This document shows positions 1 through 64,000 of a stretch of 64,000 bases of DNA, piece after piece. A model generated the notes under the pieces. It was not told where the DNA came from. It worked only from the letters and a program-made list of their open reading frames with translations, and did not search any database. Position 1 is the stretch's first letter; the number at the start of each line of letters is the position of its first letter. A program made the translations under genes and the position numbers. Origin of the DNA: Desulfatibacillum sp. (GTDB lineage: Bacteria; Desulfobacterota; Desulfobacteria; Desulfobacterales; SpSt-501); assembly GCA_020725555.1 (NCBI GenBank), contig DYEU01000018.1, positions 143,113-207,112 on the forward strand, written 5' to 3'.

Positions 1-1078
1 GCCCCGGCGCGGAGGAGACGTGGATTTCGCCGCCGTGCTGTTCCACGATCTGGCGGGTGATGAACAGCCCAAGCCCCGTCCCCCGATCCCCCTTGGAAGA
101 AAAAAAGGGCGTGAACAGCTTGCCCTGGGTTTCCTCGTCCATGCCGGCCCCGTTGTCGAGAACGGTGAATTCGATCCGGTTCTTCTTGGGCCGCAGCCCG
201 AAGACGATGCGGGCCGGCCTGCGGGCGCCGGGGTCCCGGCAGGCATCGAGGGCGTTTTCGAGGAGGTGGGTCAGGGCGGCCTGCAGATAGGCGGGGGACG
301 CCTGGATCCGGCCGGCCCGCGGGTCGAATTCGGTGCTGAACCGGACCCCCGCCGCCGCCATCTTCTCCCTCACGGCGGCGGCGGTCTCTTCGGCCAGGCC
401 GAGCGCGTCGACCCGTTCAAGCTTGAGCTCGCGCTTTTTCGAGTAATAGAGAATGTCCAGAACGACGCGGCGGATCCGCTCCAGCCGCTGCTTGACGACC
501 TCCCAGCCCTCGACGATCTCCTCCCGGCGATCCCGCGCCAGCCCCTGGTCCACGAGGTACACGCCCGCGTCCAACCCGGTGAGCAACCCCTTGAGCGCAT
601 GCGAGATCGAGCCGAGCATCAGGCCGAGTGTGGACAGGTGGCTTTGCAGCTCGCTCTTCTCCGCGACCAGCCGCTCCAGGCGCTGCAGGTACTCCCGGAG
701 CTTTTCCCGGATCTGGATCCGTTCGACGGCGCGCCGCAGCGCGATCTCCAACGCCTCGACGTGGATGGGCTTGGTGATGAAGTCGGTCGCCTCGTGCTTC
801 AGGCTGCGGATCGCGAGGTCCAGGTCGCCGTGGCCGGTGATCATGATCACCTCGGTCTCCGGAGAGCGGTTCTTGATGCGGCGCAGCAGCTCAATCCCGT
901 CGAGGCCCGGCATCTTGATGTCCGTCAGCACGATCGGGGGCTGGAGGGCGGCGAAGCGCTCGAGGGCCTCCTCGCCGTTTTCGGCCTCGACGACTTCGAA
1001 GCCCAGCTCGCCGAGCGGCAGGCGCAGCACCTCCCGGATGTCCCTCTCGTCGTCGACCAGCAGGACCCGGTTATCCAT
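1..1078 (-). CDS. Receiver-histidine kinase hybrid, 3' end outside window
   Basis: Signal-transduction protein of which 359 codons are visible; the end lies beyond base 1. Residues 1-120 form a complete receiver domain: acidic pair after VLLV, phospho-acceptor Asp in LTDIKMPG, and a conserved Lys in ITKP. A helical linker and a HisKA-like segment (SISHALKG) follow, then an HATPase domain with the N box (ENALDA), DNGAGM and GTGLGL motifs. The ATG at 1078 lies inside the last codons of the sensor kinase gene (8 bp overlap), so the two are translationally coupled. It is the last visible gene of the Hdr operon and could receive phosphate from the neighbouring kinase. No DNA-binding domain is seen in the visible part. 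Confidence 0.88.
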   Translation of the reverse strand, partial: MDNRVLLVDDERDIREVLRLPLGELGFEVVEAENGEEALERFAALQPPIVLTDIKMPGLDGIELLRRIKNRSPETEVIMITGHGDLDLAIRSLKHEATDFITKPIHVEALEIALRRAVERIQIREKLREYLQRLERLVAEKSELQSHLSTLGLMLGSISHALKGLLTGLDAGVYLVDQGLARDRREEIVEGWEVVKQRLERIRRVVLDILYYSKKRELKLERVDALGLAEETAAAVREKMAAAGVRFSTEFDPRAGRIQASPAYLQAALTHLLENALDACRDPGARRPARIVFGLRPKKNRIEFTVLDNGAGMDEETQGKLFTPFFSSKGDRGTGLGLFITRQIVEQHGGEIHVSSAPG

Positions 1079-3380
1079 GGCCGTTCTCCGGCAGAGGGAA
1101 TTCGATCACGAAACAGGCGCCGCCCTCCGGGGCGGGCTTGACGCGGATTGTGCCGCGGCAGTCCTTGACGATGCCGTAGCTGATCGACAGGCCCAGGCCG
1201 GTCCCCTGCCCGGCCTGCTTGGTCGTGAAAAACGGCTCGAAGATCCGCTCGGCGAGGTGCGGCGGTACCCCCACCCCCGTGTCGCGGATCTCGCAGACCA
1301 CGTTCCGCCCGCTGCGGTAGGTGGCGATGTGAATGCGTTTCTCGCCCCCCCCCGCTTCCCGGCCGGCCCAGCGCTCCTCGATCGCGTCCCGCGCGTTGAT
1401 GAGCAAATTGATGAACACCTGCTCCAGCCGGCCCGGGTCGGCGTCGATTTTCGGCAACTCCGGGTCGGTCTCCCAGACCACCTCGATGCACCGCAGCTTG
1501 AGCTGCTGGCTGAAGACATCGAAGGCCCCGTGCAGGACGTCATTCACCTGGACCCGCTCGAGCTTGAGTTCGGACTTGCGGGCGAACTGCCGCAGGTGGT
1601 TGATGATGCGCGTGGCCCGGTCGATGTTCCCGTCGATCTTGCGCAGCATGGCCTCGAGGGTCGCCGGGTCGAGCGGCCGGCCGTCGTCGAGCTTGCGGAT
1701 GAAAAAGCTGCTCGCGGTCTTGATGACCGAGAGGGGCTGGTTGAGCTCGTGGGCGATGCCCGTCGCCATTTCCCCCAGGGTGGCCATCTTGCTCGCGTGA
1801 ATCAGCTGCTGCTCGGTTTCGAGTCGCTTGGTGATGTCGCTGGTCGTCACGAGCAGCACCTCCCGTCCGGGGTACTCGCCCGGGGAGATGCGGATGTTGA
1901 CGAAGATCCGCTTGCCGTCGGCCCGAAGGTGCTTGATCTGGTTGAGCTCGGAAACCCGGGGCAACAGCTCCCGGTAGGATTCCCGTTCCTCCGGGAAAAA
2001 ATAATCCAGAAACGAGCGTTGCAGGGCCTCCTCCCGTGTGTGGCCGTAAACCGTCGTCACGCTGCGGTTGCAGTCGACCACGTCGAGCGTGCGGGCATCC
2101 ACGACGAAGACCGGGTTGGGGATGTGGTTGAAGATCTCGTGATACTTCTTCTCGGAGCGCGCCAGCTGCTCCTCGAGCAGTTTGCGCTCGGTGATGTCCA
2201 GGCTCATCTCGAGCGCGGCGACCACCTCCCCCTGCCGGTTGTGGATGGGGGTCGTCCGAAAAATCCAGTGGGCGACGCTGCCGTCCTTGTTCAACCCGCT
2301 CTCCTCGCCCTGGTGCGGCTGCCCGTCCTCGAACGTCAGGGCCACCGGGCAGCGGGGGCAAGGCTCCTCCCGGCCCTTGTAGGCCCGGTAGCAGGTGTCG
2401 TTCTCGCGGGGCGCGAACCGCTCGGCGAATTCGCGGTTGAAGCGGAGCAGCCGGAAGTTCCGGTCCTGCAGGGTGATCAGGCAGGGGACGTTTTCGAAGA
2501 GGGTCTGGTATTCCTCGCGCTGAGCGTTCAGCTCCCCTTGTTTTTGCGCAATCTCGAGGCTCATCGTCTGGATCGCGCGGGCGAGCTGGCCCATTTCGTC
2601 TCGGCGTGCGACCGGGATGGGGTCGGGCGGCAACCCGCGGGCGATCCGCCGCGTTCCCGCAATCAGGTTCTGGACGGGCCGGTTGACAAACACGACGAGC
2701 AGGACGGCGAGCAGGCCCGAGGTGAGCAGAAAGACCGCCGCGGCCAGCCCGACCACGGCGCGCTTGCCCACGGCCAGCTCCCGGTCGGTGTCGGCGAGCG
2801 AGACCACGACGTCCAGGGCGCCGAGAATTTTCTTGTCTTCGGGGTGGATGTGGCAGGCGCCCGAGGAGCACCCCGGTTCGTTGTAGATCGGGCTGAGGAT
2901 GCCGATCCGGCGCGGCTCGCCGGGGACGGCCAGGATGCGCGTGCGGGAGGGAAGATCCAGATCGACGAGCGGCGGCTCCGTGCGGTGGCAGATGTCGCAG
3001 GCCTCGGCCTTGATGTTGGTTCTCGTGTCCACCTCGGCCGGTCGGTTGGAGAACTTGATCTCCCCCTCCTTGTTGTAGATGCGGATGTTGCGGATCTCGG
3101 GCTGGGTGCCGATGTTGGCGATGATCTGCGTGATGTCGTCGCGGGAATTGAGCATCATCGCGTAGTGCGTGCCCAGGCGGATCGTGTTGGTGAGGCGGTC
3201 GGTCGAGACGACGACGCTTTCCATGAGCTTGCGCTCCTGGTAGCTCGTGTTGAAATAGGCCCACGTCGCGATGGAAACGAACAGCGTCACCCCGACGGCG
3301 GAGATCAACCGCACCACGAGACGGTGCGGCAGCGCCGGAAGCCCCCCACCGCCCTCCCTCGCCTCCAGGCCGGTCTTCAT
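1071..3380 (-). CDS. Membrane sensor histidine kinase with two c-type haem motifs and two PAS domains
   Basis: Predicted inner-membrane kinase of 769 aa. A transmembrane segment at about 21-41 and another at 206-232 bracket an extracytoplasmic sensor. The sensor carries CDICH (C128, C131, H132) and a CX4CH motif (C171, C176, H177), typical of covalent c-type haem attachment. HAMP (233-282), a PAS (290-400) with Cys 330/341/344, a second PAS (405-520), HisKA (phospho-accepting H544 in GIAHELNQ) and HATPase follow. The ATG overlaps the hdrB stop by 4 bp. There is no receiver of its own, so phosphate must go to another protein; candidates in the same operon are the next gene and the receiver inside HdrA. 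Redox or ligand sensing by haem is inferred. Confidence 0.9.
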
Positions 3381-4306
3381 CGGCGAACCTCCTCCCCGTC
3401 CCTGCGGTCCGCCGCCCCGTCGGGGCTTCGGCCCCGCACCGCGGCCCGCCCCGGAGGCGTCGGGAGGGGAAGGCCGCCTTCCCCCCTGCAGCCGAGCGCC
3501 TCCTGCGGCAACCCCAGAGCGAGGCCGATGAGCTGGGGCAGGTAGAGCACGGTGCGGGCAAGATCGCGGCGCAATCGACGGCTTGCGGGCCCCTGAAAGG
3601 CCACGAGGTTCATCTGGCACATGGGGCAGACCGTGGCCACGGCGTCCGCGCCCCGGGCGTCGTCCAGGATCGCCGCGATGCGCGACAGCCCGGCCTCCCG
3701 TTGGGTGCTGGCCAGCGAGGCCCCGCAGCACGCCCCGCCCGATCGCCAGCGAAACACCTCGGCCCCCAGCGCCCGGATCAGCGGTTCCATCGATGTCGGC
3801 CGCTCGGGGTCGTCGAAGTCGGCATACGGCCGCAGGCACTGGCATCCGTAGTAGGGCGCGATGCGGATTCCCCGAAGGGGCCGGATGACCCGTGCGGCGA
3901 CCCGGTCGGCCCCCACGTCGCAGGCGAGCACGTCGAGGAGGTGCCGCACGCGCGTCCGCCCCTCCGGGCGGAGTTCCTCCACCGACAGCACCTCCCGGAT
4001 GGCGGCCGCCTCGCGCGGATTCGCGCGCATCGCCTGCGCCGCGTGCCGCAGGTTGAGGTAGCAGGCGCTGCAGGGGGCCAGGACGTCCCGCTTCGCCTCC
4101 CGGCGTTCGGCGAGCGCCAGGTTGCGCGCCGGCAGGACCCGGGCGAGCAGCGCGCCGGCGGCCCCGGCCGCGGAGGCGCCGCAGCAGGTCCAGTCGGGGA
4201 TCTCGAGCAACTCCACCCCCAGGGCGGCCAGAACCGCCCGGGTCGAGCGATCGTAGTCGCGCGCGGTGCCTTCCAGCGAACAGCCGGGGTAGTAGTGATA
4301 CCTCAT
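3377..4306 (-). CDS. hdrB: Heterodisulfide reductase subunit B-like protein (two CCG domains)
   Basis: 309-aa HdrB-family protein, the catalytic cysteine-rich subunit that in methanogens reduces the CoM-S-S-CoB disulfide with non-cubane [4Fe-4S] clusters. Both CCG modules are complete: the first has YPGCS, CCGAS and PCSAC, the second YGCQC, CCGAS and CPMC. It overlaps hdrC at its start and the sensor kinase at its end, each by 4 bp, so all three are probably co-translated. In a non-methanogen the substrate is unknown; a thiol/disulfide or another electron acceptor is possible. The last 40 or so residues are an Arg/Pro-rich tail outside the conserved fold. Confidence 0.92.
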   Translation of the reverse strand: MRYHYYPGCSLEGTARDYDRSTRAVLAALGVELLEIPDWTCCGASAAGAAGALLARVLPARNLALAERREAKRDVLAPCSACYLNLRHAAQAMRANPREAAAIREVLSVEELRPEGRTRVRHLLDVLACDVGADRVAARVIRPLRGIRIAPYYGCQCLRPYADFDDPERPTSMEPLIRALGAEVFRWRSGGACCGASLASTQREAGLSRIAAILDDARGADAVATVCPMCQMNLVAFQGPASRRLRRDLARTVLYLPQLIGLALGLPQEALGCRGEGGLPLPTPPGRAAVRGRSPDGAADRRDGEEVRR

Positions 4307-4863
4307 GGCGCGTTCTCCACCTCGGCCGCCCGGCGGAAGAGGGCCTCCAGGGAGCGGGACGGCCTGCGGCCGAGCGGCAGGGACCCGCGCGCGGCCAGTT
4401 GCAGCCCGAGCGCCGCGTGCCGCAACAGAAGCAGCGGGTTTTTGACCGCGGCGATGTAGTGCATCATGAAGGCCATCTCGTTCACCCTCCCGTTGCGCCG
4501 CACGCTTTCGAGAAACTGGTGATGGAAGGCCGTGACCGCGCGGTAGCGCCTCATCCGCCCGCGGTGTGCGGCTCGCTGGAGGGCGTGCATCGCCTCGGTC
4601 AGCGGCAAGCCGCGCGGGCAGCGCAGGGTGCAGCGGTAGCAGGCCGAGCATAGGGTGAAGGTCCGGCTGCGGAAGATCTCCTCCCCCCGGTCCAGCAGGA
4701 CCAGCCGCCAGAGGCGGCGGGGGGTGAGATCCATGGCGGCGGCGTTCGGGCAGGATCCCGAGCAGGTGCCGCATTGCATGCAGGCCTGGACCATCCGGCG
4801 CACGCGCTCAAGCTCGGCGCCGGCCGGCGGGAGCGAGGAATCCATCACCGGGGGCACGTTCAT
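4303..4863 (-). CDS. hdrC: Heterodisulfide reductase subunit C-like ferredoxin protein
   Basis: 186-aa iron-sulfur protein with two [4Fe-4S] motifs, CMQCGTCSGSCP near residue 30 and CSACYRCTLRCP near residue 75, followed by a helical C-terminal part, as in HdrC. HdrC passes electrons from HdrA to HdrB. The ATG at 4863 is the first of two possible starts; an ATG at 4845 would give a protein six residues shorter. The 4 bp overlap with hdrB indicates a tight pair. An 85 bp gap separates it from the upstream HdrA fusion gene; that gap contains a short CGGGCC/GGCCCG hairpin (4926-4940). Confidence 0.92.
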   Translation of the reverse strand: MNVPPVMDSSLPPAGAELERVRRMVQACMQCGTCSGSCPNAAAMDLTPRRLWRLVLLDRGEEIFRSRTFTLCSACYRCTLRCPRGLPLTEAMHALQRAAHRGRMRRYRAVTAFHHQFLESVRRNGRVNEMAFMMHYIAAVKNPLLLLRHAALGLQLAARGSLPLGRRPSRSLEALFRRAAEVENAP

Positions 4864-4948
4864 GAACCGTCTCCTTGCCCTGCCGCCCGCGGCCTTCGCC
4901 CCGGGGGGGTCGCGGCCGCGTGAAGCGGGCCTGCGGCCCGACCCGCCC

Positions 4949-7900
4949 TCAGCCGAGAGCCGCCTCGATGACGCCGAACATCTGGCGGGCGGAAAACCCT
5001 TCCAAGGTCGCGGCGTCGTTCGGGCAGACCGCGGCGCAGGCGCCGCATCCTTGGCACATGACCGGGTTGACGACCACCTGCCGGCGCTCGGGGTCCAGCC
5101 GGCGCGCCCCGTAGGGGCAGGCCTCGATGCACTGTTCGCAAAGGCTGCAGAGGCTGCGGCGGATGCGGGCCACGATCCGTCCGGAGGGCAGACGCTCCCG
5201 GCCCAGGATGGCGAGCGCCCGCACGGCGGCGGCTTGCGCCGTGGCGACGGCCTCCGGGATGGTGCGCGGCGAAAGCGCCAGACCGCAGGCAAAGACCCCC
5301 TCCTTCAGACCGTCCACCGGCCGCCACTTCGGGTCGGCTTCCTCGAAGAAGCCGTCGCGGTCCAGCCGGGCGCCGTATGCCTCGGCCAGCTCGCGGGGAA
5401 GGGTCGGCACGACACCGGCCGCCAGGACCACGAGCTGGGCCTCGATTTCGAGGGGCCGCCCGAGGATCGGCTCCTCCACCGTGACGACCGCCGCCCGGCC
5501 GGCCGGCCGGACCTCGGGGGGACGCTCCGGACGGTAGGGGATGAACAGCACGCCCTCTTGGCGCGCCCGGGTGAAGGCCGTCTCGGCGAAGCCGGGGGTC
5601 ATCAGGTCGCGGTAAAGCACGGCAGCGCGGAGGCCGGGGCGTCGCTCCCGGAGGGCCGCGATCTGCCTCAGGGCGGTGGGGCAGCAGACCCGGCTGCAGT
5701 AGTTGCGGGGCTCCCGCCGCGATCCGGCGCACTGGATCATCACGACCGCTTCCAGCGCGGCCGCCTCGAGCGTGCCCGCGGACAGGCTGCGCTCCAGCTC
5801 GGCCTGAGTCATCACGGCCGGGCTTTCGCCCCGACCGAAGCCGTGAACGGGCGCCTCCCGGCCGCCGGTCGCCAGAATGACGACCCCGTGTTCGATGCGC
5901 CGCACATCGCCCTGCGGACCCTCGAGGAGGGTGACGAACGAGCCCACCTCGCCCTCGGCCTGGACGACCCGCGATCGCGTGTGGAGCCGGATGCGGGGAT
6001 GCCTCTTGACCCGGGCTTCCAGGTCCTCCCGCAGGGACGGCACCGGGTGTCCCTCCAGGGTGCGCGTGAGCCAGGCGAGATTCCCGCCCAGCCGGTCGGC
6101 CGCCTCCACCAGATCCACCGCGACGCCGTGGTCGGCGACGGCCAGCGCCGCGGTCATGCCGGCGACACCGCCGCCCACCACCAGCGCTGCCCGCGTGATG
6201 GGGATGGCCTCCGTCTCGCGGGCTTCGGCGTTCTTCAAACGGACCAGGCCGCTTTGCAGGGCGAAGCGGGCGTCATGCGCGTCGGGGCGCGTTTCCCCGG
6301 CCCAGAGCGCCAAGTCGGCCGTCTCGATCCACCCGGCGGGCAGCCCGCTCGCCTCTTCGATCTCCCGGAGCGGGGACGGATGCCGCAGGAGCCGGCAGGC
6401 TCCGAGGAGCAGCCGGTTGGCGCCCGCGCGAGAGAGAAGCGCGGCCAGGCCGAGCCTTCCTTCCGCGGTGCACAACGGGGCGACGGGCTCCACCGCGGCC
6501 ACCTCCGGGTCGCGCCGCAGCGCATGGAGGACCGGATCCGGGAGCGCCGGGGCATCGGCCGAGCGCTCGCAGCGACAGAACACGGCGAGGATGCGGGGCG
6601 GCTCGCCCGCCGGGTGCTCGGAGAGCGCTGCGGGCGGCTTCTCCTCTTCGGCCGCCCCCCCTCCCGCGGCATGGAGGCGGAGCGAGGCCTCCGCGGCGGC
6701 GGCGGAAGCCTGGATCACCGTCTCGGCGATGTCCGCCATGCCGCCGCAGGTCCCCCCGATCAGGATGCCGGGATGCGCCGTGCGGCAGAGGGAAAAGGGC
6801 TCCGGGACGAGGAATCCCCAGGGGTTGAGGGCCAGCCCGAGCCGTTCCGCCGCTTCCGCGACGACCGGGGCCGGACGCCGGCCCACGGCCAGAACCACAA
6901 GATCGAAGGACTCCTCCCGGCATCCTCCGCCGGCCTCGACCCAGCGGATCCGCAGCCCTTTTCCTTCGGGCCCGCGGGTCACCGAGTGCGGCCGGGCCCG
7001 GACGAAGCGCACGCCGTGGAGTTCCTCGGCCCGCTCGCGATAGCGCTGGAACGATTTTCCCGGCGTGCGCACGTCCATGGAAAAGATCGTCGCCTCGAGC
7101 TCTGCTCCGGCGACCGCCTTCGCCCGCAGCGCCTCCTTGATGGAGGCCATGCAGCAGATGCTCGCGCAGAAGTCGGCCCCCTCCTGGAGGTCGCGCGAGC
7201 CCACGCACTGGATCCAGGCGATCCGGCCGACCGGTTGCCGGTCCCGGGGGCGCAGCAGGCGGCCCCCCGTGGGCCCGGTGCCGCTCAGCAGGCGCTCGAA
7301 TTCGAGCTGCGTCAGCACGCCGGCAAGCGCGCCGTAGCCGAAGGGGTTCTTCCCCGAAAGCGGGTCGTAGCCCTCCGAGCCGCCGCAGAGCACCACCGCG
7401 GCGGCCGTCAGGGGCAGGTCCTCCGCGGCGGCGAAGCGCTCGAAGCGCTCCGCCACCTTCGGGATGAGGGAGGCGACATCGAACGGCTTGATGAGGTAGT
7501 CGAGAGCCCCGATCTTCATCGCCTCCACCGCGGTCTCCACCGTGGCGTAGGCGGTCATCATCACGACATCCAGCGCCGGGCGCATCCGCTTCGCACGCTC
7601 GAGCACCTCGACCCCTTCCATGCCGGGCATCTTGATGTCGAGCAGCATGAGATGAAACGACTCCGCCTCGAGAGCGGCGAGCGCCTCGGGGCCCGAGGCG
7701 GCCATGGCCGCGGAAAACCCCTCGGCCTCGAGCCACTCCTTGAGCGAATCGCGCACCGAGAGCTCGTCGTCGACCACGAGAATCCGAAAGGAGCGGCGCT
7801 CGGCGCCCGGCAGACGGATGGCCCCCGTCGGGCAGGCCTCGAGGCAGGCGCCGCAGCGGGTGCAGGCCTCGGGGTCCAAGGCGTAGGCGTCCGGGAAGGC

Positions 7901-8356
7901 GTGCGGTGAAGGCCGGTCGATGGCCTTGCGCAGCGTGAGGCCGGCATTGAACGCGTCGGGCGTTTCCACGGGGCACACCGCGGCGCAGCGGCCGCAGCCG
8001 ACGCAGCGTTCCGGGTCGACCCCCCCCGAGACCCGGCGGAGCGTCACCCGCAGACGACCGGCCTCGCCCTCGATGGCCGCCACCTCGGTGTTCAGCCGCA
8101 GGTCGATCCGCTCGTGGAAGAAGCCGCGGCGCAGGCAATGCGCGGAGGCTGCGTCGCGCTCGATGCGGGGAAGCATGCGGCACAGGCCGCATCGATCCGT
8201 GGGGAACTGGGAGTCGAGCCGACCGAGGAGGCCGGTCGGGTGAGGCGCCCGGTCCACCAGGGTGACGCCGTAGCCGACCTCGGCCAGATCCAAGGCGGCG
8301 CGGATGCCGGCGATTCCGGCCCCGACCACCACGGCCCTTCCGACGCGGCGCTTCAT
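4949..8356 (-). CDS. hdrA: Double HdrA flavoprotein with an embedded response-regulator receiver domain
   Basis: 1135-aa protein. Residues 1-175 contain an FAD Rossmann site (VVGAGIAG) and two [4Fe-4S] motifs (C118-C128, C165-C175). Residues 190-305 are a full CheY-like receiver: DD196-197, phospho-acceptor D240 in LLDIKMPG, T268 and K290 in LIKPFD. HdrA sequence resumes at about 315 (GPTGG; C397/C401/C402). From about 588 a second HdrA module begins, with CRC, a second FAD site (VVGGGVAG, about 727), CSRVCC at 887-892 and two C-terminal [4Fe-4S] motifs (1070-1111). HdrA proteins bifurcate electrons at FAD; the receiver suggests phosphorylation-dependent control. It overlaps the FdhB-like gene by 4 bp. 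All invariant receiver residues are kept, so the domain is probably active. Confidence 0.9.
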   Translation of the reverse strand: MKRRVGRAVVVGAGIAGIRAALDLAEVGYGVTLVDRAPHPTGLLGRLDSQFPTDRCGLCRMLPRIERDAASAHCLRRGFFHERIDLRLNTEVAAIEGEAGRLRVTLRRVSGGVDPERCVGCGRCAAVCPVETPDAFNAGLTLRKAIDRPSPHAFPDAYALDPEACTRCGACLEACPTGAIRLPGAERRSFRILVVDDELSVRDSLKEWLEAEGFSAAMAASGPEALAALEAESFHLMLLDIKMPGMEGVEVLERAKRMRPALDVVMMTAYATVETAVEAMKIGALDYLIKPFDVASLIPKVAERFERFAAAEDLPLTAAAVVLCGGSEGYDPLSGKNPFGYGALAGVLTQLEFERLLSGTGPTGGRLLRPRDRQPVGRIAWIQCVGSRDLQEGADFCASICCMASIKEALRAKAVAGAELEATIFSMDVRTPGKSFQRYRERAEELHGVRFVRARPHSVTRGPEGKGLRIRWVEAGGGCREESFDLVVLAVGRRPAPVVAEAAERLGLALNPWGFLVPEPFSLCRTAHPGILIGGTCGGMADIAETVIQASAAAAEASLRLHAAGGGAAEEEKPPAALSEHPAGEPPRILAVFCRCERSADAPALPDPVLHALRRDPEVAAVEPVAPLCTAEGRLGLAALLSRAGANRLLLGACRLLRHPSPLREIEEASGLPAGWIETADLALWAGETRPDAHDARFALQSGLVRLKNAEARETEAIPITRAALVVGGGVAGMTAALAVADHGVAVDLVEAADRLGGNLAWLTRTLEGHPVPSLREDLEARVKRHPRIRLHTRSRVVQAEGEVGSFVTLLEGPQGDVRRIEHGVVILATGGREAPVHGFGRGESPAVMTQAELERSLSAGTLEAAALEAVVMIQCAGSRREPRNYCSRVCCPTALRQIAALRERRPGLRAAVLYRDLMTPGFAETAFTRARQEGVLFIPYRPERPPEVRPAGRAAVVTVEEPILGRPLEIEAQLVVLAAGVVPTLPRELAEAYGARLDRDGFFEEADPKWRPVDGLKEGVFACGLALSPRTIPEAVATAQAAAVRALAILGRERLPSGRIVARIRRSLCSLCEQCIEACPYGARRLDPERRQVVVNPVMCQGCGACAAVCPNDAATLEGFSARQMFGVIEAALG

Positions 8357-9546
8357 CCCCGTCCTCCTTCGCTCCCGGGCGTGCGGCCAGGACCTCCGCC
8401 GCCGGCCGGGGCGGCCGGAATCCCGACGGCCTCCGTGAACTCCTCTTCGCGGAAGACCGCGAGCGGAGGGGGATCTTCCAGGCTCCGGCCGGCCTCGTAG
8501 CCGAAGGCCTGCTGGGTGCGGCGGGCGACGGTGCGGAAGACCTCCATGACCGCGATCCCCTGCGGGCAGGCGTTCGAGCATTGCCCGCACCCGACACAGG
8601 CCGTGCTCATGTGGGCGAGGCGGGTCAGATGGAAAAAGAGCGTGTCGCTCGGCAGCTTGAGCAGCCCCCCTCGTTCCGCCAAGCGCAGCACGTGGAAGGG
8701 GTCGTGCTCGAAGACGTCGGTCGCGAAGACGCATTCCCGGCAGGTGCATACCGGGCAGGCCACCCGGCAGTTGGTGCAGAGGAGGCAATCGGCGAAATAG
8801 GCCGCGGCCCCCTCGATGGTGGCGACGGCCGCCTCGGTGCGGGCGAAGAGCTCGTCGCGCGCGGCCGCCCGGCGGGCGATGAGGGCGCCGAGCGCCGCCT
8901 CCCGGGAAGGCAGGGGCTCGGCGGGCGGCAGCGCCGCGGCCGCGATCAGGGCTTCGCCGGCGGCCGTGCGGCCCTCGATCTGGAGGAACGTCCCGGCCTC
9001 CCCCCCCAGCAGCCCGATGTGCACGTCGGTGAACGGCGGCACCGGGTGCTCGCAGGCCCGGCAGGCGGGGGACAATCCCGGGTCGGGGGCCTCCCCCGAG
9101 AAGGCCTGCCGCAAAAACCGCTCCGTGTCCCCCGCGGTCTCCGCGCCCCCGGTCCGGAGAAACTCCCGCGTGGGGTAGGCACCGGGGCAGTCGAAGCTGA
9201 TCAGCACCGCCTCGTCGGTTCCCGCCTGCTTGAGCTTCACCATCTCGATGAACGCCCGGACTTCGCAGGGGCGCATCACCGCGGCCCAGCGCACCCCCAT
9301 CGGCTTCCGGCTCAGGCGCGCGGCCAACCGCGCGCCGTTGACCGCGAAGCAAGGCGAGAAGGGGTCGGCGCCCTCGAGCCGCTCCGGGTCGGTCACCAGG
9401 GTCGGCATCCGCAGGCGCTTGCGCGGCAGCGGCTGCGCCACCAGGACGGCCCCCACCGCCTGGGAATCCAGCAGCCGCCGCAGGAACCCGCGGACCGCGG
9501 CCGTGCGATCCCCCTGCCCCATCTCCAGGCGCGCCGTGACTCCCAT
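8353..9546 (-). CDS. FdhB/FrhB-like Fe-S oxidoreductase subunit
   Basis: 397-aa protein of the coenzyme F420 hydrogenase/formate dehydrogenase beta-subunit type found beside Hdr and MvhD genes. The N-terminal two thirds resemble the FrhB fold (VMRPCEVRAF, ISFDCPGAYP). A Cys-rich block follows near residue 258 (CLLCTNCRVACP, then CTCREC), and a classical [4Fe-4S] motif (CVGCGQCSNACP) near 315. Such subunits usually carry FAD and transfer electrons between a soluble donor such as NAD(P)H, formate or F420 and the Hdr complex; the donor cannot be read from the sequence. The ATG at 9546 gives the full length and an in-frame ATG lies at codon 9. The stop overlaps the downstream hdrA start. Confidence 0.8.
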   Translation of the reverse strand: MGVTARLEMGQGDRTAAVRGFLRRLLDSQAVGAVLVAQPLPRKRLRMPTLVTDPERLEGADPFSPCFAVNGARLAARLSRKPMGVRWAAVMRPCEVRAFIEMVKLKQAGTDEAVLISFDCPGAYPTREFLRTGGAETAGDTERFLRQAFSGEAPDPGLSPACRACEHPVPPFTDVHIGLLGGEAGTFLQIEGRTAAGEALIAAAALPPAEPLPSREAALGALIARRAAARDELFARTEAAVATIEGAAAYFADCLLCTNCRVACPVCTCRECVFATDVFEHDPFHVLRLAERGGLLKLPSDTLFFHLTRLAHMSTACVGCGQCSNACPQGIAVMEVFRTVARRTQQAFGYEAGRSLEDPPPLAVFREEEFTEAVGIPAAPAGGGGPGRTPGSEGGRG

Positions 9547-9574
9547 AGCCTCCCCCTTTCCGGCGAATGTCCGC

Positions 9575-10000
9575 TCAGTAGACCGCCGTCACCGCGGCGG
9601 CCCGGTTGGGTCCGATCTCCCGAAGGCGGGCCACGAGCTCGTGCAGGACCTCCGCGAACCGGATGCCGTCGCTCGCCCCGATCCACGTTAGCCGCAGGCG
9701 CTCGGATTCGATCCCGAAGCACGGCAGGATCTCCTGCAGGAGCTTGATGCGACGGCGGGCCTTGAAGTTCCCGTTCAGGTAATGGCAATCCCCGGGATGG
9801 CAGCCGCTCACGAGCACCCCGTCGGCGCCGTGGAGCAGCGCCTTCAGAATGTACTGCGGGTCCACCATCCCGGTGCACATCACCCGGATCAGGCGCACGT
9901 TCTTGGGAACGCGGAGCCGGGACGTCCCGGCCAGGTCCGCCGCGGTGTAGGTGCACCAGTTGCAGACGAAGGCGATGAGGATGGGCTCGAAGTCCGTCAT
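9575..10000 (-). CDS. mvhD: MvhD-like electron-transfer subunit
   Basis: 141-aa protein of the methyl-viologen-reducing hydrogenase delta-subunit family, a [2Fe-2S] protein that links an electron donor to HdrA. Conserved features are FVCNWCTYTAADLAG near the N-terminus, RVMCTGMVDP, and GVLVSGCHPGDCHY, which together supply the cluster cysteines. It is encoded between the first HdrA (49 bp gap) and the FdhB-like gene (28 bp gap). No hydrogenase large subunit is encoded nearby, so the donor is more likely NAD(P)H or formate through the neighbouring proteins. The ATG at 10000 is preferred over an upstream ATG at 10021 because it matches the usual family start. Confidence 0.93.
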   Translation of the reverse strand: MTDFEPILIAFVCNWCTYTAADLAGTSRLRVPKNVRLIRVMCTGMVDPQYILKALLHGADGVLVSGCHPGDCHYLNGNFKARRRIKLLQEILPCFGIESERLRLTWIGASDGIRFAEVLHELVARLREIGPNRAAAVTAVY

Positions 10001-10049
10001 CGTTCCTCCCGCGCCGTCCACCCCCCCCGGCGCTCCGCCGCGGCAGGGC

Positions 10050-13000
10050 TCAGAGGCCGACCGCGTGCAGGGCGTCGAGGAGGCCGTCGCATTCGGCGAA
10101 GATCTGCTCTTTGCGGAAATGGCTCACCCGCGCGGCACCGCTCGGGCAGCCGGCGGCGCAGCTGCCGCAGCCCTTGCACAGCGCCTCGTTGACCACGGAA
10201 ACGCGCCGCCGCGCGTCGAAGGCGATGGCCGAATAGGGGCACAGCCCGATGCACGTCTGGCAGCCCGCGCACAGATCCGGGTCGATCGAAGAGACGGTCG
10301 ACGGAATCACGACCGAGCCCCGGCCCGCCAGGGCGAGCGCCTTCGCCGCCGCCCCCGAGGCCTGGGCGACGGTGTCGGGAATGTCCTTGGGCCCCTGGCA
10401 GGCGCCCGCCAGGAAAACCCCGTCGGTCGCCGTGTTGAGCGGGCCCAGCTTGGGGTGTTCCTCGAGAAAGAATCCGTCCGCCCCGCGGTTGACCCCGAAG
10501 ATCCGCCCCACCTCGGAGGCGTCCCGGCGTGCCTCCATCGCCGGGCACAGAATCACCAGATCCACCGGGACCCGCAGCAGAATCCCGGAGAGCGTGTCCT
10601 CGGCGACCGCCACGAGCCCCCCCTCCTCGGGGGGCTCGGCGGCCCCCTCGGTGATCTCCGCCACCCGGCCGCGGATGAAAACGGTCCCCTCTTCCTGGCA
10701 GCGCCGATAGAACTCCTCGTAGCCTTTCCCGTAGCAGCGCTGGTCGATGTAGAAATCGTACACCGGGGTCGCCGGCCCCACCTTTTCGTGGATCAGGTGA
10801 CCGTACTTGAGGGCGGCCATGCAGCAAACGCGCGAGCAGTAGGCATGCGCGTTCACGTCCCGGCTGCCGACGCAGTGGACAATGGCCGCGCTGCGCGGGG
10901 GCCGCGTGAACCTCCCGGCCCCGTCGCGCAGCAGAATCCGCCCCCCCGTCGGCCCGGTCGCGTTCGAGAGCCGCTCGAATTCGAGACTCGTGATGACGTT
11001 CGGGTAGCGGCCGTAGCCGAAGGCTTTCAGGGGGGTGGGGTCCATCAGGTCGAAGCCGGTGGCGAGCAGGATGCTGCCGACCTGGACGGAAATCTCCTCC
11101 GCGGCCATGCGGTGATCGATCGCCTTCGCCTCGCAGACCCGCACGCACTCCAGGCACTCGCAGCAGGCACCGCAGTTGAGGCAGCGCCCGGCCTCGGCGC
11201 GTGCCTCCTCCTCGGAAAGGTTGAGATCCACCTCCCCGAAATCTTGCCGGCGCAGGGAGAGCTCCGCTCTCCGGGGGCGAACCCGCATGCGGCGTGCGAC
11301 GGACGGGGGGATCGCGGCCCAGTCGCCTGCGGACGCGGGCCGCTCCTCCGGTCCGGCTCCGACCGCCGCAGGGTCCTGTCCCTGCAGGAAGCGGTCGATC
11401 GCCGCCGCCGCCCGGTGGCCGGCGGCCACGGCCTCGATGACCGTGGCCGGTCCGCTGACCGCATCGCCGCCGGCAAACACCCCGGGGACCGCCGTCTGCA
11501 GCGAGGCGGGCTCGACGGCGATCGTGCCGCGTGGGGTCGTCGGCAACCCCTCCAGCCCCTCCGGGTCGACCCCCTGGCCCACGGCCGCCATGACCGCGTC
11601 GCATTCGATCACGAATTCCGAGCCCGCGACGGGCACGGGCCGTCGCCGCCCCCGTTCATCGGGGGGCCCGGGCTCGGTGCGCAGGCATTCCAGGCCGACC
11701 GTGCGGCCGTCGCGGCGGAGAACGCGGACGGGGGCCGTCAGAAAACGGATCGCCACCCCCTCGGCCAGCGCATCCTCGATTTCCTCGGCGTAGGCGGGCA
11801 TCTCCCGCCGGGTCCGTCGGTAGACGATCACCACGCTCCGGCTTCCTACACGGAGCAGCGCCCGCGCCGCATCCACGGCCACGTTGCCGCCCCCGATGAC
11901 CGCCACCCGATCTCCCAGCCGGGGGCGCTCCCCGAGGTTGACGCGCCGCAGCCATTCGACGGCGTTCACGACCCCGCCCTCGGCTTCGCCGCCGATCCCC
12001 GCGTTCAGCCCGCGGTGGGCGCCGATCGCCACGAACACCGCGGCGTAGCCCGCGGCCGGGAGATCCTCCAGGCGGAAATCCCGCCCGAGGCGCACTCCGG
12101 TCCGGACCTCGATGCCCGTCCGCAGGATGTAGGCGATTTCCCGGTCGAGCACGTCCGGCGGCAAGCGGTAGTCGGGAATCCCGACCCGCAGCATGCCTCC
12201 CAGCCGGTCGAGGGCCTCGAAGATCGTCACCGCATAACCGCGCCGGCGCAAATCGAAGGCCGCCGTGAGGCCCGCCGGCCCGGAGCCGACGACGGCCACC
12301 CGCTGGGGCCGCTCGACGATCGGCGGCGGGGGAAGCTCGTTCCAATCGACCCGGTCCGCCGCGAAGCGCTTGAGGTCTCGGATGGCCAGGGCCTCGTCGA
12401 CATCGGCCCGGCGGCAGCGGCTCTCGCAGGGGTGGGGGCACACCCGGCCCAGGACCCCCGGGAGCGGCAGCCGTTCCAGGATCACCTGCACCGCCTCGCG
12501 CACCTTTCCCTGCCGGATGAGCTGCACATACCCCTGCACGTTGATTCCCGCGGGGCAGGCGGCCTGGCAGGGGGCCCGGTCCTTCTTGACGATGTCAAAG
12601 GCGATCGGGATCGCCTGGGGAAAGGCCCGGCCGATGGCGCGCCGTGTCCCGAGCCCCGCGTCCCAATCGCTGGGGAGTTCCACCGGGCAGACCTTGGCGC
12701 ACTCGCCGCAGCCGGTGCAGACCCCCTCCTTCACGTAGCGCGGATTCCGGCGGATGGTGACGGTGTAGTTGCCGATGAAGCCGCTCACCTCGCGGACCTC
12801 GCTGCCGGTAAGGAGGGTGATGTTCGGATGCTGCGCCACCTCGACCATCTTGGGGGTTCCGATGCACGCGGCGCAGTCGAGCGTGGGGAAGGTCTTGTCG
12901 AACTGCAGCATGCGGCCGCCGATCGTGGTCTGCTTTTCGACGAGAACGACCCGGCGGCCGCCGTTGGCGATGTCGAGCGCGGCCTGCATGCCGGCGATCC

Positions 13001-13442
13001 CGCCCCCGACGACCAGGACATCCGGATGGACGCTCACTTCCCGGGTTTCCAGGGCGTAATGCCGCCTCACGCGCTCGACGGCCGCCGCCACCAGCGTCTT
13101 CGCCTTGCGGGTGGCGGCGTCCTCCTCTTCGGTCACCCAGGAAACCTGCTCGCGCACCGAGGCCATCTGGAAGAAGTACGGGTTGAGCCCGGCCCGTCGG
13201 CAGGCGGCCTGAAAGGTTTTCTCGTGCAGCCGGGGCGAGCAGGAGGCGACCACGACGCGGTCCAGGGCCAGGGTGCGGATGTCGCTTTCGATCAAGTCCT
13301 GGCCCGGGTCCGAGCACATGAACTTGTAGTCGCGCGCCACGACCACCTGCGGCAGCCGCCGCGCAAACTCCGCCACCTCTTCCACCCGAACCCGGTAGGC
13401 GATGTTGATCCCGCAGTGGCAGATGTAGACGCCGATGCGCAT
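10050..13442 (-). CDS. hdrA: HdrA flavoprotein with inserted GltD/NfnB-like NAD(P)H module
   Basis: 1130-aa protein. Residues 1-135 are the HdrA N-terminal domain (ICHCG, VASCSPRLHE). An FAD site (VVGGGIAGM, about 144) and a [4Fe-4S] motif (C242-C252) follow. From about 285 to 690 a GltD/NfnB-type module is inserted: its Cys pattern (C292, C296, C335, C339, C343), an FAD site (VVGSGPAG, about 384) and a second nucleotide site (VIGGGNVAVDAAR, about 515). HdrA sequence returns at about 735, with Fe-S cysteines (754-770), CSRVCC and two C-terminal [4Fe-4S] motifs. The inserted module would give direct NAD(P)H access to the bifurcating flavin; this is inferred. It is the second gene of the operon, 2 bp after the pseudo-receiver gene. 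Confidence 0.9.
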   Translation of the reverse strand: MRIGVYICHCGINIAYRVRVEEVAEFARRLPQVVVARDYKFMCSDPGQDLIESDIRTLALDRVVVASCSPRLHEKTFQAACRRAGLNPYFFQMASVREQVSWVTEEEDAATRKAKTLVAAAVERVRRHYALETREVSVHPDVLVVGGGIAGMQAALDIANGGRRVVLVEKQTTIGGRMLQFDKTFPTLDCAACIGTPKMVEVAQHPNITLLTGSEVREVSGFIGNYTVTIRRNPRYVKEGVCTGCGECAKVCPVELPSDWDAGLGTRRAIGRAFPQAIPIAFDIVKKDRAPCQAACPAGINVQGYVQLIRQGKVREAVQVILERLPLPGVLGRVCPHPCESRCRRADVDEALAIRDLKRFAADRVDWNELPPPPIVERPQRVAVVGSGPAGLTAAFDLRRRGYAVTIFEALDRLGGMLRVGIPDYRLPPDVLDREIAYILRTGIEVRTGVRLGRDFRLEDLPAAGYAAVFVAIGAHRGLNAGIGGEAEGGVVNAVEWLRRVNLGERPRLGDRVAVIGGGNVAVDAARALLRVGSRSVVIVYRRTRREMPAYAEEIEDALAEGVAIRFLTAPVRVLRRDGRTVGLECLRTEPGPPDERGRRRPVPVAGSEFVIECDAVMAAVGQGVDPEGLEGLPTTPRGTIAVEPASLQTAVPGVFAGGDAVSGPATVIEAVAAGHRAAAAIDRFLQGQDPAAVGAGPEERPASAGDWAAIPPSVARRMRVRPRRAELSLRRQDFGEVDLNLSEEEARAEAGRCLNCGACCECLECVRVCEAKAIDHRMAAEEISVQVGSILLATGFDLMDPTPLKAFGYGRYPNVITSLEFERLSNATGPTGGRILLRDGAGRFTRPPRSAAIVHCVGSRDVNAHAYCSRVCCMAALKYGHLIHEKVGPATPVYDFYIDQRCYGKGYEEFYRRCQEEGTVFIRGRVAEITEGAAEPPEEGGLVAVAEDTLSGILLRVPVDLVILCPAMEARRDASEVGRIFGVNRGADGFFLEEHPKLGPLNTATDGVFLAGACQGPKDIPDTVAQASGAAAKALALAGRGSVVIPSTVSSIDPDLCAGCQTCIGLCPYSAIAFDARRRVSVVNEALCKGCGSCAAGCPSGAARVSHFRKEQIFAECDGLLDALHAVGL

Positions 13443-13444
13443 CG

Positions 13445-13885
13445 TCACCCCCCTCTGCGCGGCCGCGGGTGCGCGGGGTTCTTGCCGCGGGGTGCGGTGA
13501 GCGCCCGCACCTGACGGAGGAGCTCGTCGGCGGCGAGCGGCCGTTTCAGGAAGACCAGCGCGGCGCAAGGCCCCTCCGGCGCCCTCGGCTCCCTGAGTTT
13601 CGCAGGGAACACCCCCCGCGGATCGACGCTGGCCACGCAAATCACGGGAACCTTGCGCAAACGCAAGTCCCGGCAAAGATCCTGCAGCAGCCCCAGGCTG
13701 GCGACATCCGGCACGGGCAGCGCCATGACGATCAGGTCGGGTCGTTCGTGGCGGGCCAGCTGCATCGCGTCCCGCGCGCTGCCGGCGGCGAGCGGCCGGC
13801 AGCCGCCCGCCGCCAGCAGATTGCAAATCAAGGTGCGCCCGTCGGCCTCCTCGTGGATCACCACCACCTTGACGGGCTTCTCCAT
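13445..13885 (-). CDS. Degenerate receiver (pseudo-receiver) protein
   Basis: 146-aa stand-alone protein with the CheY-like fold pattern but altered active site. The usual acidic pair is replaced by EE (VVIHEEADG), and the phospho-acceptor position in LIVMALPVP is Ala instead of Asp. The conserved Lys survives in FLKRPL. It is therefore unlikely to be phosphorylated conventionally and may act as a docking or ligand-sensing partner. It is the promoter-proximal gene of the Hdr operon, ends 2 bp before the first hdrA, and has an Arg-rich C-terminus. A related degenerate receiver closes the ORP-like cluster at 21727-22110. Confidence 0.75.
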   Translation of the reverse strand: MEKPVKVVVIHEEADGRTLICNLLAAGGCRPLAAGSARDAMQLARHERPDLIVMALPVPDVASLGLLQDLCRDLRLRKVPVICVASVDPRGVFPAKLREPRAPEGPCAALVFLKRPLAADELLRQVRALTAPRGKNPAHPRPRRGG

Positions 13886-13940
13886 GCGTGACCCCGATGC
13901 GGCTTCCGGCGGCCGGTGCCCCTGCCTGCACCTTGCGCCT

Positions 13941-13956
13941 AACACGAAGCGTGCCG
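13941..13956 (-). promoter_or_regulatory. Candidate sigma-54 (-24/-12) promoter for the Hdr operon
   Basis: On the minus strand GGCACG (GG at 13955-13954) is followed, after the standard 10 bases from GG, by GT at 13943-13942, where the consensus has GC. The -24 half is good and the -12 half is imperfect. It lies about 55 bp upstream of the first gene, and the repeated TGCAAC sites lie about 85-175 bp further upstream, the normal distance for activator sites. A sigma-54 activator is encoded next door. The identification rests mainly on this layout. Confidence 0.35.
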
Positions 13957-14038
13957 CCGCGGGCTTCGTAAATGCCTCAATAGATTTCCATGGGTTATGA
14001 GGAAGACGCGCAGCGGGAAGCGGCGGGAAGAAAAAAAG

Positions 14039-14131
14039 TGTTGCACAGTATGCAACATAAAAAGCGTTGCATCTAACTGAAAATATTGTCTTTAACAGAC
14101 TATCGCCCCAGAAATGCAACTTGATGCAACA
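14039..14131. promoter_or_regulatory. Cluster of TGCAAC/GTTGCA activator-type sites
   Basis: An AT-rich stretch in a G+C-rich region contains a perfect palindrome, TGTTGCA-CAGTA-TGCAACA (14039-14057), a lone GTTGCA (14066-14071) and two tandem TGCAAC copies 10 bp apart (14115-14120 and 14125-14130). It lies between the 3' end of the sigma-54 activator gene and the Hdr operon. The arrangement resembles an upstream activating sequence for an NtrC-type regulator, most simply the adjacent one. The assignment to that protein is inferred. Confidence 0.6.
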
Positions 14132-14135
14132 TGCG

Positions 14136-15866
14136 TCAGGGAAGGAGGTCGAACCGCTTGAGCTTTCTCCAGAGCGTGGTGCGGTCCATGCCGAGCAGGC
14201 GCGCCGCCCGGGCCTTGTTCCCGCCGCAGCGCCGCAGGGCAGCGGCGATCCGCCGGCGCTCGGCGTTTTCGGCCGCCCCCCCCGCGGCGGTTTGCGGCGG
14301 CCGAGACGGCTTCATCGCCTGCAGGTATTCGGGGAGGTGGCGGCGGCGCAGCACCCCTTCGGGGCACAGAATGAGGGCGTGTTCGAGAATGTTTTCCAGC
14401 TCGCGGATATTTCCCGGATAGCCGTAGTTGAGCAATTGCCGGAGGGCGTTCTCGGAGACTTCCGGAACGGGGATGCCCCGGGATGCGCACAGGCGGCGCA
14501 GGATATGGCGGATGAGCAGGGGCAGGTCTTCGGGGCGTTCCCGGAGCGGCGGAAGCTCGATCCGGAAGACGTTCAGCCGATAATAGAGATCCTCGCGGAA
14601 TTTCCGCCGCGCCACGAGCCGTGCAAGGCTCTGGTTGGAGGCGGCGAGGATGCGCACGTCCACGCGGGTCGTCCGCGGGGACCCCAGGCGGAAAAACGTC
14701 TTCTCCTCGATCACCCGCAGCAGCTTGGCCTGCAGCGCAAGCGGGAGATCCCCGATCTCGTCCAGGAAGAGGGTGCCCCCATCGGCCGCCTGAAATCGCC
14801 CCGGCCGGTCCTCGACCGCGCCGGTGAAGGCCCCCTTGACATAGCCGAACATCTCGGACTCGAGCAGCGTCTCCGGGATGGCCGCGCAGTTGACTTTGAC
14901 GAAGGGGCGGGTCCGGCGGGGGCTCATCTCGTGGATCACCCGCGCCAGCGCGTCCTTGCCGGTCCCGGTCGCCCCCTCGATCAGCACCGTGGCCTCGGTC
15001 CGGGAGACGACACGCACGTTCTCGAAGATGCGCTGCATGGCGGGCGACTTTCCGACCAGGTCGTGGAAGCGGGCCCGGCCCTGGAGCGCCTCGTCGAGCC
15101 GCCGCTCCAGGGTGAGGTCGCTGAAGGTCGCCAGCCCGCCCACGACGGCCCCCTTCTCGTCGCGCAGCGGCAGGTGGCGCATGCGGATCGGCACCCGGAC
15201 CCCGCTGGCGGTGATCAGGCAGCCCTCGCCCTCCGCGCGCGTTTCCCCCCGGGTGATGGTCTCCCGGAGCAGCTCCCCGATGCGGGAGGCCTCCCCCCGA
15301 AAGAGGTCGCCGCAGGGCCGCCCGAGAACGTCCTCGCGGTTGAATTCCGAAATCTTCTCCGCGGCCGTGTTGAAAAAGGTGACGATCCCCGCCCGATCGA
15401 CCGTCAGGATGCCGACCTCGAGGCTGTCCAGGATGTGTTTGAGGCTTCGTTCTTCGTGGTGGATCCGCTGGACCAGGCCGGCGATCGGCCGCAGATCCTG
15501 CAGCACGGTCAGGCAGCCGGCGGGCCGGCGGCGAGCGTCGAAGACCGGCACGGCGACCCGCGTCACCAGGAAGGCGCTCTCCCCTCCGGCGCCGCGCGCC
15601 TCGACCCCGCGTGGGCCTTCGGCGGGGCCTCCGGCCGCGGCGAAGGGGCAGGCCGCCAGGCAGGGAACGCCGAGGAAGACGTCCCGGCAATCCCGGCCCA
15701 GCACGTCCTCGGCGCCCGCCTCGATGATCGCCTGCGCCGTGGCGTTGATCGCCTCGATCCGGCGCTGGGGATCGACCAGGAAGGCCCCGATCCCCAGCTC
15801 GTCGAGGATCTCGAGCCAGGCGGCGCAGGCGATCGTTTTGCCGCGTCCTGTCGGCGCCGGGCTCAT
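14136..15866 (-). CDS. Sigma-54-dependent transcriptional activator with two PAS domains
   Basis: 576-aa NtrC-family activator. Residues 20-130 form a PAS domain with a Cys cluster (C60, C69, C73), and 140-255 a second PAS. The AAA+ domain has Walker A GATGTGKD (298-305), the sigma-54-contacting GAFTGA loop (345-350), Walker B LFLDEI (366-371) and the GYPGNIREL region. The C-terminus holds a Fis-type helix-turn-helix (LLGMDRTTLWRKLKRF). It has no receiver, so it senses directly through PAS or by interaction with the upstream kinase. The ATG at 15866 follows a GGGAAG ribosome-binding site and lies 23 bp after the kinase stop. It probably activates the Hdr operon. The Cys cluster could bind a metal or Fe-S centre. 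Confidence 0.9.
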   Translation of the reverse strand: MSPAPTGRGKTIACAAWLEILDELGIGAFLVDPQRRIEAINATAQAIIEAGAEDVLGRDCRDVFLGVPCLAACPFAAAGGPAEGPRGVEARGAGGESAFLVTRVAVPVFDARRRPAGCLTVLQDLRPIAGLVQRIHHEERSLKHILDSLEVGILTVDRAGIVTFFNTAAEKISEFNREDVLGRPCGDLFRGEASRIGELLRETITRGETRAEGEGCLITASGVRVPIRMRHLPLRDEKGAVVGGLATFSDLTLERRLDEALQGRARFHDLVGKSPAMQRIFENVRVVSRTEATVLIEGATGTGKDALARVIHEMSPRRTRPFVKVNCAAIPETLLESEMFGYVKGAFTGAVEDRPGRFQAADGGTLFLDEIGDLPLALQAKLLRVIEEKTFFRLGSPRTTRVDVRILAASNQSLARLVARRKFREDLYYRLNVFRIELPPLRERPEDLPLLIRHILRRLCASRGIPVPEVSENALRQLLNYGYPGNIRELENILEHALILCPEGVLRRRHLPEYLQAMKPSRPPQTAAGGAAENAERRRIAAALRRCGGNKARAARLLGMDRTTLWRKLKRFDLLP

Positions 15867-15889
15867 GAGCAGGCTTCCCTTTCCGCCGC

Positions 15890-17437
15890 TCAAGCGGCGG
15901 CGATCGGCAGGGTGATCGTGAAGGCGGCCCCACCCCGGGGCCGGTTTTCCACCTCGATGGTCCCCCCGTGGCGCTCGACGATGCCGTACACCGTGGCCAG
16001 ACCGAGCCCCAGGCCGTATCCCTCTTTCTTGGTGGTGAAAAACGGCTCGAACAGGTGCGGCAGGTGTTCCGCGGGGATCCCCGCTCCCGTATCGGCGACC
16101 CCGACCCGAACCGCGCGGCCCACCGGGTCGGCCGCCAGCCCGATCTCGAGGACTCCGCCGCCGGGCATGGCATCGATGGCGTTGAAGATGAGGTTGATCA
16201 GGCATTGCTGCAGCTGGTTGAAATCGCCGCGGACGCAGGGGAGCCCGGGCGGCACCGTGCATTCCACCCGGATCCCGCTCAGTTCGAGCTTGTGGCGGCT
16301 GAGCAGCAGGCAGCGCCGTACCACCTCGCCGAGGTCGACCGGGGCGAGCGTTTCCTCGGAACGGCGCGAAAACCCGAGCAGGCCGGCCACGATCTGGGAG
16401 CAGCGGGCCGTTTCGCTCTCGGCGATCTCGAGGTAGCGTTTGAATTTCTCGAGACGCGCGCCGCCGGGGGCCCCATCCTGAAGCATCCGCAGCATCAGCT
16501 GGAGGTAGTTGCGGATCCCGGAAAGGGGGTTGTTGATTTCGTGGACGACGCTTGCGGCCAGGCGGCCGAGCGACATCATTTTGTCCTGGTGGAGAATCCG
16601 CGCCTGGTCGGCCAGATCGCGCTCCAGCCGGCGGACCTGGCGCAGGTCGCGGAAGAAGCCCACCAGGCCGTCCGCGTCGCCCTCGACCACGACGGCGGAG
16701 GCCGACACCTGCACGGGGATGTTCCCCTCGCGGGCATGCCGCAGGAGGGTTTCGAAAAGGAAGAGGCGGTTTCTCCCCCCGTAGTGCTCGCTGCGGAAGG
16801 CCTCGAGAAAGCGTTCGAATTCGCCGGGGGCGAAGACTTCCGCGAAGAGCATCCGGTGCAGGGCCTCCTCGCGGCGTACGCCGGTCAGTTGCTCCATGCT
16901 GCGGTTGATGACCATGATCCGCATCCGGCCGTCCGCGCCGAGGATGCCGTCCATGGAGTGCTCGATGAGGCTGCGCTGAAACGACAGCGAGGCGAGGAGC
17001 TGCTGGCTGGTCTCGGCCTTTTCCCGCTCGAGCAGCTGCAGGTAATCCTTCAGGCGCCTGCGGGAGGTGTAGCGCTCTTGCGCGCGCAGGAGCGCCATCC
17101 GCAGGGCCTCGTCGCCGATCGGCTTGGTGATGAAGTCCGAGGCGTCGAGCTGGAGGGCGCGCACGGCGAGGTCGATTTCGCCGTAGGCGGTGGCGACGAT
17201 GACCTCGGTGTCGGGCAGGCGGCGCTTGATCTGCTCGAGGAGCTGCAGCCCGTCCATGCCGGGCATGCGGATGTCGGTGATCACGATCTGCGGCGGCGCC
17301 TCGAGGCAAAGGCGCAGCCCGCTTTCTCCGTCGGCTGCGGTGCGCACGGCGCAGCCCGCGTCGGCGAGAGCGAGGGCGGTCACCTCGCGGATGTCCTCCT
17401 CGTCGTCGATGAGGACGATGTCCCAGCGCTCGGACAC
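15890..17437 (-). CDS. Receiver-PAS-histidine kinase hybrid
   Basis: 515-aa soluble sensor kinase. Receiver at 1-120 (DDEE at 11-14, phospho-acceptor D55 in ITDIRMPG, K105 in ITKP); coiled linker; PAS at about 155-270; HisKA with H299 in VVHEINNP; HATPase with NAIDAM, DTGAGI and GLGLGLATVYG. The start is taken as GTG at 17437 because GGGAGG lies just upstream. An upstream ATG would add 23 residues resembling no domain. It is encoded just before the sigma-54 activator, but that activator has no receiver, so an unusual interaction or a separate phospho-acceptor is needed. The gene is divergent from the DUF134 regulator at 17669. Confidence 0.9.
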   Translation of the reverse strand: MSERWDIVLIDDEEDIREVTALALADAGCAVRTAADGESGLRLCLEAPPQIVITDIRMPGMDGLQLLEQIKRRLPDTEVIVATAYGEIDLAVRALQLDASDFITKPIGDEALRMALLRAQERYTSRRRLKDYLQLLEREKAETSQQLLASLSFQRSLIEHSMDGILGADGRMRIMVINRSMEQLTGVRREEALHRMLFAEVFAPGEFERFLEAFRSEHYGGRNRLFLFETLLRHAREGNIPVQVSASAVVVEGDADGLVGFFRDLRQVRRLERDLADQARILHQDKMMSLGRLAASVVHEINNPLSGIRNYLQLMLRMLQDGAPGGARLEKFKRYLEIAESETARCSQIVAGLLGFSRRSEETLAPVDLGEVVRRCLLLSRHKLELSGIRVECTVPPGLPCVRGDFNQLQQCLINLIFNAIDAMPGGGVLEIGLAADPVGRAVRVGVADTGAGIPAEHLPHLFEPFFTTKKEGYGLGLGLATVYGIVERHGGTIEVENRPRGGAAFTITLPIAAA

Positions 17438-17584
17438 GGGGAAAGGTCCTCCCCTCCGCGGCAGGCGGGCCAAGGAAAAGACCGAAGCACAGGCGAAGAG
17501 GCGCAAGACGGAGGAAACCCGGAACGAAGCCAGTCTACCACGGTTCTTCGAAAAGAAAAACCCGGGAAGCCCAGGCGAAGGTTA

Positions 17585-17657
17585 TTTTGAAAATATGTTC
17601 AAAAAAAACTTGACAGCAAAAATTTCGGCATATACTGTTATGAACAAAAGTTCATAA
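17585..17657 (+). promoter_or_regulatory. Promoter with two operator palindromes ahead of the first DUF134 gene
   Basis: A -35 box TTGACA (17610-17615) and a -10-like TACTGT (17633-17638, 17 bp spacing; TATACT two bases earlier is an alternative) are bracketed by two inverted repeats. Upstream is TTTTGAA-N6-TTCAAAA (17585-17604); downstream is the perfect TTATGAAC-AAAA-GTTCATAA (17638-17657), which overlaps the -10 and start region. This is the classic layout for an autorepressor, presumably the DUF134 protein. A ribosome-binding site AAAGGAG follows directly. Confidence 0.7.
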
Positions 17658-17668
17658 AGGAGCCCGTT

Positions 17669-18019
17669 GTGCCTCGCCCTCGCAGATGCCGCTGGATCCG
17701 CCACCAGCCTCCGGTGCAGGCCTTCTTCCCGCAGCAAGCCCTCCCGGGTCCGCTGCGCGGGGTCACGCTGCCCCTCGAAGGGCTCGAAGCCCTGCGCCTG
17801 GTCGATGCCGAGGGATTGGACCAGGATGCGGCGGCGCGCTTCATGGGGGTCTCGCGGCCTACGCTTTCGCGGATTCTGGCCGAGGCCCGGGAGCTCGTCG
17901 CCCGCGCGCTGACGAACGGCTGGGCGATCCGTATCGAGGGGGGCAATGCGCGCTTCACGGAGGAGCCGCCGCCGGCCATCGGCCCCGGCTGGCGGCGCCG
18001 CCGCAGAGGCGGCCTCTGA
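17669..18019 (+). CDS. DUF134 (UPF0251) helix-turn-helix protein
   Basis: 116-aa putative DNA-binding protein of the UPF0251/DUF134 family, recognised by the MPRPRRCR start, LEGLEALRLVDAEGLDQ and a sigma-like helix-turn-helix (AARFMGVSRPTLSRILAEAR), ending with ALTNGWAIRIEGG. The start codon is GTG, supported by AAAGGAG nine bases upstream. Family members accompany NifX-type and MinD-type genes in anaerobes. Palindromes around its own promoter suggest autoregulation. It resembles the N-terminal half of the gene at 18506, pointing to a duplication. Confidence 0.88.
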   Translation: MPRPRRCRWIRHQPPVQAFFPQQALPGPLRGVTLPLEGLEALRLVDAEGLDQDAAARFMGVSRPTLSRILAEARELVARALTNGWAIRIEGGNARFTEEPPPAIGPGWRRRRRGGL

Positions 18020-18083
18020 GGGCCGCGGAGCTTCTCTCGCGGCGGAAAAAGGAAAACCCACACAAAGAAGAGGAGGTTCCATC

Positions 18084-18422
18084 ATGCCTGGATTCGATCG
18101 CACGGGACCCTGGGGAGAGGGCCCACGGACCGGTTGGGGAATGGGTCGCTGCGCGCCGTCGCCGGCGGAGGCCGACCCGCGGGCCATCCGGCGCGGGCTG
18201 CAGCGCGGTTTTCGCCGGGGCTTCTGTTTCTTCGGGCGCGGCCGCGGCGGAGCCGGATTCGGAGGCGGGTCCCGGTGGGTGCGTCCCGGCCGGGAAATCG
18301 ATCCGCCGGAGGGCGACGTAAGATCGCTCCTTGTCGCGCTCAGCGAACGCCTGGAGCGCATCGAAGCGCGTCTCTCCGCCGCGGCGGGAGAACCCTCCGC
18401 GGCGCGTGGGGAGGATCGATGA
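18084..18422 (+). CDS. DUF5320 family small protein
   Basis: 112-aa protein with the typical DUF5320 opening (MPGFDRTGPWGEGPRTGWG), a central Gly/Arg/Phe-rich stretch and a short C-terminal coiled coil (LVALSERLERIEARL). The function of the family is unknown; members cluster with NifX, MinD-type ATPase and DUF134 genes in anaerobic bacteria. A strong AGGAGG ribosome-binding site lies at 18071-18076, and the gene is 64 bp after the DUF134 stop, so the two are probably one transcript before the next promoter. Confidence 0.82.
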   Translation: MPGFDRTGPWGEGPRTGWGMGRCAPSPAEADPRAIRRGLQRGFRRGFCFFGRGRGGAGFGGGSRWVRPGREIDPPEGDVRSLLVALSERLERIEARLSAAAGEPSAARGEDR

Positions 18423-18448
18423 TGTGAGCAAATGATGAAAAATAAAAC

Positions 18449-18494
18449 TTGACAGGGGGACCTTGGCGACATAGCGTAACAATCAAAAGCTCAT
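18449..18494 (+). promoter_or_regulatory. Second DUF134-type promoter/operator
   Basis: TTGACA (18449-18454), 17 bp, then TAGCGT (18472-18477), followed by AAAAGCTCAT (18485-18494) and the ribosome-binding site TGGAGG. Aligned from CTTGACAG, it matches the promoter at 17610 in spacing and in the AAAAG(T/C)TCAT half-site just ahead of the ribosome-binding site. The left half of the downstream palindrome is eroded here. It is a diverged copy of the first DUF134 promoter, probably read by one or both DUF134 proteins. Confidence 0.6.
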
Positions 18495-18505
18495 TTGGAG
18501 GTCCT

Positions 18506-19249
18506 TTGCCCCGACCGCGCAAATGCCGCTTCGTGGAGGGGGTGCCTGCGGTTCGGCTCTTCAAGCCGCAGGGCATCCCCGCCCGCCAGCTGCCGGAGAT
18601 TTACCTCTTGCTCGAGGGGTTCGAGGCCCTGAGGCTTTCCGACCTCGAGGGGCTGCGTCAGGAAGAGGCCGCCGCGCGCATGCGGGTTTCCCGGCAAACC
18701 TTCGGCCGCTTGCTGGCCGAGGCCCGGCGGGCGGTCGCCGAAGCCCTGGTGAAAGGGCACTGCCTGCGGATCGAGGGCGGCCGGGTGCGGACCGCCGCCG
18801 GGGCGGGGGACCTTCCGGAAACGGCTCCCTCCGCGGAATCCGGCTGCGAGGGAAGCCCGCCAGGAGGCGCCATGAAGGAACGGATCGCAGTCAGCAGCGA
18901 GGGGCGCGACCTCGACAGCCGGGTCGACCCCCGGTTCGGCCGGGCGGCCGGTTTTTTGGTGATCGACCCCGAGACGCTTTCCTTCGAACATTTGGACAAC
19001 CGCGGCGCCCGGAGCATGGGCCAGGGTGCCGGCATCCAGGCCGCGGAGCTCCTTGCGCGGCACGGGGTGACGGTCGTCCTCACGGGCTACGTCGGCCCGA
19101 AAGCCTACCAGGCCCTGGCCGCCGCCGGAATCCGCATCGGCCAGGACCTTGAGGAGTGTACCGTGCGCGAGGCGGTCGAGCGCTACCGGGAAGGCCGCGT
19201 CCGGCTGGCCGAGGGACCCCATCGCCCGCCGGCCGGGGGCCGCCCGTGA
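18506..19249 (+). CDS. DUF134-NifX (dinitrogenase Fe-Mo cofactor domain) fusion
   Basis: 247-aa fusion. Residues 1-95 are a DUF134 helix-turn-helix unit (MPRPRKCRF, RMRVSRQTFGRLLAEARR). Residues 122-240 are a NifX/NifB-type Fe-Mo cofactor domain (KERIAVSSEGRDLDSRVDPRFGR, VVLTGYVGPKAYQAL). The start is TTG at 18506, chosen because TGGAGG is well placed and the MPRPR signature begins there. The C-terminal domain probably binds a metal or Fe-S compound, making this a candidate metallocluster-sensing regulator. It ends by overlapping the next gene by 4 bp (GTGA). The fusion is known in the DUF134 family; its ligand is unknown. Confidence 0.88.
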   Translation: MPRPRKCRFVEGVPAVRLFKPQGIPARQLPEIYLLLEGFEALRLSDLEGLRQEEAAARMRVSRQTFGRLLAEARRAVAEALVKGHCLRIEGGRVRTAAGAGDLPETAPSAESGCEGSPPGGAMKERIAVSSEGRDLDSRVDPRFGRAAGFLVIDPETLSFEHLDNRGARSMGQGAGIQAAELLARHGVTVVLTGYVGPKAYQALAAAGIRIGQDLEECTVREAVERYREGRVRLAEGPHRPPAGGRP

Positions 19250-20139
19250 TCGTCGCCGTCGCCAGCGGCAAGGGCGGGACCGGCAAGACCACGGTCGCCT
19301 CCTGCCTCGCCTGGGTCTGGAAGGGGCCCGTGCTCGCCGTCGACCTCGACGTCGAGGAGCCCAACCTGCATCTTTTCCTCAAGCCCCGCCTCGACGGCCG
19401 GCGGCCGGCGGCGCTCGAGGTGCCGATCGCCGACGAGGCCCGCTGCACCTTCTGCGGGGCCTGCGCCGATCTCTGCCAGTTCAAGGCGATCACCGTGCTC
19501 GGCTCGGTGCTGCTGGCCTTCCCGGAGATGTGCCACGGCTGCGGCGGCTGCATCGCCGTCTGCCCGCAGGGAGCCCTCGCACCCGGCAGCCGTGAGTTGG
19601 GCGAGGTGCTCTGGGGACACGCGGGCGGCGGCCGCATCGGGTTCTGCATGGGGCGCCTGCGCGTGGGCGAAGCGCTCAGCCCGCCGCTCATGCGCGCGGT
19701 CATCGCGCAGGCCCGGGAGCTCGCCCTCCCCGCCGGGGCCGACGTCGTGATCGACGCCCCGCCGGGAACGAGCTGCCCGGCCATCCAGGCGGTGTCCCCC
19801 GCCGATCTTATCGTGCTCGTCACCGAGCCCACGCCCTTCGGGTTTCACGATTTCCGTCTCGCCCACGAGGCCTTTCTCCCGCTGGGCAAACCGATGGCCG
19901 TCGTGGTGAACCGGGCCGGCCTCGGCGGGGAGGACCTGCACGGCTACTGCCGGCGGGAAAACCTGCCGATCCTCGCCGAGATCCCGCTCGACCGCCGGAT
20001 TGCCCGCGCCTACGCGAAAGGGGACGTGGTCGCCGCCGCGCTCACCGACCTGCACGCCCTCTTCGAGCGGCTGGCGGACCGCATCGGCGGCGTGGCGGAT
20101 GCCCCGCGCCCCGTGCCGGAGGCCGCCCCCCATGCCTGA
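19246..20139 (+). CDS. MinD-superfamily ATPase with inserted ferredoxin domain (first copy)
   Basis: 297-aa P-loop ATPase with a deviant Walker A (SGKGGTGKTT, about 8-16) and an inserted pair of [4Fe-4S] motifs (CTFCGACADLC and CHGCGGCIAVCP, roughly 65-105). VIDAPPG and VTEPTPFGFHD are the MinD/ParA signatures. Such ATPases occur in pairs in ORP-type clusters and are thought to carry or load Fe-S or mixed-metal clusters. The start is GTG within the stop of the preceding gene (4 bp overlap). It overlaps the second ATPase by 8 bp, indicating coupled expression and probably a heterodimer. Confidence 0.9.
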   Translation: MIVAVASGKGGTGKTTVASCLAWVWKGPVLAVDLDVEEPNLHLFLKPRLDGRRPAALEVPIADEARCTFCGACADLCQFKAITVLGSVLLAFPEMCHGCGGCIAVCPQGALAPGSRELGEVLWGHAGGGRIGFCMGRLRVGEALSPPLMRAVIAQARELALPAGADVVIDAPPGTSCPAIQAVSPADLIVLVTEPTPFGFHDFRLAHEAFLPLGKPMAVVVNRAGLGGEDLHGYCRRENLPILAEIPLDRRIARAYAKGDVVAAALTDLHALFERLADRIGGVADAPRPVPEAAPHA

Positions 20140-21019
20140 GCTCCTCGTCATCAGCGGCAAGGGCGGAACGGGCAAGACCTCGCTCACGGCGGCCTTTGCG
20201 CATCTGGCCCGCGAAGCCGTTCTCTGCGACCTCGACGTGGACGCACCCGACCTGCACATCCTGCTGGCACCGGAGATCGAAACCCGCGAGGACTTCATCT
20301 CCGGCCACGAGGCGGTGATCGACCCCGCCGCCTGCACGGGGTGCGGGCAATGCGCCGAACGCTGCCGTTTCGGTGCGGTCGTCGCCGAGGGCGCCGGCTG
20401 CCGCATCGACCCGTTGAAGTGCGAGGGCTGCAAGGTCTGCGTCCATTTCTGCCCCGCGGGGGCGATCGCGTTTCCGGCGCGCCGTTGCGGGGAGTGGTAC
20501 CGCTCCCGCACCCGCTTCGGGCCCCTGGTCCACGCCCGGCTGTTGCCCGGGGCGGAAAACTCCGGACGCCTCGTCGCCCTGTTGCGCGAAAAAGCCCGCG
20601 AGCTCGCCCGCAGCGCGGGGTACCGGCTCATCCTCGCCGACGGCGCCCCGGGCATCGGCTGCCCGGTCATCAGCTCGCTCTCCGGGGTCGATGCCGCCGT
20701 GGTGGTCACCGAGCCCACGCCGTCGGGGATCCACGATCTCGAGCGCGTGATCGGCCTGTGCCGCCACTTCCGCGTCCCGGCGGGCGTGATCGTCAACAAG
20801 GCCGACCTGGCGCCGGAAAACACCGCGTCGCTCAAATCCTGGGGCGCCGCGAACGGGATCGCCTGCCTCGGCGAGCTCGGCTACGACGACCGCTTCACCG
20901 CGGCGATGATCCGGCGGCAGGCGGTCACCGAATGTGGCGACGACGGCCCGGCGGCCGAACTGCGCCGAATCTGGGATCGCATCCAGGAATGGATCACCCG
21001 GCAGGCCCGCGCGGCCTGA
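20132..21019 (+). CDS. MinD-superfamily ATPase with inserted ferredoxin domain (second copy)
   Basis: 295-aa paralogue of the preceding protein: Walker A SGKGGTGKTS near the N-terminus, ferredoxin insert with CTGCGQCAERC and CEGCKVCVHFCP (about 65-110), ADGAPG and VTEPTPSGIHD signatures. It lies in the same operon as the NifX-type genes. Paired ferredoxin-ATPases next to orange-protein genes are known from Desulfovibrio, where they belong to a multiprotein complex. The exact role is not established; cluster transfer to the NifX protein that follows is a reasonable inference. Confidence 0.9.
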   Translation: MPELLVISGKGGTGKTSLTAAFAHLAREAVLCDLDVDAPDLHILLAPEIETREDFISGHEAVIDPAACTGCGQCAERCRFGAVVAEGAGCRIDPLKCEGCKVCVHFCPAGAIAFPARRCGEWYRSRTRFGPLVHARLLPGAENSGRLVALLREKARELARSAGYRLILADGAPGIGCPVISSLSGVDAAVVVTEPTPSGIHDLERVIGLCRHFRVPAGVIVNKADLAPENTASLKSWGAANGIACLGELGYDDRFTAAMIRRQAVTECGDDGPAAELRRIWDRIQEWITRQARAA

Positions 21020-21055
21020 ATCATGGAATCGCTGTCGGAAAGGAGAACCTCACCC

Positions 21056-21436
21056 ATGAACACGGTCATCGCCGTACCCTCGGAAGCCCCCGGCGGCCTG
21101 GACGCCGCGATCGGGGTCCACTTCGGCCACTGCGAGCTCTACACCCTGGTGACGCTGGACGAGGGGCGCATCCGCGCCGTCGAAATCCTCCCCAACGTGC
21201 CGCACGAGCAGGGCGGGTGCATGGCGCCCGTGAGTCACCTGGCGCAGAACCGCGTGCGCGTGCTGCTGGCCGGCGGCATGGGCATGCGGCCCCTCATGGG
21301 GTTCCAGCAGATGGGCATCCAGGTCTTTCACTGCGGGGAGGCACGCACCGTGGGCGAGGCCGTGGCCGCGTTCAGCGAGGGAAAGCTCCAGGAATTCGCA
21401 AGCCGCCACACCTGCGGCGGCGGGGGGGGCAGATAG
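21056..21436 (+). CDS. NifX/orange-protein-like cofactor-binding protein
   Basis: 126-aa stand-alone dinitrogenase iron-molybdenum cofactor family protein (NTVIAVPSEAPGGLDA, HFGHCELYTL, VLLAGGMGMRPL). Homologues include the Mo-Cu cluster-binding orange protein of Desulfovibrio. Cys and His positions (HFGHC, FHCGEA, HTCGG at the C-terminus) could ligate metal. An ATG at 21056 with AAGGAG upstream is preferred to the earlier ATG at 21023. The location directly after two ferredoxin-ATPases fits an ORP-type complex. The metal bound cannot be told from sequence. Confidence 0.87.
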   Translation: MNTVIAVPSEAPGGLDAAIGVHFGHCELYTLVTLDEGRIRAVEILPNVPHEQGGCMAPVSHLAQNRVRVLLAGGMGMRPLMGFQQMGIQVFHCGEARTVGEAVAAFSEGKLQEFASRHTCGGGGGR

Positions 21437-21449
21437 AAAGGGGTTCCCC

Positions 21450-21710
21450 GTGCCGATCTACGAAATCCGTTGCCCGGATTGCGGCTTCGAGGGGGAGACG
21501 GTCGTCCGCGCCGTCGGCTCGCCGTTGTCCTGCCCCCGCTGCGGCGGAAACCGCCCGCAAAAGCTCATCTCGGCCTCGAGCCCGCTGAGCGGCGCAAGCC
21601 GCCGGCCGCTTCCCGGCCCCCGCGATCACGGCTGCTGCGGCAGCCGGCCGGCCGATGCCGGTTGCGCAGGCCCCGGCTCCTGCTGCGGGAAAGCCGCCCC
21701 GCGGGGCTGA
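21450..21710 (+). CDS. FmdB-family zinc-ribbon protein
   Basis: 86-aa protein opening with MPIYEIRCPDCGFEGE, then CPRCGG, the CxxC/CxxC zinc ribbon of the FmdB regulatory-protein family. The C-terminal half is rich in Cys (HGCCGS, PGSCCGK), which might bind an additional metal. The start is GTG at 21450, with GAAAGGGG upstream. It is co-transcribed with the NifX-type gene 13 bp upstream. The function is unknown. Confidence 0.82.
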   Translation: MPIYEIRCPDCGFEGETVVRAVGSPLSCPRCGGNRPQKLISASSPLSGASRRPLPGPRDHGCCGSRPADAGCAGPGSCCGKAAPRG

Positions 21711-21726
21711 ACCCCAAGGAGGGGTC

Positions 21727-22110
21727 GTGAACCGCAAGGCCTGCATCCTGGTCGTCTCCGCCGCAGAGGGCGAGCTCGACGAGTTCTGCCGCGTTCTCGC
21801 GGAGGAATCCGGCTGCGAGATCCTCCGCGTCCCGGACGGGAAAACCGCGCTCGGCGAGGCCCGGAGAAAGACGCCCCGGGCCGTGATCCTCGCCGAGGAG
21901 CTGCTCGACATGCCCGGACTCGAGCTGGTGCGGGCGCTTTTGCCGATCCATGCCTTCATCCACACGGCCGTCATGAGCGACCTGCCCGCCGCGGCGTTTC
22001 ACGAGGCGGCGGAAGGCCTGGGGGTCATGGCCCAGCTCCCCGCCGCCCCCCGCGCCGCCGATGCGCGCCGTTTTCTGGAGCGCCTGCAACGGCTGAGTGC
22101 CGGCGGCTGA
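21727..22110 (+). CDS. Degenerate receiver protein closing the ORP-like cluster
   Basis: 127-aa protein with receiver-like layout but a non-canonical active site: the acidic pair is replaced by SAAEG after ILVV, and the phospho-acceptor strand reads AVILAEELLDMPG with no Asp in the usual place. The start is GTG, preceded by AAGGAGG, 16 bp after the FmdB-type gene. It is probably regulatory through protein contacts, not phosphorylation. It parallels the pseudo-receiver that opens the Hdr operon. Confidence 0.7.
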   Translation: MNRKACILVVSAAEGELDEFCRVLAEESGCEILRVPDGKTALGEARRKTPRAVILAEELLDMPGLELVRALLPIHAFIHTAVMSDLPAAAFHEAAEGLGVMAQLPAAPRAADARRFLERLQRLSAGG

Positions 22111-22174
22111 GCGGCACATGCGGCAAGCCAAGCTCTGCGAAGCGGGAAGAACGCATGGGGTGGTGCGCCATTTC

Positions 22175-22215
22175 GTCAAGTGACACTTGACAAATTGAGA
22201 CAGACGGCCTATCCC
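22175..22215 (+). promoter_or_regulatory. Palindromic operator overlapping a promoter of the MerR-type gene
   Basis: A perfect 17 bp palindrome GTCAAGTG-A-CACTTGAC (22175-22191) overlaps a -35 box TTGACA (22187-22192). With 17 bp spacing the -10 would be TATCCC (22210-22215), which is poor. The MerR-type gene starts 40 bp later. Autoregulation by that protein is likely, although MerR sites usually lie between -35 and -10. Confidence 0.5.
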
Positions 22216-22254
22216 CCTTGCCGCACCCCGCTTCCCCTCGCCGCCGGAGAGCGC

Positions 22255-23001
22255 ATGGCCGCCAAGGATCTTCGATCACGGGAAAAGGGGCCCCGCACCG
22301 CGGGCCGTATGAGGATGCGCGAGCTGGTGCGCGCGGCCGGGGTCCCGAAATCGACGATTTTGTTCTACCTTGCCGCGGGCCTTCTCCCCCCGCCCCTGCG
22401 CACGGGGCCGAACAGCGCCTGGTACGACCCGGGGTGCGTCACGCGCATCGCGCTCATCCGGCGGCTGCAACGCCGGGAGCGCCTCTCCCTCGCCGAGATC
22501 GCCGCGCGCCTGCAGGGGGAGAAGAAACGCCGGCTGCCGGGCGTCCCGCCCCGGCCCCCCGGGGAGGCGGAAGCCCCCGCGGCCGCGGCCCCCCGGGAGC
22601 GGGCCTGCGACGCGGCGGCCTTTTCCCGCGCCACGGGGATCTCCCCCGGGCTGCTCGACCGGCTGGTGCGGCGCGGGCTTCTGGTCCCCGGCCGCGACGG
22701 GCGCTTCGCCGCGGCGGACATCGCGGCCGGGTGCGCGCTCGGGGCGCTCCTGGAGGAGGGGTGCGACTGGGAGGATCTCGGGGAATACGCGGATGCGGCG
22801 CAGCGGCTCGCCTTGCTCGAGCAACGGCTGCTCGGAGCCGTGCCGGGGGGGACGGAGGAGGCGCGGCGCTCGGCTTCCGCCCGCCTCACCGCGCTGCGCC
22901 GCCACCTCTTCGTGGACCGGCTGGGAGATCGCCTTTCCCGGCGGCACGAGGCGGCGGCCGGCCGGGACCGCGCTCGCGATGCCGAGCCGTGGCTCGATTG
23001 A
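22255..23001 (+). CDS. MerR-family transcriptional regulator
   Basis: 248-aa regulator. An N-terminal winged helix-turn-helix of the MerR type (MRMRELVRAAGVPKSTILFYLAAGLLP, then LIRRLQRRERLSLAEIAARL) is followed by a Pro/Ala linker and a second helical unit (FSRATGISPGLLDRLVRRGLLVPG) that resembles another MerR DNA-binding head. It is longer than most MerR proteins, and the effector region shows no recognisable metal-binding Cys pair. The ATG at 22255 is chosen for its GGAGAG; a GTG at 22180 lies within the operator and is unlikely. Confidence 0.8.
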   Translation: MAAKDLRSREKGPRTAGRMRMRELVRAAGVPKSTILFYLAAGLLPPPLRTGPNSAWYDPGCVTRIALIRRLQRRERLSLAEIAARLQGEKKRRLPGVPPRPPGEAEAPAAAAPRERACDAAAFSRATGISPGLLDRLVRRGLLVPGRDGRFAAADIAAGCALGALLEEGCDWEDLGEYADAAQRLALLEQRLLGAVPGGTEEARRSASARLTALRRHLFVDRLGDRLSRRHEAAAGRDRARDAEPWLD

Positions 23002-23008
23002 GCCCCTG

Positions 23009-23025
23009 CGCCGCGCCCCGCGGCG
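23009..23025. terminator. Short hairpin between convergent genes
   Basis: CGCCGCG-CCC-CGCGGCG forms a perfect 7 bp stem in the 30 bp between the MerR gene and the convergent small zinc-binding gene. No T-run follows on either strand, so it may be a weak or Rho-assisted bidirectional terminator. Confidence 0.4.
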
Positions 23026-23031
23026 GGCAAA

Positions 23032-23229
23032 TCAGGCCGCGCCGCTCGCGCAGCAGCGCGGGTAGGGGTTGAGCAACGCCTCGTAGCAGCCGCTGCAGAG
23101 GCAGAAACCGCGGCCGCCGATGGCGGCGTGCTCGGGGTCCTTCAGCACCAGGCCGCAGGAGGCGCAGACCGCCGCGCTCTCCGCGGGCTTCGGCTTCGAT
23201 GGCCGCTTCGCGTCAGGGGCTTCGCTCAT
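23032..23229 (-). CDS. Small Cys-rich protein, possible zinc ribbon
   Basis: 65-aa protein with a charged Lys/Pro-rich N-terminus, then CASCGLVL and FCLCSGCYEALLN, ending YPRCCASG. The two CxxC pairs fit a zinc or Fe-S knuckle. No family is assigned. It is convergent with the MerR gene and read from the long intergenic region at 23230-23582. The intact reading frame and paired cysteines make it a likely real gene. Confidence 0.6.
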   Translation of the reverse strand: MSEAPDAKRPSKPKPAESAAVCASCGLVLKDPEHAAIGGRGFCLCSGCYEALLNPYPRCCASGAA

Positions 23230-23582
23230 GGGGGGACACCGTCCTTTTCTTCCGGCTTCCGCGACGGATGCGCATCGCGGGGCCCGCGCCGTCCGGGGCG
23301 ACGCGGCCGCTTAGAGAAAGATCAAAAACCGTGCCTCGCCGCCGGGCGGCGGCCCATTGGAAAGCATTTGCATTGCTTCCAATAGGTTGCCTTTCAGGAC
23401 GGAAAAACCTGCATCGCCGCCCGGGAGAGGCGATCAATGCAAATCTGTCATTTCAACGCGAAATTTAACACAAAAATGTCATTCCCTTTTGACCGGCGGG
23501 CCGGAATGCGGTAGCGTGGCCGGCATGCGCCGGGCAGCCGCACGGCCCGGAGACGACACCGCCTGCCCGAAGGAGGAAAGCC
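23230..23582. other. 353 bp intergenic region between divergent genes
   Basis: No gene is supported here. It is less G+C-rich in its second half. It holds an imperfect inverted repeat (ATTGGAAaGCA/TGCTTCCAAT, 23356-23383, loop TTTGCAT, one bulged A) and a sigma-70-type promoter for the UPF0173 gene (23489-23517). The promoter of the leftward small gene was not identified. Confidence 0.6.
23489..23517 (+). promoter_or_regulatory. Sigma-70-type promoter for the UPF0173 gene
   Basis: TTGACC (23489-23494), 17 bp, TAGCGT (23512-23517). The -10 is identical to that at 18472, with the same spacing. A strong AAGGAGG ribosome-binding site follows ahead of the ATG at 23583. Confidence 0.6.
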
Positions 23583-24266
23583 ATGAGCGTCAAGGCCACC
23601 TGGCTCAGCCATGCGTGCTTTCTGATCGAAAGCCCCAAGGCCCGTATCCTGATCGACCCCTTTCTCACCGGCAACCCGCTGGCGCCCGTGAAGGCCGAGG
23701 CGGTCGCCGCGGACTACATCCTCGTCTCCCACGGCCACGGCGACCATGTCGGCGACACGGTGGCCATCGCCCAGCGGACCGGCGCGACCGTGGTCTCGAA
23801 TTTCGAGATCCACAACTGGCTGGCCGCCCAGGGCGTGAAACACCTCCACCCCCAGCACATCGGCGGCGGCTTCGACTACCCCTGGGGGCGGCTCAAGCTC
23901 ACCCTCGCCCTCCACGGCTCGGCCCTCCCCGACGGCTCCTACGGCGGGAACCCCTGCGGTTTCCTGCTCACGCTGGAGGGGTGCACGATCTACCATGCCT
24001 GCGACACGGGGCTCTTCGGCGACATGGCGCTGATCGGCGAGGAGGGGATCGACCTCGCCATTCTCCCGATCGGCGACAACTTCACCATGGGCCCCGACGA
24101 CGCCCTGCGGGCCGTGAAGCTCATCCGGCCCAAGCGCGCCGTCCCGATCCACTACGACACCTTCGAGGTGATCCGGCAGGACCCGGGGGCGTGGGCGAAA
24201 CGGGTGGAGCAGGAGACCGCGACGCGCGTGACGGTGATGAAGCCCGGCGAGACGATCGCGCTCTGA
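23583..24266 (+). CDS. UPF0173 metal-dependent hydrolase (metallo-beta-lactamase fold)
   Basis: 227-aa protein with the metallo-beta-lactamase metal-binding motif SHGHGDHVGD (about 49-58) and later ligands in YHACDTGLFGDM and PIHYDTF, as in the UPF0173/YtkL family. These are soluble zinc hydrolases of unknown substrate. AAGGAGG lies well placed before the ATG. It is transcribed alone from its own promoter and ends 4 bp from the convergent radical SAM gene. Confidence 0.92.
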   Translation: MSVKATWLSHACFLIESPKARILIDPFLTGNPLAPVKAEAVAADYILVSHGHGDHVGDTVAIAQRTGATVVSNFEIHNWLAAQGVKHLHPQHIGGGFDYPWGRLKLTLALHGSALPDGSYGGNPCGFLLTLEGCTIYHACDTGLFGDMALIGEEGIDLAILPIGDNFTMGPDDALRAVKLIRPKRAVPIHYDTFEVIRQDPGAWAKRVEQETATRVTVMKPGETIAL

Positions 24267-24270
24267 GGGT

Positions 24271-26217
24271 TCAGGGCCCTCCCTCGCCGCCTTCCCCCGA
24301 AGCGCCCCGCACCCAGGCGAGGGCCTGCGCCGCGTACTCCCCGGCGTGCGTGCACAGCAGCCAGCGGCGCTGGAGCAGGACGTCGGCGAAGCCCAGCTCC
24401 GGCAGCTCGTCGGCGCGGCCGGCCAGCCGGTCCTGGAACCGCTCGAGGCTCGCGGCCGGAAGCGCCGGGTCGACGAGGAGGCCGTCCACGCCCTCGGCCG
24501 CGAGAAGATCGCGCTCCCCCGGCAGACCCGGCCCCCGCCACCAGAGGACCTGGCGCTCCGTTTCGCCCCGGTAGCGCGGTGCGGGGTCGGCCGTGACGAG
24601 CGTGAACCACACGGCCCGGTTGCCGGGCGCCGGGAACTGAAAGCGCAGCTCGCCGTCCAGGAAATGGGGCCGCCGGAGCCGGAGCGCGGACAACAGCTGC
24701 CGCGTGGGCGGGATCTCCCCGGGTTCGAAAAAGACGACCTCCAGGGGGACGAAGGGGTTGGCCGCGGTCGTGACCGCGAGCGCCCGGTGCACTTCGGCGA
24801 GCGGCGTGCCCGGGGGCACGAGCACCTGGTAGGGATGGGTCAGCCGTGCGGCGAGGCGGCGGATCTCCCCCAGCGGCCGTCCGCGGCGAAGGACGAGCTT
24901 GGCGAGAAAGGAGCCGGCCTCGTAGCGGACCCAGAGATCCCCCGCCTCTTCCGGCCCCCGCGGGGAGTCCCCGATCCGCCAGGCGGGGTCGAGCTCGGGC
25001 GGCGGGAAAAAACAGGCCTGCAGCCGCTGCTCGGCGTAATCCCAGGCGGCGAGCAGCTCCTCGGGCCCGAACCCCGCCGTCCGCGTGACGGTGTAGGGCG
25101 GGTGGGGCTCGTAGGAGAGGCCGAGCTCGCGGCTGCGGGCGCGGAAGGCCGTCCCGGGGAGCACGGAGAGGGGAAAGACCTGGACGTCGTCGTTCAACCC
25201 GTGATCGGCGACGAAGTCCACGCTGCGGCGGAACCCCCGGAGATCGTCTCCCGGCAGGCCGGCGATGAGATCGATGCTGGGGGTGATGCCGCGGGCTTTC
25301 AGCCGCCGCACCCCCGCCAGAAAGCCTCTCAGCCGCGTCGGGCGGCCGATCCGGCGCAGCGCGGCCGGGTTCGTGCTCTGCAGGCCGATTTCAAACCAGC
25401 CGAAGCCGGCCGCGGCCAGGAGATCGGCAAGCTCGTCGTCCACCGCCTCGGCGCGGATTTCGCTGAAGAGCGAGACGCGCCGGCCGGCGTTCAGGCGGGC
25501 GATCGCCTGGAGCATCCCGCGCAGGCCGGGGCGGCAGTTGAGCGAGGGATCGAGCACGTAGATCTCCGGGACCCCCCTTTCGATCGCCCAGGAGACGGCC
25601 GCGAGCACCTTCTCCTCCGCGGCGAAGACCAGATCCTTGCGCGACTTGTTGTAGAAGCAGAACCCGCAGCGGTAGGGGCAGCCGCGCTGGGTTTCGAGGA
25701 GCATCAGGTTTTCGCCCCCCGGGTCGAGCAGCCCGTCCAGATACGGGCTCCCGGCGCGGCGGAAGATCTCGGAGGCGGGCTCGGCCCCCCGCCCCGCGGC
25801 CCAGGCCGCGGGGTCGGCCAGGAGGCGGCGGAACAGCGCCTCGCCCTCCCCGAAGACCAGGAAGTCGGCGCGGCCTTCGTAGAACGCCGCCGTGTCGGGG
25901 GTGATCTCCGGCCCGCCGAGCACGATCTTCGCCCCGGTCCGGCGCCGCACCTCGCCGGCGAGGTACACCGCGCGGTCCCGGCTCCAGCAGTGGACCGTGA
26001 AGCCGAGAATCCCGGGCGCCATCCCCGAGAGCAGCGCGACCAGGGCCGCATCCCCGAGATGCGAGGCGAGCCGTTCGGGGAGGATCTCCACGGCGCCGCC
26101 GCAGCGGCCTTCGGCCGCGGCCTGCTTCAGGCAGGCCGCGGCGAGCGGGATGTTCCCGCTGCGGCGGCCGAGGTTGCGCCGCGGGATGGGGAGTTGAACG
26201 AGGACGGCCTGGGGCAT
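24271..26217 (-). CDS. B12-binding radical SAM protein
   Basis: 648-aa protein. Residues 1-140 resemble a cobalamin-binding domain (ILGFTVHCWSRDRAV, IVLGGPEI, FLVFGEGE). The radical SAM cluster is C180, C184 and C187 (RGCPYRCGFC), followed by the Elp3-type barrel (FEIGLQSTNPAALRRIGR, DLIAGLPGDD). The C-terminal 200 residues (from about 440) form a DUF4080-like extension. The substrate is unknown. It starts 29 bp after the DUF5658 gene and is probably in the same transcript. No B12 ligand His motif (DxHxxG) is evident, so cobalamin binding may be base-off or lost. Confidence 0.88.
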   Translation of the reverse strand: MPQAVLVQLPIPRRNLGRRSGNIPLAAACLKQAAAEGRCGGAVEILPERLASHLGDAALVALLSGMAPGILGFTVHCWSRDRAVYLAGEVRRRTGAKIVLGGPEITPDTAAFYEGRADFLVFGEGEALFRRLLADPAAWAAGRGAEPASEIFRRAGSPYLDGLLDPGGENLMLLETQRGCPYRCGFCFYNKSRKDLVFAAEEKVLAAVSWAIERGVPEIYVLDPSLNCRPGLRGMLQAIARLNAGRRVSLFSEIRAEAVDDELADLLAAAGFGWFEIGLQSTNPAALRRIGRPTRLRGFLAGVRRLKARGITPSIDLIAGLPGDDLRGFRRSVDFVADHGLNDDVQVFPLSVLPGTAFRARSRELGLSYEPHPPYTVTRTAGFGPEELLAAWDYAEQRLQACFFPPPELDPAWRIGDSPRGPEEAGDLWVRYEAGSFLAKLVLRRGRPLGEIRRLAARLTHPYQVLVPPGTPLAEVHRALAVTTAANPFVPLEVVFFEPGEIPPTRQLLSALRLRRPHFLDGELRFQFPAPGNRAVWFTLVTADPAPRYRGETERQVLWWRGPGLPGERDLLAAEGVDGLLVDPALPAASLERFQDRLAGRADELPELGFADVLLQRRWLLCTHAGEYAAQALAWVRGASGEGGEGGP

Positions 26218-26246
26218 CGGCGGGGGCTGGCGACGGGCCGGCGGCT

Positions 26247-26792
26247 CTACCCGCCGGGGGTCGCGTGCGCATGGAGGCGCACAAGGAGCACGACCTCCCA
26301 GGCGATCACCGCCGCGAAAGCGACGAGGGCCGCGGGCAGGAAGTGCCCCGCCCGGATCCCCAGGCCCGGCAGGATCGCCGGCGAGACGACCACGAAGATC
26401 GCGACCGCAATCCCGGTGAAGAGCACCTTGGCGACGACGAAGGCCAGCGGCCCCCGTGCCAGGAAATGGGCCATGACCGGGTTCATCTCCCAGGCGCCGT
26501 GACCGATGAGGTAGAGCGTGAGCACGGCGTCGATCAGGCTGAGGGCAAGGACCCCCAGCGCCCGGGCCGCGATCCGGGCGTCGTAGCGGTCGAGCAGGGT
26601 GACGCGCCGGCGGTCCTCTTCGCGCCGCAGAAAGCGGCGCCGGCCGCCCTGGAGGCCGCGGAGGAGGGCGGGCAAACCGCCCTTGCGGCGGTCCCGTCCG
26701 GAGCGCCTCTCGCGGCGGGCCTCGCCCGCCCGGCTCGGCTCCGGGGGGGGCGGATCCCCATCGGCGGCAGGGAAAGCGGGGTTCGGGGTCAA
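26247..26792 (-). CDS. DUF5658-like membrane protein
   Basis: 181-aa protein. The first 65 residues are Arg/Pro-rich and cytoplasmic; three hydrophobic segments follow at about 76-98, 112-140 and 148-172. LSLIDAVLTLYLIGHGAWEMNP is the typical DUF5658 opening of the first helix pair, and the Asn-Pro after it is conserved. The function is unknown. The start is uncertain: the frame opens with TTG at 26792, and no ATG occurs before the helix region; a GTG before LLDRYD is the alternative. Confidence 0.65.
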   Translation of the reverse strand: MTPNPAFPAADGDPPPPEPSRAGEARRERRSGRDRRKGGLPALLRGLQGGRRRFLRREEDRRRVTLLDRYDARIAARALGVLALSLIDAVLTLYLIGHGAWEMNPVMAHFLARGPLAFVVAKVLFTGIAVAIFVVVSPAILPGLGIRAGHFLPAALVAFAAVIAWEVVLLVRLHAHATPGG

Positions 26793-26875
26793 CGCCTACC
26801 GGTCGCCGCGCGGGGGCGGCGATGGGTCGTTCGTTTTCGCGGGGCGCATCGGGCCGCGGCGGCGCTTCTTCAGTG

Positions 26876-26904
26876 TTGACAAGGCTCCGCCCTTCGGTTA
26901 GTGG
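26876..26904 (+). promoter_or_regulatory. Promoter of the NUDIX hydrolase gene
   Basis: TTGACA (26876-26881) with 17 bp spacing to TAGTGG (26899-26904). The ATG at 26912 lies so close to the -10 that the message would have almost no leader. Confidence 0.45.
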
Positions 26905-26911
26905 CCGCGTC

Positions 26912-27514
26912 ATGGAGCCCGACCCGGTCGTCCTCGAAAAGACGGAAGCGCTCGCCGAAACGGCCTTTTTGCGCCTGCTCCGACTCTTTTACCACATCCC
27001 CGGCCAAAACGCACGCTCCTGGGTCATGGCCACGCGCCGCAGGCGGCCGCTCTGCCTCGGCGGCCCCCCCGGAGCGCCCGATGCCGTGGTGATCGCACCC
27101 TTCCACACCGGCCTCCGCCGCCTCGTCCTCACCCGCGAGTACCGCCTCCCGCTCGGCGGGTTCGAAATCGGCTTCCCGGCCGGCCTGGTCGAACCCGCCG
27201 AGACGCTCGAGGAGGCGGCCCGCCGCGAGCTGCGCGAGGAAACCGGTCTGGACGTGCTGCGCTTCACGGCGAAGAGCCCGCTGCTCTTCTCCTCGGCCGG
27301 CATGACCGACGAATCGGTCGTCGTGGTCGCCGTGGAGTGCGCGGGCGAGCCGTGCCGCCGGGGGGGGCTTGCGGCCGATGCCGAGCTGATCGAGGTGCTC
27401 CTCGTTTCGCCCGCCGAAGCCGGGGCCCTCTGCGAAGACGCCTCGCTCTATTTCGACGCCAAGGCCTGGCTCATCGCCAGGCGCTTCGCCGCAACCGGCA
27501 GGCTCGAACTCTGA
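26912..27514 (+). CDS. NUDIX hydrolase (ADP-ribose pyrophosphatase-like)
   Basis: 200-aa protein with a complete NUDIX box (GLVEPAETLEEAARREL, then REETG) at about 91-113, preceded by LTREYRLPLGGFEIGFPAG, typical of ADP-ribose/NADH-type pyrophosphatases. It probably cleaves a nucleoside diphosphate linked to a sugar or dinucleotide. An ATG at 26912 is chosen over an upstream start at 26822, which would add Arg/Ser-rich residues lying upstream of the promoter. It is divergent from the DUF5658 gene. Confidence 0.9.
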   Translation: MEPDPVVLEKTEALAETAFLRLLRLFYHIPGQNARSWVMATRRRRPLCLGGPPGAPDAVVIAPFHTGLRRLVLTREYRLPLGGFEIGFPAGLVEPAETLEEAARRELREETGLDVLRFTAKSPLLFSSAGMTDESVVVVAVECAGEPCRRGGLAADAELIEVLLVSPAEAGALCEDASLYFDAKAWLIARRFAATGRLEL

Positions 27515-27576
27515 GACGGCCGCCGCGGCAAGCCTGCGTGCGGCCTTCCCGTATCCTCCGGATGAGACTGGGAGGG

Positions 27577-27606
27577 GAAGAGGGGGGGCAGCCGACCCCC
27601 CTCTTC
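27577..27606 (+). terminator. Perfect 11 bp hairpin after the NUDIX gene
   Basis: GAAGAGGGGGG (27577-27587) pairs perfectly with CCCCCCTCTTC (27596-27606) around an 8-base loop. It lies 62 bp beyond the NUDIX stop. No T-run follows on the plus strand, so termination is inferred; it could instead be the first stem of the leader element downstream. Confidence 0.5.
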
Positions 27607-27633
27607 ATGGAGGAGAGAGGTTGGAGTAAGGAT

Positions 27634-27717
27634 CGGTTCAAAAGGACCGGGCCGGCCCAAAGGAGGTCGAAAAGACCGACCCTGCAGATCGCGCTGACCT
27701 GCATTCCTTTCGAACCG
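27634..27717 (+). ncRNA. Candidate structured RNA or leader element
   Basis: A 13 bp closing stem, CGGTTCAAAAGGA (27634-27646) with TCCTTTCGAACCG (27705-27717), has one mismatch. It encloses GGGCCGGCCC (27649-27658), a GGTC-GAAAA-GACC hairpin (27665-27677, extended by AGG/CCT) and TGCAG/CTGCA (27683-27687/27699-27703). The whole resembles a multibranch junction 40 bp upstream of the GTG of the unrecognised protein at 27757. No known riboswitch class was matched by eye. Confidence 0.4.
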
Positions 27718-27756
27718 CCTGTATAGACCCCCGAGACGAAAAAAGGTTACACCCCG

Positions 27757-28731
27757 GTGCGCGAACCCCCCGCGGCAGACGATCGCCTGCGCTCGCTTTT
27801 GCCGAAGTCCGTGCGGCGCGGACACGGGGAGCTCGTGCTCACCGCCTGCGCGTTTCTCGAGCACCGCTTCCCCGCCTCTCTGGAGGCGCTGCCCGAGCAG
27901 GCCGCCCGGACCGCCTTCCACGAATGCTGGCCGCTCGCCGACCGCCTGCGGTTCGTGCAACGGCCGCTTCCCGCCGTCGCCTTCCTCACGCGCATCGCGG
28001 GCCTCCACAAAACCCGCGACGCCGCAGGCCTGGGCCTCCTCGCGCACGCCCTCGCCCGCGGCGAGGCCGTGACCGCGCCGGGCGGGGAGGAGGAGCGGGA
28101 TCTCCGCCGCGTGGCCGAGGCCCTGGACGCCCCGGAGGCCTTTGTCGCCTGGCTCGTCTCCCGCGGCCTGGACCCGCAGCCCGCCCTGCGGGCCGCCGGG
28201 GGCCGTCGCGGCCCGCTCCTCAGGCTGCGGCCCCACGACCGGGCGGTGGCCTTCGCCGGGCTCTACCTGCTCGCCCGGCGGCCGCAGACGCCCCCGCCCG
28301 AGCCCGCCCCGCCGCCGGAGGAGCCCTTCCCGTTCTGGACCGTGTTCGACCGGCACACGGCGGCCGGCCAGCAGGCCCTCCGGGACGTGGCCCGCGACCT
28401 GAAGATCCCCCCGGCGCAGCTCGAGTGGTGTTACGCCCTCTTCGAGGGGCTCCGGCTCCATGCCGAGACCCCCTCCCCGTGGTGGCGCCACTACTGCCGC
28501 GACCGCTTCGCGCGCATCGGCTTGCCCCTCGAGGAGGCTCCCCTGCTCTGGGAGCCGGCCAAGGCCCAGCTGCACGAGGCGCTCGCCGAGGAAGGAAGAA
28601 GGCTCCAGGCCGAGCTCTACCGCTGGAAGCTGGAGCACGGCGAACGGGTCGAGCGCCTGCGGCGCACGGTCGCGGAGTACTGGGCCCGGCTGGAGGAAAC
28701 CCCCAAGAAACAGCCCCCCCTCTTCGACTAG
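27757..28731 (+). CDS. Unrecognised 324-aa protein
   Basis: Not recognised. Soluble, mostly helical by composition, with two conserved-looking blocks: residues 10-150 (RRGHGELVLTACAFLEHRFP, then FLTRIAGLHKTRDAAG) and 195-265 (FWTVFDRHTAAGQQALRDVA, then QLEWCYALFEGLR), joined by a Pro-rich linker at about 180-193. The C-terminus is a charged helix (ERVERLRRTVAEYWARLEET). No catalytic motif, membrane segment or signal is visible. The start is GTG at 27757 with AAGG upstream. A possible structured leader precedes it and an O-methyltransferase follows 41 bp later. The good coding pattern and GC-rich third positions support a real gene. Confidence 0.7.
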   Translation: MREPPAADDRLRSLLPKSVRRGHGELVLTACAFLEHRFPASLEALPEQAARTAFHECWPLADRLRFVQRPLPAVAFLTRIAGLHKTRDAAGLGLLAHALARGEAVTAPGGEEERDLRRVAEALDAPEAFVAWLVSRGLDPQPALRAAGGRRGPLLRLRPHDRAVAFAGLYLLARRPQTPPPEPAPPPEEPFPFWTVFDRHTAAGQQALRDVARDLKIPPAQLEWCYALFEGLRLHAETPSPWWRHYCRDRFARIGLPLEEAPLLWEPAKAQLHEALAEEGRRLQAELYRWKLEHGERVERLRRTVAEYWARLEETPKKQPPLFD

Positions 28732-28772
28732 GGGGAAGGCCCGCAAAACCCCACACGACCCCGGGAGGCCCC

Positions 28773-29372
28773 ATGCCGCCGATCATCGCCGACGCCGAGG
28801 AGCATTTCCGGCAACTCACCCCGCCGGCCGACCCCCTGCTCAAGGAGCTCGAGGCCGAAGCCGCCCGCGAGGGCATCCCCATCGTGGGGCCGGTCGTGGG
28901 GCGGCTGCTCGAGATCCTCGCGGCCGGGGCGGAACGCCTTCTCGAGCTGGGGACGGCCACGGGCTACGCCACCCTGCATCTCGCCCGCGGCGGCCGCGGC
29001 CGGGTCACCACCGTCGAACGGGACGCCTCCCTGGCCGCCCGCGCCCGGGAAAACCTCGCACAGGCCGGGCTGGCGGAGCGCGTGGAGGTCGTCTGCGCCG
29101 AGGCCCTCGCCTGGCTGGCCGGCCAAGAGGGCCCTTTCGATTTTGTCTTTTTCGACATCGAGAAGGACGACTACGCCGCCGCCCTGGCGGCGTGCCGCCG
29201 CCTGGTGCCGCCCGGGGGGCTGCTCGTCGCCGACAACACCGCCTTTCCCGATGCCATGCCCTTCCAGCGCGCCCTGCACGGGGACCCGGGCTGGAGGGCG
29301 GTCTCGCTGCTGGCCTTCCTTCCCGGCCATCGGCCGGAAAAAGACGGCCTGACCCTCGCGCGGCGGCGATAG
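28773..29372 (+). CDS. Class I SAM-dependent O-methyltransferase
   Basis: 199-aa protein of the catechol/caffeoyl-CoA O-methyltransferase (Methyltransf_3) type. The SAM-binding motif is LLELGTATGYATLHLA (about 56-71); TTVERDASLAARARENL is motif II; FVFFDIEKDDYAAAL carries the metal-binding Asp, and LLVADNTAFPDA the second metal site. The substrate is unknown. The ATG at 28773 follows GGGAGG and fits the family length of about 200-220. It is convergent with the DUF4124 gene 16 bp downstream. Confidence 0.9.
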   Translation: MPPIIADAEEHFRQLTPPADPLLKELEAEAAREGIPIVGPVVGRLLEILAAGAERLLELGTATGYATLHLARGGRGRVTTVERDASLAARARENLAQAGLAERVEVVCAEALAWLAGQEGPFDFVFFDIEKDDYAAALAACRRLVPPGGLLVADNTAFPDAMPFQRALHGDPGWRAVSLLAFLPGHRPEKDGLTLARRR

Positions 29373-29388
29373 CGTCCGGGGGGCCGGC

Positions 29389-30059
29389 TCAACGCCCGGG
29401 GGCGGCGGGGTCTTCCGCGGCGGGCGGCCGCGTGGCACGCGGAGCCTTGGGCGGCGGCTTGAGCACCTCGTCGGCCGCACCCTTGCGGGGGGCTTTTCCG
29501 GTGGGCGTGGCGGCGGTTTCTGGGGGTCGCGGCAGTAGATGCTGTTGTTTTCGCGGTACCAGTCGCGGCACTCGTCGGGACGGGGTGTCCGGCCGTGGAT
29601 GACGATCCGCCGGGCGGGGACGGAGTAATAGACGAACCCCTCGCAGGTCCCGTGGCGCAGGAACCATTCCCGGTCGCAGTCCTCCGGCGGGCGGCGGGCC
29701 TGTTCCTCGAGCCGCCGCGCCTCCTCGAGACGGCGCTCGGCCTCCTCGAGACGGCGGCGCGCCTGCCGTTCCCGCTCCTCGGCCCGCGCCTTCTGCTCTT
29801 CGAGCTCCCGGCGCTCGAACTCGCGCAGCGCCTCGCGTTCCGCCTCCCGCCGTTCGCGGTCCGCGGCCGGGTCGTGGGGGGTCTCCGCGACCCGCTCGAG
29901 GATCCGCACCCCCGGGGGCGGGGGCTGGTTGCTGAAGTGCATCACCCCCTGGGCGTCGATCCAGCGGTAGATCTCGCCACCCGCCCAGACGCCATGCGGG
30001 AAGCCGAAGAACAGGAAAACCAGGACGAAAGGCGCGGCACGCGGGATGCGGCGTTTCAT
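29389..30059 (-). CDS. DUF4124 secreted protein, frameshifted in a six-base homopolymer
   Basis: An N-terminal signal peptide (FVLVFLFFGFPHGVWAGG) leads into a DUF4124 domain (IYRWIDAQGVMHFSNQPPPP), a long charged coiled coil (about 68-125) and a region with paired Cys (DCDREW, GTCEGF, DECRDW, IYCRDP). Just after that, at a run of six G on the plus strand (29487-29492), the frame would continue antisense through the methyltransferase gene to 28728. Adding or removing bases there restores a Pro/Ala/Lys-rich tail ending at 29389, 16 bp from the convergent neighbour. A sequencing or real indel is likely. Confidence 0.65.
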
Positions 30060-30175
30060 GGGGTCGAAGAGCCCTCCTTCCGGATCGGCCGGTTCCGCCG
30101 CGGCGGGCCCGAAGCGGGCCGGGTTGCACCGCGGCGTCGTTCTCTTTTCTTGGACGTCCGCGGGGCCGGCCGGGG

Positions 30176-31078
30176 TTACCGGCCGGGGCCGTTTCCCCGG
30201 CGTTCGTCGTTTGCCCGGCGGATGATCTCCCAGGCTTCCTCCGCCGTTTCGACGAAGGTCATCAGGTCGAGGTCGGCGGGGGCGATCATGCCCTCGGCGA
30301 CCAGCAGATCGAAATCGACAAGCCGTCGCCAGAATTCGCGCCCGAAGAGCAGGACCGGGATGCGGCGCACCTTGCCCGTCTGGATGAGGGTGAGGGTCTC
30401 GAAGAGCTCGTCGAGCGTGCCGAACCCGCCGGGAAAGACGGCCAGGGCGCGGGCGCGCATGAGGAGATGCATCTTGCGGATCGCGAAATAATGGAACTGG
30501 AAATTGAGCTCGGGCTGGATGTAGGGGTTGGGCAGCTGCTCGTGGGGCAGGACGATGTTCATGCCGACGCTTCCCCCGCCCGCCTCCCGCGCCCCGCGGT
30601 TCGCCGCCTCCATGATCCCGGGGCCGCCGCCGGTCATGACCACCAGGTGGGGGGGTCCCGCGCCGTCCGCCACCAGCCGCCCCAGGCGCCGGGCCTCCTC
30701 GTAGTAGCGACTGAGCGCGACCCGGCGCCGGCAGACCTGCAGGGCCTGCTCCCGGGCGCGGTCACCGGGCGCTCGCCGCGCTTCTTCCTCCGCCCGCTTC
30801 AAGGCCTCCTCGGCCTCGGCCGGCTCGGGGATGCGCGCGCTGCCGAAAACGACGACCGCGGCGTCGATGCCGTGCTCCTGGAGGGTGAGCTCGGGTTTCA
30901 GCAGCTCGAGCTGCAACCGGACCGGCCGCAGCTCGTCGCGCAGGAGAAAATCGGGATCCTGGAAGGCCAGCCGATAGGAGGGCGACTGGCAGTGGGGGGC
31001 CCGGGGCGGGCGGGAGGCCACCTCGGCCGAGACGTGGGCCGAGGGGAAAATCCTCTTGCGGGGATGGTTCGGATTCAC
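30176..31078 (-). CDS. LOG-family protein (possible cytokinin riboside monophosphate phosphoribohydrolase-like)
   Basis: 300-aa protein. The LOG/lysine decarboxylase-like fold is shown by VVVFGSARIPEP, LVVMTGGGPGIMEAANRGA and the nucleotide-binding PGGFGTLDELFE, with IPVLLFGREFW near the end. LOG proteins cleave nucleoside monophosphates at the ribose. The first 90 residues are an extension seen in larger LOG-like proteins. The GTG at 31078 is chosen because GGAGGTG lies directly upstream. The gene is divergent from the iron alcohol dehydrogenase. Confidence 0.88.
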   Translation of the reverse strand: MNPNHPRKRIFPSAHVSAEVASRPPRAPHCQSPSYRLAFQDPDFLLRDELRPVRLQLELLKPELTLQEHGIDAAVVVFGSARIPEPAEAEEALKRAEEEARRAPGDRAREQALQVCRRRVALSRYYEEARRLGRLVADGAGPPHLVVMTGGGPGIMEAANRGAREAGGGSVGMNIVLPHEQLPNPYIQPELNFQFHYFAIRKMHLLMRARALAVFPGGFGTLDELFETLTLIQTGKVRRIPVLLFGREFWRRLVDFDLLVAEGMIAPADLDLMTFVETAEEAWEIIRRANDERRGNGPGR

Positions 31079-31110
31079 GGGACACCTCCGGCGGCGGGAA
31101 TCTCCGCTCC

Positions 31111-31140
31111 AGTGTAGCAGAATCCCTGCCCTTGCGCCAA
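31111..31140 (-). promoter_or_regulatory. Promoter of the LOG-family gene
   Basis: On the minus strand TTGGCG (31140-31135), 18 bp, TACACT (31116-31111); the GTG start is 33 bp downstream. The plus-strand half of this 294 bp divergent region holds a perfect GGACGGCGCCGTCC palindrome (31191-31204) but no clear promoter for the alcohol dehydrogenase. Confidence 0.5.
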
Positions 31141-31372
31141 AGGCCGCCGCATCGCCCGCAAGGGAAGCTTCCGGCGATGCCGTCGTTCCCGGACGGCGCC
31201 GTCCTTCCGGTGGTGTCGCGGCGAGGGCCCGTCGCAGAGGATGCACGCGCATCGGAGAAGCCGCAAGCGAAGAGAAGCAAAAGAGATGCCGTTTCCGCCG
31301 ACGCCGGGGCTTGGGGTGCGTCAATTCCGGCGACGGTTGCATGCCCAGGGCAGCGATGGTAGAGGGCGCCCC

Positions 31373-32527
31373 GTGGACTTCGAATTCGCAACCGCCGGCC
31401 GCATCCTCTTCGGGTTCGGGACGGCCGCGCGCATCGCGCCGGAGGCCGCCGCCCTCGGAGACCGGCTCTTCGTCGTGACCGGCACGACCCCCGGCCGGGC
31501 GGCCTTCCTGGTGGAAGCGCTCGCGTTGCAAGGGTGCGCCGTGAACGCCTTCGCGGTCCGCGGCGAGCCCACCCTCGAAACGGTCGGGAGCGCCCTGGAA
31601 GAAGCCCGGGCGTGGGGGGCCGAGGCGCTGGTCGCGATCGGCGGCGGGGCGGTGATCGACACCGCCAAGGCCGTTTCCGGATGGTTCACGAACCCCGGCG
31701 ACCCGCTCGATTTCCTGGAGGGGATCGGCAAGGGGAAGCCGCTCGAGCGCCCCGGCCTGCCCTGGGTCGCCGTGCCCACGACCGCCGGCAGCGGGGCCGA
31801 GGCGACGCGCAACGCCGTGATCCGCGTCCCTGCCCGGCGCGCGAAGGTGAGCCTGCGCAGCCCGCACCTCCTGCCGCGGCTTGCCGTGGTCGATCCGGGG
31901 CTGACCCTCGAGCTTCCGCCCGCCGTCACGGCCGCAACCGGCATGGACGCCCTCGCGCAGCTGCTCGAGGCCTTCGTCAGCCGCAGGGCGAACCCCCTGA
32001 CCGACGCCCTCTGCCGCGAGGGGATCCCCCGTGCCGCCCGGGCGCTGCCGGTTGCGGTGGCCGACGGAGCCGACCGCCGCGCCCGCGAGGCCATGGCCCT
32101 CGCGAGCCTCTTCGGGGGGATCGCGCTCGCCAACGCGGGGCTGGGCGCCGTCCACGGGCTGGCCGGCCCTTTCGGCGGCATGGCCGCCGCGCCCCACGGC
32201 GCGGTCTGCGGGAGGCTGCTGCCCGCGGTGACGGCGGCCAACGTGGCCGCGCTGCGCGCCCGGGATCCCAAGAGCCGCGCGCTCGAGCGCTATGGGGAGC
32301 TCGCGCGGATGCTCACGGGCAGGCCGGAGGCCGCCCCGGAGGACGCCGCTTGCTGGCTCGCGGAGCGCGTGCGGGAGTTCGGCCTGCCTCGACTTTCGGC
32401 CTACGGCGCCTCCCCGGACCAGGTGCCGGAGCTCATCACCGCGGCGCGCCGAGCCAGCAGCATGCGCGGCAACCCGGTCGAGCTCACCCCGGAGGAGTTG
32501 TCGGCGATCGTGCACCAAAGCCTCTGA
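31373..32527 (+). CDS. Iron-containing alcohol dehydrogenase family protein
   Basis: 384-aa NAD(P)-dependent dehydrogenase of the Fe-ADH family: Rossmann-type GGGAVIDTAKAVS (about 93-105), PTTAGSGAEAT, and metal-site region TGMDALAQLLEAF. The Asp ligand is kept, but the following His of the usual DALTH motif is Gln. HGLAGPFGG and PHGAVCGRLLP supply the C-terminal His ligands. The substrate could be an alcohol, aldehyde or maleylacetate-type compound. The GTG at 31373 with AGAGGG upstream is preferred; starts at 31241 and nearby add Arg-rich sequence without homology. It is followed after 22 bp by a thioesterase gene. Confidence 0.88.
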   Translation: MDFEFATAGRILFGFGTAARIAPEAAALGDRLFVVTGTTPGRAAFLVEALALQGCAVNAFAVRGEPTLETVGSALEEARAWGAEALVAIGGGAVIDTAKAVSGWFTNPGDPLDFLEGIGKGKPLERPGLPWVAVPTTAGSGAEATRNAVIRVPARRAKVSLRSPHLLPRLAVVDPGLTLELPPAVTAATGMDALAQLLEAFVSRRANPLTDALCREGIPRAARALPVAVADGADRRAREAMALASLFGGIALANAGLGAVHGLAGPFGGMAAAPHGAVCGRLLPAVTAANVAALRARDPKSRALERYGELARMLTGRPEAAPEDAACWLAERVREFGLPRLSAYGASPDQVPELITAARRASSMRGNPVELTPEELSAIVHQSL

Positions 32528-32549
32528 CCGATCCGGCAGGAGGGGCGCC

Positions 32550-33056
32550 ATGAAGCCGCCTGAAGAATGGCGCGAGCTTCCCCGCAGCGGGAACCACAAC
32601 TGTTTCGGCTGCAGCCCGGTCAACCCGGCGGGGCTGCGCATGCGCTTTTTCAGCGACGGGCAGAGCGTTCTCTCCCGGCTGGTCGTCCCCGACCACCTCT
32701 GCGGCTGGAGCCGCATCGTCCACGGCGGCGTGCTGGGCACGATCCTCGACGAGGTCATGAGCTGGGCGGCGATCCATCTGCTCCAGCGCATCGCGCTCAC
32801 CCGCGCCCTGACCGTCGAATACCTGAAACCGGCGGCGGTCGGGGCCGCGATCGAGGCCCGCGCCTGGGTGCGCGAGGCCGGCGGCAACGACGCCGCCACC
32901 GAGGGCGAAATCCGCGATGCGCAGGGCGATCTCTGCGCCCGCGCCAACGCCCGCTTCAAGGTCTTTTCCCCGGCCGTCGCCCGCCGCTTGCAGATCGCCG
33001 ACGAAGCCTCGATCGCCTGGTTCGAGCGGCTTTTCGCCGCGCCCCGGGAGCCGTAA
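32550..33056 (+). CDS. Hotdog-fold (PaaI-type) thioesterase
   Basis: 168-aa protein with N-terminal NCFGCSPVNPAGLRMRF and the acyl-CoA thioesterase signature IVHGGVLGTILDEVMSWAA (about 61-79). This is the usual pattern of PaaI/YiiD-like thioesterases that hydrolyse acyl-CoA or related thioesters. CAGGAGG lies upstream of the ATG. It is probably co-transcribed with the alcohol dehydrogenase. Confidence 0.88.
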   Translation: MKPPEEWRELPRSGNHNCFGCSPVNPAGLRMRFFSDGQSVLSRLVVPDHLCGWSRIVHGGVLGTILDEVMSWAAIHLLQRIALTRALTVEYLKPAAVGAAIEARAWVREAGGNDAATEGEIRDAQGDLCARANARFKVFSPAVARRLQIADEASIAWFERLFAAPREP

Positions 33057-33382
33057 CCCTTGTGTCGGAAAATTGACATCCGGCCGCGCGGTTCCTCCCC
33101 GCGGTGCTCCCCCCGCCCCGTTTTCGCCGCGATTTCAAGCCGCGCCCCGTTTGTTTCCCGGCATGCGTTTTGCTTAATCCCGGCAAGCGATTTGTTTAGA
33201 CGGTGTGCCCGGGGCATCACCGCGGCGGCCCGCCGCCGCCCGGAACAGCCCACCATCAACCGCACCAGGACTTGTCGGCCGCCGACCCGGAAAGGAGGCG
33301 CAGAGGAACAGGGCCGCCGCGCCACCCAGTCCCGGGCAGTGAACAACCCAAAACACGGTAACGAACGAAACAGGAGGGTGGA
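33057..33382. other. 326 bp intergenic region upstream of the Hint lipoprotein gene
   Basis: No gene is seen. Three TTTG(T/C)TT repeats (33150-33156, 33169-33175, 33191-33197) lie about two helical turns apart; the last two sit in a longer 22 bp direct repeat beginning GCG. A TTGACA at 33073 has no matching -10. TTGCTT (33170) is followed after 17-19 bp by TTTAGA-like sequence. GGAGGGTGG precedes the ATG at 33383. Confidence 0.45.
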
Positions 33383-34288
33383 ATGCGTCGTGTTCTTTTT
33401 TGGATGATGCTCTTGGGCTGCGCCTTCGGCGTCACGGCCTGCGAGACGATCCCGATCGGCAATCTTACCGGCGTGTTCAAGGCCGAGCAGGACCCGAACT
33501 CGGCACGCCTCTCGGAGATCAACGCCGAGCTGGCCGCCGCGGAAGCCAAGATGCAGCAGCTTCAAAGCGATCGGGCGGTTGCGGAAGCCCAGCGCAACGA
33601 ATCCTTCATCGAACTCGCCAAAGCGACGGGAACCGGACCCAAGCCGCCGGGCGGCATGGGGGACTTTATGTCCGAAACGCTGACCAGCGATCCCGGCATG
33701 ATGATCGTCATGCACAACAACAACGTGACGGCGGCACGCGAAAAGATGAAGGAGATCGACGCCGAAATGGCCGCGCTGAACGAAAAGGCATCGAAGCTCA
33801 AAGCCGAGCGCGCCCGGCTGGAGCAGGCGATCGCCCAGAGCGCGAAGTCCTCCTTCGACCCCGGGGGCGCCTGTTTCACCCCCGACACGCGGATCCTGCT
33901 GCCCGGCGGGACGAAGAGCATCGCCGCCGCGGCCGCCGGCGAGGAGCTCGTCGCCTACGACGAAACAAGCGGCGCCCTGACCCAACGGCCGATCCTGCAG
34001 ACCTTTCGCGGCCGCGAGGACCACTACTTCCTGCTCAACGGCGAGGTGCGGGCGACCGCCATGCACCGCTTCCTGACCGACCGCGGCTGGGTGCGGGTGA
34101 AGGACCTCGAGATCGGCATGCTGCTCCGCACCACCGAGGGCTGGACCCCGCTTGCGAGCAAGAAGCTGATCGAGGCCGAGGTCGAGGTCTTCAACATGGA
34201 GGTGGCCGCCGAGCAGGATTTCTTCGTCGTGGGCGAAAACCACGCCTACCTGGTCCACAACACCGGGGGCGGCGGCGGCGGGAAATGA
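33383..34288 (+). CDS. Lipoprotein with coiled coil and C-terminal Hint (intein/hedgehog-type) domain
   Basis: 301-aa protein. A lipoprotein signal (lipobox VTAC, C20) is followed by two helical, charged stretches (about 41-80 and 114-152). Residues 164-293 form a Hint domain: C164 in GACFTPDTRILL, block B T225xxH228 (RATAMHRF), GWVRVKDLEIGMLL, and a C-terminal block ending HAYLVHN, with H292-N293-T294. Only TGGGGGGK remains after Asn293. Such domains self-cleave; here cleavage would release the Hint from a membrane-anchored coiled-coil protein, perhaps with a new C-terminal bond. There is no endonuclease insert and no toxin. It is followed 60 bp later by a small secreted protein gene. Confidence 0.85.
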   Translation: MRRVLFWMMLLGCAFGVTACETIPIGNLTGVFKAEQDPNSARLSEINAELAAAEAKMQQLQSDRAVAEAQRNESFIELAKATGTGPKPPGGMGDFMSETLTSDPGMMIVMHNNNVTAAREKMKEIDAEMAALNEKASKLKAERARLEQAIAQSAKSSFDPGGACFTPDTRILLPGGTKSIAAAAAGEELVAYDETSGALTQRPILQTFRGREDHYFLLNGEVRATAMHRFLTDRGWVRVKDLEIGMLLRTTEGWTPLASKKLIEAEVEVFNMEVAAEQDFFVVGENHAYLVHNTGGGGGGK

Positions 34289-34348
34289 CCGCCGCCGGTC
34301 CACGTGGCCGTCACCCGCAACCCAACTCGACAGGAGAGGGAAACTCCC

Positions 34349-34894
34349 ATGAAACGATACGCCAAGCTGACCGTTGGGGTCCTTTTGCTGATCCTGATCA
34401 CCGCCGGCGGCGCCCCGGCCGCCTCCGACCCGGGCGGGGTCCAGGGCCTTGCCTGGGCCAAGCCCGCCGATGCCTGCATTCAGGCCGGGCTGTGCGCGAA
34501 CAAGACCCTGCCCCTGGAAAACGCGCTCGCCGGGAAGGAACAATTTTTGGCCGGCCGGATGAAAGAATTTCACGGCCTCCCCGTCCGGGATGCGTCCTTC
34601 GGCTTTCACGAAAACCGCTTCTACACGGCAAACGTCTTCTTTCAGCCCGCCCAGGCGCCCTTCGAGCGCATCCGCGAGGCGCTCACCCGAGAGCACGGCA
34701 CGCCCAAGTCCGCAGACGCCCGCGGCGCCTTCTGGCAACTGGGCAACACCAAGATCCTGCTCTACAAGGGCGAGCATTTCCATGGGCTGACCTACGCCCA
34801 CGCCCCCGAGATGGCCAAAGTCGCCAAGGCCAAGGGCTACCCCCAGCCCCCGGCCCCCGCACCGGCCGCCGCACCGGCGAAAAAGAAAAAGTAA
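34349..34894 (+). CDS. Small secreted protein of unknown function
   Basis: 181-aa protein with a signal peptide (LTVGVLLLILITAGGAPAA, cleavage about residue 25) and a Pro/Ala/Lys-rich C-terminal tail. Two Cys (43 and 49) could form a disulfide in the periplasm. The central part (FLAGRMKEFHGLPVRDASFG, FFQPAQAPFERIREALTREHG, FWQLGNTKILLY) resembles periplasmic proteins that compare input and output lengths, but no family is assigned. GGAGAGGG precedes the ATG. It is co-transcribed with the Hint lipoprotein and ends 13 bp before a strong hairpin, so the two may act together. Confidence 0.75.
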   Translation: MKRYAKLTVGVLLLILITAGGAPAASDPGGVQGLAWAKPADACIQAGLCANKTLPLENALAGKEQFLAGRMKEFHGLPVRDASFGFHENRFYTANVFFQPAQAPFERIREALTREHGTPKSADARGAFWQLGNTKILLYKGEHFHGLTYAHAPEMAKVAKAKGYPQPPAPAPAAAPAKKKK

Positions 34895-34907
34895 GCTCCC
34901 AAACCGC

Positions 34908-34937
34908 GCGGTGCGCCCGAGGAAACGGGCGCACCGC
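34908..34937 (+). terminator. Strong 12 bp hairpin after the Hint/secreted-protein pair
   Basis: GCGGTGCGCCCG (34908-34919) pairs perfectly with CGGGCGCACCGC (34926-34937) around a six-base loop AGGAAA. C-rich sequence follows instead of a T-run. It probably ends the two-gene transcript. Confidence 0.65.
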
Positions 34938-35107
34938 CCCCCACCCATCGGGCATCCTCCCCCCGCGGCCGCACGGCATCAGCCCGCCGTCTCTTTCCCC
35001 GCGTCCTTGCGCACCGGGGGCGTGGACGACCGGGCCCTCCATGCCTAATCTTCCACCCGAATCCTCCGCCTTCGTCCCGGCGATGGGCGGCGCACGGCGG
35101 GCCGGAC

Positions 35108-35746
35108 ATGGAATGGAGACTCGACCACGGTGCATGCCTCGCCCTCTGGGCCCTCTGGTGCGTGCTGCACAGCGCGTTCGCAGGGCCCGCGACGGCGGCC
35201 GGGCGGCCTCTCGGCGGCGGCCGCGGCGACGGCTACCGCCTGGCCTACAATCTCGTGTCGCTGCTGACGCTCCTGCCCCTCGCCGCCTGGACCCTCGCCA
35301 TCGACACGGAGCCGCTCTTCCGCTGGGCGGGGCCCCTGCGCGCCGCGCAGGCCGTCCTGGTCGCAACCGGGGGGGCCCTGTTCGCGGCCGGCGCCCGGCA
35401 ATACCCCCTCGGGGCCTTCCTGGGGATCGCCCGGGGAGACCGCAACGAGAAAAACGGGCGGCCGTTCGTCACCGGCGGGGTTCTGGGCGCGATCCGGCAT
35501 CCCTGGTACGCGGGGGGGATCCTTTTTCTCTGGGCGCGCGAGGCGAGCGCCTTCGGCCTGGCCCTCAACCTGCTCCTCAGCGCCTACTTCGTCGCCGGCG
35601 CCTTCCACGAGGAGCAAAGGCTCCTTCGCCGTTACGGGGAGGCCTACCGCCGCTACCGGGAGGAGGTCTCCATGTTTTTCCCCTGGAAATGGCTTAGGCG
35701 GCGCCTGCGCGGCCGGGGGAACCCCGGGGGGGCAAACGGCGCCTGA
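35108..35746 (+). CDS. Isoprenylcysteine/phospholipid methyltransferase-like membrane protein
   Basis: 212-aa integral membrane protein with about five hydrophobic segments (12-30, 47-66, 78-95, 118-138, 148-165). TGGVLGAIRHPWYAGGILF and HEEQRLLRRYGEAYRRYREE are the SAM-binding signatures of the ICMT/PEMT (NnrU-related) methyltransferase superfamily. The substrate is unknown. The ATG at 35108 is the first start and gives a signal-anchor-like N-terminus. It is convergent with the P-type ATPase. Confidence 0.8.
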   Translation: MEWRLDHGACLALWALWCVLHSAFAGPATAAGRPLGGGRGDGYRLAYNLVSLLTLLPLAAWTLAIDTEPLFRWAGPLRAAQAVLVATGGALFAAGARQYPLGAFLGIARGDRNEKNGRPFVTGGVLGAIRHPWYAGGILFLWAREASAFGLALNLLLSAYFVAGAFHEEQRLLRRYGEAYRRYREEVSMFFPWKWLRRRLRGRGNPGGANGA

Positions 35747-35778
35747 CCCTGCTCGGTCCGGTTCCGCTGCGGCGCCGC

Positions 35779-38493
35779 TCAGCGCCGCCTAAGCGGCGAC
35801 CGCCGGCGCAGGAACTTCTCCGCGCCCACGACCAGGCTCACCATGAGGCTTCCCCCGAGGACGAGAAGCCAGTCGAAAGGCTCCATGGGCCGGCTGCCGA
35901 AGAGCCGGTTGAAGCCCGGGACGTAGGTGAAGGCGAGCTGGAGGACGGCCATGAGCAGCACCCCGCCCCAGAACCAGGGGTTCGAAAACCAGCCGAGCTC
36001 GCGCACCGGCCGGGTGAGCGAGCGGCAGTTGAAGAGATAGGCCGTCTCGCCGAAGACGATCAGGTTCACGGCGAGCGTGCGCGCGAGCTCCACCTCGCCC
36101 CCGCGGAGCGTGACGAGCTCAAACAGCCCGAAGGTCCCGGCCATCAGCAGAAGGCTCACGATCGCGATGCGCGTGAGAAGCACCGGCCCGAGGATCGGCT
36201 CGTTCGCCTCCCGCGGAGGCCGCTGCATGATCCCGGGCTCCTTGGGCTCGAAGGCGAGCGTCAGCCCCAAAAGCACCGCCGTCGTCATGTTGATCCAGAG
36301 GATCTGCAGCGGGAGCACCGGCAGATCGAGGCCGAGGAAGACGGCCAGCATGAGCGCCAGCGACTCCCCGCCGTTCGTGGGGAGCGTCCAGGTGATGAAC
36401 TTGGTGAGGTTGTCGAAGACGCCGCGGCCCTCCTCGACCGCGGCCTCGATCGTCGCGAAGTTGTCGTCGGTGAGGATCATGTCGGCCGCCTCCTTGGAGA
36501 CCTCCGTGCCGTTGATCCCCATGGCGATCCCGATGTCGGCTTTCTTGAGCGCCGGGGCGTCGTTCACGCCGTCGCCGGTCATGGCGACCACGTGGCGCCG
36601 GCGCTGGAGCGCCTCGACGAGCCGGAGCTTCTGCTCGGGGGAGACGCGCGCAAAGACCGCGCTCTGCTCGGCCGCCTCCTCGAGCTCCGGGCCGGAGAGC
36701 CGGGCCAGCTCCCTTCCCGTCAGCACCTCCCGGTCCTGCAGCGGGCAGGTCGCGCCGCACAGGCCGAGCTGCCGGGCGATCGCCGCCGCGGTGCCGGCGT
36801 GATCCCCGGTGATCATCTTGACCCGGATCCCCGCCTCCAGGCACTGCCGCACGGCGCGTTCGGCCTCCGGCCGCGGCGGGTCGATCATGCCGAAAAGCCC
36901 CAGGAAGACGAGCCCCTCCCGGAGATCCTCGGGCCGGAGGCGCTCGGCATCCGGCGGCATCTCGCGGCGGGCGCAGGCGAGCACCCGCAGGCCGGAGGCC
37001 GCCAGGCGCTCGGCCGCCGCGTGCAGCCCGGCCGGGTCGGCGACCTCGGGGGACCCGTCTTGGCCGAGGCGGGTGCCGCAGTCGAGGCAGAGGCTTTCGA
37101 CCGAACCCTTCACGTAGACGACGCGCGGCCGGCCGGGGCCGGCGTCGTGCAGCGTGGCCATGTACTGGCGGGCGGACTCGAAGGGGATGGCGTCGATGCG
37201 CGGCAGCTCCCGGGCGAGCGTTTCGGGATCGAGCCCCGCCTTGCGCGCCGCGACGAGGAGCGCGGCCTCCGTGGGGTCGCCCTCGATCTGGAAGCCCTCG
37301 GGCGTTTCCCGCACATGGGCGTCGTTGCAGAGGACACCCGCCGTGAGGAGCTCCGCGAGGGCCCGGTTCGCCTCCGGCGCCGGCGCGCCGTCGGCCGCCC
37401 GGATCGCGCCCTGCGGCGCCCAGCCGACCCCCGTCACCTCGTAGGCCGAGCCCGCGGCGTGGAGGGCGGTGACGGTCATCTGGTTCTGGGTGAGGGTCCC
37501 GGTCTTGTCGGAGCAGATGACGGTCGTGCTGCCCAGGGTTTCGACGGCGGGCAGCTTGCGGATGATCGCGTTGCGCCGCGCCATGCGGCCGACCCCGATC
37601 GCGAGCGTGATCGTGAGCGCGGCGGGCAGCCCCTCGGGGATCGCGCTCACGGCGAGTGCCACGGCGGCCATGAACATGTCCACCCAGTAATGGCCGTGGA
37701 GGGTGCCCGCGGCGAAGGTGGCCGCGGAGAGCCCGAGGATCACGAAGAGCAGCTGGCGGCTGAAGTGCTCGATCTTGCGGGTGAGCGGGGTGGCCATGAC
37801 TTCGGCGGTGGCGATCAGGCGGTTGATCCGGCCGATCTCGGAGCGGTCTCCCGTGGCGACCACCAGGCCCTTCGCCCTGCCGTGAATGACGAGCGTCGAG
37901 GAATAGGCCATGGAGCGGCGGTCGCCGAGCAGGGCATCCCCGGCTGTGGGCTCGTCGTCTTTGGTGACGGGAAGGCTCTCCCCGGTCAGGGCGCTCTCGT
38001 CGACCCGGAACTCCCGGCACTCGAAGAGCCGCACGTCGGCCGGCACCTTGTCGCCCGACTGCAGCAGAACCACGTCCCCGGGGACGAGCTCCTCGGCCGG
38101 GATGCGCCGCTTTTCCCCGGAGCGCACAACGAGCGCCGTCGCCGTCATGGCGCGCTGCAGCGCCTCGATCGCCCGCAGGGCCTTCGCTTCCTGGGCGAAC
38201 CCGATCGCCGCGTTCACCACGACGACGGCGAGGATGACGCCGGCGTCGACCCCCTCGCCCAAGGCCGCCGTGACCGCGGCGGCCGCAACCAGGATGAGAA
38301 CGAGCGGCTGGTAGAACTGCAGCAGGAAGCGCATCAGCGGCCCGTGGGTCTGGATGGGGCTCAGGCGGTTTGCGCCGCAACGCGCCCGGCGCGCCGCAGC
38401 CTCCTCCGAAGTGAGCCCCCGCTCCCGGTCGCTTTCGAGTTCGGCGGCCGCCTCTTCGATGGGCATGCCGTGCCAGGGTGTTTCCGCGTTCAT
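35779..38493 (-). CDS. P-type cation-transporting ATPase (P2, Ca2+-ATPase-like)
   Basis: 904-aa pump. Actuator domain TGES at 170-173; TM4 ion-site motif [12 protein letters not shown]; phosphorylated D329 in [21 protein letters not shown] in the nucleotide domain; hinge [22 protein letters not shown]5-6 with [20 protein letters not shown]. An N-terminal cation-ATPase domain and six C-terminal helices are present, as in SERCA/PMCA-type pumps. Ca2+ or Mn2+ export is likely; Na+/K+ cannot be excluded. The ATG at 38493 fits the family length of about 900. No operon partner is seen. Confidence 0.93.
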
Positions 38494-38613
38494 CGGCCAC
38501 CTCGCCGCCGCGCCCCCGGGACTCGCCCCCGGAGGCGGGATGATTATCCTTTCCTCGTACCAGATCCGGCGTGCCGGGCAAAGACCGAACCGGGTCAACG
38601 GAAGGAGGACCCC

Positions 38614-39156
38614 ATGCGCCTTGCGGGAAAGGAGATCGCGTTTCTCGTCGCCGAGGGGGTCGAGGACCTCGAGTACTACGTGCCGCTTATGCGGCTGCAG
38701 GAAGAAGGCGCCCAGACGGTCACCGCCGCCCTGCAGCCCGAGCCCGTGCGCGGCAAAAACGGGCTGGTCGTGAGGCCCGAGATGGCGATCGCCGCCCTCG
38801 ACCCCGGCCGCCTCGACGGCCTCGTCGTCCCCGGGGGCTGGGCGCCGGACCGGCTGCGCCGCCACCCGGAGGTGACGCGCCTGGTGCGCGAGCTGGACGC
38901 CCGCGGCCGGACGATCGCCTTCATCTGCCACGGCGGCCAAGTCGCCATCTCGGCGGGGATCCTGCGCGGCCGGAGAGCCGGCGGCACGCTCGCCATCCGC
39001 GACGACCTCGTGAACGCCGGGGCGATCTGGGTCGATCGGCCCGCCTTCCGCGACGGCAACCGCGTCTGGGGGCGGGTCGTGGCCGACATCCCCGATTTCT
39101 GCCGCGAGCTCGTCGCCGCCCTGGCGGGGGAGGAGGCGGCCGGCCCGGCCGGGTAA
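38614..39156 (+). CDS. DJ-1/PfpI family protein
   Basis: 180-aa protein of the DJ-1/PfpI superfamily: IAFLVAEGVEDLEYYVP with the acidic active-site residue and the nucleophile elbow AFICHGGQ (Cys about 107, followed by His), as in PfpI-type glutamine amidotransferase-like hydrolases and glyoxalase III-like deglycases. It may protect against reactive carbonyls. AAGGAGG precedes the ATG. It is divergent from the P-type ATPase, 120 bp apart. Confidence 0.92.
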   Translation: MRLAGKEIAFLVAEGVEDLEYYVPLMRLQEEGAQTVTAALQPEPVRGKNGLVVRPEMAIAALDPGRLDGLVVPGGWAPDRLRRHPEVTRLVRELDARGRTIAFICHGGQVAISAGILRGRRAGGTLAIRDDLVNAGAIWVDRPAFRDGNRVWGRVVADIPDFCRELVAALAGEEAAGPAG

Positions 39157-39248
39157 AGTTTTTCCCGGGGAAGGCCGAAAAGGCTTCTGCCGCGTCTTGC
39201 ATCCGCGGCGTATTCCATCCCTTCGGGAAAGGCGTTCCGGGAGAACTC

Positions 39249-39518
39249 ATGAGCGCGGCGACAACCTGCGAACACTGCAAGTTCTGGGTGGAGACGGGCG
39301 GCACCGACGAGGGGCTGGTCGGGGAATGCCGTCACCATGCCCCGCACCCGGCGTGGGGCGAAGGCGGGGGGGCCTTGCGGCTTGCGGTCTGGCCGGTCAC
39401 GCGCGACCGGGACTGGTGCGGCCGATTCGAGGAACGGGGGCTCGCCAACCACGAGATCCTGGAGCGCGTCGCCCTGATCGAGAAGATGGAGGCCGAGCGC
39501 AAGGCGCGCGGCCGCTAA
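39249..39518 (+). CDS. Small four-Cys protein of unknown function
   Basis: 89-aa protein with CEHCKFWVE, VGECRHHAPHP and DWCGRFEERG, a regularly spaced four-Cys/His pattern suggesting one zinc or Fe-S site. The C-terminal third is a charged helix. Similar short CKFW...CGxFE proteins occur in proteobacteria without an assigned function. It overlaps the convergent GTPase gene by 4 bp. Reading frame, length and motif support a real gene. Confidence 0.65.
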   Translation: MSAATTCEHCKFWVETGGTDEGLVGECRHHAPHPAWGEGGGALRLAVWPVTRDRDWCGRFEERGLANHEILERVALIEKMEAERKARGR

Positions 39519-41266
39519 CGCCCTTGCGGGGGGGGTCCCGCAGGCGCCCCGGGAAGCCGGAGCACCTCCTCGATCTCGACCGGCAGGGGGTGATCCGTCA
39601 GGCGGGCGAGGTGCCGCGCGGCCGCGCCGGAAAAGCGCGCCCGCGCGCGCCGCAGCAGCCTCTGGGGGTTTCCCGCCGGCCGCAGCGCGATCTGCAGCAC
39701 GGTGAAGCTGAGCAGGCCGACGAGGAGTGTCGCCCAGAAGCCGTGGGTGAAATAGTCCCCCGGCAAAATGCGGCCCCGGAAAAACGAGACCACCGCCTCG
39801 ACCCCGATCCAGCCGAGCATCCCCACGACCGGCGCGTTGAAGAGCGCCTGCACCGGCCAGGCGGCAAACCGCCGCGCGGTCGCCCCGAGGGTCTCCTCGA
39901 CCCACCCCGGAAAGCGTGAGAGCAGCGGGGCGGCCACGCGCTCCGCGAGTTCCTCCGCCACCCGGGGGTCCCGCACGGCGGGGTCGAAGCCCCCGGCGAC
40001 GAGGCGCTCGGCCGCCTCCGGCCAGGCCGCGAGCAGATGGAGGCGCCAGGCGCGCACCGCCTCCCCCACGGCGGCCGGGGTGTCGCCGAAGGGGAAACGC
40101 GCGGCGCGGCGCCTTCTGGCGGCGGACCTCCAGGGCGCAAGGCGGCCGAAGATCCCGTCCCCCGGGCCGGAGAGCCGGTACCAGAGGAGCAGGAGCCACC
40201 CAAGCGGCCCCGACCAGGCGGCGGCGACCTGGCGCTGCAGGAGGGCGGCCGCCTCGCCGGCGGCGAACCCCTCCCCGCGCTCGAGCACCGCGAGCGCCTG
40301 CTCCAGGGCCCCGGCCTGGGCCCGCGCGAGAAGGGCGCGCGCAGCCTCCAGCGCCGGCCGGCGGACCGTAAGGGCCGCCTCCACCTCCGCGTACAGGAGC
40401 TCCCTCAAGCGCAGGGCGTTTTCCAACCGCCGCTCGGCGCGGCCGGCCGCGGCGGCCGCAGCGAGGCGCTCGCGCAGCTCCGCGAACCGGTCGCCGCCGT
40501 GGCGCGGCTCGGCCCCCGGGTCCCACGCCGGCTCGCGCAGGTGCCGCCGGGCGCTGACGGCGAGCGGCGGCTCCAAGGCGACCCCCCAGGCGGCGGCGAG
40601 GTGGCCGCGGAAGTCGTCGAGGACCGCCCCGCGGCTGTCGGCCTCGTCCAGCCGGTCGCATTTGTTCACCACGATCAGGACCGAGCGGCCGTCGAAGCGC
40701 CGAACCAGCGGCTCCAGGCGATCGACGGCGTCGCGGCGCTTGGGGTTTTCGGCGTCGAAGACGCACAGGAGGAGGTCGGCCTCCTCGACGGCGCGGTCGA
40801 CGGCCGCCCGATGGCGCTCGGCGCCGATCGAATCCGTATCCGGCGTGTCGACGAGGACCATCCCGGCGGGCACCCCCGCGGCCGGAACCGCCGCCGCCTC
40901 CCCGCCCAGCAGGGCGGCGACGGCCTCCGCCTCGCCGGCGGAGGAGGCGAACACCGCCACCCGCTCCGTGGTCGGCCGCCTGCGGCCCGCGGCGGCGATC
41001 TCCTCCCCGCCCGCGAGCGCGTTCACGAGGGTCGATTTGCCCGCCCCCGAGGGGCCGACCAGCACCGCGACGAGCGGGCGCTCCCGGCGCGCGGCGATCG
41101 CGCGCACGGCCCGCAGGGTACCCGCGCAGAGCGCGCGGAGCGCGGCCGCGGGCCGCCAGAGGCTGAGCTTCCCCAAGCGCGCCTCGAGTGCGGCCAGGTC
41201 GGCCGCGATCGCCTCCAGGCGGGCCGCGTCCTCCGGGACGGCCGCCCCGAGCGCCTCACCCCGCAT
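39515..41266 (-). CDS. Dynamin-like membrane GTPase, second of a pair
   Basis: 583-aa protein. GTPase domain at about 65-290 with G1 GPSGAGKST (71-79), a TTERV switch, G3 VDTPDTDS and G4 VNKCD. Long Arg/Ala-rich helices follow, with a hydrophobic paddle-like region (WYRLSGP) and two transmembrane segments near 455-525 (VVGMLGWIGVEAVVSFF; FWATLLVGLLSFTVLQIAL). This is the plan of bacterial dynamin-like proteins that remodel or repair membranes. It overlaps the upstream GTPase gene by 11 bp. The assignment to dynamin-like against other large membrane GTPases is by architecture. Confidence 0.78.
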   Translation of the reverse strand: MRGEALGAAVPEDAARLEAIAADLAALEARLGKLSLWRPAAALRALCAGTLRAVRAIAARRERPLVAVLVGPSGAGKSTLVNALAGGEEIAAAGRRRPTTERVAVFASSAGEAEAVAALLGGEAAAVPAAGVPAGMVLVDTPDTDSIGAERHRAAVDRAVEEADLLLCVFDAENPKRRDAVDRLEPLVRRFDGRSVLIVVNKCDRLDEADSRGAVLDDFRGHLAAAWGVALEPPLAVSARRHLREPAWDPGAEPRHGGDRFAELRERLAAAAAAGRAERRLENALRLRELLYAEVEAALTVRRPALEAARALLARAQAGALEQALAVLERGEGFAAGEAAALLQRQVAAAWSGPLGWLLLLWYRLSGPGDGIFGRLAPWRSAARRRRAARFPFGDTPAAVGEAVRAWRLHLLAAWPEAAERLVAGGFDPAVRDPRVAEELAERVAAPLLSRFPGWVEETLGATARRFAAWPVQALFNAPVVGMLGWIGVEAVVSFFRGRILPGDYFTHGFWATLLVGLLSFTVLQIALRPAGNPQRLLRRARARFSGAAARHLARLTDHPLPVEIEEVLRLPGAPAGPPPQGR

Positions 41267-43157
41267 CGCGCCCGCCCCCCGTCCCGGCGCCCGCGGAGAG
41301 CGCGGCCTCGATCTCGGCCGCCCGGCTTCGGCCCTCCGCGAGGATCTCCTCGAGCCGCCGCAGCAGAGGCCCGGTCAGGTGCTCTTCGAGCAGGGCCTGG
41401 AGGCGGGCGGAGGACTCCTCCAGCCACGCGGCGGCGATCGGCCCGAGCATTGCCTCGAGCTGGCGGCGGTCCGCCTCCCTCAAGCCGTGGGTCACGGGGA
41501 TGGCGACCAGGGCATAGAGGTCTTTCGCCCCGAAGAGCCCGGCGAGTTTCACCTTGAGCGTGGTCCCGCCCACGGCGTCGCCGGTTGCGAGCACGTAGGT
41601 CACGGCCGCGGCGGCCGGCAGGACGTTCAGCGAGGCCCAGAAGGTCTGCAGCGTCTTCTCCCGCAGCCCCATGCGGCGGCGGAAGCGGCGGGCGAGCCGC
41701 CCGAGCTTCGCCTCCGTCGCCGGCCCCACGGCGCCGATCTCTTCGCGCCGCGCGAGCACCGCGGCGAGCATCTCCCGGAAGGGCCGGCGCGAGAACTCCT
41801 CGAGGGCCGGCCGCATCGCCTCCGGCACGGCGACGGCTCCCCCCGGCGCCGGTCCCGCCTCCGCCCCGGCCGCAAGAGCCGGCTGGAGGAGTTCCTGGTG
41901 GAGGCCGGTCACGGCCGCGACCAGGTCCTCCTCGAGCCGCCGGGCGTAGGTCCGTTCCGCATCCGCCGGCGGCGCTTGGCCCCCGCCGCGGCGCAGGAGC
42001 CCGATCGCGGCGCGGAAGGGAAACTCGATCACGGCGCCCGCACGCCGCATGAACCTCACCGCCGGCGGATCGCCGGCGGCCCAGACCGCGGCGAAACGCC
42101 GCACGACGGCCTCCATCGGAACGTGGGCGAGCGCCCGCCGGATCGCCCGTCCCTGGGCCTGGAGCAGGGCCCCGCGGTAGCCCTCCAGCCGCGCCAGCCC
42201 GGCCCGGGCCCGGAGGAGGAAACCGGCCGCCTGTTCGTGCACGTCGGCCAGGGTCGCGGCATGGATCTCGCGGCGCAGGCGGCCGGGATCGATCGCGGCG
42301 AGCGTCTCCGCGAGACCCGGCGCGCCGGGCTCGAGGGGCGACACCCGGGGCGCGCCCCGCCCCGCGGCGACGCGGTTGTCCTCATCGAGGCGAAAGCGGC
42401 CGACGACCCAGGAAGCGGCGTCCTCCCCGTAGAGGTTGCGGGCCACGGTGCGGGAGTGCTCGGCGACCTCCGCCGCCGGGTAGCCCGCGTAGCAGCGGTA
42501 GACGAGCAGGCAGCGGCGGCGGCCGATCCCGGTCAGGAGGCCCGCGATGAAGTCGGTGTTGTCGCGGTTGGCGTAGGTGGCGTTGGTGAAGAGGTAGATG
42601 AGCAGATCGGCGGCCTCGAGGGCCGCCTGCGCGGCCGGCCGGTTCACGTAGGCGCCCCGGCCGCCGGTGTCGAAGTCGGGGGTGTCGAGCAGGATGACCG
42701 GCGGCGCGCCGGGCCCGGAGACCACAAAGCGCGGCTCGCCCGGCTCGAGGAGCTCTTCCGGCCGGGAAAGCGCCCGCGGGGTCGCACCGAAGGGCCGGCC
42801 CAGGGCGTCGAGAAACCCGGGGGTCCCGGCGAAGGCCGAAGGCACGGCGAAGAGCACGCGGCGGTTCATGCCGGCCCGGCCGCCGACGGGCGAGAAGCGG
42901 CCGCCGGCGAGGGCGTTGAAGAGGGTCGATTTGCCGGCCGAACCCCCGCCGCAGACGGCGGCGACGAGGGGGAAGCGGGGGTCGAAGCGGTGGAGCAGCC
43001 GCCGGTCGATCGCCCGGCTCCAGGGCGCAAGCAGGGCGGCGAGCTCCGGGTCGAGAAGACCGGCAAGACGCGGCAGCCCCTCCCGCAGCCGGAGGAGGCG
43101 GCGGTGGAAGGCTTCCCCGTCCCAGGGGTCGGCGGGGGGCGAAGCGGGCAGGGTCAC
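41256..43157 (-). CDS. Dynamin-like membrane GTPase, first of a pair
   Basis: 633-aa protein. GTPase domain with G1 CGGGSAGKST (69-78), G3 LLDTPDFDTGG and LLIYLFTNATYANRD. The usual G4 (N/T)KxD is not obvious; LLVYRCYAGYP occupies that place. Helical middle region, then two hydrophobic stretches (VLPAAAAVTYVLATG, DLYALVAIPVTHGL). The start is GTG at 43157, with AGGTG upstream. It is co-transcribed with the second GTPase, as bacterial dynamins often occur in tandem and work as heteropairs. A TAGGAT -10-like box (43181-43176) lies about 20 bp upstream without a good -35. Confidence 0.78.
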   Translation of the reverse strand: MTLPASPPADPWDGEAFHRRLLRLREGLPRLAGLLDPELAALLAPWSRAIDRRLLHRFDPRFPLVAAVCGGGSAGKSTLFNALAGGRFSPVGGRAGMNRRVLFAVPSAFAGTPGFLDALGRPFGATPRALSRPEELLEPGEPRFVVSGPGAPPVILLDTPDFDTGGRGAYVNRPAAQAALEAADLLIYLFTNATYANRDNTDFIAGLLTGIGRRRCLLVYRCYAGYPAAEVAEHSRTVARNLYGEDAASWVVGRFRLDEDNRVAAGRGAPRVSPLEPGAPGLAETLAAIDPGRLRREIHAATLADVHEQAAGFLLRARAGLARLEGYRGALLQAQGRAIRRALAHVPMEAVVRRFAAVWAAGDPPAVRFMRRAGAVIEFPFRAAIGLLRRGGGQAPPADAERTYARRLEEDLVAAVTGLHQELLQPALAAGAEAGPAPGGAVAVPEAMRPALEEFSRRPFREMLAAVLARREEIGAVGPATEAKLGRLARRFRRRMGLREKTLQTFWASLNVLPAAAAVTYVLATGDAVGGTTLKVKLAGLFGAKDLYALVAIPVTHGLREADRRQLEAMLGPIAAAWLEESSARLQALLEEHLTGPLLRRLEEILAEGRSRAAEIEAALSAGAGTGGGRDAG

Positions 43158-43370
43158 GGTGCACCTCGTGGTGCGATCCTACTCCAGACCGGCCGGCGAT
43201 TCCACCCCGGGCCGCGGGTCGACCGCCGCCCGCGCCGTTTGCGGGATCCGCGGCAACCGTGGTAAGAGGGGTGCTCCGTCGGCAGGGCGATGTTCTCGTC
43301 GCCGCGCTCGTCGGCCGGCGGCGGGTTCCGGCCCGCGAAGACGGCCGGGGCCGCGGGAAAGGCCCGGGAG

Positions 43371-44747
43371 ATGGAACCCTTCGACTTCCGACCGCTCGTG
43401 AAACCGCGCCGCATCGCCGTCGCCGGGGTCTCCCTCACCAACGACCGCCACCCGGCGAACGTGATCTACAACAAGATCCGGCTGCGCTACCCCGTCCCGG
43501 TGCATGCCGTGAACCCCCGCGGGGGCCGTTTCCTGCGCGACCCCCTCTACGCAAGCATCGCCGAGATCCCCGAGACCCCGGACCTCGTGGTGATCGCCGT
43601 CCGCGCCGAGGCCGTGGCCGCGGTCCTGGCGCAGTGCATCGAGCGCGGCGTGGGCGCGGCGGTCATCGTCTCCGGCGGCTTCGCCGAAAGCGGCCGACCC
43701 GACCTCCAGGAGCGCATCGCGGCCATGGCGCGGGAGGCGCACTTCCCCTTCATCGGGCCGAACTGCCTTGGCGTCTACGCCCCGGGCCGCTTCGACACCT
43801 TCTTTCTCCCCGGCGAGCGCCTGGTCCGCCCCGACCCCGGCGGGGTCGGCTTCGTCAGCCAGAGCGGGGGCGTGCTCGTCGACCAGATGGTCAAGTTCAG
43901 CGCCCAGGGGCTCGGCCTTTCGCTCGCCGTGAGCATCGGCAACAAGGCCGTCGTGCGCGAGATCGATCTGCTGCGCCACTTCGCCGCCGACCCCGCAACG
44001 CGCGTAATCGCCTTCTACGTGGAGGGCTTCGGCCGCAACGAGGGCCGGGCCTTCCTCGAGGCGGCCCAGGCGGCGGGCAAGCCCGTGGTCGTGCTCAAGG
44101 CCGGGAAGACCGACGCCGGCCGGCGGGCGGTCGGAAGCCACACGGCCTCGCTCGCCGGCGACTACCGCGTCTTCTCCGATGCGCTCGCCCAGTTCGGCAT
44201 CGTCGAGGCGCACGACGAGTTCGAGCTCACCTGCTTCTGCGAGTCCCTGAGCCACTACCCGCGGGCCATCGAGGGGCGCGTCGGGGTGGTCACGGTGAGC
44301 GGGGGCCACGGCGCGCTCGCCACCGACATCCTGAGCGGCCTCGGGCTCGAGGTGCCCGCTCTCTCCGCGGCGCTCCAGGCCGAGATCCGCGAGGGCCTCT
44401 CCGCGAACGTCCGCCCCATCGCCGCCCTCGGCAACCCCGTCGATCTCACGGGCAGCTCGACCGACGAGGATTTCCTCGCCGCCGTGGCCGCCCTGGGCGC
44501 CTCCCCGGAGGTGGATTGCATCCTGCTTCTGCTTCTGCCCTACTCGCCGGGGATCAGCGCCGATCTCGGCGCCCGGTTGAGCGAGGTCCATCGCCGCAGC
44601 GGAAAGCCCCTGGTCGCCTACGTGCCGCACGTCGAAAAATACCGCATCCTCATCGAGGGCTTCGAGCTCAACGACGTTCCGGTCGCCCCCTCGGTGGACG
44701 GCGCGGCCTTCATGGTGGAAGCGATGCGGAGGTGCAGGCCGTGTTGA
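43371..44747 (+). CDS. ADP-forming acyl-CoA synthetase, alpha subunit
   Basis: 458-aa NDP-forming acyl-CoA synthetase alpha subunit: CoA-binding domain (RRIAVAGVSLTNDRHPANVIYN), succinyl-CoA synthetase-like flavodoxin domain (GPNCLGVYAPG; FVSQSGGVLVDQM; SIGNKA) and the phosphohistidine region with GSHTASLAGD. The reaction interconverts acyl-CoA + ADP + Pi with acid + CoA + ATP, conserving energy in fermenting anaerobes. The beta subunit is encoded separately next. The ATG at 43371 is chosen at the conserved start; an upstream ATG adds 27 residues without homology. Confidence 0.9.
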   Translation: MEPFDFRPLVKPRRIAVAGVSLTNDRHPANVIYNKIRLRYPVPVHAVNPRGGRFLRDPLYASIAEIPETPDLVVIAVRAEAVAAVLAQCIERGVGAAVIVSGGFAESGRPDLQERIAAMAREAHFPFIGPNCLGVYAPGRFDTFFLPGERLVRPDPGGVGFVSQSGGVLVDQMVKFSAQGLGLSLAVSIGNKAVVREIDLLRHFAADPATRVIAFYVEGFGRNEGRAFLEAAQAAGKPVVVLKAGKTDAGRRAVGSHTASLAGDYRVFSDALAQFGIVEAHDEFELTCFCESLSHYPRAIEGRVGVVTVSGGHGALATDILSGLGLEVPALSAALQAEIREGLSANVRPIAALGNPVDLTGSSTDEDFLAAVAALGASPEVDCILLLLLPYSPGISADLGARLSEVHRRSGKPLVAYVPHVEKYRILIEGFELNDVPVAPSVDGAAFMVEAMRRCRPC

Positions 44748-45424
44748 AGGAAGCGCCGCCGGGGATCTGGGAAGCCGCGCGCCCGCACGGCTGGGTGCTC
44801 GAGCCGGACGCCCTGCGGCTCCTGGAGGCGGCCGGCGTGCCCGTCGCGCGGCACGCGTTCGCCGCCGGCCTCGAGGAGGCGCTCGCCGCCGCCGCGCGCA
44901 TCGGCTACCCCGTGGTCGCCAAGGTCGTCTCGCCGGCGATCCTGCACAAGAGCGACGTGGGCGGGGTCGAGACCTCGATCCCCGACCCGGCGGGGCTGGC
45001 CGCGGCGTGGGCCCGGCTTGCGCGGCTCGAGGGGTTCCGGGGCGCGCTCGTCGCCGAGCGGCTCTCCGGCCTCGAGCTCATCGTCGGGGCGAAGATCGAC
45101 GAGCAGTTCGGCCCCGTGATCCTCCTCGGCCTGGGGGGGACGGCGGTCGAGATCTACCGCGACGTCGTGACCCGGCTCGCCCCGCTGCGCGAGCGCGATG
45201 TCGCCTCGATGGTCTGCTGCCTGCGGGGCGCACGGCTGCTCACGGGGTACCGGGGCTGCGCGGCGGTCAGCCTGCCGAAGCTCACCGCCGCGCTGCTCGC
45301 CTTCTCGGAGCTCGTGACGGCGATCGCCGAGCGCATCGAGTCGATCGACCTGAACCCGGTCTTCTGCACCCCCGAGCGCTGCGCGGTCGCCGACGCGCGG
45401 ATCGTGCTCGCCCCGGCCCCATGA
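44741..45424 (+). CDS. ADP-forming acyl-CoA synthetase, beta subunit (ATP-grasp)
   Basis: 227-aa ATP-grasp protein matching the acetyl-CoA synthetase beta subunit: LLEAAGVPVARHAFA, VVAKVVSPAILHKSDVGGV (the ATP-binding Lys and conserved His), GAKIDEQFGPVILLGLGG and IDLNPVF. The GTG at 44741 overlaps the alpha-subunit stop by 7 bp and lies eight bases after GGAGG; a GTG at 44732 is the alternative. Two separate subunits are an archaeal-like arrangement, while many bacteria fuse them. Confidence 0.9.
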   Translation: MLKEAPPGIWEAARPHGWVLEPDALRLLEAAGVPVARHAFAAGLEEALAAAARIGYPVVAKVVSPAILHKSDVGGVETSIPDPAGLAAAWARLARLEGFRGALVAERLSGLELIVGAKIDEQFGPVILLGLGGTAVEIYRDVVTRLAPLRERDVASMVCCLRGARLLTGYRGCAAVSLPKLTAALLAFSELVTAIAERIESIDLNPVFCTPERCAVADARIVLAPAP

Positions 45425-46380
45425 GCCCCCCCGCGGCCCTCCGCCCCGCCGGGCTTGCGCCCTACGCCGTCCTCGCCGTCGCCCCGCTCTGCTGGGCCGG
45501 CAACATCGTGCTCGCCCGGGGGGTGGCCGACCTCATCCCGCCGGTCGCTTTCGCCTTCTTCCGCTGGACGCTCGCCTCGCTGCTCCTGTTGCCGTTCGCC
45601 CTGCGCCAGGCGGCCCGCGACCGGCGCGAGATCCGCCGCGGCTGGAAACGGCTCGCCGTCCTGGCGCTTCTGGGGATCTCGGGGTTCAACACCCTCCTCT
45701 ACGCCGCGGTGCACACCACGACGGCGATCAACGGCGCGCTTCTCCAGACGAGCATGCCGGCCGTGATCGTCCTCCTCAGCCTGCTCCTGCACCGCGAACG
45801 CGTCTCCCGAGCCCAGCTCGCGGGGGTGCTTCTCTGCATCGCGGGCGCGGCCGGAATCGTGCTGCGCGGCGACCCGCGGCGGCTGGCGCAGTTCGATCTC
45901 GTGCCCGGGGACCTCCTGATGGCGGCGGCGGTCGTCCTCTACGCGCTCTATTCCGTCCTGCTGCGCCGGCGGCCGCCGCTCCACCCTCTGAGCCTGCTCG
46001 CCGCCACCTTCGCCTTCGGGGCGGCGGCCCTCTTCCCCGCCTTCCTCGCGGAGTGCGCCCTGTACGGCGCCCCCGCGCTCGACGGCCGGGTTGCCGCCAG
46101 CGTCCTCTACGTCGCCCTCTTTCCCTCGATCGTCGCCTATTTCTGCTGGAACCGCGGCATCGACCGGCTGGGCCCCAACCGTGCCGGCCTCTTCATCAAC
46201 CTCATCCCCGTCTTCGCCGCGCTGCTCTCGGTGGCGCTGCTCGGCGAGCGCGTCCAGGGCTTTCACCTCGCGGGCCTGGCGCTGATCGCCGGCGGGATGA
46301 TCCTGTTCTATCGCCGCGGCGGTCCGGAACGCCGCACCCGGCGGGAGCCCGCCGCCACCGGACCGCCCGCCCGGGAGTGA
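45421..46380 (+). CDS. EamA/DMT-superfamily transporter
   Basis: 319-aa membrane protein with ten predicted helices in two EamA repeats (APLCWAGNIVLARG; AVVLYALYSVLL; FPSIVAYFCWNRGIDRLGPNRAG). It exports or imports a small metabolite, drug or amino acid; the substrate cannot be read. The ATG overlaps the beta-subunit stop by 4 bp, hinting at a link with acyl-CoA metabolism, and MscS follows 4 bp later. Confidence 0.88.
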   Translation: MSPPAALRPAGLAPYAVLAVAPLCWAGNIVLARGVADLIPPVAFAFFRWTLASLLLLPFALRQAARDRREIRRGWKRLAVLALLGISGFNTLLYAAVHTTTAINGALLQTSMPAVIVLLSLLLHRERVSRAQLAGVLLCIAGAAGIVLRGDPRRLAQFDLVPGDLLMAAAVVLYALYSVLLRRRPPLHPLSLLAATFAFGAAALFPAFLAECALYGAPALDGRVAASVLYVALFPSIVAYFCWNRGIDRLGPNRAGLFINLIPVFAALLSVALLGERVQGFHLAGLALIAGGMILFYRRGGPERRTRREPAATGPPARE

Positions 46381-46384
46381 CCGC

Positions 46385-48541
46385 ATGGAAACGAAACGCC
46401 CCCCCTTCGCCCGCCTCCCCGGCCGCCGGCCCCTCGTGGCGGCGGCGCTCGTGCTCGGCCTGCTCGGCCTTGGCGCCGCGACCGGCTTCGCCTCCTCCGC
46501 CGGGCCCGCGCCCGCCGCCGAGGAGAAGCCCGCGGAGGCGCCCGTGATTTCCATCGCCCCGGACATGGACGACGCCCTGCGCAAGGAGGCCGCCCAGGTC
46601 GGCGCCGAGCTGCGCAAGCAGGCGCTCGTGCTCTCGCGCTGGACGCCTCTCGGCTGGGACCTCGACACCCTGCACCACCTCTCGCGCTGGTTCCTCGAGC
46701 TGCCCCTGCGCCTGCCGGAGTTCGCTGAACGGGCGCGGGCCGAGGGCCGCACCCTGGGGATCGCCGGCTCGCTGCTCGTGCTCCTCTTTCTCGCCGCCCT
46801 GTTCTACAGCGTCTTCGGGCGCCAGCGCGTCATGCGCGCCATCGAGAACGTCCTGGGGCCGGTGCGGGCGCGCATCCCCGAGGCGCTCTACCCCTTCTTC
46901 CTCGCCGCCCTGCGGGTCCTGACCGCCGCGGCCATCCCCCTGGTCCTGCTCGGGCTCTACCGGGCGATCACCGCGGTGGTCATCTACCGCGCCGCCTGGT
47001 TCACCCTCACCGGGGAGCTGCTCCTGCTCTGGTCGGCGGCCTCGCTCGTCATCGCGCTCCTGCGGGAGCTCTTGACCGCGGGGATCTTTCCCACGACGGC
47101 CGCCCACGGCCGGCGGGTCTTCCGCACCGCCCGCCCGCTGCTCCTCGGCCTGTTCCTCGCGATCGCCTTCACCTGGGCCGCCGAGGCCTTCCGCTTCCGC
47201 GCCGACGTGATCGCCTTCATCCGGTTCGCCGTCTCCGTGGCCTTCGTCTGCCTCTTTCTCCTGCTGATGCTGCAGAAGCGGGCGCTGCTTTCCTTCCTGC
47301 CGGACCTGCCCTACCCGAGCTATCGCACCTACCTCCGGCTCCTCGACCGCTTCTTCTACCCCCTGGTCGGGGTCTCCTTCCTGCTTGCGCTCCTGTGGTG
47401 CTTCGGCTTCCGGGAGGCCGGCCGGGTGCTCCTCGTCAAGATCTGGTTCACCGTCGCCGCCCTCGCCGTCCTCACCGGCGTCTACCACGGGCTGCGCCTC
47501 GGGCTGCAGCGCTGGGCGGAGCGGGTCCCCGCGGAGGACGAGGGCGCGCAGGCGCTGGTCCGGTCGCTGCGGGCGCTGCTCCTCTACGCCGCGGGGATCG
47601 CCACGGTCGGCATCGGCTTGAACCTCCTCGGCCTGCTCGACCTCGTCGCGCGCATCTTCTCCTTCCCCGTCGTCGTGATCGGGGGGGCGCCGATCTCCGT
47701 CTGGGTCGTCGTTAAGGCGGCGCTGATCGTCTGCTTCTTCGTCCTGGGGGCGCGGCTCCTTCAGGCGGTTCTCGACTACAAGGCCTACCCCGCCTTCGGC
47801 GTGCACCCGGGAACGGGCTTCGCGCTGAACACCCTGGTGCGCTACGCGACGATCGGCGCCGGCACCCTGATCGCCCTCGACAGCGTGGGGGTCGACCTGC
47901 GGCTGATCCTCGTCTTCGCCGGCGCGATCGGCATCGGCGTGGGGCTCGGGCTCCAGAACCTCGCCGCCAACCTGATCGCGGGCTTCATCGTCCTCTTCGG
48001 GGGCAAGGTGCGGCGCGGGGACTGGATCGAGGTCGGGGGCCACCTCGGCGAGGTGATCGACATCTCGCTGCTCGCCACCCGCATCCGCACCCGCCAGAAC
48101 GTGGAATACCTCGCGCCCAACTCGAGCCTGATCGCCAACACGATCGTCAACTACTCGCTCTCCTCGCCGATGGTCTGGGTCGGCCTGAACGTGGGGGTCG
48201 CCTACGGTTCCGACCCGCGCGCGGTCGAGCGCATCCTGCTCGAGGTGGCCCGGCGCGAGCCCCTGGTCTCGCCGGCCCAGCCGCCGCGCGTGCTCTTCAC
48301 GGAGTTCGCCGACAGCGCCCTGGTCTTCCGGCTGCTCGTCTGGATCGATGTCCGCCGCGTCGCCGAGGGGGTGTTGAAGAGCGCGCTCTACTTCGCGATC
48401 TTCGAGGAATTCCGCAAGGCGGGCATCGAAATCCCCTTCCCGCAGCGGGACCTCCACATCCGGAGCCTCCCGCCGCAGGCCGCCGCCCCGCCGGTCATGG
48501 CCGGAAGCGCCGCAGAAAGCCCCGGTCCAGGCGGTCCTTGA
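46385..48541 (+). CDS. Large MscS-family mechanosensitive channel
   Basis: 718-aa protein with a signal/anchor segment, an extracytoplasmic helical region (about 50-115), then about nine to eleven transmembrane helices. The conserved MscS pore is IGVGLGLQNLAANLIAGF, followed by VLFGGKVRRGDWIEVGG and the beta domain (RTRQNVEYLAPNSSLIANTI). It is a member of the larger KefA/YnaI-like class that protects against osmotic downshock. The 3' end overlaps the convergent FAD oxidoreductase gene by 47 bp. It belongs to the same plus-strand run as the transporter. Confidence 0.9.
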   Translation: METKRPPFARLPGRRPLVAAALVLGLLGLGAATGFASSAGPAPAAEEKPAEAPVISIAPDMDDALRKEAAQVGAELRKQALVLSRWTPLGWDLDTLHHLSRWFLELPLRLPEFAERARAEGRTLGIAGSLLVLLFLAALFYSVFGRQRVMRAIENVLGPVRARIPEALYPFFLAALRVLTAAAIPLVLLGLYRAITAVVIYRAAWFTLTGELLLLWSAASLVIALLRELLTAGIFPTTAAHGRRVFRTARPLLLGLFLAIAFTWAAEAFRFRADVIAFIRFAVSVAFVCLFLLLMLQKRALLSFLPDLPYPSYRTYLRLLDRFFYPLVGVSFLLALLWCFGFREAGRVLLVKIWFTVAALAVLTGVYHGLRLGLQRWAERVPAEDEGAQALVRSLRALLLYAAGIATVGIGLNLLGLLDLVARIFSFPVVVIGGAPISVWVVVKAALIVCFFVLGARLLQAVLDYKAYPAFGVHPGTGFALNTLVRYATIGAGTLIALDSVGVDLRLILVFAGAIGIGVGLGLQNLAANLIAGFIVLFGGKVRRGDWIEVGGHLGEVIDISLLATRIRTRQNVEYLAPNSSLIANTIVNYSLSSPMVWVGLNVGVAYGSDPRAVERILLEVARREPLVSPAQPPRVLFTEFADSALVFRLLVWIDVRRVAEGVLKSALYFAIFEEFRKAGIEIPFPQRDLHIRSLPPQAAAPPVMAGSAAESPGPGGP

Positions 48542-49586
48542 GCCGGAAGCCCGCACGGCCGTCGAACACCCACCCGCGCCAGTGGACGAGCGCGCGGCCG
48601 TCGCCCAGGTTGAAGGCGAGGAGAAAGCGCCGCTGCGGCCGGAAGGGGACCGGCGAGCCGCCGAAGAAGAACGCCCGAAGGTTGGCGTAGAGCACGGGGT
48701 TCTGCCGCACCGCGTAGACGCCGACCTTGGGAAGCGGGCGGGGGTCGAAGTGGATGCAGTCGCCCCCGCCGTAGATCTCGGGGTGGGCAACCGACTGCAG
48801 GTAGCCGTTGACCCGGAGAGCCCCCTCGGCGTCGGTCGGCAGCCCCGAATCCGCAAAGAGCGGCGGGGGCCGCACCCCGACGGCGAGGAGCAGCACCGCG
48901 CAGGCCAGCCGCGTACCCGAGGAGAGCAGGGCCTCCCCGGCCTCCGCCGCGACCACCCGCTCCCCCTCCCGCAGCCGAACGCCCCGCTCGCGAAGCGCCG
49001 CGGCCGCGCGGCGCCGGAGCCGGGGCGAAAACCCCGCGAGCAGCCCCTCCCCGGCGACGAGAGTGACCTCCGCCTGCGGCGAGAGGGCGCGCGCGGCGCA
49101 GGCCACCTCGAGGCCGGCCGGCCCGCCGCCCGCGACCGCGACCGCCGTCCGCCCCGCCGCCAGACACGCGCTCAAGGCCTGTCGCGCCGCGAGCAGGTTC
49201 TCGATCGGCTTCACGGGGAAGAGCGCGGCGTGGGGGGCGAGCCGCGGGTCGACGGGAACGAGGCTGCCGACGTTGAAGGAAGCGGCGTCGTAGGGGAGAG
49301 CGCCGCCGGAGGCCAGCACGATCCTGCGCGCGGCGGGGTCGACGGCCACGGCGCGGTCTTCGCGGAACTCCGCCCCGCGGGCGAGGGCCAGGGCCCGCAC
49401 CGCGACACGCGCCTCCTCGGGGCGGTAGGCGCCGGCGAGCAGGCCCGGCCCCATGCCGGAGTAGTAGTGCACGGCCGCCGGGCCGACGACCGTGACCCGC
49501 ACCCCGCGGGAGGTGAACTCCTCGAGCCGCCGGAGCACGGTGAGGTGGGCGTGCCCGGCGCCCACGAGCACGAGCCGGCCGCGCAC
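48495..49586 (-). CDS. FAD-dependent pyridine nucleotide oxidoreductase (NDH-2/SQR-like)
   Basis: 363-aa flavoprotein: N-terminal FAD site [16 protein letters not shown], second nucleotide site [14 protein letters not shown] (about 149-162) and the FAD-binding GDCIHFDP. It resembles type II NADH dehydrogenases, sulfide:quinone reductases and the oxidoreductase domain fused to SelD. There is no SQR Cys trio in the expected places, so a quinone- or selenium-linked role is open. The start is GTG at 49586. It lies 29 bp after the aminopeptidase gene and overlaps mscS convergently by 47 bp. Confidence 0.85.
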
Positions 49587-49615
49587 GGCTTGCCCCCCGT
49601 CACCTGCGGGCGCCC

Positions 49616-50917
49616 TCAGGCGCCCGGCCCGGCGGCCATCAGGGCCTCGATCTCCTCGACCTCCCGCGGGATCCCCGCGGTGAGATCGACCGGCCCCTCC
49701 GGGGTGATCCAGATGTCGTTTTCGATCCGCACGCCGATCGTTTCCTCCCGCAGGTAGAGCCCCGGCTCGCAGGTGAGGACCATGCCGGCCTGAAAGGGGT
49801 CCTCGGGGTCGACGGCGTCGTGGACGTCGAGGCCGAGCCCGTGCGAGATGCCGTGGGGAAACCAGGTCTTGTAGAGGGGGCGCTCGGCGGGCTGATCGCG
49901 CAGCTCCGCGCGCGAGATGACCCCCAGCCCGACGAGCTCCTCCTCCACGAGACGGCGGACCTCCTCGTGGTAGGCGGCCCAGGGGGTGCCCGGCCGCATC
50001 AGGGCGATCGCCGCCTTCTGCACCCGCAGCACGGCCTCGTAGACTTGGCGCTGCCGCGGGCTGAAGCGGCCGCTCACGGGCACCGTGCGCGAGAGGTCGC
50101 CCGCGTAGTGCGCGTACTCGGCGCCGAAGTCGAGCAGCACGAGCTCCCCCGCGCGGCAGCAGCGGTCGTTGTGCACGTAATGGAGGACGCAGGCGTTCTC
50201 GCCCGAGGCGACGATCGGCTCGAAGGCGGGGCCCCGCGAGCGCCGGCGCAGGAACTCGTGGACGATCTCGGCCTCGATCTCGAACTCCCAGACGCCGGGG
50301 CGGATGAAGCCGAGCAGCCGGCGGAAGGCGGCGCCGGTGATCTCCGCCGCCTGCCGGATGAGCTCGATTTCGATCGGGGATTTCACCGCCCGCAGGCGCC
50401 TGAGCAGCGGGGCGAGCCGCTCGTAGCGGTGCAGCGGAAACCGGCCAAGGCAGCGGCGGGCAAAGCGCGCATCGCGCGTTTCGACCTCGCTTGCGGCGCG
50501 GGGGTGCTCGTTGGCGTTCAGGTAGATCCGCTCGGCCTCGAGCGCCAGGCGGCGGAAGGCGGCCTCGAACTCGAGGACCGAGCGCACCGTCGCCACGCCG
50601 GAGCGCCGGCGCGCCTCCTCGAAGGCGAGCGGGGCCCCCTCCCAGAGGGCCAGGCGCTCGTCGGCGGGCCGCACGAAGAGGATTTCGCGGTCCCCCGCCT
50701 CGCGCGCCTGGGGGAAGAGCAGCAGCACCGTCTCTTCCTGGTCGATGCCGCAGAGGTAGAAGAGATCGCTCTGCTGCCGGAAGGGGTGGACGCCGTCGCC
50801 GCTCGTGGGCATGCGGTCGTTGCCGTGCAGCACGGCGAGGGAGCGGGGCTCAAGCAGGGCGGCCAGCCGGTTTCGGTTGGCGGCGAAGAACGCGGGGTCG
50901 ATGGGCGGGGTGCGCAT
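49616..50917 (-). CDS. pepP: Xaa-Pro aminopeptidase (M24 family)
   Basis: 433-aa metallopeptidase. An N-terminal creatinase-like domain ([19 protein letters not shown]) is followed by the pita-bread fold with metal ligands in [18 protein letters not shown] (two Asp), [15 protein letters not shown] (His) and the Glu residues in LTCEPGLY and IRIENDIWI. It removes N-terminal residues before proline using two Mn2+ or Co2+ ions. The ATG at 50917 is chosen by family length. It is divergent from uvrA, 78 bp apart. Confidence 0.93.
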
Positions 50918-50956
50918 CAGCAGGCTCCGTCCGGGGGCTGCGCCGCGGGGACCCGT

Positions 50957-50985
50957 TTGCCAACCGTTTCCGCGCGGCTTATGTT
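50957..50985 (+). promoter_or_regulatory. Promoter of the tandem uvrA gene
   Basis: TTGCCA (50957-50962), 17 bp, TATGTT (50980-50985): a good sigma-70-type match. The ATG at 50996 lies about four bases after the expected transcription start, so the message would be nearly leaderless. This excludes the ATG at 50981, which lies in the -10 box. Confidence 0.6.
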
Positions 50986-50995
50986 TGCCTTCGCC

Positions 50996-53900
50996 ATGAC
51001 CACCGAGGCCATCGTCATCCGGGGCGCCCGGCAGCACAACCTCAAGAACCTCGATCTCGATCTTCCCCTGCACCGGCTGATCGCCGTCACCGGGGTGAGC
51101 GGTTCGGGCAAGTCCTCTTTCGCCTTCGACACCCTCTACGCCGAGGGCCAGCGGCGCTACGTGGAGACCTTTTCGCCCTACGCACGGCAGTTCCTGGACC
51201 GCATGGACCGGCCCCAGGCGGACCGCATCGAGGGGATCCCGCCCGCGATCGCCATCGACCAGAAGGAGCCGGTGCGCACCTCCCGCTCCACCGTGGGGAC
51301 GATGACGGAAATCACCGACTCCGTCAAGCTCCTCTTCGCGCGGCGCGGAAGGCTGCACTGCCGCAGCTGCGGCCGCCCGGTCGAGCCCGAAACCCCCGAG
51401 CACCTCTGGCGCCGCCTGCGGGAGCTGCCCGCGGGGACGCCCGTGCTGCTCTCCTTTCCCTTCCCGAGCCACGGGGCGGGGGCGGCGGAGCTGCGCGAGG
51501 CGCTCGCCCCGAACGGCTTCGACCGCATCGTCCGCGAGGGCCGCGTCCTTCCGCTCGAGGAGCTGGGGCCGGGGGGGGGCGAAGCCGAAATCGACGTCCT
51601 CGCCGACCGCTTCGCCTTCCGGCCCGAGGAGCAAGCGCGCATCCTCGACTCGATCGACCTCGCCTTCCGCTTCGGCTCCGGCCGCCTCTCCCTGTGGCTC
51701 CCCGGCCGCCCCCCGGAGGCCTACAGCAACCGCCTGGAGTGCGCCGCCTGCGGCATCGCCTATCCCCCGCCCCAGCCCAACCTCTTTTCCTTCAACAGCC
51801 CGCTCGGCGCCTGCCCGACCTGCCGCGGCTTCGGCCGGACGATCGGGATCGATCTCGACCTCATCGTGCCCGACCCGCAGCGCTCGCTCGCGCAGGGGGC
51901 GATCCGGCCCTTCGGCGGCCGGCGCGAGGGGAAACCCGAGTACGCCGACCTCGAGCGCTTCTGCCGGCGCGAGGGGATCCCCCTCGAGGCGCCCTTCTCC
52001 TCCCTGAGCCCGGCCCACCGCCGCGCCATCGTGGAGGGCACGCCCGACTACTACGGCATCCGCGGCTACTTCCAGTGGCTGGAGAGCCGCGCCTACAAGA
52101 TGCACGTCCGGGTGCTGCTTTCGCGCTACCGCGCCTACGATCTCTGCCCGGATTGCGGCGGCGCCCGCTTCCGCGGGGAAAGCCTGCTCTACCGCCTGGG
52201 CGGCCGGACGATCGCCGAGATCTACGGCCTGACGATCGACGAGGCCGCCTCCTTCTTCGGGGGACTCGAGGTCCCCGCCGCCGACGAGGCCGCCCGCCGC
52301 ATCCTCGCCGAGATCGAGCGGCGCCTGCACTACCTGCGCGAGGTGGGCCTCGGCTACCTGACCCTCGATCGCCCCTCGCGCACGCTCTCGGGCGGCGAGG
52401 TCCAGCGGGTCGCCCTCACCGCGGCCCTGGGGTCCTCGCTCGTCAACACGCTCTACGTGCTCGACGAGCCGAGCGTCGGGCTCCACCCGCGCGACGTCGG
52501 CCGCCTGGTCCGCATCCTGAAACGGCTGCGCGACCTGCCGAACACGGTGGTCGTCGTCGAGCACGACCCGCAGATCATCCGCGAAAGCGACTGGATCCTC
52601 GACCTCGGCCCGCGCGCCGGATCGCAGGGGGGGGAGATCCAGTATTTCGGGCCCGCCGCCGGGATTCCCGACACCCTCACCGGGGAATACCTGAAGGGCA
52701 AGCGCCGCCTCCCGCTCCCGGCCGCGCGGCGCCCCCCGGCCTCCCGCTGGATCGTCGTGCGCGGGGCGGCCGAGCACAACCTGAAGGAGATCGACGTCCG
52801 CATCCCCGTCGGCCGGTTCACCTGCCTCACGGGGGTCTCGGGGTCCGGGAAATCGACGCTCGTCGAAGCCGTGCTCCACCCCGCCGTGCAGCGCGCCCTC
52901 GGCGAGCCGGCCGAACGGCCGGGCCGGCACCGCGGCCTCGAGGGGGTCGAGGCGATCGAGGCGGTACGCCTGGTCGACCAGCGCCCCATCGGCCGCACCC
53001 CCCGCGCCAACGCCCTCACCTACACCCGCGCCTTCGACGGCGTGCGGCGCCTGCTCGCCGCGACCGAGGACGCCCGGCGCGCCGGGTTCGGGCCGGGCCA
53101 CTTCTCCTTCAACGTGCCGGGCGGCCGCTGCGAGACCTGCCGCGGCGAAGGCTACGAAACGGTGGAGATGCAGTTCCTCTCCGATGTCCGCCTGCCCTGC
53201 CCGGACTGCGGCGGCCGGCGCTTCCGTCCCGAGGTGCTCGCCGTGCGCTTCCAGGGCCGCACGGTGGGCGAGATCCTCGAGATGACGGTCGATGAGACCC
53301 TCGCGTTCTTCGCCGCCGAGCCCGCCGTCCGGGGCCCGCTCGCCCCCCTGGCCGCCGTCGGCTTGGGCTACCTGCGCCTCGGGCAGCCCCTGAGCACGCT
53401 CTCCGGCGGCGAGGCCCAGCGCCTCAAGCTCGCCCGCCACCTCCCGGGGGAGGGCGAAGAGGCCCGGCCGACCCTCTTTCTCTTCGACGAGCCGACCACC
53501 GGCCTTCACGCCGAGGACGTCCGCCTGCTGCTGCTCTGCCTGCAGCGGCTGGTCGACGCGGGGCACACCGTGCTCGTCGTCGAGCACCACCTGGGCGTCA
53601 TCCGCGCCGCCGACTGGGTGATCGACCTCGGCCCCGAGGGCGGCGAGGCCGGCGGCCGCATCGTGGCCGAGGGGCCGCCCGAGGCGATCGCCGCCGCGCC
53701 GGAGTCCCGCACGGGGGCCTTCCTGCGCGGGGAGGACGCCCCCCCCGCGGCCGCGGCCGTCGCCGAGGGGGCCGCCCCCTGGGGCCGCACGCCCGGGCCG
53801 CCGGCGATCGAGCTCCGCGGGGTCCGCGAGCACAACCTGAAGAACCTGAACCTCGCGCTGCCCCACCGCCGCCTGATCGTCCTCACCGGGGTTTCGGGAT

Positions 53901-56338
53901 CGGGCAAATCGACGCTCGCCTTCGACGTCCTCTTCGCCGAGGGGCAGCGGCGCTACCTCGAAAGCCTCACCCCCTATGTCCGCCAGTTCATGAAGATCCT
54001 GGAGCGGCCCGACCTCGACCTCGCCGAGGGGCTGTCGCCGACGGTGGCGATCGAGCAGCGGATCAGCCATTCCGGCCGGCGCTCCACGGTGGCGACCCTG
54101 ACCGAGATCTACCATTTCCTGCGCCTGCTCTACGCCCGGCTGGGCACCCCCCATTGCCCGCAGTGCGGCCGCCCCCTGGAACCCCGGACGGTGGAGTCGA
54201 TCGTGGCCCGCATCCGGCGCCGCTTCGGGCGCCGGCCGGCCCGGCTCCTCGCCCTCAAGGTGGCCGGCCGCAAGGGGTTCCACCGCGAGCTCCTCGAGCG
54301 CGCCCGGCGCCGCGGCTTCGCGGAGGCCCGGATCGACGGCCGCTGGACGCCCCTTGCGCCGGGCCTGGCGCTCGACCGCTACCGGGAGCACACGATCGAG
54401 CTCCTGGCCGCGCGGCTGCCCGCGCCCAACCTGCCGGCCGCCGTGCGGCGCGCCCTCGAGGAAGGCTCCGGCCACATCGCCGTGGTGGACGAGGCCGGCG
54501 CGGAGGAATCCTTCAGCCTCCACGGCGTCTGCCCGCGCTGCGGCATCGCCGTCGAACCCCCCGACCCGCGGCTGTTTTCCTTCAACAGCCCCCGCGGGGC
54601 CTGCCCCGCCTGCCAGGGGCTCGGCGTGATCGCCCCGGAGGAGGGGGGCGGGGAGGCGGCGGCCGCCCCCTGCCCGGCCTGCGGCGGAAGCCGCCTCAAA
54701 CCGCAGGCGCTCGCCGTGCGCCTCGGGGGGCGCTCGATCGGGGACTGGGTGCGGATGCCGGCCGCGGCGATGCGGCGCGCGCTCGGCGGGCTCGCCTTCC
54801 CGGCCCGCAGCCGGCCGCTCGCCGCCCCCCTGCTCGCCGAGATCGACGGCCGCCTCGAACTGCTCGAACGCCTGGGGTTGGGCTACCTCGCCCTCGGACG
54901 CAGCGGCGAGACGCTCTCGGGCGGGGAGGCCCAGCGCGTGCGGCTCGCCGCCCAGCTCGGCTCCAATCTCGCGGGGGTGACCTACATCCTCGACGAGCCG
55001 ACGATCGGGCTGCACCCGCGCGACGGCGCGCGCCTCGTCGGCGCCCTGCGCGCCCTCCGCGACCGCGGCAACACGGTCATCGTGGTCGAGCACGACGAGG
55101 AGACCATCCGCGCCGCCGACCTGATCGTGGACTTGGGGCCCGGGGCCGGCGCCGCGGGCGGGCGGGTCGTCGCCCGGGGGGGGCTCGAGGAGCTGCGCCG
55201 CTGCCCCGAATCGCAAACCGGAGCGTGGGTCGCCTCCGGCGGCCGCCGGATCACCTCGCGGCTGCGCCCCTGGCGGGACCGCCCGGCGGTGCGCGTCCTG
55301 GGCGCCGCGGCGAACAACCTCCGGGGCATCGACGCCGCCTTCCCCCTGGGGACGCTGATCGCGGTCACCGGCGTGTCCGGGTCGGGGAAGTCCTCGCTTC
55401 TCAAGGAGACCCTCTTCCGGGGGCTGCGCAACCGGCTGCTGCGCCGCCGCGACCCGTCCGTCCCCTGCCGCGGCATCGAGGGCGGGGAGACGCTGCGCCG
55501 CGTGCTCGAGGTGGACCACAGCCCGATCGGCCGCACCCCGCGTTCCGTCCCCGCGACCTACATCGGCGTCTTGGACGACATCCGCCGCCTCTTCGCCGCC
55601 ACACCCGCGGCCCGCGCCCGCGGCTGGCGCGCCGCCCGCTTCTCCTTCAACGTCGCCGGCGGCCGCTGCGAGGCCTGCCAGGGCCAGGGCCGGCCGCGGG
55701 TCGAGATGAGCTTCCTGCCCGATGTCTACGTCCCCTGCGAGGTCTGCGGCGGAAGCCGCTTCCGCGCCGAGACCCTGGAAGTCCGCTACCGGGGCAAGAC
55801 GATCGCCGAGGTGCTGGAGATGACCTTCGCCGAGGCCCTGGCGCTCTTCGAGGCCGTTCCCGCCGTCTCCCGGCCGCTCCGCTTCGTCTGCGACGTGGGG
55901 CTCGATTACCTGCGCCTCGGCCAGCCCAGCCCCACCCTCTCCGGCGGGGAGGCGCAGCGGATCAAGCTCGCCGAGCAGCTCGCGCGGCCGCCCGACGGGC
56001 CCTGTTTCTACATCCTCGATGAGCCCACGACGGGCCTGCACCTCGCCGACGTGCGCCGCCTGCTCGACGTGCTCCAGGCGCTCGTCGAGCTCGGCCACAC
56101 GGTCGCGGTGATCGAGCACCACCTCGCCGTCGTCGCCGAGGCCGACCTGGTGATCGACCTCGGGCCCGAAGGCGGCGAGGCCGGCGGCCGGATCGTCGCC
56201 GTCGGCTCGCCCCGCGAGCTGCTCGCGAAGGCCGCGGTCTCGCACACCGCCCGCAGCCTGAAGCGCTGGCTCGCGGGGGAGGACCCCGGCGCCGCCGCGC
56301 GCGCCGGCGGGGTTGCCCGGGCCGGGGGATTCGGGTAG
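50996..56338 (+). CDS. uvrA: Double-length excinuclease ABC subunit A (two UvrA units fused)
   Basis: 1780-aa protein, almost twice the usual UvrA length of about 940. It has four Walker A motifs (GVSGSGKS/T), four ABC signatures (LSGGE) and repeated zinc-finger CxxC modules. Unit 1 spans about 1-915, unit 2 about 935-1765, each with the two ATPase halves, so UvrA was duplicated in tandem within one chain. UvrA recognises damaged DNA and loads UvrB. A fused pair could act as an intramolecular equivalent of the UvrA dimer. No ribosome-binding site is seen, which agrees with a near-leaderless message. Confidence 0.92.
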
Positions 56339-56341
56339 ACT
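56313..56341 (+). promoter_or_regulatory. Promoter of the Lon-related protease gene
   Basis: TTGCCC (56313-56318), 17 bp, TAGACT (56336-56341). The -10 overlaps the uvrA stop codon, so the protease can be expressed independently of uvrA. Confidence 0.6.
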
Positions 56342-56393
56342 CCACCGCGGCGGGTTTCGCCCGGATCCCCGCCCGCCCGGAAGGCCGCGTTCC

Positions 56394-58799
56394 ATGCCCC
56401 GACGTCTCGAGCTCAAGCCCGCCGAGCTGCGCCGCGTCTGCCCGCCCGCCCGGTTTTCCTTCGAGGACACCGCCGAGCTCCCCTCCCTCGACCGCGTCAT
56501 CGGCCAGGAGCGGGCCGTGCAGGCGATCGAGTTCGGCCTCACGGTCCGCGGCGAGGGCTACCACGTCTTCGTCAGCGGCCCGGAGGGCACGGGCCGCCAC
56601 ACGATCGTGCGCGACCTCGTGCAGCGCTTCGCGCGCACCCGGCCCGCGCCCGACGACTGGTGCCTGGTCCACAACTTCGAGGACGAGTTCCGGCCGCACG
56701 CCGTGGCGCTGCCGGCGGGCCGCGGCCCGGCCTTCGCCAAGACCATCCACCGCCTGGTCGAGGACCTGCAGCGGGAGATCCCCGCCGCCTTCGAGGCCGA
56801 GGACCACCGCAAGCGCATCGAGGCCCTCAAGGCCCGGCACGCGGCCCGCCGGCAGGCGGTCTTCCAGAAAATCGAGCGCCGCGCCGCCGAATGGGAGCTG
56901 CGCATCGACTCGGAGAACCGCGAGTTCCCGATCGTCCCGCTGCTCGAGGGCCGGCCGCTTTCCCCGGAGGAGATCCCGGGGCTGCCGGAGGAGACCCGCG
57001 CGGAGATCGACGGCCGCGTGCGGCGCATGCAGGCCGAGATGGAAAAGGCCGGCCGCCTGCTGGAGGCCTCGAACCGCCGGCTGCGGGCGGGGATCGAGCG
57101 GCTGATGAACCAGGCGGTCTCCCAGCTCCTGCGCCGGCGGCTCGCCCCGCTGCGCCGGCAGTACGCCGGCCGCAAGGCCGTCCTCGACCACCTGGCGGCG
57201 CTCCAGGCGGACATCGTCGAAAACTTCCACCGCTTCGTCCCCGCCGAGCGCAAGGAGGAGGATGCCGAGGAGCCCTCCGCCGCGGGCCGCACGCCGCTGC
57301 TCCCCTACCGGGTGAACGTGCTCGTTCACCGCCCCGCCTTGCGGGGCGCGCCCGTCGTCTACGAGGGCCACCCGACCTACGTCAACCTCTTCGGCCGGAT
57401 CGAAAAGCGCCTGAGCGCGGCCGGGCCGAGCGCGGATTTCACCCGCGTGCTCGCCGGCTCGCTGTTGCGGGCGAACGGCGGCTACCTGATCGTCGAGATC
57501 GAGCCGCTTCTCGCCGCGCCGGGGGCCTGGGAGGCGCTCAAGCGCGCCCTCCTGGAACGCAAGGCCGACATCGAGGACCCCTCCGAGGACTCCTCGCCCG
57601 CGGTCACCCCGCTGCGGCCCGCGCCGATCCCCCTGGAGGTCAAGGTCATCCTGCTCGGCACCTACGAGACCTTCGCCTTCCTGCAGAACTTCGACCCGCG
57701 CTTCAACAAAATCTTCCGCGTCCGCGCCGACTTCGACGAGGAGGTCGAGCGCACCGCCGAGACGGAGCAGCTCTACGCCCGGTTCATCGCGCGCGTCTGC
57801 CGCGAGGAGAAGCTTTTGCCCTTCGACCGGCGGGCGGCGGCGGCCGTGGTCGAGTTCGGCCAGAAGCTCGCCGAGCACCAGCACAAGCTCTCGCTCCGCT
57901 TCGGCGTGCTGCTCGGGGTGCTCCAGGAGGCCGACCACTGGGCCCGCGCCCAGCGCGCCCGCCGTGTCTCCGACCGCCACGTCTTCCGCGCCTTCCGCGA
58001 GCACCGCTTCCGCTACAGCCTCTACGAGCAGAAGGTCCTCGAGTCGTTCCGCGACGGGGTGATCCGCATCGAGGTGAGCGGCGAGCGGGTGGGCCAGATC
58101 AACGGCCTGGCCGTCTACCAGATCGGCGAATACGCCTTCGGCCGGCCGGTGCGCATCACGGCGGAGGCCTTCCTGGGCAAGGCCGGGGTGATCAACATCG
58201 AGCGCGAGGTGGAGCTGAGCGGCCGCACCCACGACAAGGGGGTGCTCATCCTCTCGGGCTTCCTGGGCGGCCGCTTCGCCCGCAGCCACCCCCTCAACCT
58301 CTCGATCAGCCTCACCTTCGAGCAGCACTACAGCGAAGTCGACGGCGACAGCGCCTCCGCGGCCGAGCTCTTCGCGATCCTTTCCTGCCTCGCGGGCGTC
58401 CCCCTGCGGCAGGGGATCGCCGTCACCGGCTCGGTGGACCAGAAGGGCGAGATCCAGGCGATCGGCGGCGTGAACCAGAAAATCGAGGGGTTCTTCGACG
58501 TCTGCCGCGACAAGGGCCTGGACGGCGGCCAGGGGGTGATCCTGCCCGCGGCGAACGTGCGCCACCTGATGCTCCGGCGCGACGTCGTCGAGGCCGTGCG
58601 CCGCAAGCGCTTCCACGTTTGGGCGATCCGCACCGTGGAGGAGGGGATCGAGCTGCTGACCGGCGTGCGGGCGGGGCGGGCGGACCGGCGCGGGCGCTAT
58701 CCCGCGGGGAGCCTCTTCGCGGAGATCGAGCGCCGCCTCAAGCGCTTCGCCGAGCGCGGCCGCCGCTTCGCCGCCGGGGAGGGCGGGGAGGAGGCCTGA
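56394..58799 (+). CDS. Lon-related (LonH/AAA_32 type) ATP-dependent protease
   Basis: 801-aa protein. The N-terminal AAA_32 domain has a Walker A-like GPEGTGRHT in which the usual Lys is Arg, as I recall for this family. A long coiled-coil insert (about 145-260) precedes the ATPase domain (LLRANGGYLIVE; VILLGTYETFAFLQNFDPRF). The C-terminal Lon S16 domain has catalytic S653 in DGDSASAAE and K696 in VNQKIEGFF. It resembles the cytosolic E. coli YcbZ-type protease. The ATG at 56394 is chosen over starts inside the uvrA end. It is convergent with the GAF gene 4 bp away. Confidence 0.9.
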   Translation: MPRRLELKPAELRRVCPPARFSFEDTAELPSLDRVIGQERAVQAIEFGLTVRGEGYHVFVSGPEGTGRHTIVRDLVQRFARTRPAPDDWCLVHNFEDEFRPHAVALPAGRGPAFAKTIHRLVEDLQREIPAAFEAEDHRKRIEALKARHAARRQAVFQKIERRAAEWELRIDSENREFPIVPLLEGRPLSPEEIPGLPEETRAEIDGRVRRMQAEMEKAGRLLEASNRRLRAGIERLMNQAVSQLLRRRLAPLRRQYAGRKAVLDHLAALQADIVENFHRFVPAERKEEDAEEPSAAGRTPLLPYRVNVLVHRPALRGAPVVYEGHPTYVNLFGRIEKRLSAAGPSADFTRVLAGSLLRANGGYLIVEIEPLLAAPGAWEALKRALLERKADIEDPSEDSSPAVTPLRPAPIPLEVKVILLGTYETFAFLQNFDPRFNKIFRVRADFDEEVERTAETEQLYARFIARVCREEKLLPFDRRAAAAVVEFGQKLAEHQHKLSLRFGVLLGVLQEADHWARAQRARRVSDRHVFRAFREHRFRYSLYEQKVLESFRDGVIRIEVSGERVGQINGLAVYQIGEYAFGRPVRITAEAFLGKAGVINIEREVELSGRTHDKGVLILSGFLGGRFARSHPLNLSISLTFEQHYSEVDGDSASAAELFAILSCLAGVPLRQGIAVTGSVDQKGEIQAIGGVNQKIEGFFDVCRDKGLDGGQGVILPAANVRHLMLRRDVVEAVRRKRFHVWAIRTVEEGIELLTGVRAGRADRRGRYPAGSLFAEIERRLKRFAERGRRFAAGEGGEEA

Positions 58800-58803
58800 G
58801 GCG

Positions 58804-59808
58804 CTAGCGGCCCGCGCCGCGGCCCAGGGCGTTGTTCACGGCGATCCCGGCCTGGTCGGCGACGGCGAGGGCGAACTGGATGTCGTGCTCCGAGAAGTAG
58901 CGCACCTCGGCCGAGAGCAGCCGGAGGATGCCCAGCGTCTCCTCGCCCGCGGCGATCGGGACGGCGAGAATGCCGCGGATCCCCTCCCGGGCGGCCTCCT
59001 CGTGGTAGCGCGTGTGCACGTCGGCCGTCGCGTCCGGGATGACGACGGGCTCCCCCTGGAGCAGGTAGTGGGTGGCCGGCTCGTCGTCGAGGCCGCCGCG
59101 TTCCAGGTAGGCCCGGCTCAGGCCGTGGGCCGCCTTCAGGTCGAGGCGGCCCTCGCGCGGGTCGAAGAGGCGGATCGTGCAGGCCTTGAGCCCCATCACC
59201 TCGGGCAGCCGGCGGACGATCCGCTGGACGATCTCCTCGAGCCGCTCCGCGGAGTGGATCGCGCGGGCGATCTCGCCGACGGCCTTGAAGTAGCCGAGCT
59301 GCCGCTCGAGCTCGGTGAAGGCGCGGGCGTTCTCGATGGCGACCCCGCATTGCCCGGCGAGCCCGCCGGCGAACTCGAGCTCCTCGTCCGTGAAGCGGCG
59401 CGGGGTGCGGCTGAGGAGCCGCAGCACCCCGGCGGCCTTCCCGCGGATGGGGATCGGGGCCGCAATCAGGCTGCGGACGCCCTCGGCCCGGGCCGCCTCG
59501 TGGTAGGCGATGCGCGGGTCGGAGGTCGCGTCCTCGACCGCGATGGGCCGCCCCTCGAGCGCCTCCAGCACGCTCGGCTCGCGGTCGACCGGCCCGCGGC
59601 GCAGGTATTCCTCGCTCAGCCCGTGGGCGGCGCGCAGGACGAGACGGCCGCTTCCGGGGTCGATCAGCCGCAGGGTCGCGGCGTCGACCCCGAAGACGGC
59701 CGGGACGCGCTCCACGATGAGCCGGAAGAGGCGGTCGAGGTCGAGGGTGGAGGTGAGGGCCTGCGTCACATCCAGGAGAAGACGAAGGTAGGAGTCACCG
59801 CGTTCCAT
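58804..59808 (-). CDS. Twin-GAF domain protein
   Basis: 334-aa protein with two GAF domains in tandem: about 10-155 (LDLDRLFRLIVERVPAVFGV, AAPIPIRGKAAGVLRLLS) and 180-325 (RLEEIVQRIVRRLPEVMGL, AVPIAAGEETLGILRLLS). There is no kinase, cyclase or DNA-binding domain, so it is a stand-alone sensor or adaptor. The two domains look duplicated from each other. It is expressed from its own promoter, divergent from the exonuclease gene. Confidence 0.88.
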   Translation of the reverse strand: MERGDSYLRLLLDVTQALTSTLDLDRLFRLIVERVPAVFGVDAATLRLIDPGSGRLVLRAAHGLSEEYLRRGPVDREPSVLEALEGRPIAVEDATSDPRIAYHEAARAEGVRSLIAAPIPIRGKAAGVLRLLSRTPRRFTDEELEFAGGLAGQCGVAIENARAFTELERQLGYFKAVGEIARAIHSAERLEEIVQRIVRRLPEVMGLKACTIRLFDPREGRLDLKAAHGLSRAYLERGGLDDEPATHYLLQGEPVVIPDATADVHTRYHEEAAREGIRGILAVPIAAGEETLGILRLLSAEVRYFSEHDIQFALAVADQAGIAVNNALGRGAGR

Positions 59809-59884
59809 CGAAGGCCTCCGCAATCGAAGTCGCCTCGCCCGGCCGGGGCGGCGGGGCTTTCCCGGCCGGGGCGGGGCTTCCCCG

Positions 59885-59913
59885 ACGATACCGAAGTGCA
59901 GGCGAAATGCCAA
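59885..59913 (-). promoter_or_regulatory. Promoter of the twin-GAF gene
   Basis: Reading the minus strand, TTGGCA (59913-59908), 17 bp, TATCGT (59890-59885). The ATG is 77 bp downstream. It overlaps the proposed start of the divergent exonuclease gene, so that start may need revision. Confidence 0.6.
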
Positions 59914-60921
59914 ACGGTTCTTCCGCCCTGGCTGCAGCCGACCCCTCAAGGCCTGTTCTGTGCGCCCGCGGCGTGCTTCATCGACCCCCGGCGGCCGGTC
60001 GCCCGGGCGGTGGTGACCCACGCCCACGCCGACCACGCGCGCCCCGGCTGCGGCTCCTACCTCGCCAACCCGGAGACGGCCCGGCTCCTTCGCCTGCGGC
60101 TGGGCGCGGCCATCGCCGTGCAGGAGCTTCCCTACGGCGAGATCCTGGACCTCGGCGGGGTGCGCCTGTCGCTTCACCCCTCGGGCCACATCCGCGGCGC
60201 AGCCCAGGTGCGCTTGGAGCACCGGGGCGAGGTCTGGGTGGTCACCGGGGACGTGAAGACCGCCCCCGACCCCACCTGCCTTCCCTACGAGCCCGTGCGC
60301 GGCCACGGCCTCGTCCTCGAGTCGACCTTCGGCCTGCCCGTCTTCCGCTGGCCCGAGCCCGCGGCGGTGGTCGCCGAACTCCTCGACTGGTGGCGGGGGA
60401 ACGCGGCCGAGGGGCGGACGAGCCTGCTCTTCGCCTACGCCCTGGGCAAGGCCCAGCGGATCCTCGCCGCACTCCCCGCGGGGGCGGGGCCCATCTTCCT
60501 CCACCCCGCCCTCGAGGCCCCGACGGCGGCCTACCGCGCGGAGGGCGTGCGCCTGGCCCCGGCCCGGCGCCTCGCCGCGGCCGGCGCGCGGGGCGACCTC
60601 GCGGCCGCCCTGGTCCTCGCCCCCCCGTCCGCGGCCGCCGCCCCCGGGCCGGGGCGGAGCCCGGCCGCGCGGGCCTTCGCCTCGGGGTGGATGCAGCTGC
60701 GCGGGTTGCGCCGGCGCCGGGCGCTCGACCGGGGCTTTGTGCTCTCGGACCACGCCGACTGGCCCGGGCTGCTCGCGGTGGTCCGGCAAAGCGGCGCGGA
60801 GCGCGTGCTCCTCGTCCACGGCAGCGCCCCGGAGCTTGCGCGCTTCCTGAAGGAGCAGGGCCTGCGGGCCGAAGCCGCGCCGCAGGAGGCGGCGGGCGAA
60901 GAGGACGAGGCGCCGCCGTGA
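59896..60921 (+). CDS. Ligase-associated DNA exonuclease (metallo-beta-lactamase/beta-CASP type)
   Basis: 341-aa protein with THAHADHARPG, the HxHxDH metal motif of the metallo-beta-lactamase fold, LHPSGHIRGAAQV and VVTGDVKTAPDPTC, then a beta-CASP-like domain (LLFAYALGKAQRIL) and SDHADWPGLL near the end. This is the exonuclease family encoded beside ATP-dependent DNA ligases. The gene overlaps the ligase by 4 bp. The start is uncertain: the GTG at 59896 is the only usual codon before the conserved LFCAPAACFIDP, and it lacks a ribosome-binding site. Confidence 0.85.
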   Translation: MQAKCQTVLPPWLQPTPQGLFCAPAACFIDPRRPVARAVVTHAHADHARPGCGSYLANPETARLLRLRLGAAIAVQELPYGEILDLGGVRLSLHPSGHIRGAAQVRLEHRGEVWVVTGDVKTAPDPTCLPYEPVRGHGLVLESTFGLPVFRWPEPAAVVAELLDWWRGNAAEGRTSLLFAYALGKAQRILAALPAGAGPIFLHPALEAPTAAYRAEGVRLAPARRLAAAGARGDLAAALVLAPPSAAAAPGPGRSPAARAFASGWMQLRGLRRRRALDRGFVLSDHADWPGLLAVVRQSGAERVLLVHGSAPELARFLKEQGLRAEAAPQEAAGEEDEAPP

Positions 60922-62518
60922 AGCGCTTCGCCCGCCTCGTCGCCGCGCTCGACCGCTGCCGGCGCACCCGCGAGCAGGTCGCGGCGCTCGCGGACTACTT
61001 CCGCGACGCCCCGCCGGAGGATGCGGCCTGGGCGGCGTGCCTGCTTTTGGGGCGCAGGCCGCGGCCGGCCGTGCCGACCGCCCGCCTGCGGCGCTTCGCC
61101 GCCGCCGCGGCCGGGATCCCGGAGTGGCTTTTTGCGGCCTGCTACGAGCGGGTGGGGGATCTCGCCGAGACGATCACCCTGCTGTTGCCCGAGGGCCGGG
61201 GCCTCGAGGGGGTGCCCCTGCACGCCTGGCTCGAAGAGCGCCTGCCCGCGCTGCGCGGGCTTGAGGAGGAGGCCCAGCGCGGATGCGTCCTCGAGGCCTG
61301 GCGCGGCCTCGACCGCACGGCGCGGCTAGTGTGGATCAAGTTCGTGACCGGCGGGTTCCGGGTCGGGGTCGCGCAGGGCAAGCTGGTCCGGGCCCTCGCC
61401 CGGGTTTCGGGGCTGGAGGAGGCCCGGCTCGCCTCCCGCCTGGCGGGCGGCCTCCACCCCACGGCTGCCGCCTGGCGGCGGCTTTTGCAGCCGGCGGGGG
61501 CCGAGGACGACGACCCCGGCCGGCCCCTGCCCTTCTGCCTCGCACACCCCCTGGATCGCCCCCTCGAGGCCCTGGGCGACCCGGACCGGTGGCGGGTCGA
61601 GTGGAAATGGGACGGGGTCCGCGCCCAGATCGTCCGCCGCGGGGCGGAGGCCCTCCTCTGGTCGCGCGGCGGGGAGGTCCTCAACGCCTCCTTCCCGGAG
61701 ATCGCCGCGGCGGCGATGCGGCTCCCCGGGGGCACCGTGCTCGACGGCGAACTCCTCGCCTTCCGCGCGGGCCGGCCGCTCGGCTTCGAGCGGCTGCAGC
61801 GCCGCCTGGGACGCCGCGACCCCGGCCCGCGGCTGCTGGCCGAGATCCCCGCCGTCTGGATGGGCTACGACCTCCTCGCGCGCGACGGCACGGACCTCCG
61901 GGACCACCCGCTTGATGCGCGCCGTGCGGGGCTCGAGGAGCTGCTTAAGACGGCGGGCGACCCCCGCCTCGCCCTCTCCCCGCTCCTCGCCGTCGCCGGC
62001 TGGGGCGAGTTGCGCCGTCTGCGCGACGAAGCCCGCCGCCGCGGCGCCGAGGGGCTGCTGCTCAAGCGCCGGGATGCCCCCTACGCCATGGGCAGGCGCC
62101 GCGGAATCTGGTACAAGTGGAAGGCGGACCCCTTCCGGGTCGACGCCGTCCTCACCTACGCCCGGCGGGGGCACGGCCGGCGCGCCGGGTTGTTCACGGA
62201 CTACACCTTCTCGGTGTGGGACGGGGGAGAGCTCGTCCCCTTCGCCCGCGCCTACTCGGGCCTCGACGCGGCGGAGATCCGCGCCGTGGACCGCTTCGTC
62301 CGCCGCAATGCGCGCGAGCGCTTCGGGCCGGTGCGCGCGGTGCGCCCGGAGCTCGTCTGCGAGATCGCCTTCGAGGACATCCGGCGCTCGGCGCGCCACA
62401 AGTCCGGGGTGGCGGTGCGCTTTCCGCGCATCGTGCGCCTGCGGCCCGACAAGAAAGCCGCGGAGGCCGACACCGTCGCCGCCCTGCGGGCCCTGCTTAA
62501 GGAGAAAGAGACCGCGCC

Positions 62519-63903
<1,385 letters not shown>

Positions 63904-63904
<1 letters not shown>

Positions 63905-64000
63905 TGGGCGACCGCGAGGCGGCGACCGGGGCCGGCCCGGGCGGGGAGGAACGCGGCGACCGGCTGGTAAGCTTTCTTTTGGCGGGCGGGAGCGTGCGCG
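63904..64000 (+). CDS. Start of a further gene, possibly Hsp33
   Basis: An ATG at 63904 overlaps the asnS stop by one base and the frame stays open to the end of the window (32 codons). The visible part is a Gly/Glu-rich start followed by DRLVSFLLAGGSVR. That resembles the N-terminus of the redox-regulated chaperone Hsp33 (a D-x-L-x-x-F-L ... VRG pattern), but too little is visible for a firm call. Confidence 0.4.

Follow-up and report, generated by a model that had tools for sequence, protein, structure and literature searches.

HdrA complexes set how energy is shared among NAD(P)H, ferredoxin and thiols in anaerobes. In Desulfobacterium autotrophicum HRM2, HdrL was described as a fusion of heterodisulfide reductase and glutamate synthase (Strittmatter et al. 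2009, PMC2702500), and locus VIII carries hdrL and hdrA4 in tandem with mvhD, fdhB and hdrBC (PMC2702500). Both the fusion and the tandem operon are therefore already known, having been described in 2009, and the archaeal insert was described in 2022 and 2025. NADH is favoured as the cofactor of archaeal type III HdrA (2025 paper, PMC12054007), and NADH:viologen activity has been reported for the HdrA of the Moorella thermoacetica MTHFR complex (PMC9430772). No biochemical study of the operon was found in the literature searched.

The window, by which we mean the whole 64-kb stretch of DNA analyzed here, has a G+C content of 72% and belongs to a genome of 3.59 Mb in 35 contigs. On its minus strand (Table 1), genes for a receiver-PAS-kinase, a PAS-containing sigma-54 activator, a small degenerate receiver-like ORF, HdrA-GltD and MvhD are followed by those for an FdhB-like protein, a second HdrA with a receiver, HdrC, HdrB, a histidine kinase and a receiver-kinase hybrid. 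With mvhD, fdhB, a second hdrA and hdrBC beside the fusion gene, this gene order is that described for HdrL locus VIII. The degenerate ORF does not have the usual phosphorylated Asp, and comparable ORFs lie near most orthologs.

Table 1. Positions of the operon genes, and of selected domains and residues, in the window.
Feature	Position	Strand	Basis or remark
Receiver-PAS-histidine kinase	15890..17506	-	Pfam; kept near the operon in relatives
PAS sigma-54 activator	14136..15866	-	Pfam; kept near the operon in relatives
Degenerate receiver-like ORF, 146 aa	13445..13885	-	immediately 5' of hdrA-GltD
HdrA-GltD (HdrL / type III HdrA), 1130 aa, ATG start	10050..13442	-	Pfam, NCBIfam and PDB matches; orthologs
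First half of HdrA's inserted ferredoxin domain, C242/C245/C248/C252	12687..12719	-	Cys invariant in 101 sequences
GltD-type insert, Fer4_20 + Pyr_redox_2, residues ~286-690	11373..12587	-	Pfam, PDB matches
Lys358, equivalent to StnC Lys170; Glu in NfnB	12369..12371	-	alignment
NAD(P)-binding sub-domain, residues 511-630, with GGGNVAVD (517-524) and YRR (541-543)	11553..11912	-	alignment
RCLNC (C754/C757), displaced RCxxC pair, after the module	11172..11186	-	C754 in 101/101, C757 in 100/101
Second ferredoxin-domain cluster of HdrA, C760/C763/C766/C770	11133..11165	-	aligned with 5odc
E823 and K879, equivalent to bifurcation pair E356/K409	10806..10976	-	alignment; invariant
MvhD (FlpD), 141 aa	9575..10000	-	Pfam
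FrhB/FdhB-like Fe-S protein, 397 aa	8353..9546	-	weak Pfam match just below cut-off
Second HdrA, two TrxR-like halves, inserted receiver at 7454-7783	4949..8356	-	Pfam
HdrC	4303..4863	-	Pfam, NCBIfam
HdrB with both CCG motifs	3377..4306	-	Pfam, NCBIfam; Cys of both motifs present
PAS histidine kinase, 3' of hdrB	1071..3317	-	Pfam; kept near the operon in relatives

An earlier note on this DNA had assigned positions 11373-12590 (-), that is, residues 285-690 of the 1130-aa HdrA, to a full GltD/NfnB unit with its own FAD and nucleotide sites and its own Cys set. A GltD/NfnB-type FAD/NAD(P)H module is indeed present between HdrA flanks, as Pfam, NCBIfam and PDB matches agree. Fer4_20 covers residues 289-365 and Pyr_redox_2 residues 381-675 (Pfam), and PRK12771 spans residues 286-788 with 549 bits, above the cut-off (NCBIfam). 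In phmmer comparison with the PDB, residues 289-767 matched 9bov (433 bits), StnC (8oh5) and NfnB (4ylf, 312 bits), and the flanks, residues 2-286 and 758-1122, matched the HdrA structures 5odc and 8rvu, together with about 676 bits. The module enters HdrA's inserted ferredoxin domain between its two cluster motifs, and GltD thus lies within this domain of an otherwise complete HdrA, as in HdrL and type III HdrA. The predicted structure, a cofactor-free model, has a mean pLDDT of 81 (below 50 for residues 174-194); its single chain matches both HdrA 5odc (TM 0.77) and NfnB 4ylf_B (TM 0.80), each score normalised by target.

The N-terminal cluster motifs of Nfn are RCx2Cx4Cx3CPV and GRVCPQExQCx3Cx13Gx2ER (PMC6405883). 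Within the insert, the Cx3CP part (C292, C296) and the GRVCPHPCExxC part (C335, C339, C343) are in the expected place, and the Cys of both parts and of RCxxC are invariant or nearly so in an alignment of about 100 sequences. Because RCxxC is found only C-terminal to the module (C754/C757), the ligand set is common to the insert and the flanking sequence. The module is therefore present in residues 285-690 with half of one Fe-S ligand set outside them, and the claim of its own Cys set needs correcting: the Fe-S ligands are not self-contained, and C754/C757 adjoin the Cys of HdrA's second cluster. The FAD and nucleotide sites are the module's own, with residues almost invariant across 100 inserts; a loss of key flavin-site residues on alignment, named in the earlier note as grounds for refuting it, was looked for in the same inserts, and the FAD-site residues proved nearly invariant.

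The ligand of the proximal cluster sets the insert apart from NfnB. At the position of Lys358, 94 of 100 inserts have Lys and the other six His, and none has the Glu ligand of the NfnB type. The GltD flavin of StnC, which lies beside Lys170, does not bifurcate (PMC10482914). Since Lys358 matches StnC Lys170 and not the NfnB Glu, electrons probably enter through the inserted FAD, as a flavin of the StnC type, with a predicted bond between Lys and cluster. The description of the unit as GltD/NfnB-like thus holds for the fold, whereas its proximal cluster ligand is StnC-like. The residues associated with bifurcation in HdrA itself, E823, K879 and C193 (equivalent to Cys197), are invariant in HdrA-GltD.

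If the insert were instead a second, NfnB-like bifurcating flavin site, the protein would bifurcate twice, as proposed for ANME-1 HdrA-NfnB (PMC9012536). The NfnB fold of the predicted structure is compatible with this, as is the conservation of R426, which aligns with the NfnB Arg that contacts flavin N5. However, StnC has the Lys together with the same Arg, yet no bifurcation occurs there (PMC10482914), the proximal-cluster Glu that the inserts replace is tied to coupling in NfnSL (PMC9503767), and Pfam found no NfnA partner among the operon proteins. Two bifurcating sites are therefore unlikely; the absence of the Glu ligand disfavours an NfnB unit acting as a bifurcating flavin, and the Lys358 signature predicts an entry flavin.

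In NfnB, two conserved Arg bind the extra phosphate of NADPH (PMC6405883). The YRR motif, including R542 and R543, corresponds to this pair by alignment and is present in 95 of 100 inserts, which predicts NADP(H) as the cofactor of HdrA-GltD. The Moorella HdrA, a relative with a GltD domain, speaks for NAD(P)H turnover by such proteins, but its use of NADH, like the NADH preference proposed for archaeal type III HdrA, weighs against NADPH.

Two HdrA types in one operon, one with an NAD(P)H module and the other with a receiver, had been read in the earlier note as an input arm and a regulated arm. Their co-occurrence is real and conserved across relatives. Counting the window's copy, 60 of 62 near-full-length partner HdrAs contain a receiver, and all 60 receivers keep the phosphorylated Asp as well as the Asp pair, Thr and Lys; every one of the 62 retains the ferredoxin Cys and E354/K407. 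In the window, the receiver sits just C-terminal to the partner's uninterrupted ferredoxin domain. A division into two such arms is plausible: the conserved receiver residues suit it, and an input role for NAD(P)H fits the FAD, NADP and Fe-S residues of the module, all of which are intact. The literature searched contained no description of a receiver inside an HdrA. The first half of the window's partner HdrA has the Cys197 equivalent and no N-terminal domain, and the second half shows the reverse, which recalls the complementary pattern of Chadwick et al. (PMC9012536). The second half of the window's protein also departs from the usual bifurcation pair: residue 897 is Arg, where 56 of 62 orthologs have Lys.

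Relatives of HdrA-GltD were found in 40 of 40 genomes searched, namely the window's own and 39 relatives; about half of these, from many families of the order, have full-length orthologs with 57-71% identity. Scanning named genomes turned up 529 related stretches; the 80 top-ranking ones, which were retained, are nearly all full length (58-70%) and come mostly from Desulfobacterales or Syntrophobacterales MAGs, with Desulfoferrobacter suflitae as the one named cultured species. The operon is conserved across Desulfobacterota. The many full-length orthologs rule out an insert unique to the window's genome, and an assembly chimera is ruled out because some copies lie in single-contig genomes.

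We mapped 100 neighbourhoods, some of which are two copies of one contig. GltD-HdrA occurs with receiver-HdrA in 63 of them, and both kinds of partner occur in one more; 32, most of them short or cut stretches, show no partner gene. Three neighbourhoods (L045, L093, and L046, which ends at a contig end) were scored as GltD with a receiver-less partner, and one (L049, with L155 as a second example) has neither GltD nor receiver. In these sister operons, hdrC-hdrB come first, followed by HdrA without GltD, MvhD, the FdhB-like protein and a second HdrA without receiver. L045 and L093 rule out GltD and receiver as an obligate pair; together with L049 and L155, they indicate that the two insertions can be separated and do not form a fixed pair.

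This separability would also suit an arrangement in which the two HdrAs belong to separate complexes and have only their regulation in common, the NAD(P)H protein working with MvhD alone and receiver-HdrA with HdrBC. Several loci (such as L044, L047 and L048) lack downstream HdrBC, as such an arrangement might allow. Against it, the insert-less, receiver-less sister operons keep both HdrA genes, MvhD and the FdhB-like protein in the same order, and we regard separate complexes as improbable.

The insert has its own history. In several orthologs it is only 43-49% identical to the window's, with HdrA cores at 64-77%, and in sliding profiles the drop in identity starts and stops close to the insert borders. 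The insert tree groups L118, L129, L040, L112 and L123 with L145 and L139, which are HdrA-GltD proteins of other loci (L145 belongs to the window's own genome), joins L046-L048 to TGA-containing HdrA-GltD proteins and places L045 within the main clade. In the core tree, the same five lie within the main clade and L045 adjoins the insert-less L049. AU tests rejected a single clade for all operon inserts (p = 1.2e-6), and they also rejected a clade in the core tree that mirrors how the inserts group (p = 3.8e-6 and 4.2e-71); these p-values are optimistic because the row groups were chosen after the identity pattern and trees had been seen. The conflicting trees and AU tests rule out strict inheritance of the insert with its HdrA, and in several lineages the insert is related to other HdrA-GltD paralogs. 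The window's genome encodes two more HdrA-GltD proteins of about 1500 aa, L144 and L145 (G000:C6:43000-48700 and 50600-56000), each with an in-frame TGA, likely for selenocysteine, as in D. autotrophicum HdrL1 and HdrL3; in L145, the nucleotide site reads CLE and His stands in for Lys358.

CLE replaces YRR in five operon inserts (L118, L129, L040, L112 and L116, the last from the same contig as L040). An acidic residue at this site is usual for NADH sites, and the CLE inserts are predicted to have an NADH-like site, that is, a changed cofactor; the YRR and CLE signatures would thus predict NADPH versus NADH use. L123 and L129 form a mosaic at the sub-domain scale: their HdrA cores are 82-97% and much of their FAD halves about 87-90% identical, with only 27-50% identity in residues 511-630, and L123 resembles the CLE set throughout the insert except at about 514-633 (0/10,000 shuffles). 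The distance of L123 to the main type is even throughout, which speaks against a swap within L123 itself, so the change may lie in the L129 lineage, although either of the two could have changed. Besides exchange, rapid divergence following a cofactor switch could account for the mosaic. Overall, the module looks like an exchangeable part swapped among relatives, sometimes with a changed predicted cofactor, and L123 and L129, which are closely related and diverge chiefly in the nucleotide sub-domain, offer a ready-made comparison.

The inserts of L046, L047 and L048 (the latter two from the window's own genus) have a divergent nucleotide site, which reads GGTxxAVD and has an extended loop where YRR would stand. 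These three would fit an insert reduced to a degenerate structural relic that does not turn over NAD(P)H, but elsewhere, including in the window's insert, the FAD, nucleotide and Cys residues are nearly invariant, which makes this very improbable.

We favour, with a probability of about 60%, a reading in which this HdrL/type III HdrA combines a StnC-like GltD entry module, placed in the inserted ferredoxin domain, with the bifurcation-type HdrA that it feeds. NADP(H) would exchange hydride with the module FAD, which would pass single electrons to a proximal 4Fe-4S cluster, probably held by C296/C335/C339 and Lys358, and from there to a distal cluster, probably held by C292/C343 with C754/C757; we infer these ligands from knowledge of the family. 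Electrons could then reach the HdrA ferredoxin clusters (C242-252 and C760-770) and the HdrA flavin with its bifurcation signature, E823/K879. MvhD and the FdhB-like protein would connect HdrA-GltD to the second HdrA and HdrBC in one complex, in which HdrBC may reduce a disulfide. The window's genome contains dsrA (623 bits) and one DsrC match, which makes a DsrC-type disulfide a reasonable candidate substrate. Through such a complex, NADPH and ferredoxin would be coupled to a thiol/disulfide pair, and the phosphorylatable receiver may gate the ferredoxin-side HdrA. What is directly seen is the order of the genes, their domains, the conservation of residues and operon, and the insert's own history; the direction of flow, the specificity for NADPH, the disulfide partner, the gating and the union of these subunits in one complex are predictions. 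More tentatively, and as a possibility that we rate well below the reading just given, the operon may encode a phosphorylation-gated three-way Hdr complex that NADPH and ferredoxin enter by way of different HdrAs and that has an exchangeable module. Lineages might then change the complex from one cofactor to the other, NADPH or NADH, when paralogous HdrA genes trade the whole insert or just its nucleotide sub-domain.

For the Lys ligand in HdrA-GltD, the conflict between insert and core trees and the YRR/CLE switch, no description was found in the literature searched. Among known proteins, NfnB/NfnL (4ylf, 5jca) share the fold, FAD site and NADPH site of the insert, but have a Glu ligand and a bifurcating FAD and form a separate subunit with NfnA. 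The closest solved relatives of the insert are StnC of Sporomusa ovata and the NfnABC large subunits (8oh5, 9bov, 9n5u), which likewise have Lys at the proximal cluster and match up to residue ~767; these are fused to a NuoG-like protein, not to HdrA. Moorella HdrA (PMC9430772) also combines HdrA and a GltD domain in one chain, but is longer, with two TrxR-like domains and an MvhD-like domain in one protein, and is linked to MetVF. Type III HdrA, or HdrA9-11 (HdrA-NfnB), of ANME-1 and Bathyarchaeota has GltD/NfnB in the inserted ferredoxin domain as here (PMC12054007, PMC9012536); it is archaeal, with a reported GXGXXG motif and NADH preference, whereas the window's protein has GGGNVA and YRR. 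The nearest described locus is that of HdrL, from the same phylum, which shares the HdrA/glutamate-synthase fusion, a second hdrA in tandem, mvhD, fdhB, hdrB and hdrC (PMC2702500); the likeness to locus VIII is one of gene order, compared by description with the Fig. 4 legend of that paper. An NADH site was predicted for D. autotrophicum HdrL, and HdrL was called unique to its strain (PMC2702500), whereas the present operon occurs in many sulfate reducers and related organisms.

What the first reader, a model, noticed from the sequence alone, without database searches (positions are those of the whole stretch)
33383..34288. Membrane-anchored lipoprotein ending in a self-processing Hint domain
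Lipobox C20, a coiled-coil body and a full Hint domain (C164, T225xxH228, H292-N293) with only eight residues after it. Most bacterial Hint domains sit before toxins or inside enzymes. Here cleavage at C164 would free the Hint or join the C-terminus of the lipoprotein to a nucleophile, a hedgehog-like reaction at the bacterial envelope.
Basis: partly seen in the sequence, partly recalled or inferred. Interest (0 to 1): 0.75.

Follow-up and report, generated by a model that had tools for sequence, protein, structure and literature searches.

The report
Lipoprotein with an intein-like self-processing tail
A bacterial membrane-anchored lipoprotein carries at its end an intein-like domain with the residues needed to cut itself out, and its few relatives keep a short glycine-rich tail ending in lysine beyond it, which suggests the domain is spliced out to leave that tail on the lipoprotein; this is a prediction from sequence and has not been shown by experiment.

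Summary
The ORF at 33383-34288 is a real gene: it has a Shine-Dalgarno site and dN/dS of about 0.27 against a same-genus relative. It encodes a lipoprotein (lipobox VTAC20), a helical hairpin and a Hint domain with C164, T225xxH228 and H292-N293. [quoted passage not shown]

It is Thr294, a possible +1 nucleophile, followed by GGGGGGK. In all seven coiled-coil lipoproteins of this clade the +1 residue is C, S or T, the tail is Gly-rich and the last residue is Lys, although Hint identity falls to about 28%.

Intein-like splicing that leaves lipoprotein-[C/S/T]GnK therefore fits better than a hedgehog-like reaction. Caveats: four of the seven have Glu in place of the block-B His, the window's protein has Gln where relatives have a block-F His, and activity is untested. 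Braun-type attachment of the terminal Lys was considered; the only L,D-transpeptidase found in this genome has YcbB-type architecture, which weakens that idea. Verdict: a small new variant of a known kind.

The parts
33372..33377 (+). Shine-Dalgarno site AGGAGG, 5 bases before the ATG
   Evidence: sequence read
33383..33439 (+). type II (lipoprotein) signal peptide, residues 1-19
   Evidence: charged start, hydrophobic stretch, lipobox VTAC; inferred, not tested with a signal-peptide program
33440..33442 (+). C20, predicted lipidated cysteine; +2 residue is Glu (no Asp inner-membrane retention signal)
   Evidence: outer-membrane sorting is inference from the E. coli rule
33494..33853 (+). helical hairpin / coiled-coil body, residues 38-82 and 104-157
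   Evidence: AlphaFold helices at pLDDT about 75-86 in their cores; weak coiled-coil matches
33872..34261 (+). Hint domain, residues 164-293, no endonuclease insert
   Evidence: PT-HINT above cut-off; profile match to 2lwy and 8w20
33872..33874 (+). C164, first residue of Hint (block A nucleophile)
   Evidence: invariant in the nine-sequence alignments
34055..34066 (+). T225-A-M-H228, block B TxxH
   Evidence: Thr invariant, His replaced by Glu in L004, L013, L014, L015
34193..34195 (+). N271, block F:4 position (Asp in typical inteins, Asn also in BIL 2lwy)
34214..34216 (+). Q278 at the block F His position; the closest relatives have His
34256..34261 (+). H292-N293, block G penultimate His and terminal Asn
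   Evidence: kept in all coiled-coil lipoprotein homologues
34262..34285 (+). T294-GGGGGG-K301: +1 nucleophile and Gly-Lys tail (possible C-extein)
   Evidence: same pattern in all seven clade members
34349..34894 (+). next gene, small predicted secreted protein, no Pfam family; adjacent also in G003 (68% identity)

Best explanation
The gene makes a precursor of an envelope lipoprotein whose C-terminal Hint domain processes itself, most likely by an intein-like splicing reaction. C164 takes over the lipoprotein chain as a thioester, the +1 nucleophile T294 accepts it, N293 cyclises, and the 130-residue Hint is removed. The product would be lipoprotein-helical hairpin-A163 joined to T294-GGGGGGK. 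Shown: the domains, the catalytic-type residues, the conservation of a +1 C/S/T and of the Gly-rich tail ending in Lys across the clade, and purifying selection. Inferred: that the reaction happens, that splicing outweighs simple cleavage, whether it happens before or after export, and what the Gly-Lys end is for.
For: All residues of a class 1 type reaction are present (C164, T225, H228, H292, N293, T294). The Hint is related to 2lwy, a BIL domain used in a published trans-splicing study (Aranko 2013, cited in PMC7664689). Published BILs lack a +1 nucleophile (PMC4031507, PMC7664689), but here all seven coiled-coil lipoproteins have one: T in P0001, L002 and L014, C in L058, S in L004, L013 and L015. 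Adding L012, which also has S, gives 8 of 8, against 5 of 34 other H-N Hint domains collected here (Fisher 1.1e-5), or 5 of 14 without the Tim44-type proteins (0.004); the residues were counted by eye and tested, and relatedness is not corrected for. The seven form one clade (95/87) with internal branches of about 0.5 changes per site, so the +1 residue changed but stayed a nucleophile. The tail varies from 6 to 12 residues and in its Gly codons, yet always ends in Lys; the background for terminal Lys is 7 of 90 ORFs. The residue before Cys1 is always Gly or Ala. The body was not found without the Hint in 208 genomes of the order.
Against: No experiment. Four of seven clade members have Glu instead of the block-B His, the most conserved intein residue (PMC4031507), so N-terminal chemistry may be lost or done differently there. 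The window's protein has Gln278 at the block F His and Asn271 at F:4, which could slow Asn cyclisation or thioester formation. More distant lipoprotein relatives have +1 Lys (L016), a stop straight after H-N (L106) or no H-N (L003). The Gly-rich tail could be only a linker. Few sequences are known and they are related.
Confidence: 0.45

Rival explanations
1. BIL-type cleavage without ligation: C164 forms a thioester that is hydrolysed and N293 cyclises, so the lipoprotein loses its Hint and the Gly-Lys tail leaves as a short peptide.
For: Block F is BIL-like (Asn at F:4 as in 2lwy), Pfam puts the domain in PT-HINT, and A-type BILs give mainly cleavage products (PMC4031507).
Against: The conserved +1 nucleophile and terminal Lys have no clear purpose if the tail is thrown away.
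Confidence: 0.28
2. The Hint is inactive or nearly so and stays as a folded C-terminal domain of the lipoprotein.
For: Loss of block-B His in four homologues, Gln278 in the window's protein, loss of H-N in L003 and L010, and a frame break in the Hint gene of G119.
Against: C1, Thr B:7 and H-N are kept in all seven clade members over long branches; dN/dS is about 0.27 in the C-terminal part, residues 133-300.
Confidence: 0.16
3. Hedgehog-like transfer: the thioester at C164 is taken by an outside nucleophile (lipid, sugar amine, another protein), giving the lipoprotein a C-terminal adduct.
For: Two clade-2 relatives (L004, L014) match Pfam Hint (PF01079, the hedgehog-type module) above its cut-off over about 50 residues; the first step of the chemistry is shared across Hint domains (PMC7664689).
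Against: No extra domain after the Hint for substrate recognition; an internal nucleophile (T294) is already in place and H-N is kept.
Confidence: 0.07
4. The product's C-terminal Lys is joined to peptidoglycan as in Braun's lipoprotein, the splicing step merely delivering the lysine.
For: Lipoprotein, helical body and terminal Lys after processing; terminal Lys kept in 7 of 7; YkuD proteins occur in all nine genomes tested.
Against: The only YkuD protein found in the window's genome has Scaffold and PG_binding domains, the YcbB type of architecture (my own knowledge); E. coli Lpp is attached by LdtA, LdtB and LdtC (PMC10653827, abstract). G003's single YkuD looks the same by sequence.
Confidence: 0.04

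Closest known systems
A-type bacterial intein-like (BIL) domains (2lwy)
   Same: Hint fold by profile match, TxxH, Asn at F:4, terminal His-Asn, host in variable secreted-type proteins, no endonuclease
   Different: BILs are described as lacking a +1 nucleophile; here T, C or S is at +1 in all seven clade members, and the Hint is followed only by a short Gly-Lys tail
Class 1 mini-inteins
   Same: Cys1, TxxH, His-Asn, +1 C/S/T
   Different: Host is not a conserved enzyme site but a fast-evolving lipoprotein; C-extein is only 6-12 residues in the clade; the body was not found without the Hint in the genomes searched; F:4 is Asn; four relatives lack block-B His
PT-HINT (PF07591), polymorphic-toxin Hint
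   Same: Pfam model passes its cut-off
   Different: No toxin domain follows; the host is a short lipoprotein, not a large secreted toxin
Hedgehog Hog domain (PF01079)
   Same: Hint at the C-terminus of an exported, lipid-bearing protein; two homologues (L004, L014) pass the PF01079 cut-off in the first part of the Hint
   Different: No sterol-recognition region; His-Asn and +1 nucleophile kept; lipid here is predicted at the N-terminus by the ordinary lipoprotein route
Braun's lipoprotein Lpp
   Same: Lipoprotein, helical body, predicted C-terminal Lys
   Different: No sequence similarity tested or claimed; made by direct translation; LdtA/B/C-type transpeptidase not found in this genome

Membership tests
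Hint superfamily | Hint-fold sequence profile with Cys1 and block B/F/G motifs | tested here: met
   PT-HINT 35.3 bits against 27.7; 8w20 and 2lwy by profile; the AlphaFold model is too weak to add to this
A-type BIL | terminal His-Asn | tested here: met
   H292-N293
A-type BIL | no C-extein +1 nucleophile | tested here: not met
   T294; T/C/S in 7 of 7 clade members; definition from PMC4031507
Class 1 intein | nucleophile at position 1 and at +1, TxxH, His-Asn | tested here: met
   C164, T294, T225xxH228, H292-N293
Class 1 intein | Asp and His in block F | tested here: not met
   N271 and Q278; PMC7765530 says block F usually has Asp and His, so this is typical rather than strict
Class 1 intein | intein-free homologues whose extein is continuous across the site | tested here: inconclusive
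   no Hint-less homologue of the body in 208 genomes; the search was limited
Class 1 intein | protein splicing observed | not testable with these tools
   needs expression and mass spectrometry
Hedgehog Hog | sterol-recognition region after the Hint | tested here: not met
   only eight residues follow
Bacterial lipoprotein | signal peptide with lipobox ending in Cys | tested here: met
   VTAC20; lipobox-like motif also read by eye in L003, L004, L008, L012-L017 and L058; no predictor was run, and lipidation itself was not tested
Braun-type peptidoglycan-linked lipoprotein | LdtA/B/C-type transpeptidase in the genome | tested here: not met
   single YkuD protein found, with Scaffold and PG_binding domains
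Polymorphic toxin | C-terminal toxin domain and immunity gene | tested here: not met
   eight-residue tail; the next gene has no Pfam match

The most novel reading that the evidence does not exclude
Protein splicing is used as a maturation step for an envelope lipoprotein: the Hint is kept to build a defined [C/S/T]-Gly(n)-Lys C-terminus, whose lysine (or the thioester before ligation) serves as a covalent attachment point in the envelope.
Probability: 0.08. Interest if true: 0.8.

Novelty: new variant of a known kind. Interest (0 to 1): 0.48.

Why it matters
If it splices, this would be an intein-like domain fixed in a lipoprotein that was not found without it in the genomes searched, so splicing would be part of making the protein rather than removal of a parasite. 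Conserved +1 nucleophiles with BIL-like active sites would also help to place BIL domains between inteins and hedgehog domains. The 130-residue domain with a natural short Gly-Lys C-extein could be a handy ligation tool. If it does not splice, it remains a small, rare lipoprotein-Hint family worth recording.

Tried and rejected
Toxin reading: rejected, nothing follows the Hint and the neighbour has no Pfam match. Chance Gly run or slippage: rejected, the tail uses mixed Gly codons, differs in length between relatives and ends in Lys each time; in the window only this ORF of 366 has such a tail. Antisense ORF: rejected. Conserved partner gene: none seen beyond the genus. Phage or plasmid origin: no viral-contig relative; plasmid hits are 53 records, all under 60% identity, and of the 30 listed the annotated ones are mostly polymorphic-toxin Hints; the Roseomonas hit with the best coverage is part of a long protein. 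The genome-contig scan found only the same-genus copy. Papers: of the searches for lipoprotein-Hint proteins, the only two papers holding both 'Hint domain' and 'lipobox' concern Neisseria Maf toxins and secretome; most subscription papers, including the original BIL papers, were not available to read.

Full report
What is there. The frame 33383-34288 (+) codes for 301 residues. It begins with a lipoprotein signal (lipobox VTAC20; a Shine-Dalgarno AGGAGG lies five bases before the ATG), continues with a helical hairpin (residues 38-82 and 104-157, AlphaFold pLDDT about 75-86 in the helix cores) and ends in a Hint domain, residues 164-293, followed by TGGGGGGK. PT-HINT passes its cut-off; a profile of nine relatives matches 8w20 (6e-18) and the BIL structure 2lwy (2.6e-15). 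The gene is single copy in its genome. Against the same-genus copy in G003, dS is 0.47 and dN 0.13 over residues 133-300, so the gene is under purifying selection.

Relatives. Searches of the order, class and phylum show that Hint domains of this kind are scattered, and that a compact lipoprotein version is rare: about ten genomes of the roughly 400 searched from the order, plus G488 from another class, whose Hint is 64% identical to the window's. The layout is lipobox, helical or repeat body, Hint, short tail. One clade of seven holds the coiled-coil forms: the window's protein, L002 (cut at a contig end, so its lipobox is not seen), L058, L004, L013, L014 and L015, with support 95/87. The close relation of L058, from another class, to the window's gene suggests horizontal transfer, or misplaced contigs in one of the assemblies; this was not resolved. 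L002's record is titled an uncultured Desulfobacterales bacterium.

The tail. After His-Asn the seven read T-GGGGGG-K (window), T-GGGGGGG-K (L002), C-GGGG-K (L058), S-SGGGGGA-K (L004), S-GGGGA-K (L013), T-SGGGSGGGGP-K (L014) and S-SGGG-K (L015); a further lipoprotein, L012, reads S-K. The Gly codons are mixed, so this is not a slipped repeat. The +1 residue is a nucleophile in 8 of 8, against 5 of 34 other H-N Hint domains collected here, or 5 of 14 without the Tim44-type proteins (read, tested). The terminal residue is Lys in all eight, against 7 of 90 other ORFs from these loci and the window. These counts do not correct for relatedness, but the residue at +1 has moved among T, C and S across long branches while staying a nucleophile. 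Outside the clade the pattern is looser: L016 has +1 Lys and ends in Ser, L106 stops after H-N, and L003 and L010 end in FLVK without H-N.

How it probably works. Reviews state that BILs lack the +1 nucleophile and that A-type BILs mostly cleave (PMC4031507; PMC7664689). Here it is present, which makes intein-like splicing the best single prediction, with cleavage the main rival. Points against are the BIL-like Asn271 at F:4, Gln278 where the closest relatives have His, and Glu in place of the block-B His in four of the seven clade members. [quoted passage not shown] So the chemistry may differ or be lost in part of the clade. No Hint-less homologue of the body was found in 208 genomes, so the usual extein-continuity test for an intein could not be done.

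Use of the product. A lipoprotein with a helical body and a C-terminal lysine recalls Braun's lipoprotein, which is linked to peptidoglycan by LdtA, LdtB and LdtC (PMC10653827, abstract). All nine genomes tested have a YkuD protein, but the only one found in the window's genome has Scaffold, PG_binding and YkuD domains, the YcbB type of architecture, and G003's looks the same by eye. That weakens the idea for this organism. The role of the tail stays open.

Verdict. Nothing here shows the reaction itself.

Noticed in passing
L019, L021, L022, L026, L060, L062, L071, L073-L076: Proteins with a signal peptide, two to four tandem Hint domains joined by short KG or KGGG linkers, a Gly/Ser-rich stretch, a membrane helix and a region that I take to be Tim44-like (Pfam not run). 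Why several Hint domains are kept in a row is not explained.
   Followed up: partly
L024 (104-1891, minus strand), L029 (271-2013): Multihaem-cytochrome-like proteins (many CxxCH) with a Hint set between CxxCH motifs, with Ser or Ala where Cys1 would be.
   Followed up: no
L105:9683-11447 (G025), L010: Neighbouring lipoprotein-Hint genes; the complete one (L003), and a further copy on another contig (L010), end FFLVK without His-Asn, so only N-terminal chemistry could remain.
   Followed up: partly
L106:5849-6790 (G119): Lipoprotein-Hint gene with a frame break inside the Hint; whether it is a real pseudogene or a sequencing error is not known.
   Followed up: no
window 34349-34894; L097, about 570-1120: Downstream small predicted secreted protein conserved in the genus (68% identity), no Pfam match, ending APAKKKK in both species.
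   Followed up: partly
L103:2151-4366 (G146): A CsgG/TPR lipoprotein with a C-terminal Hint lies next to a paralogue that has a Gly-rich tail ending PSYPSGPTYP and no Hint.
   Followed up: no
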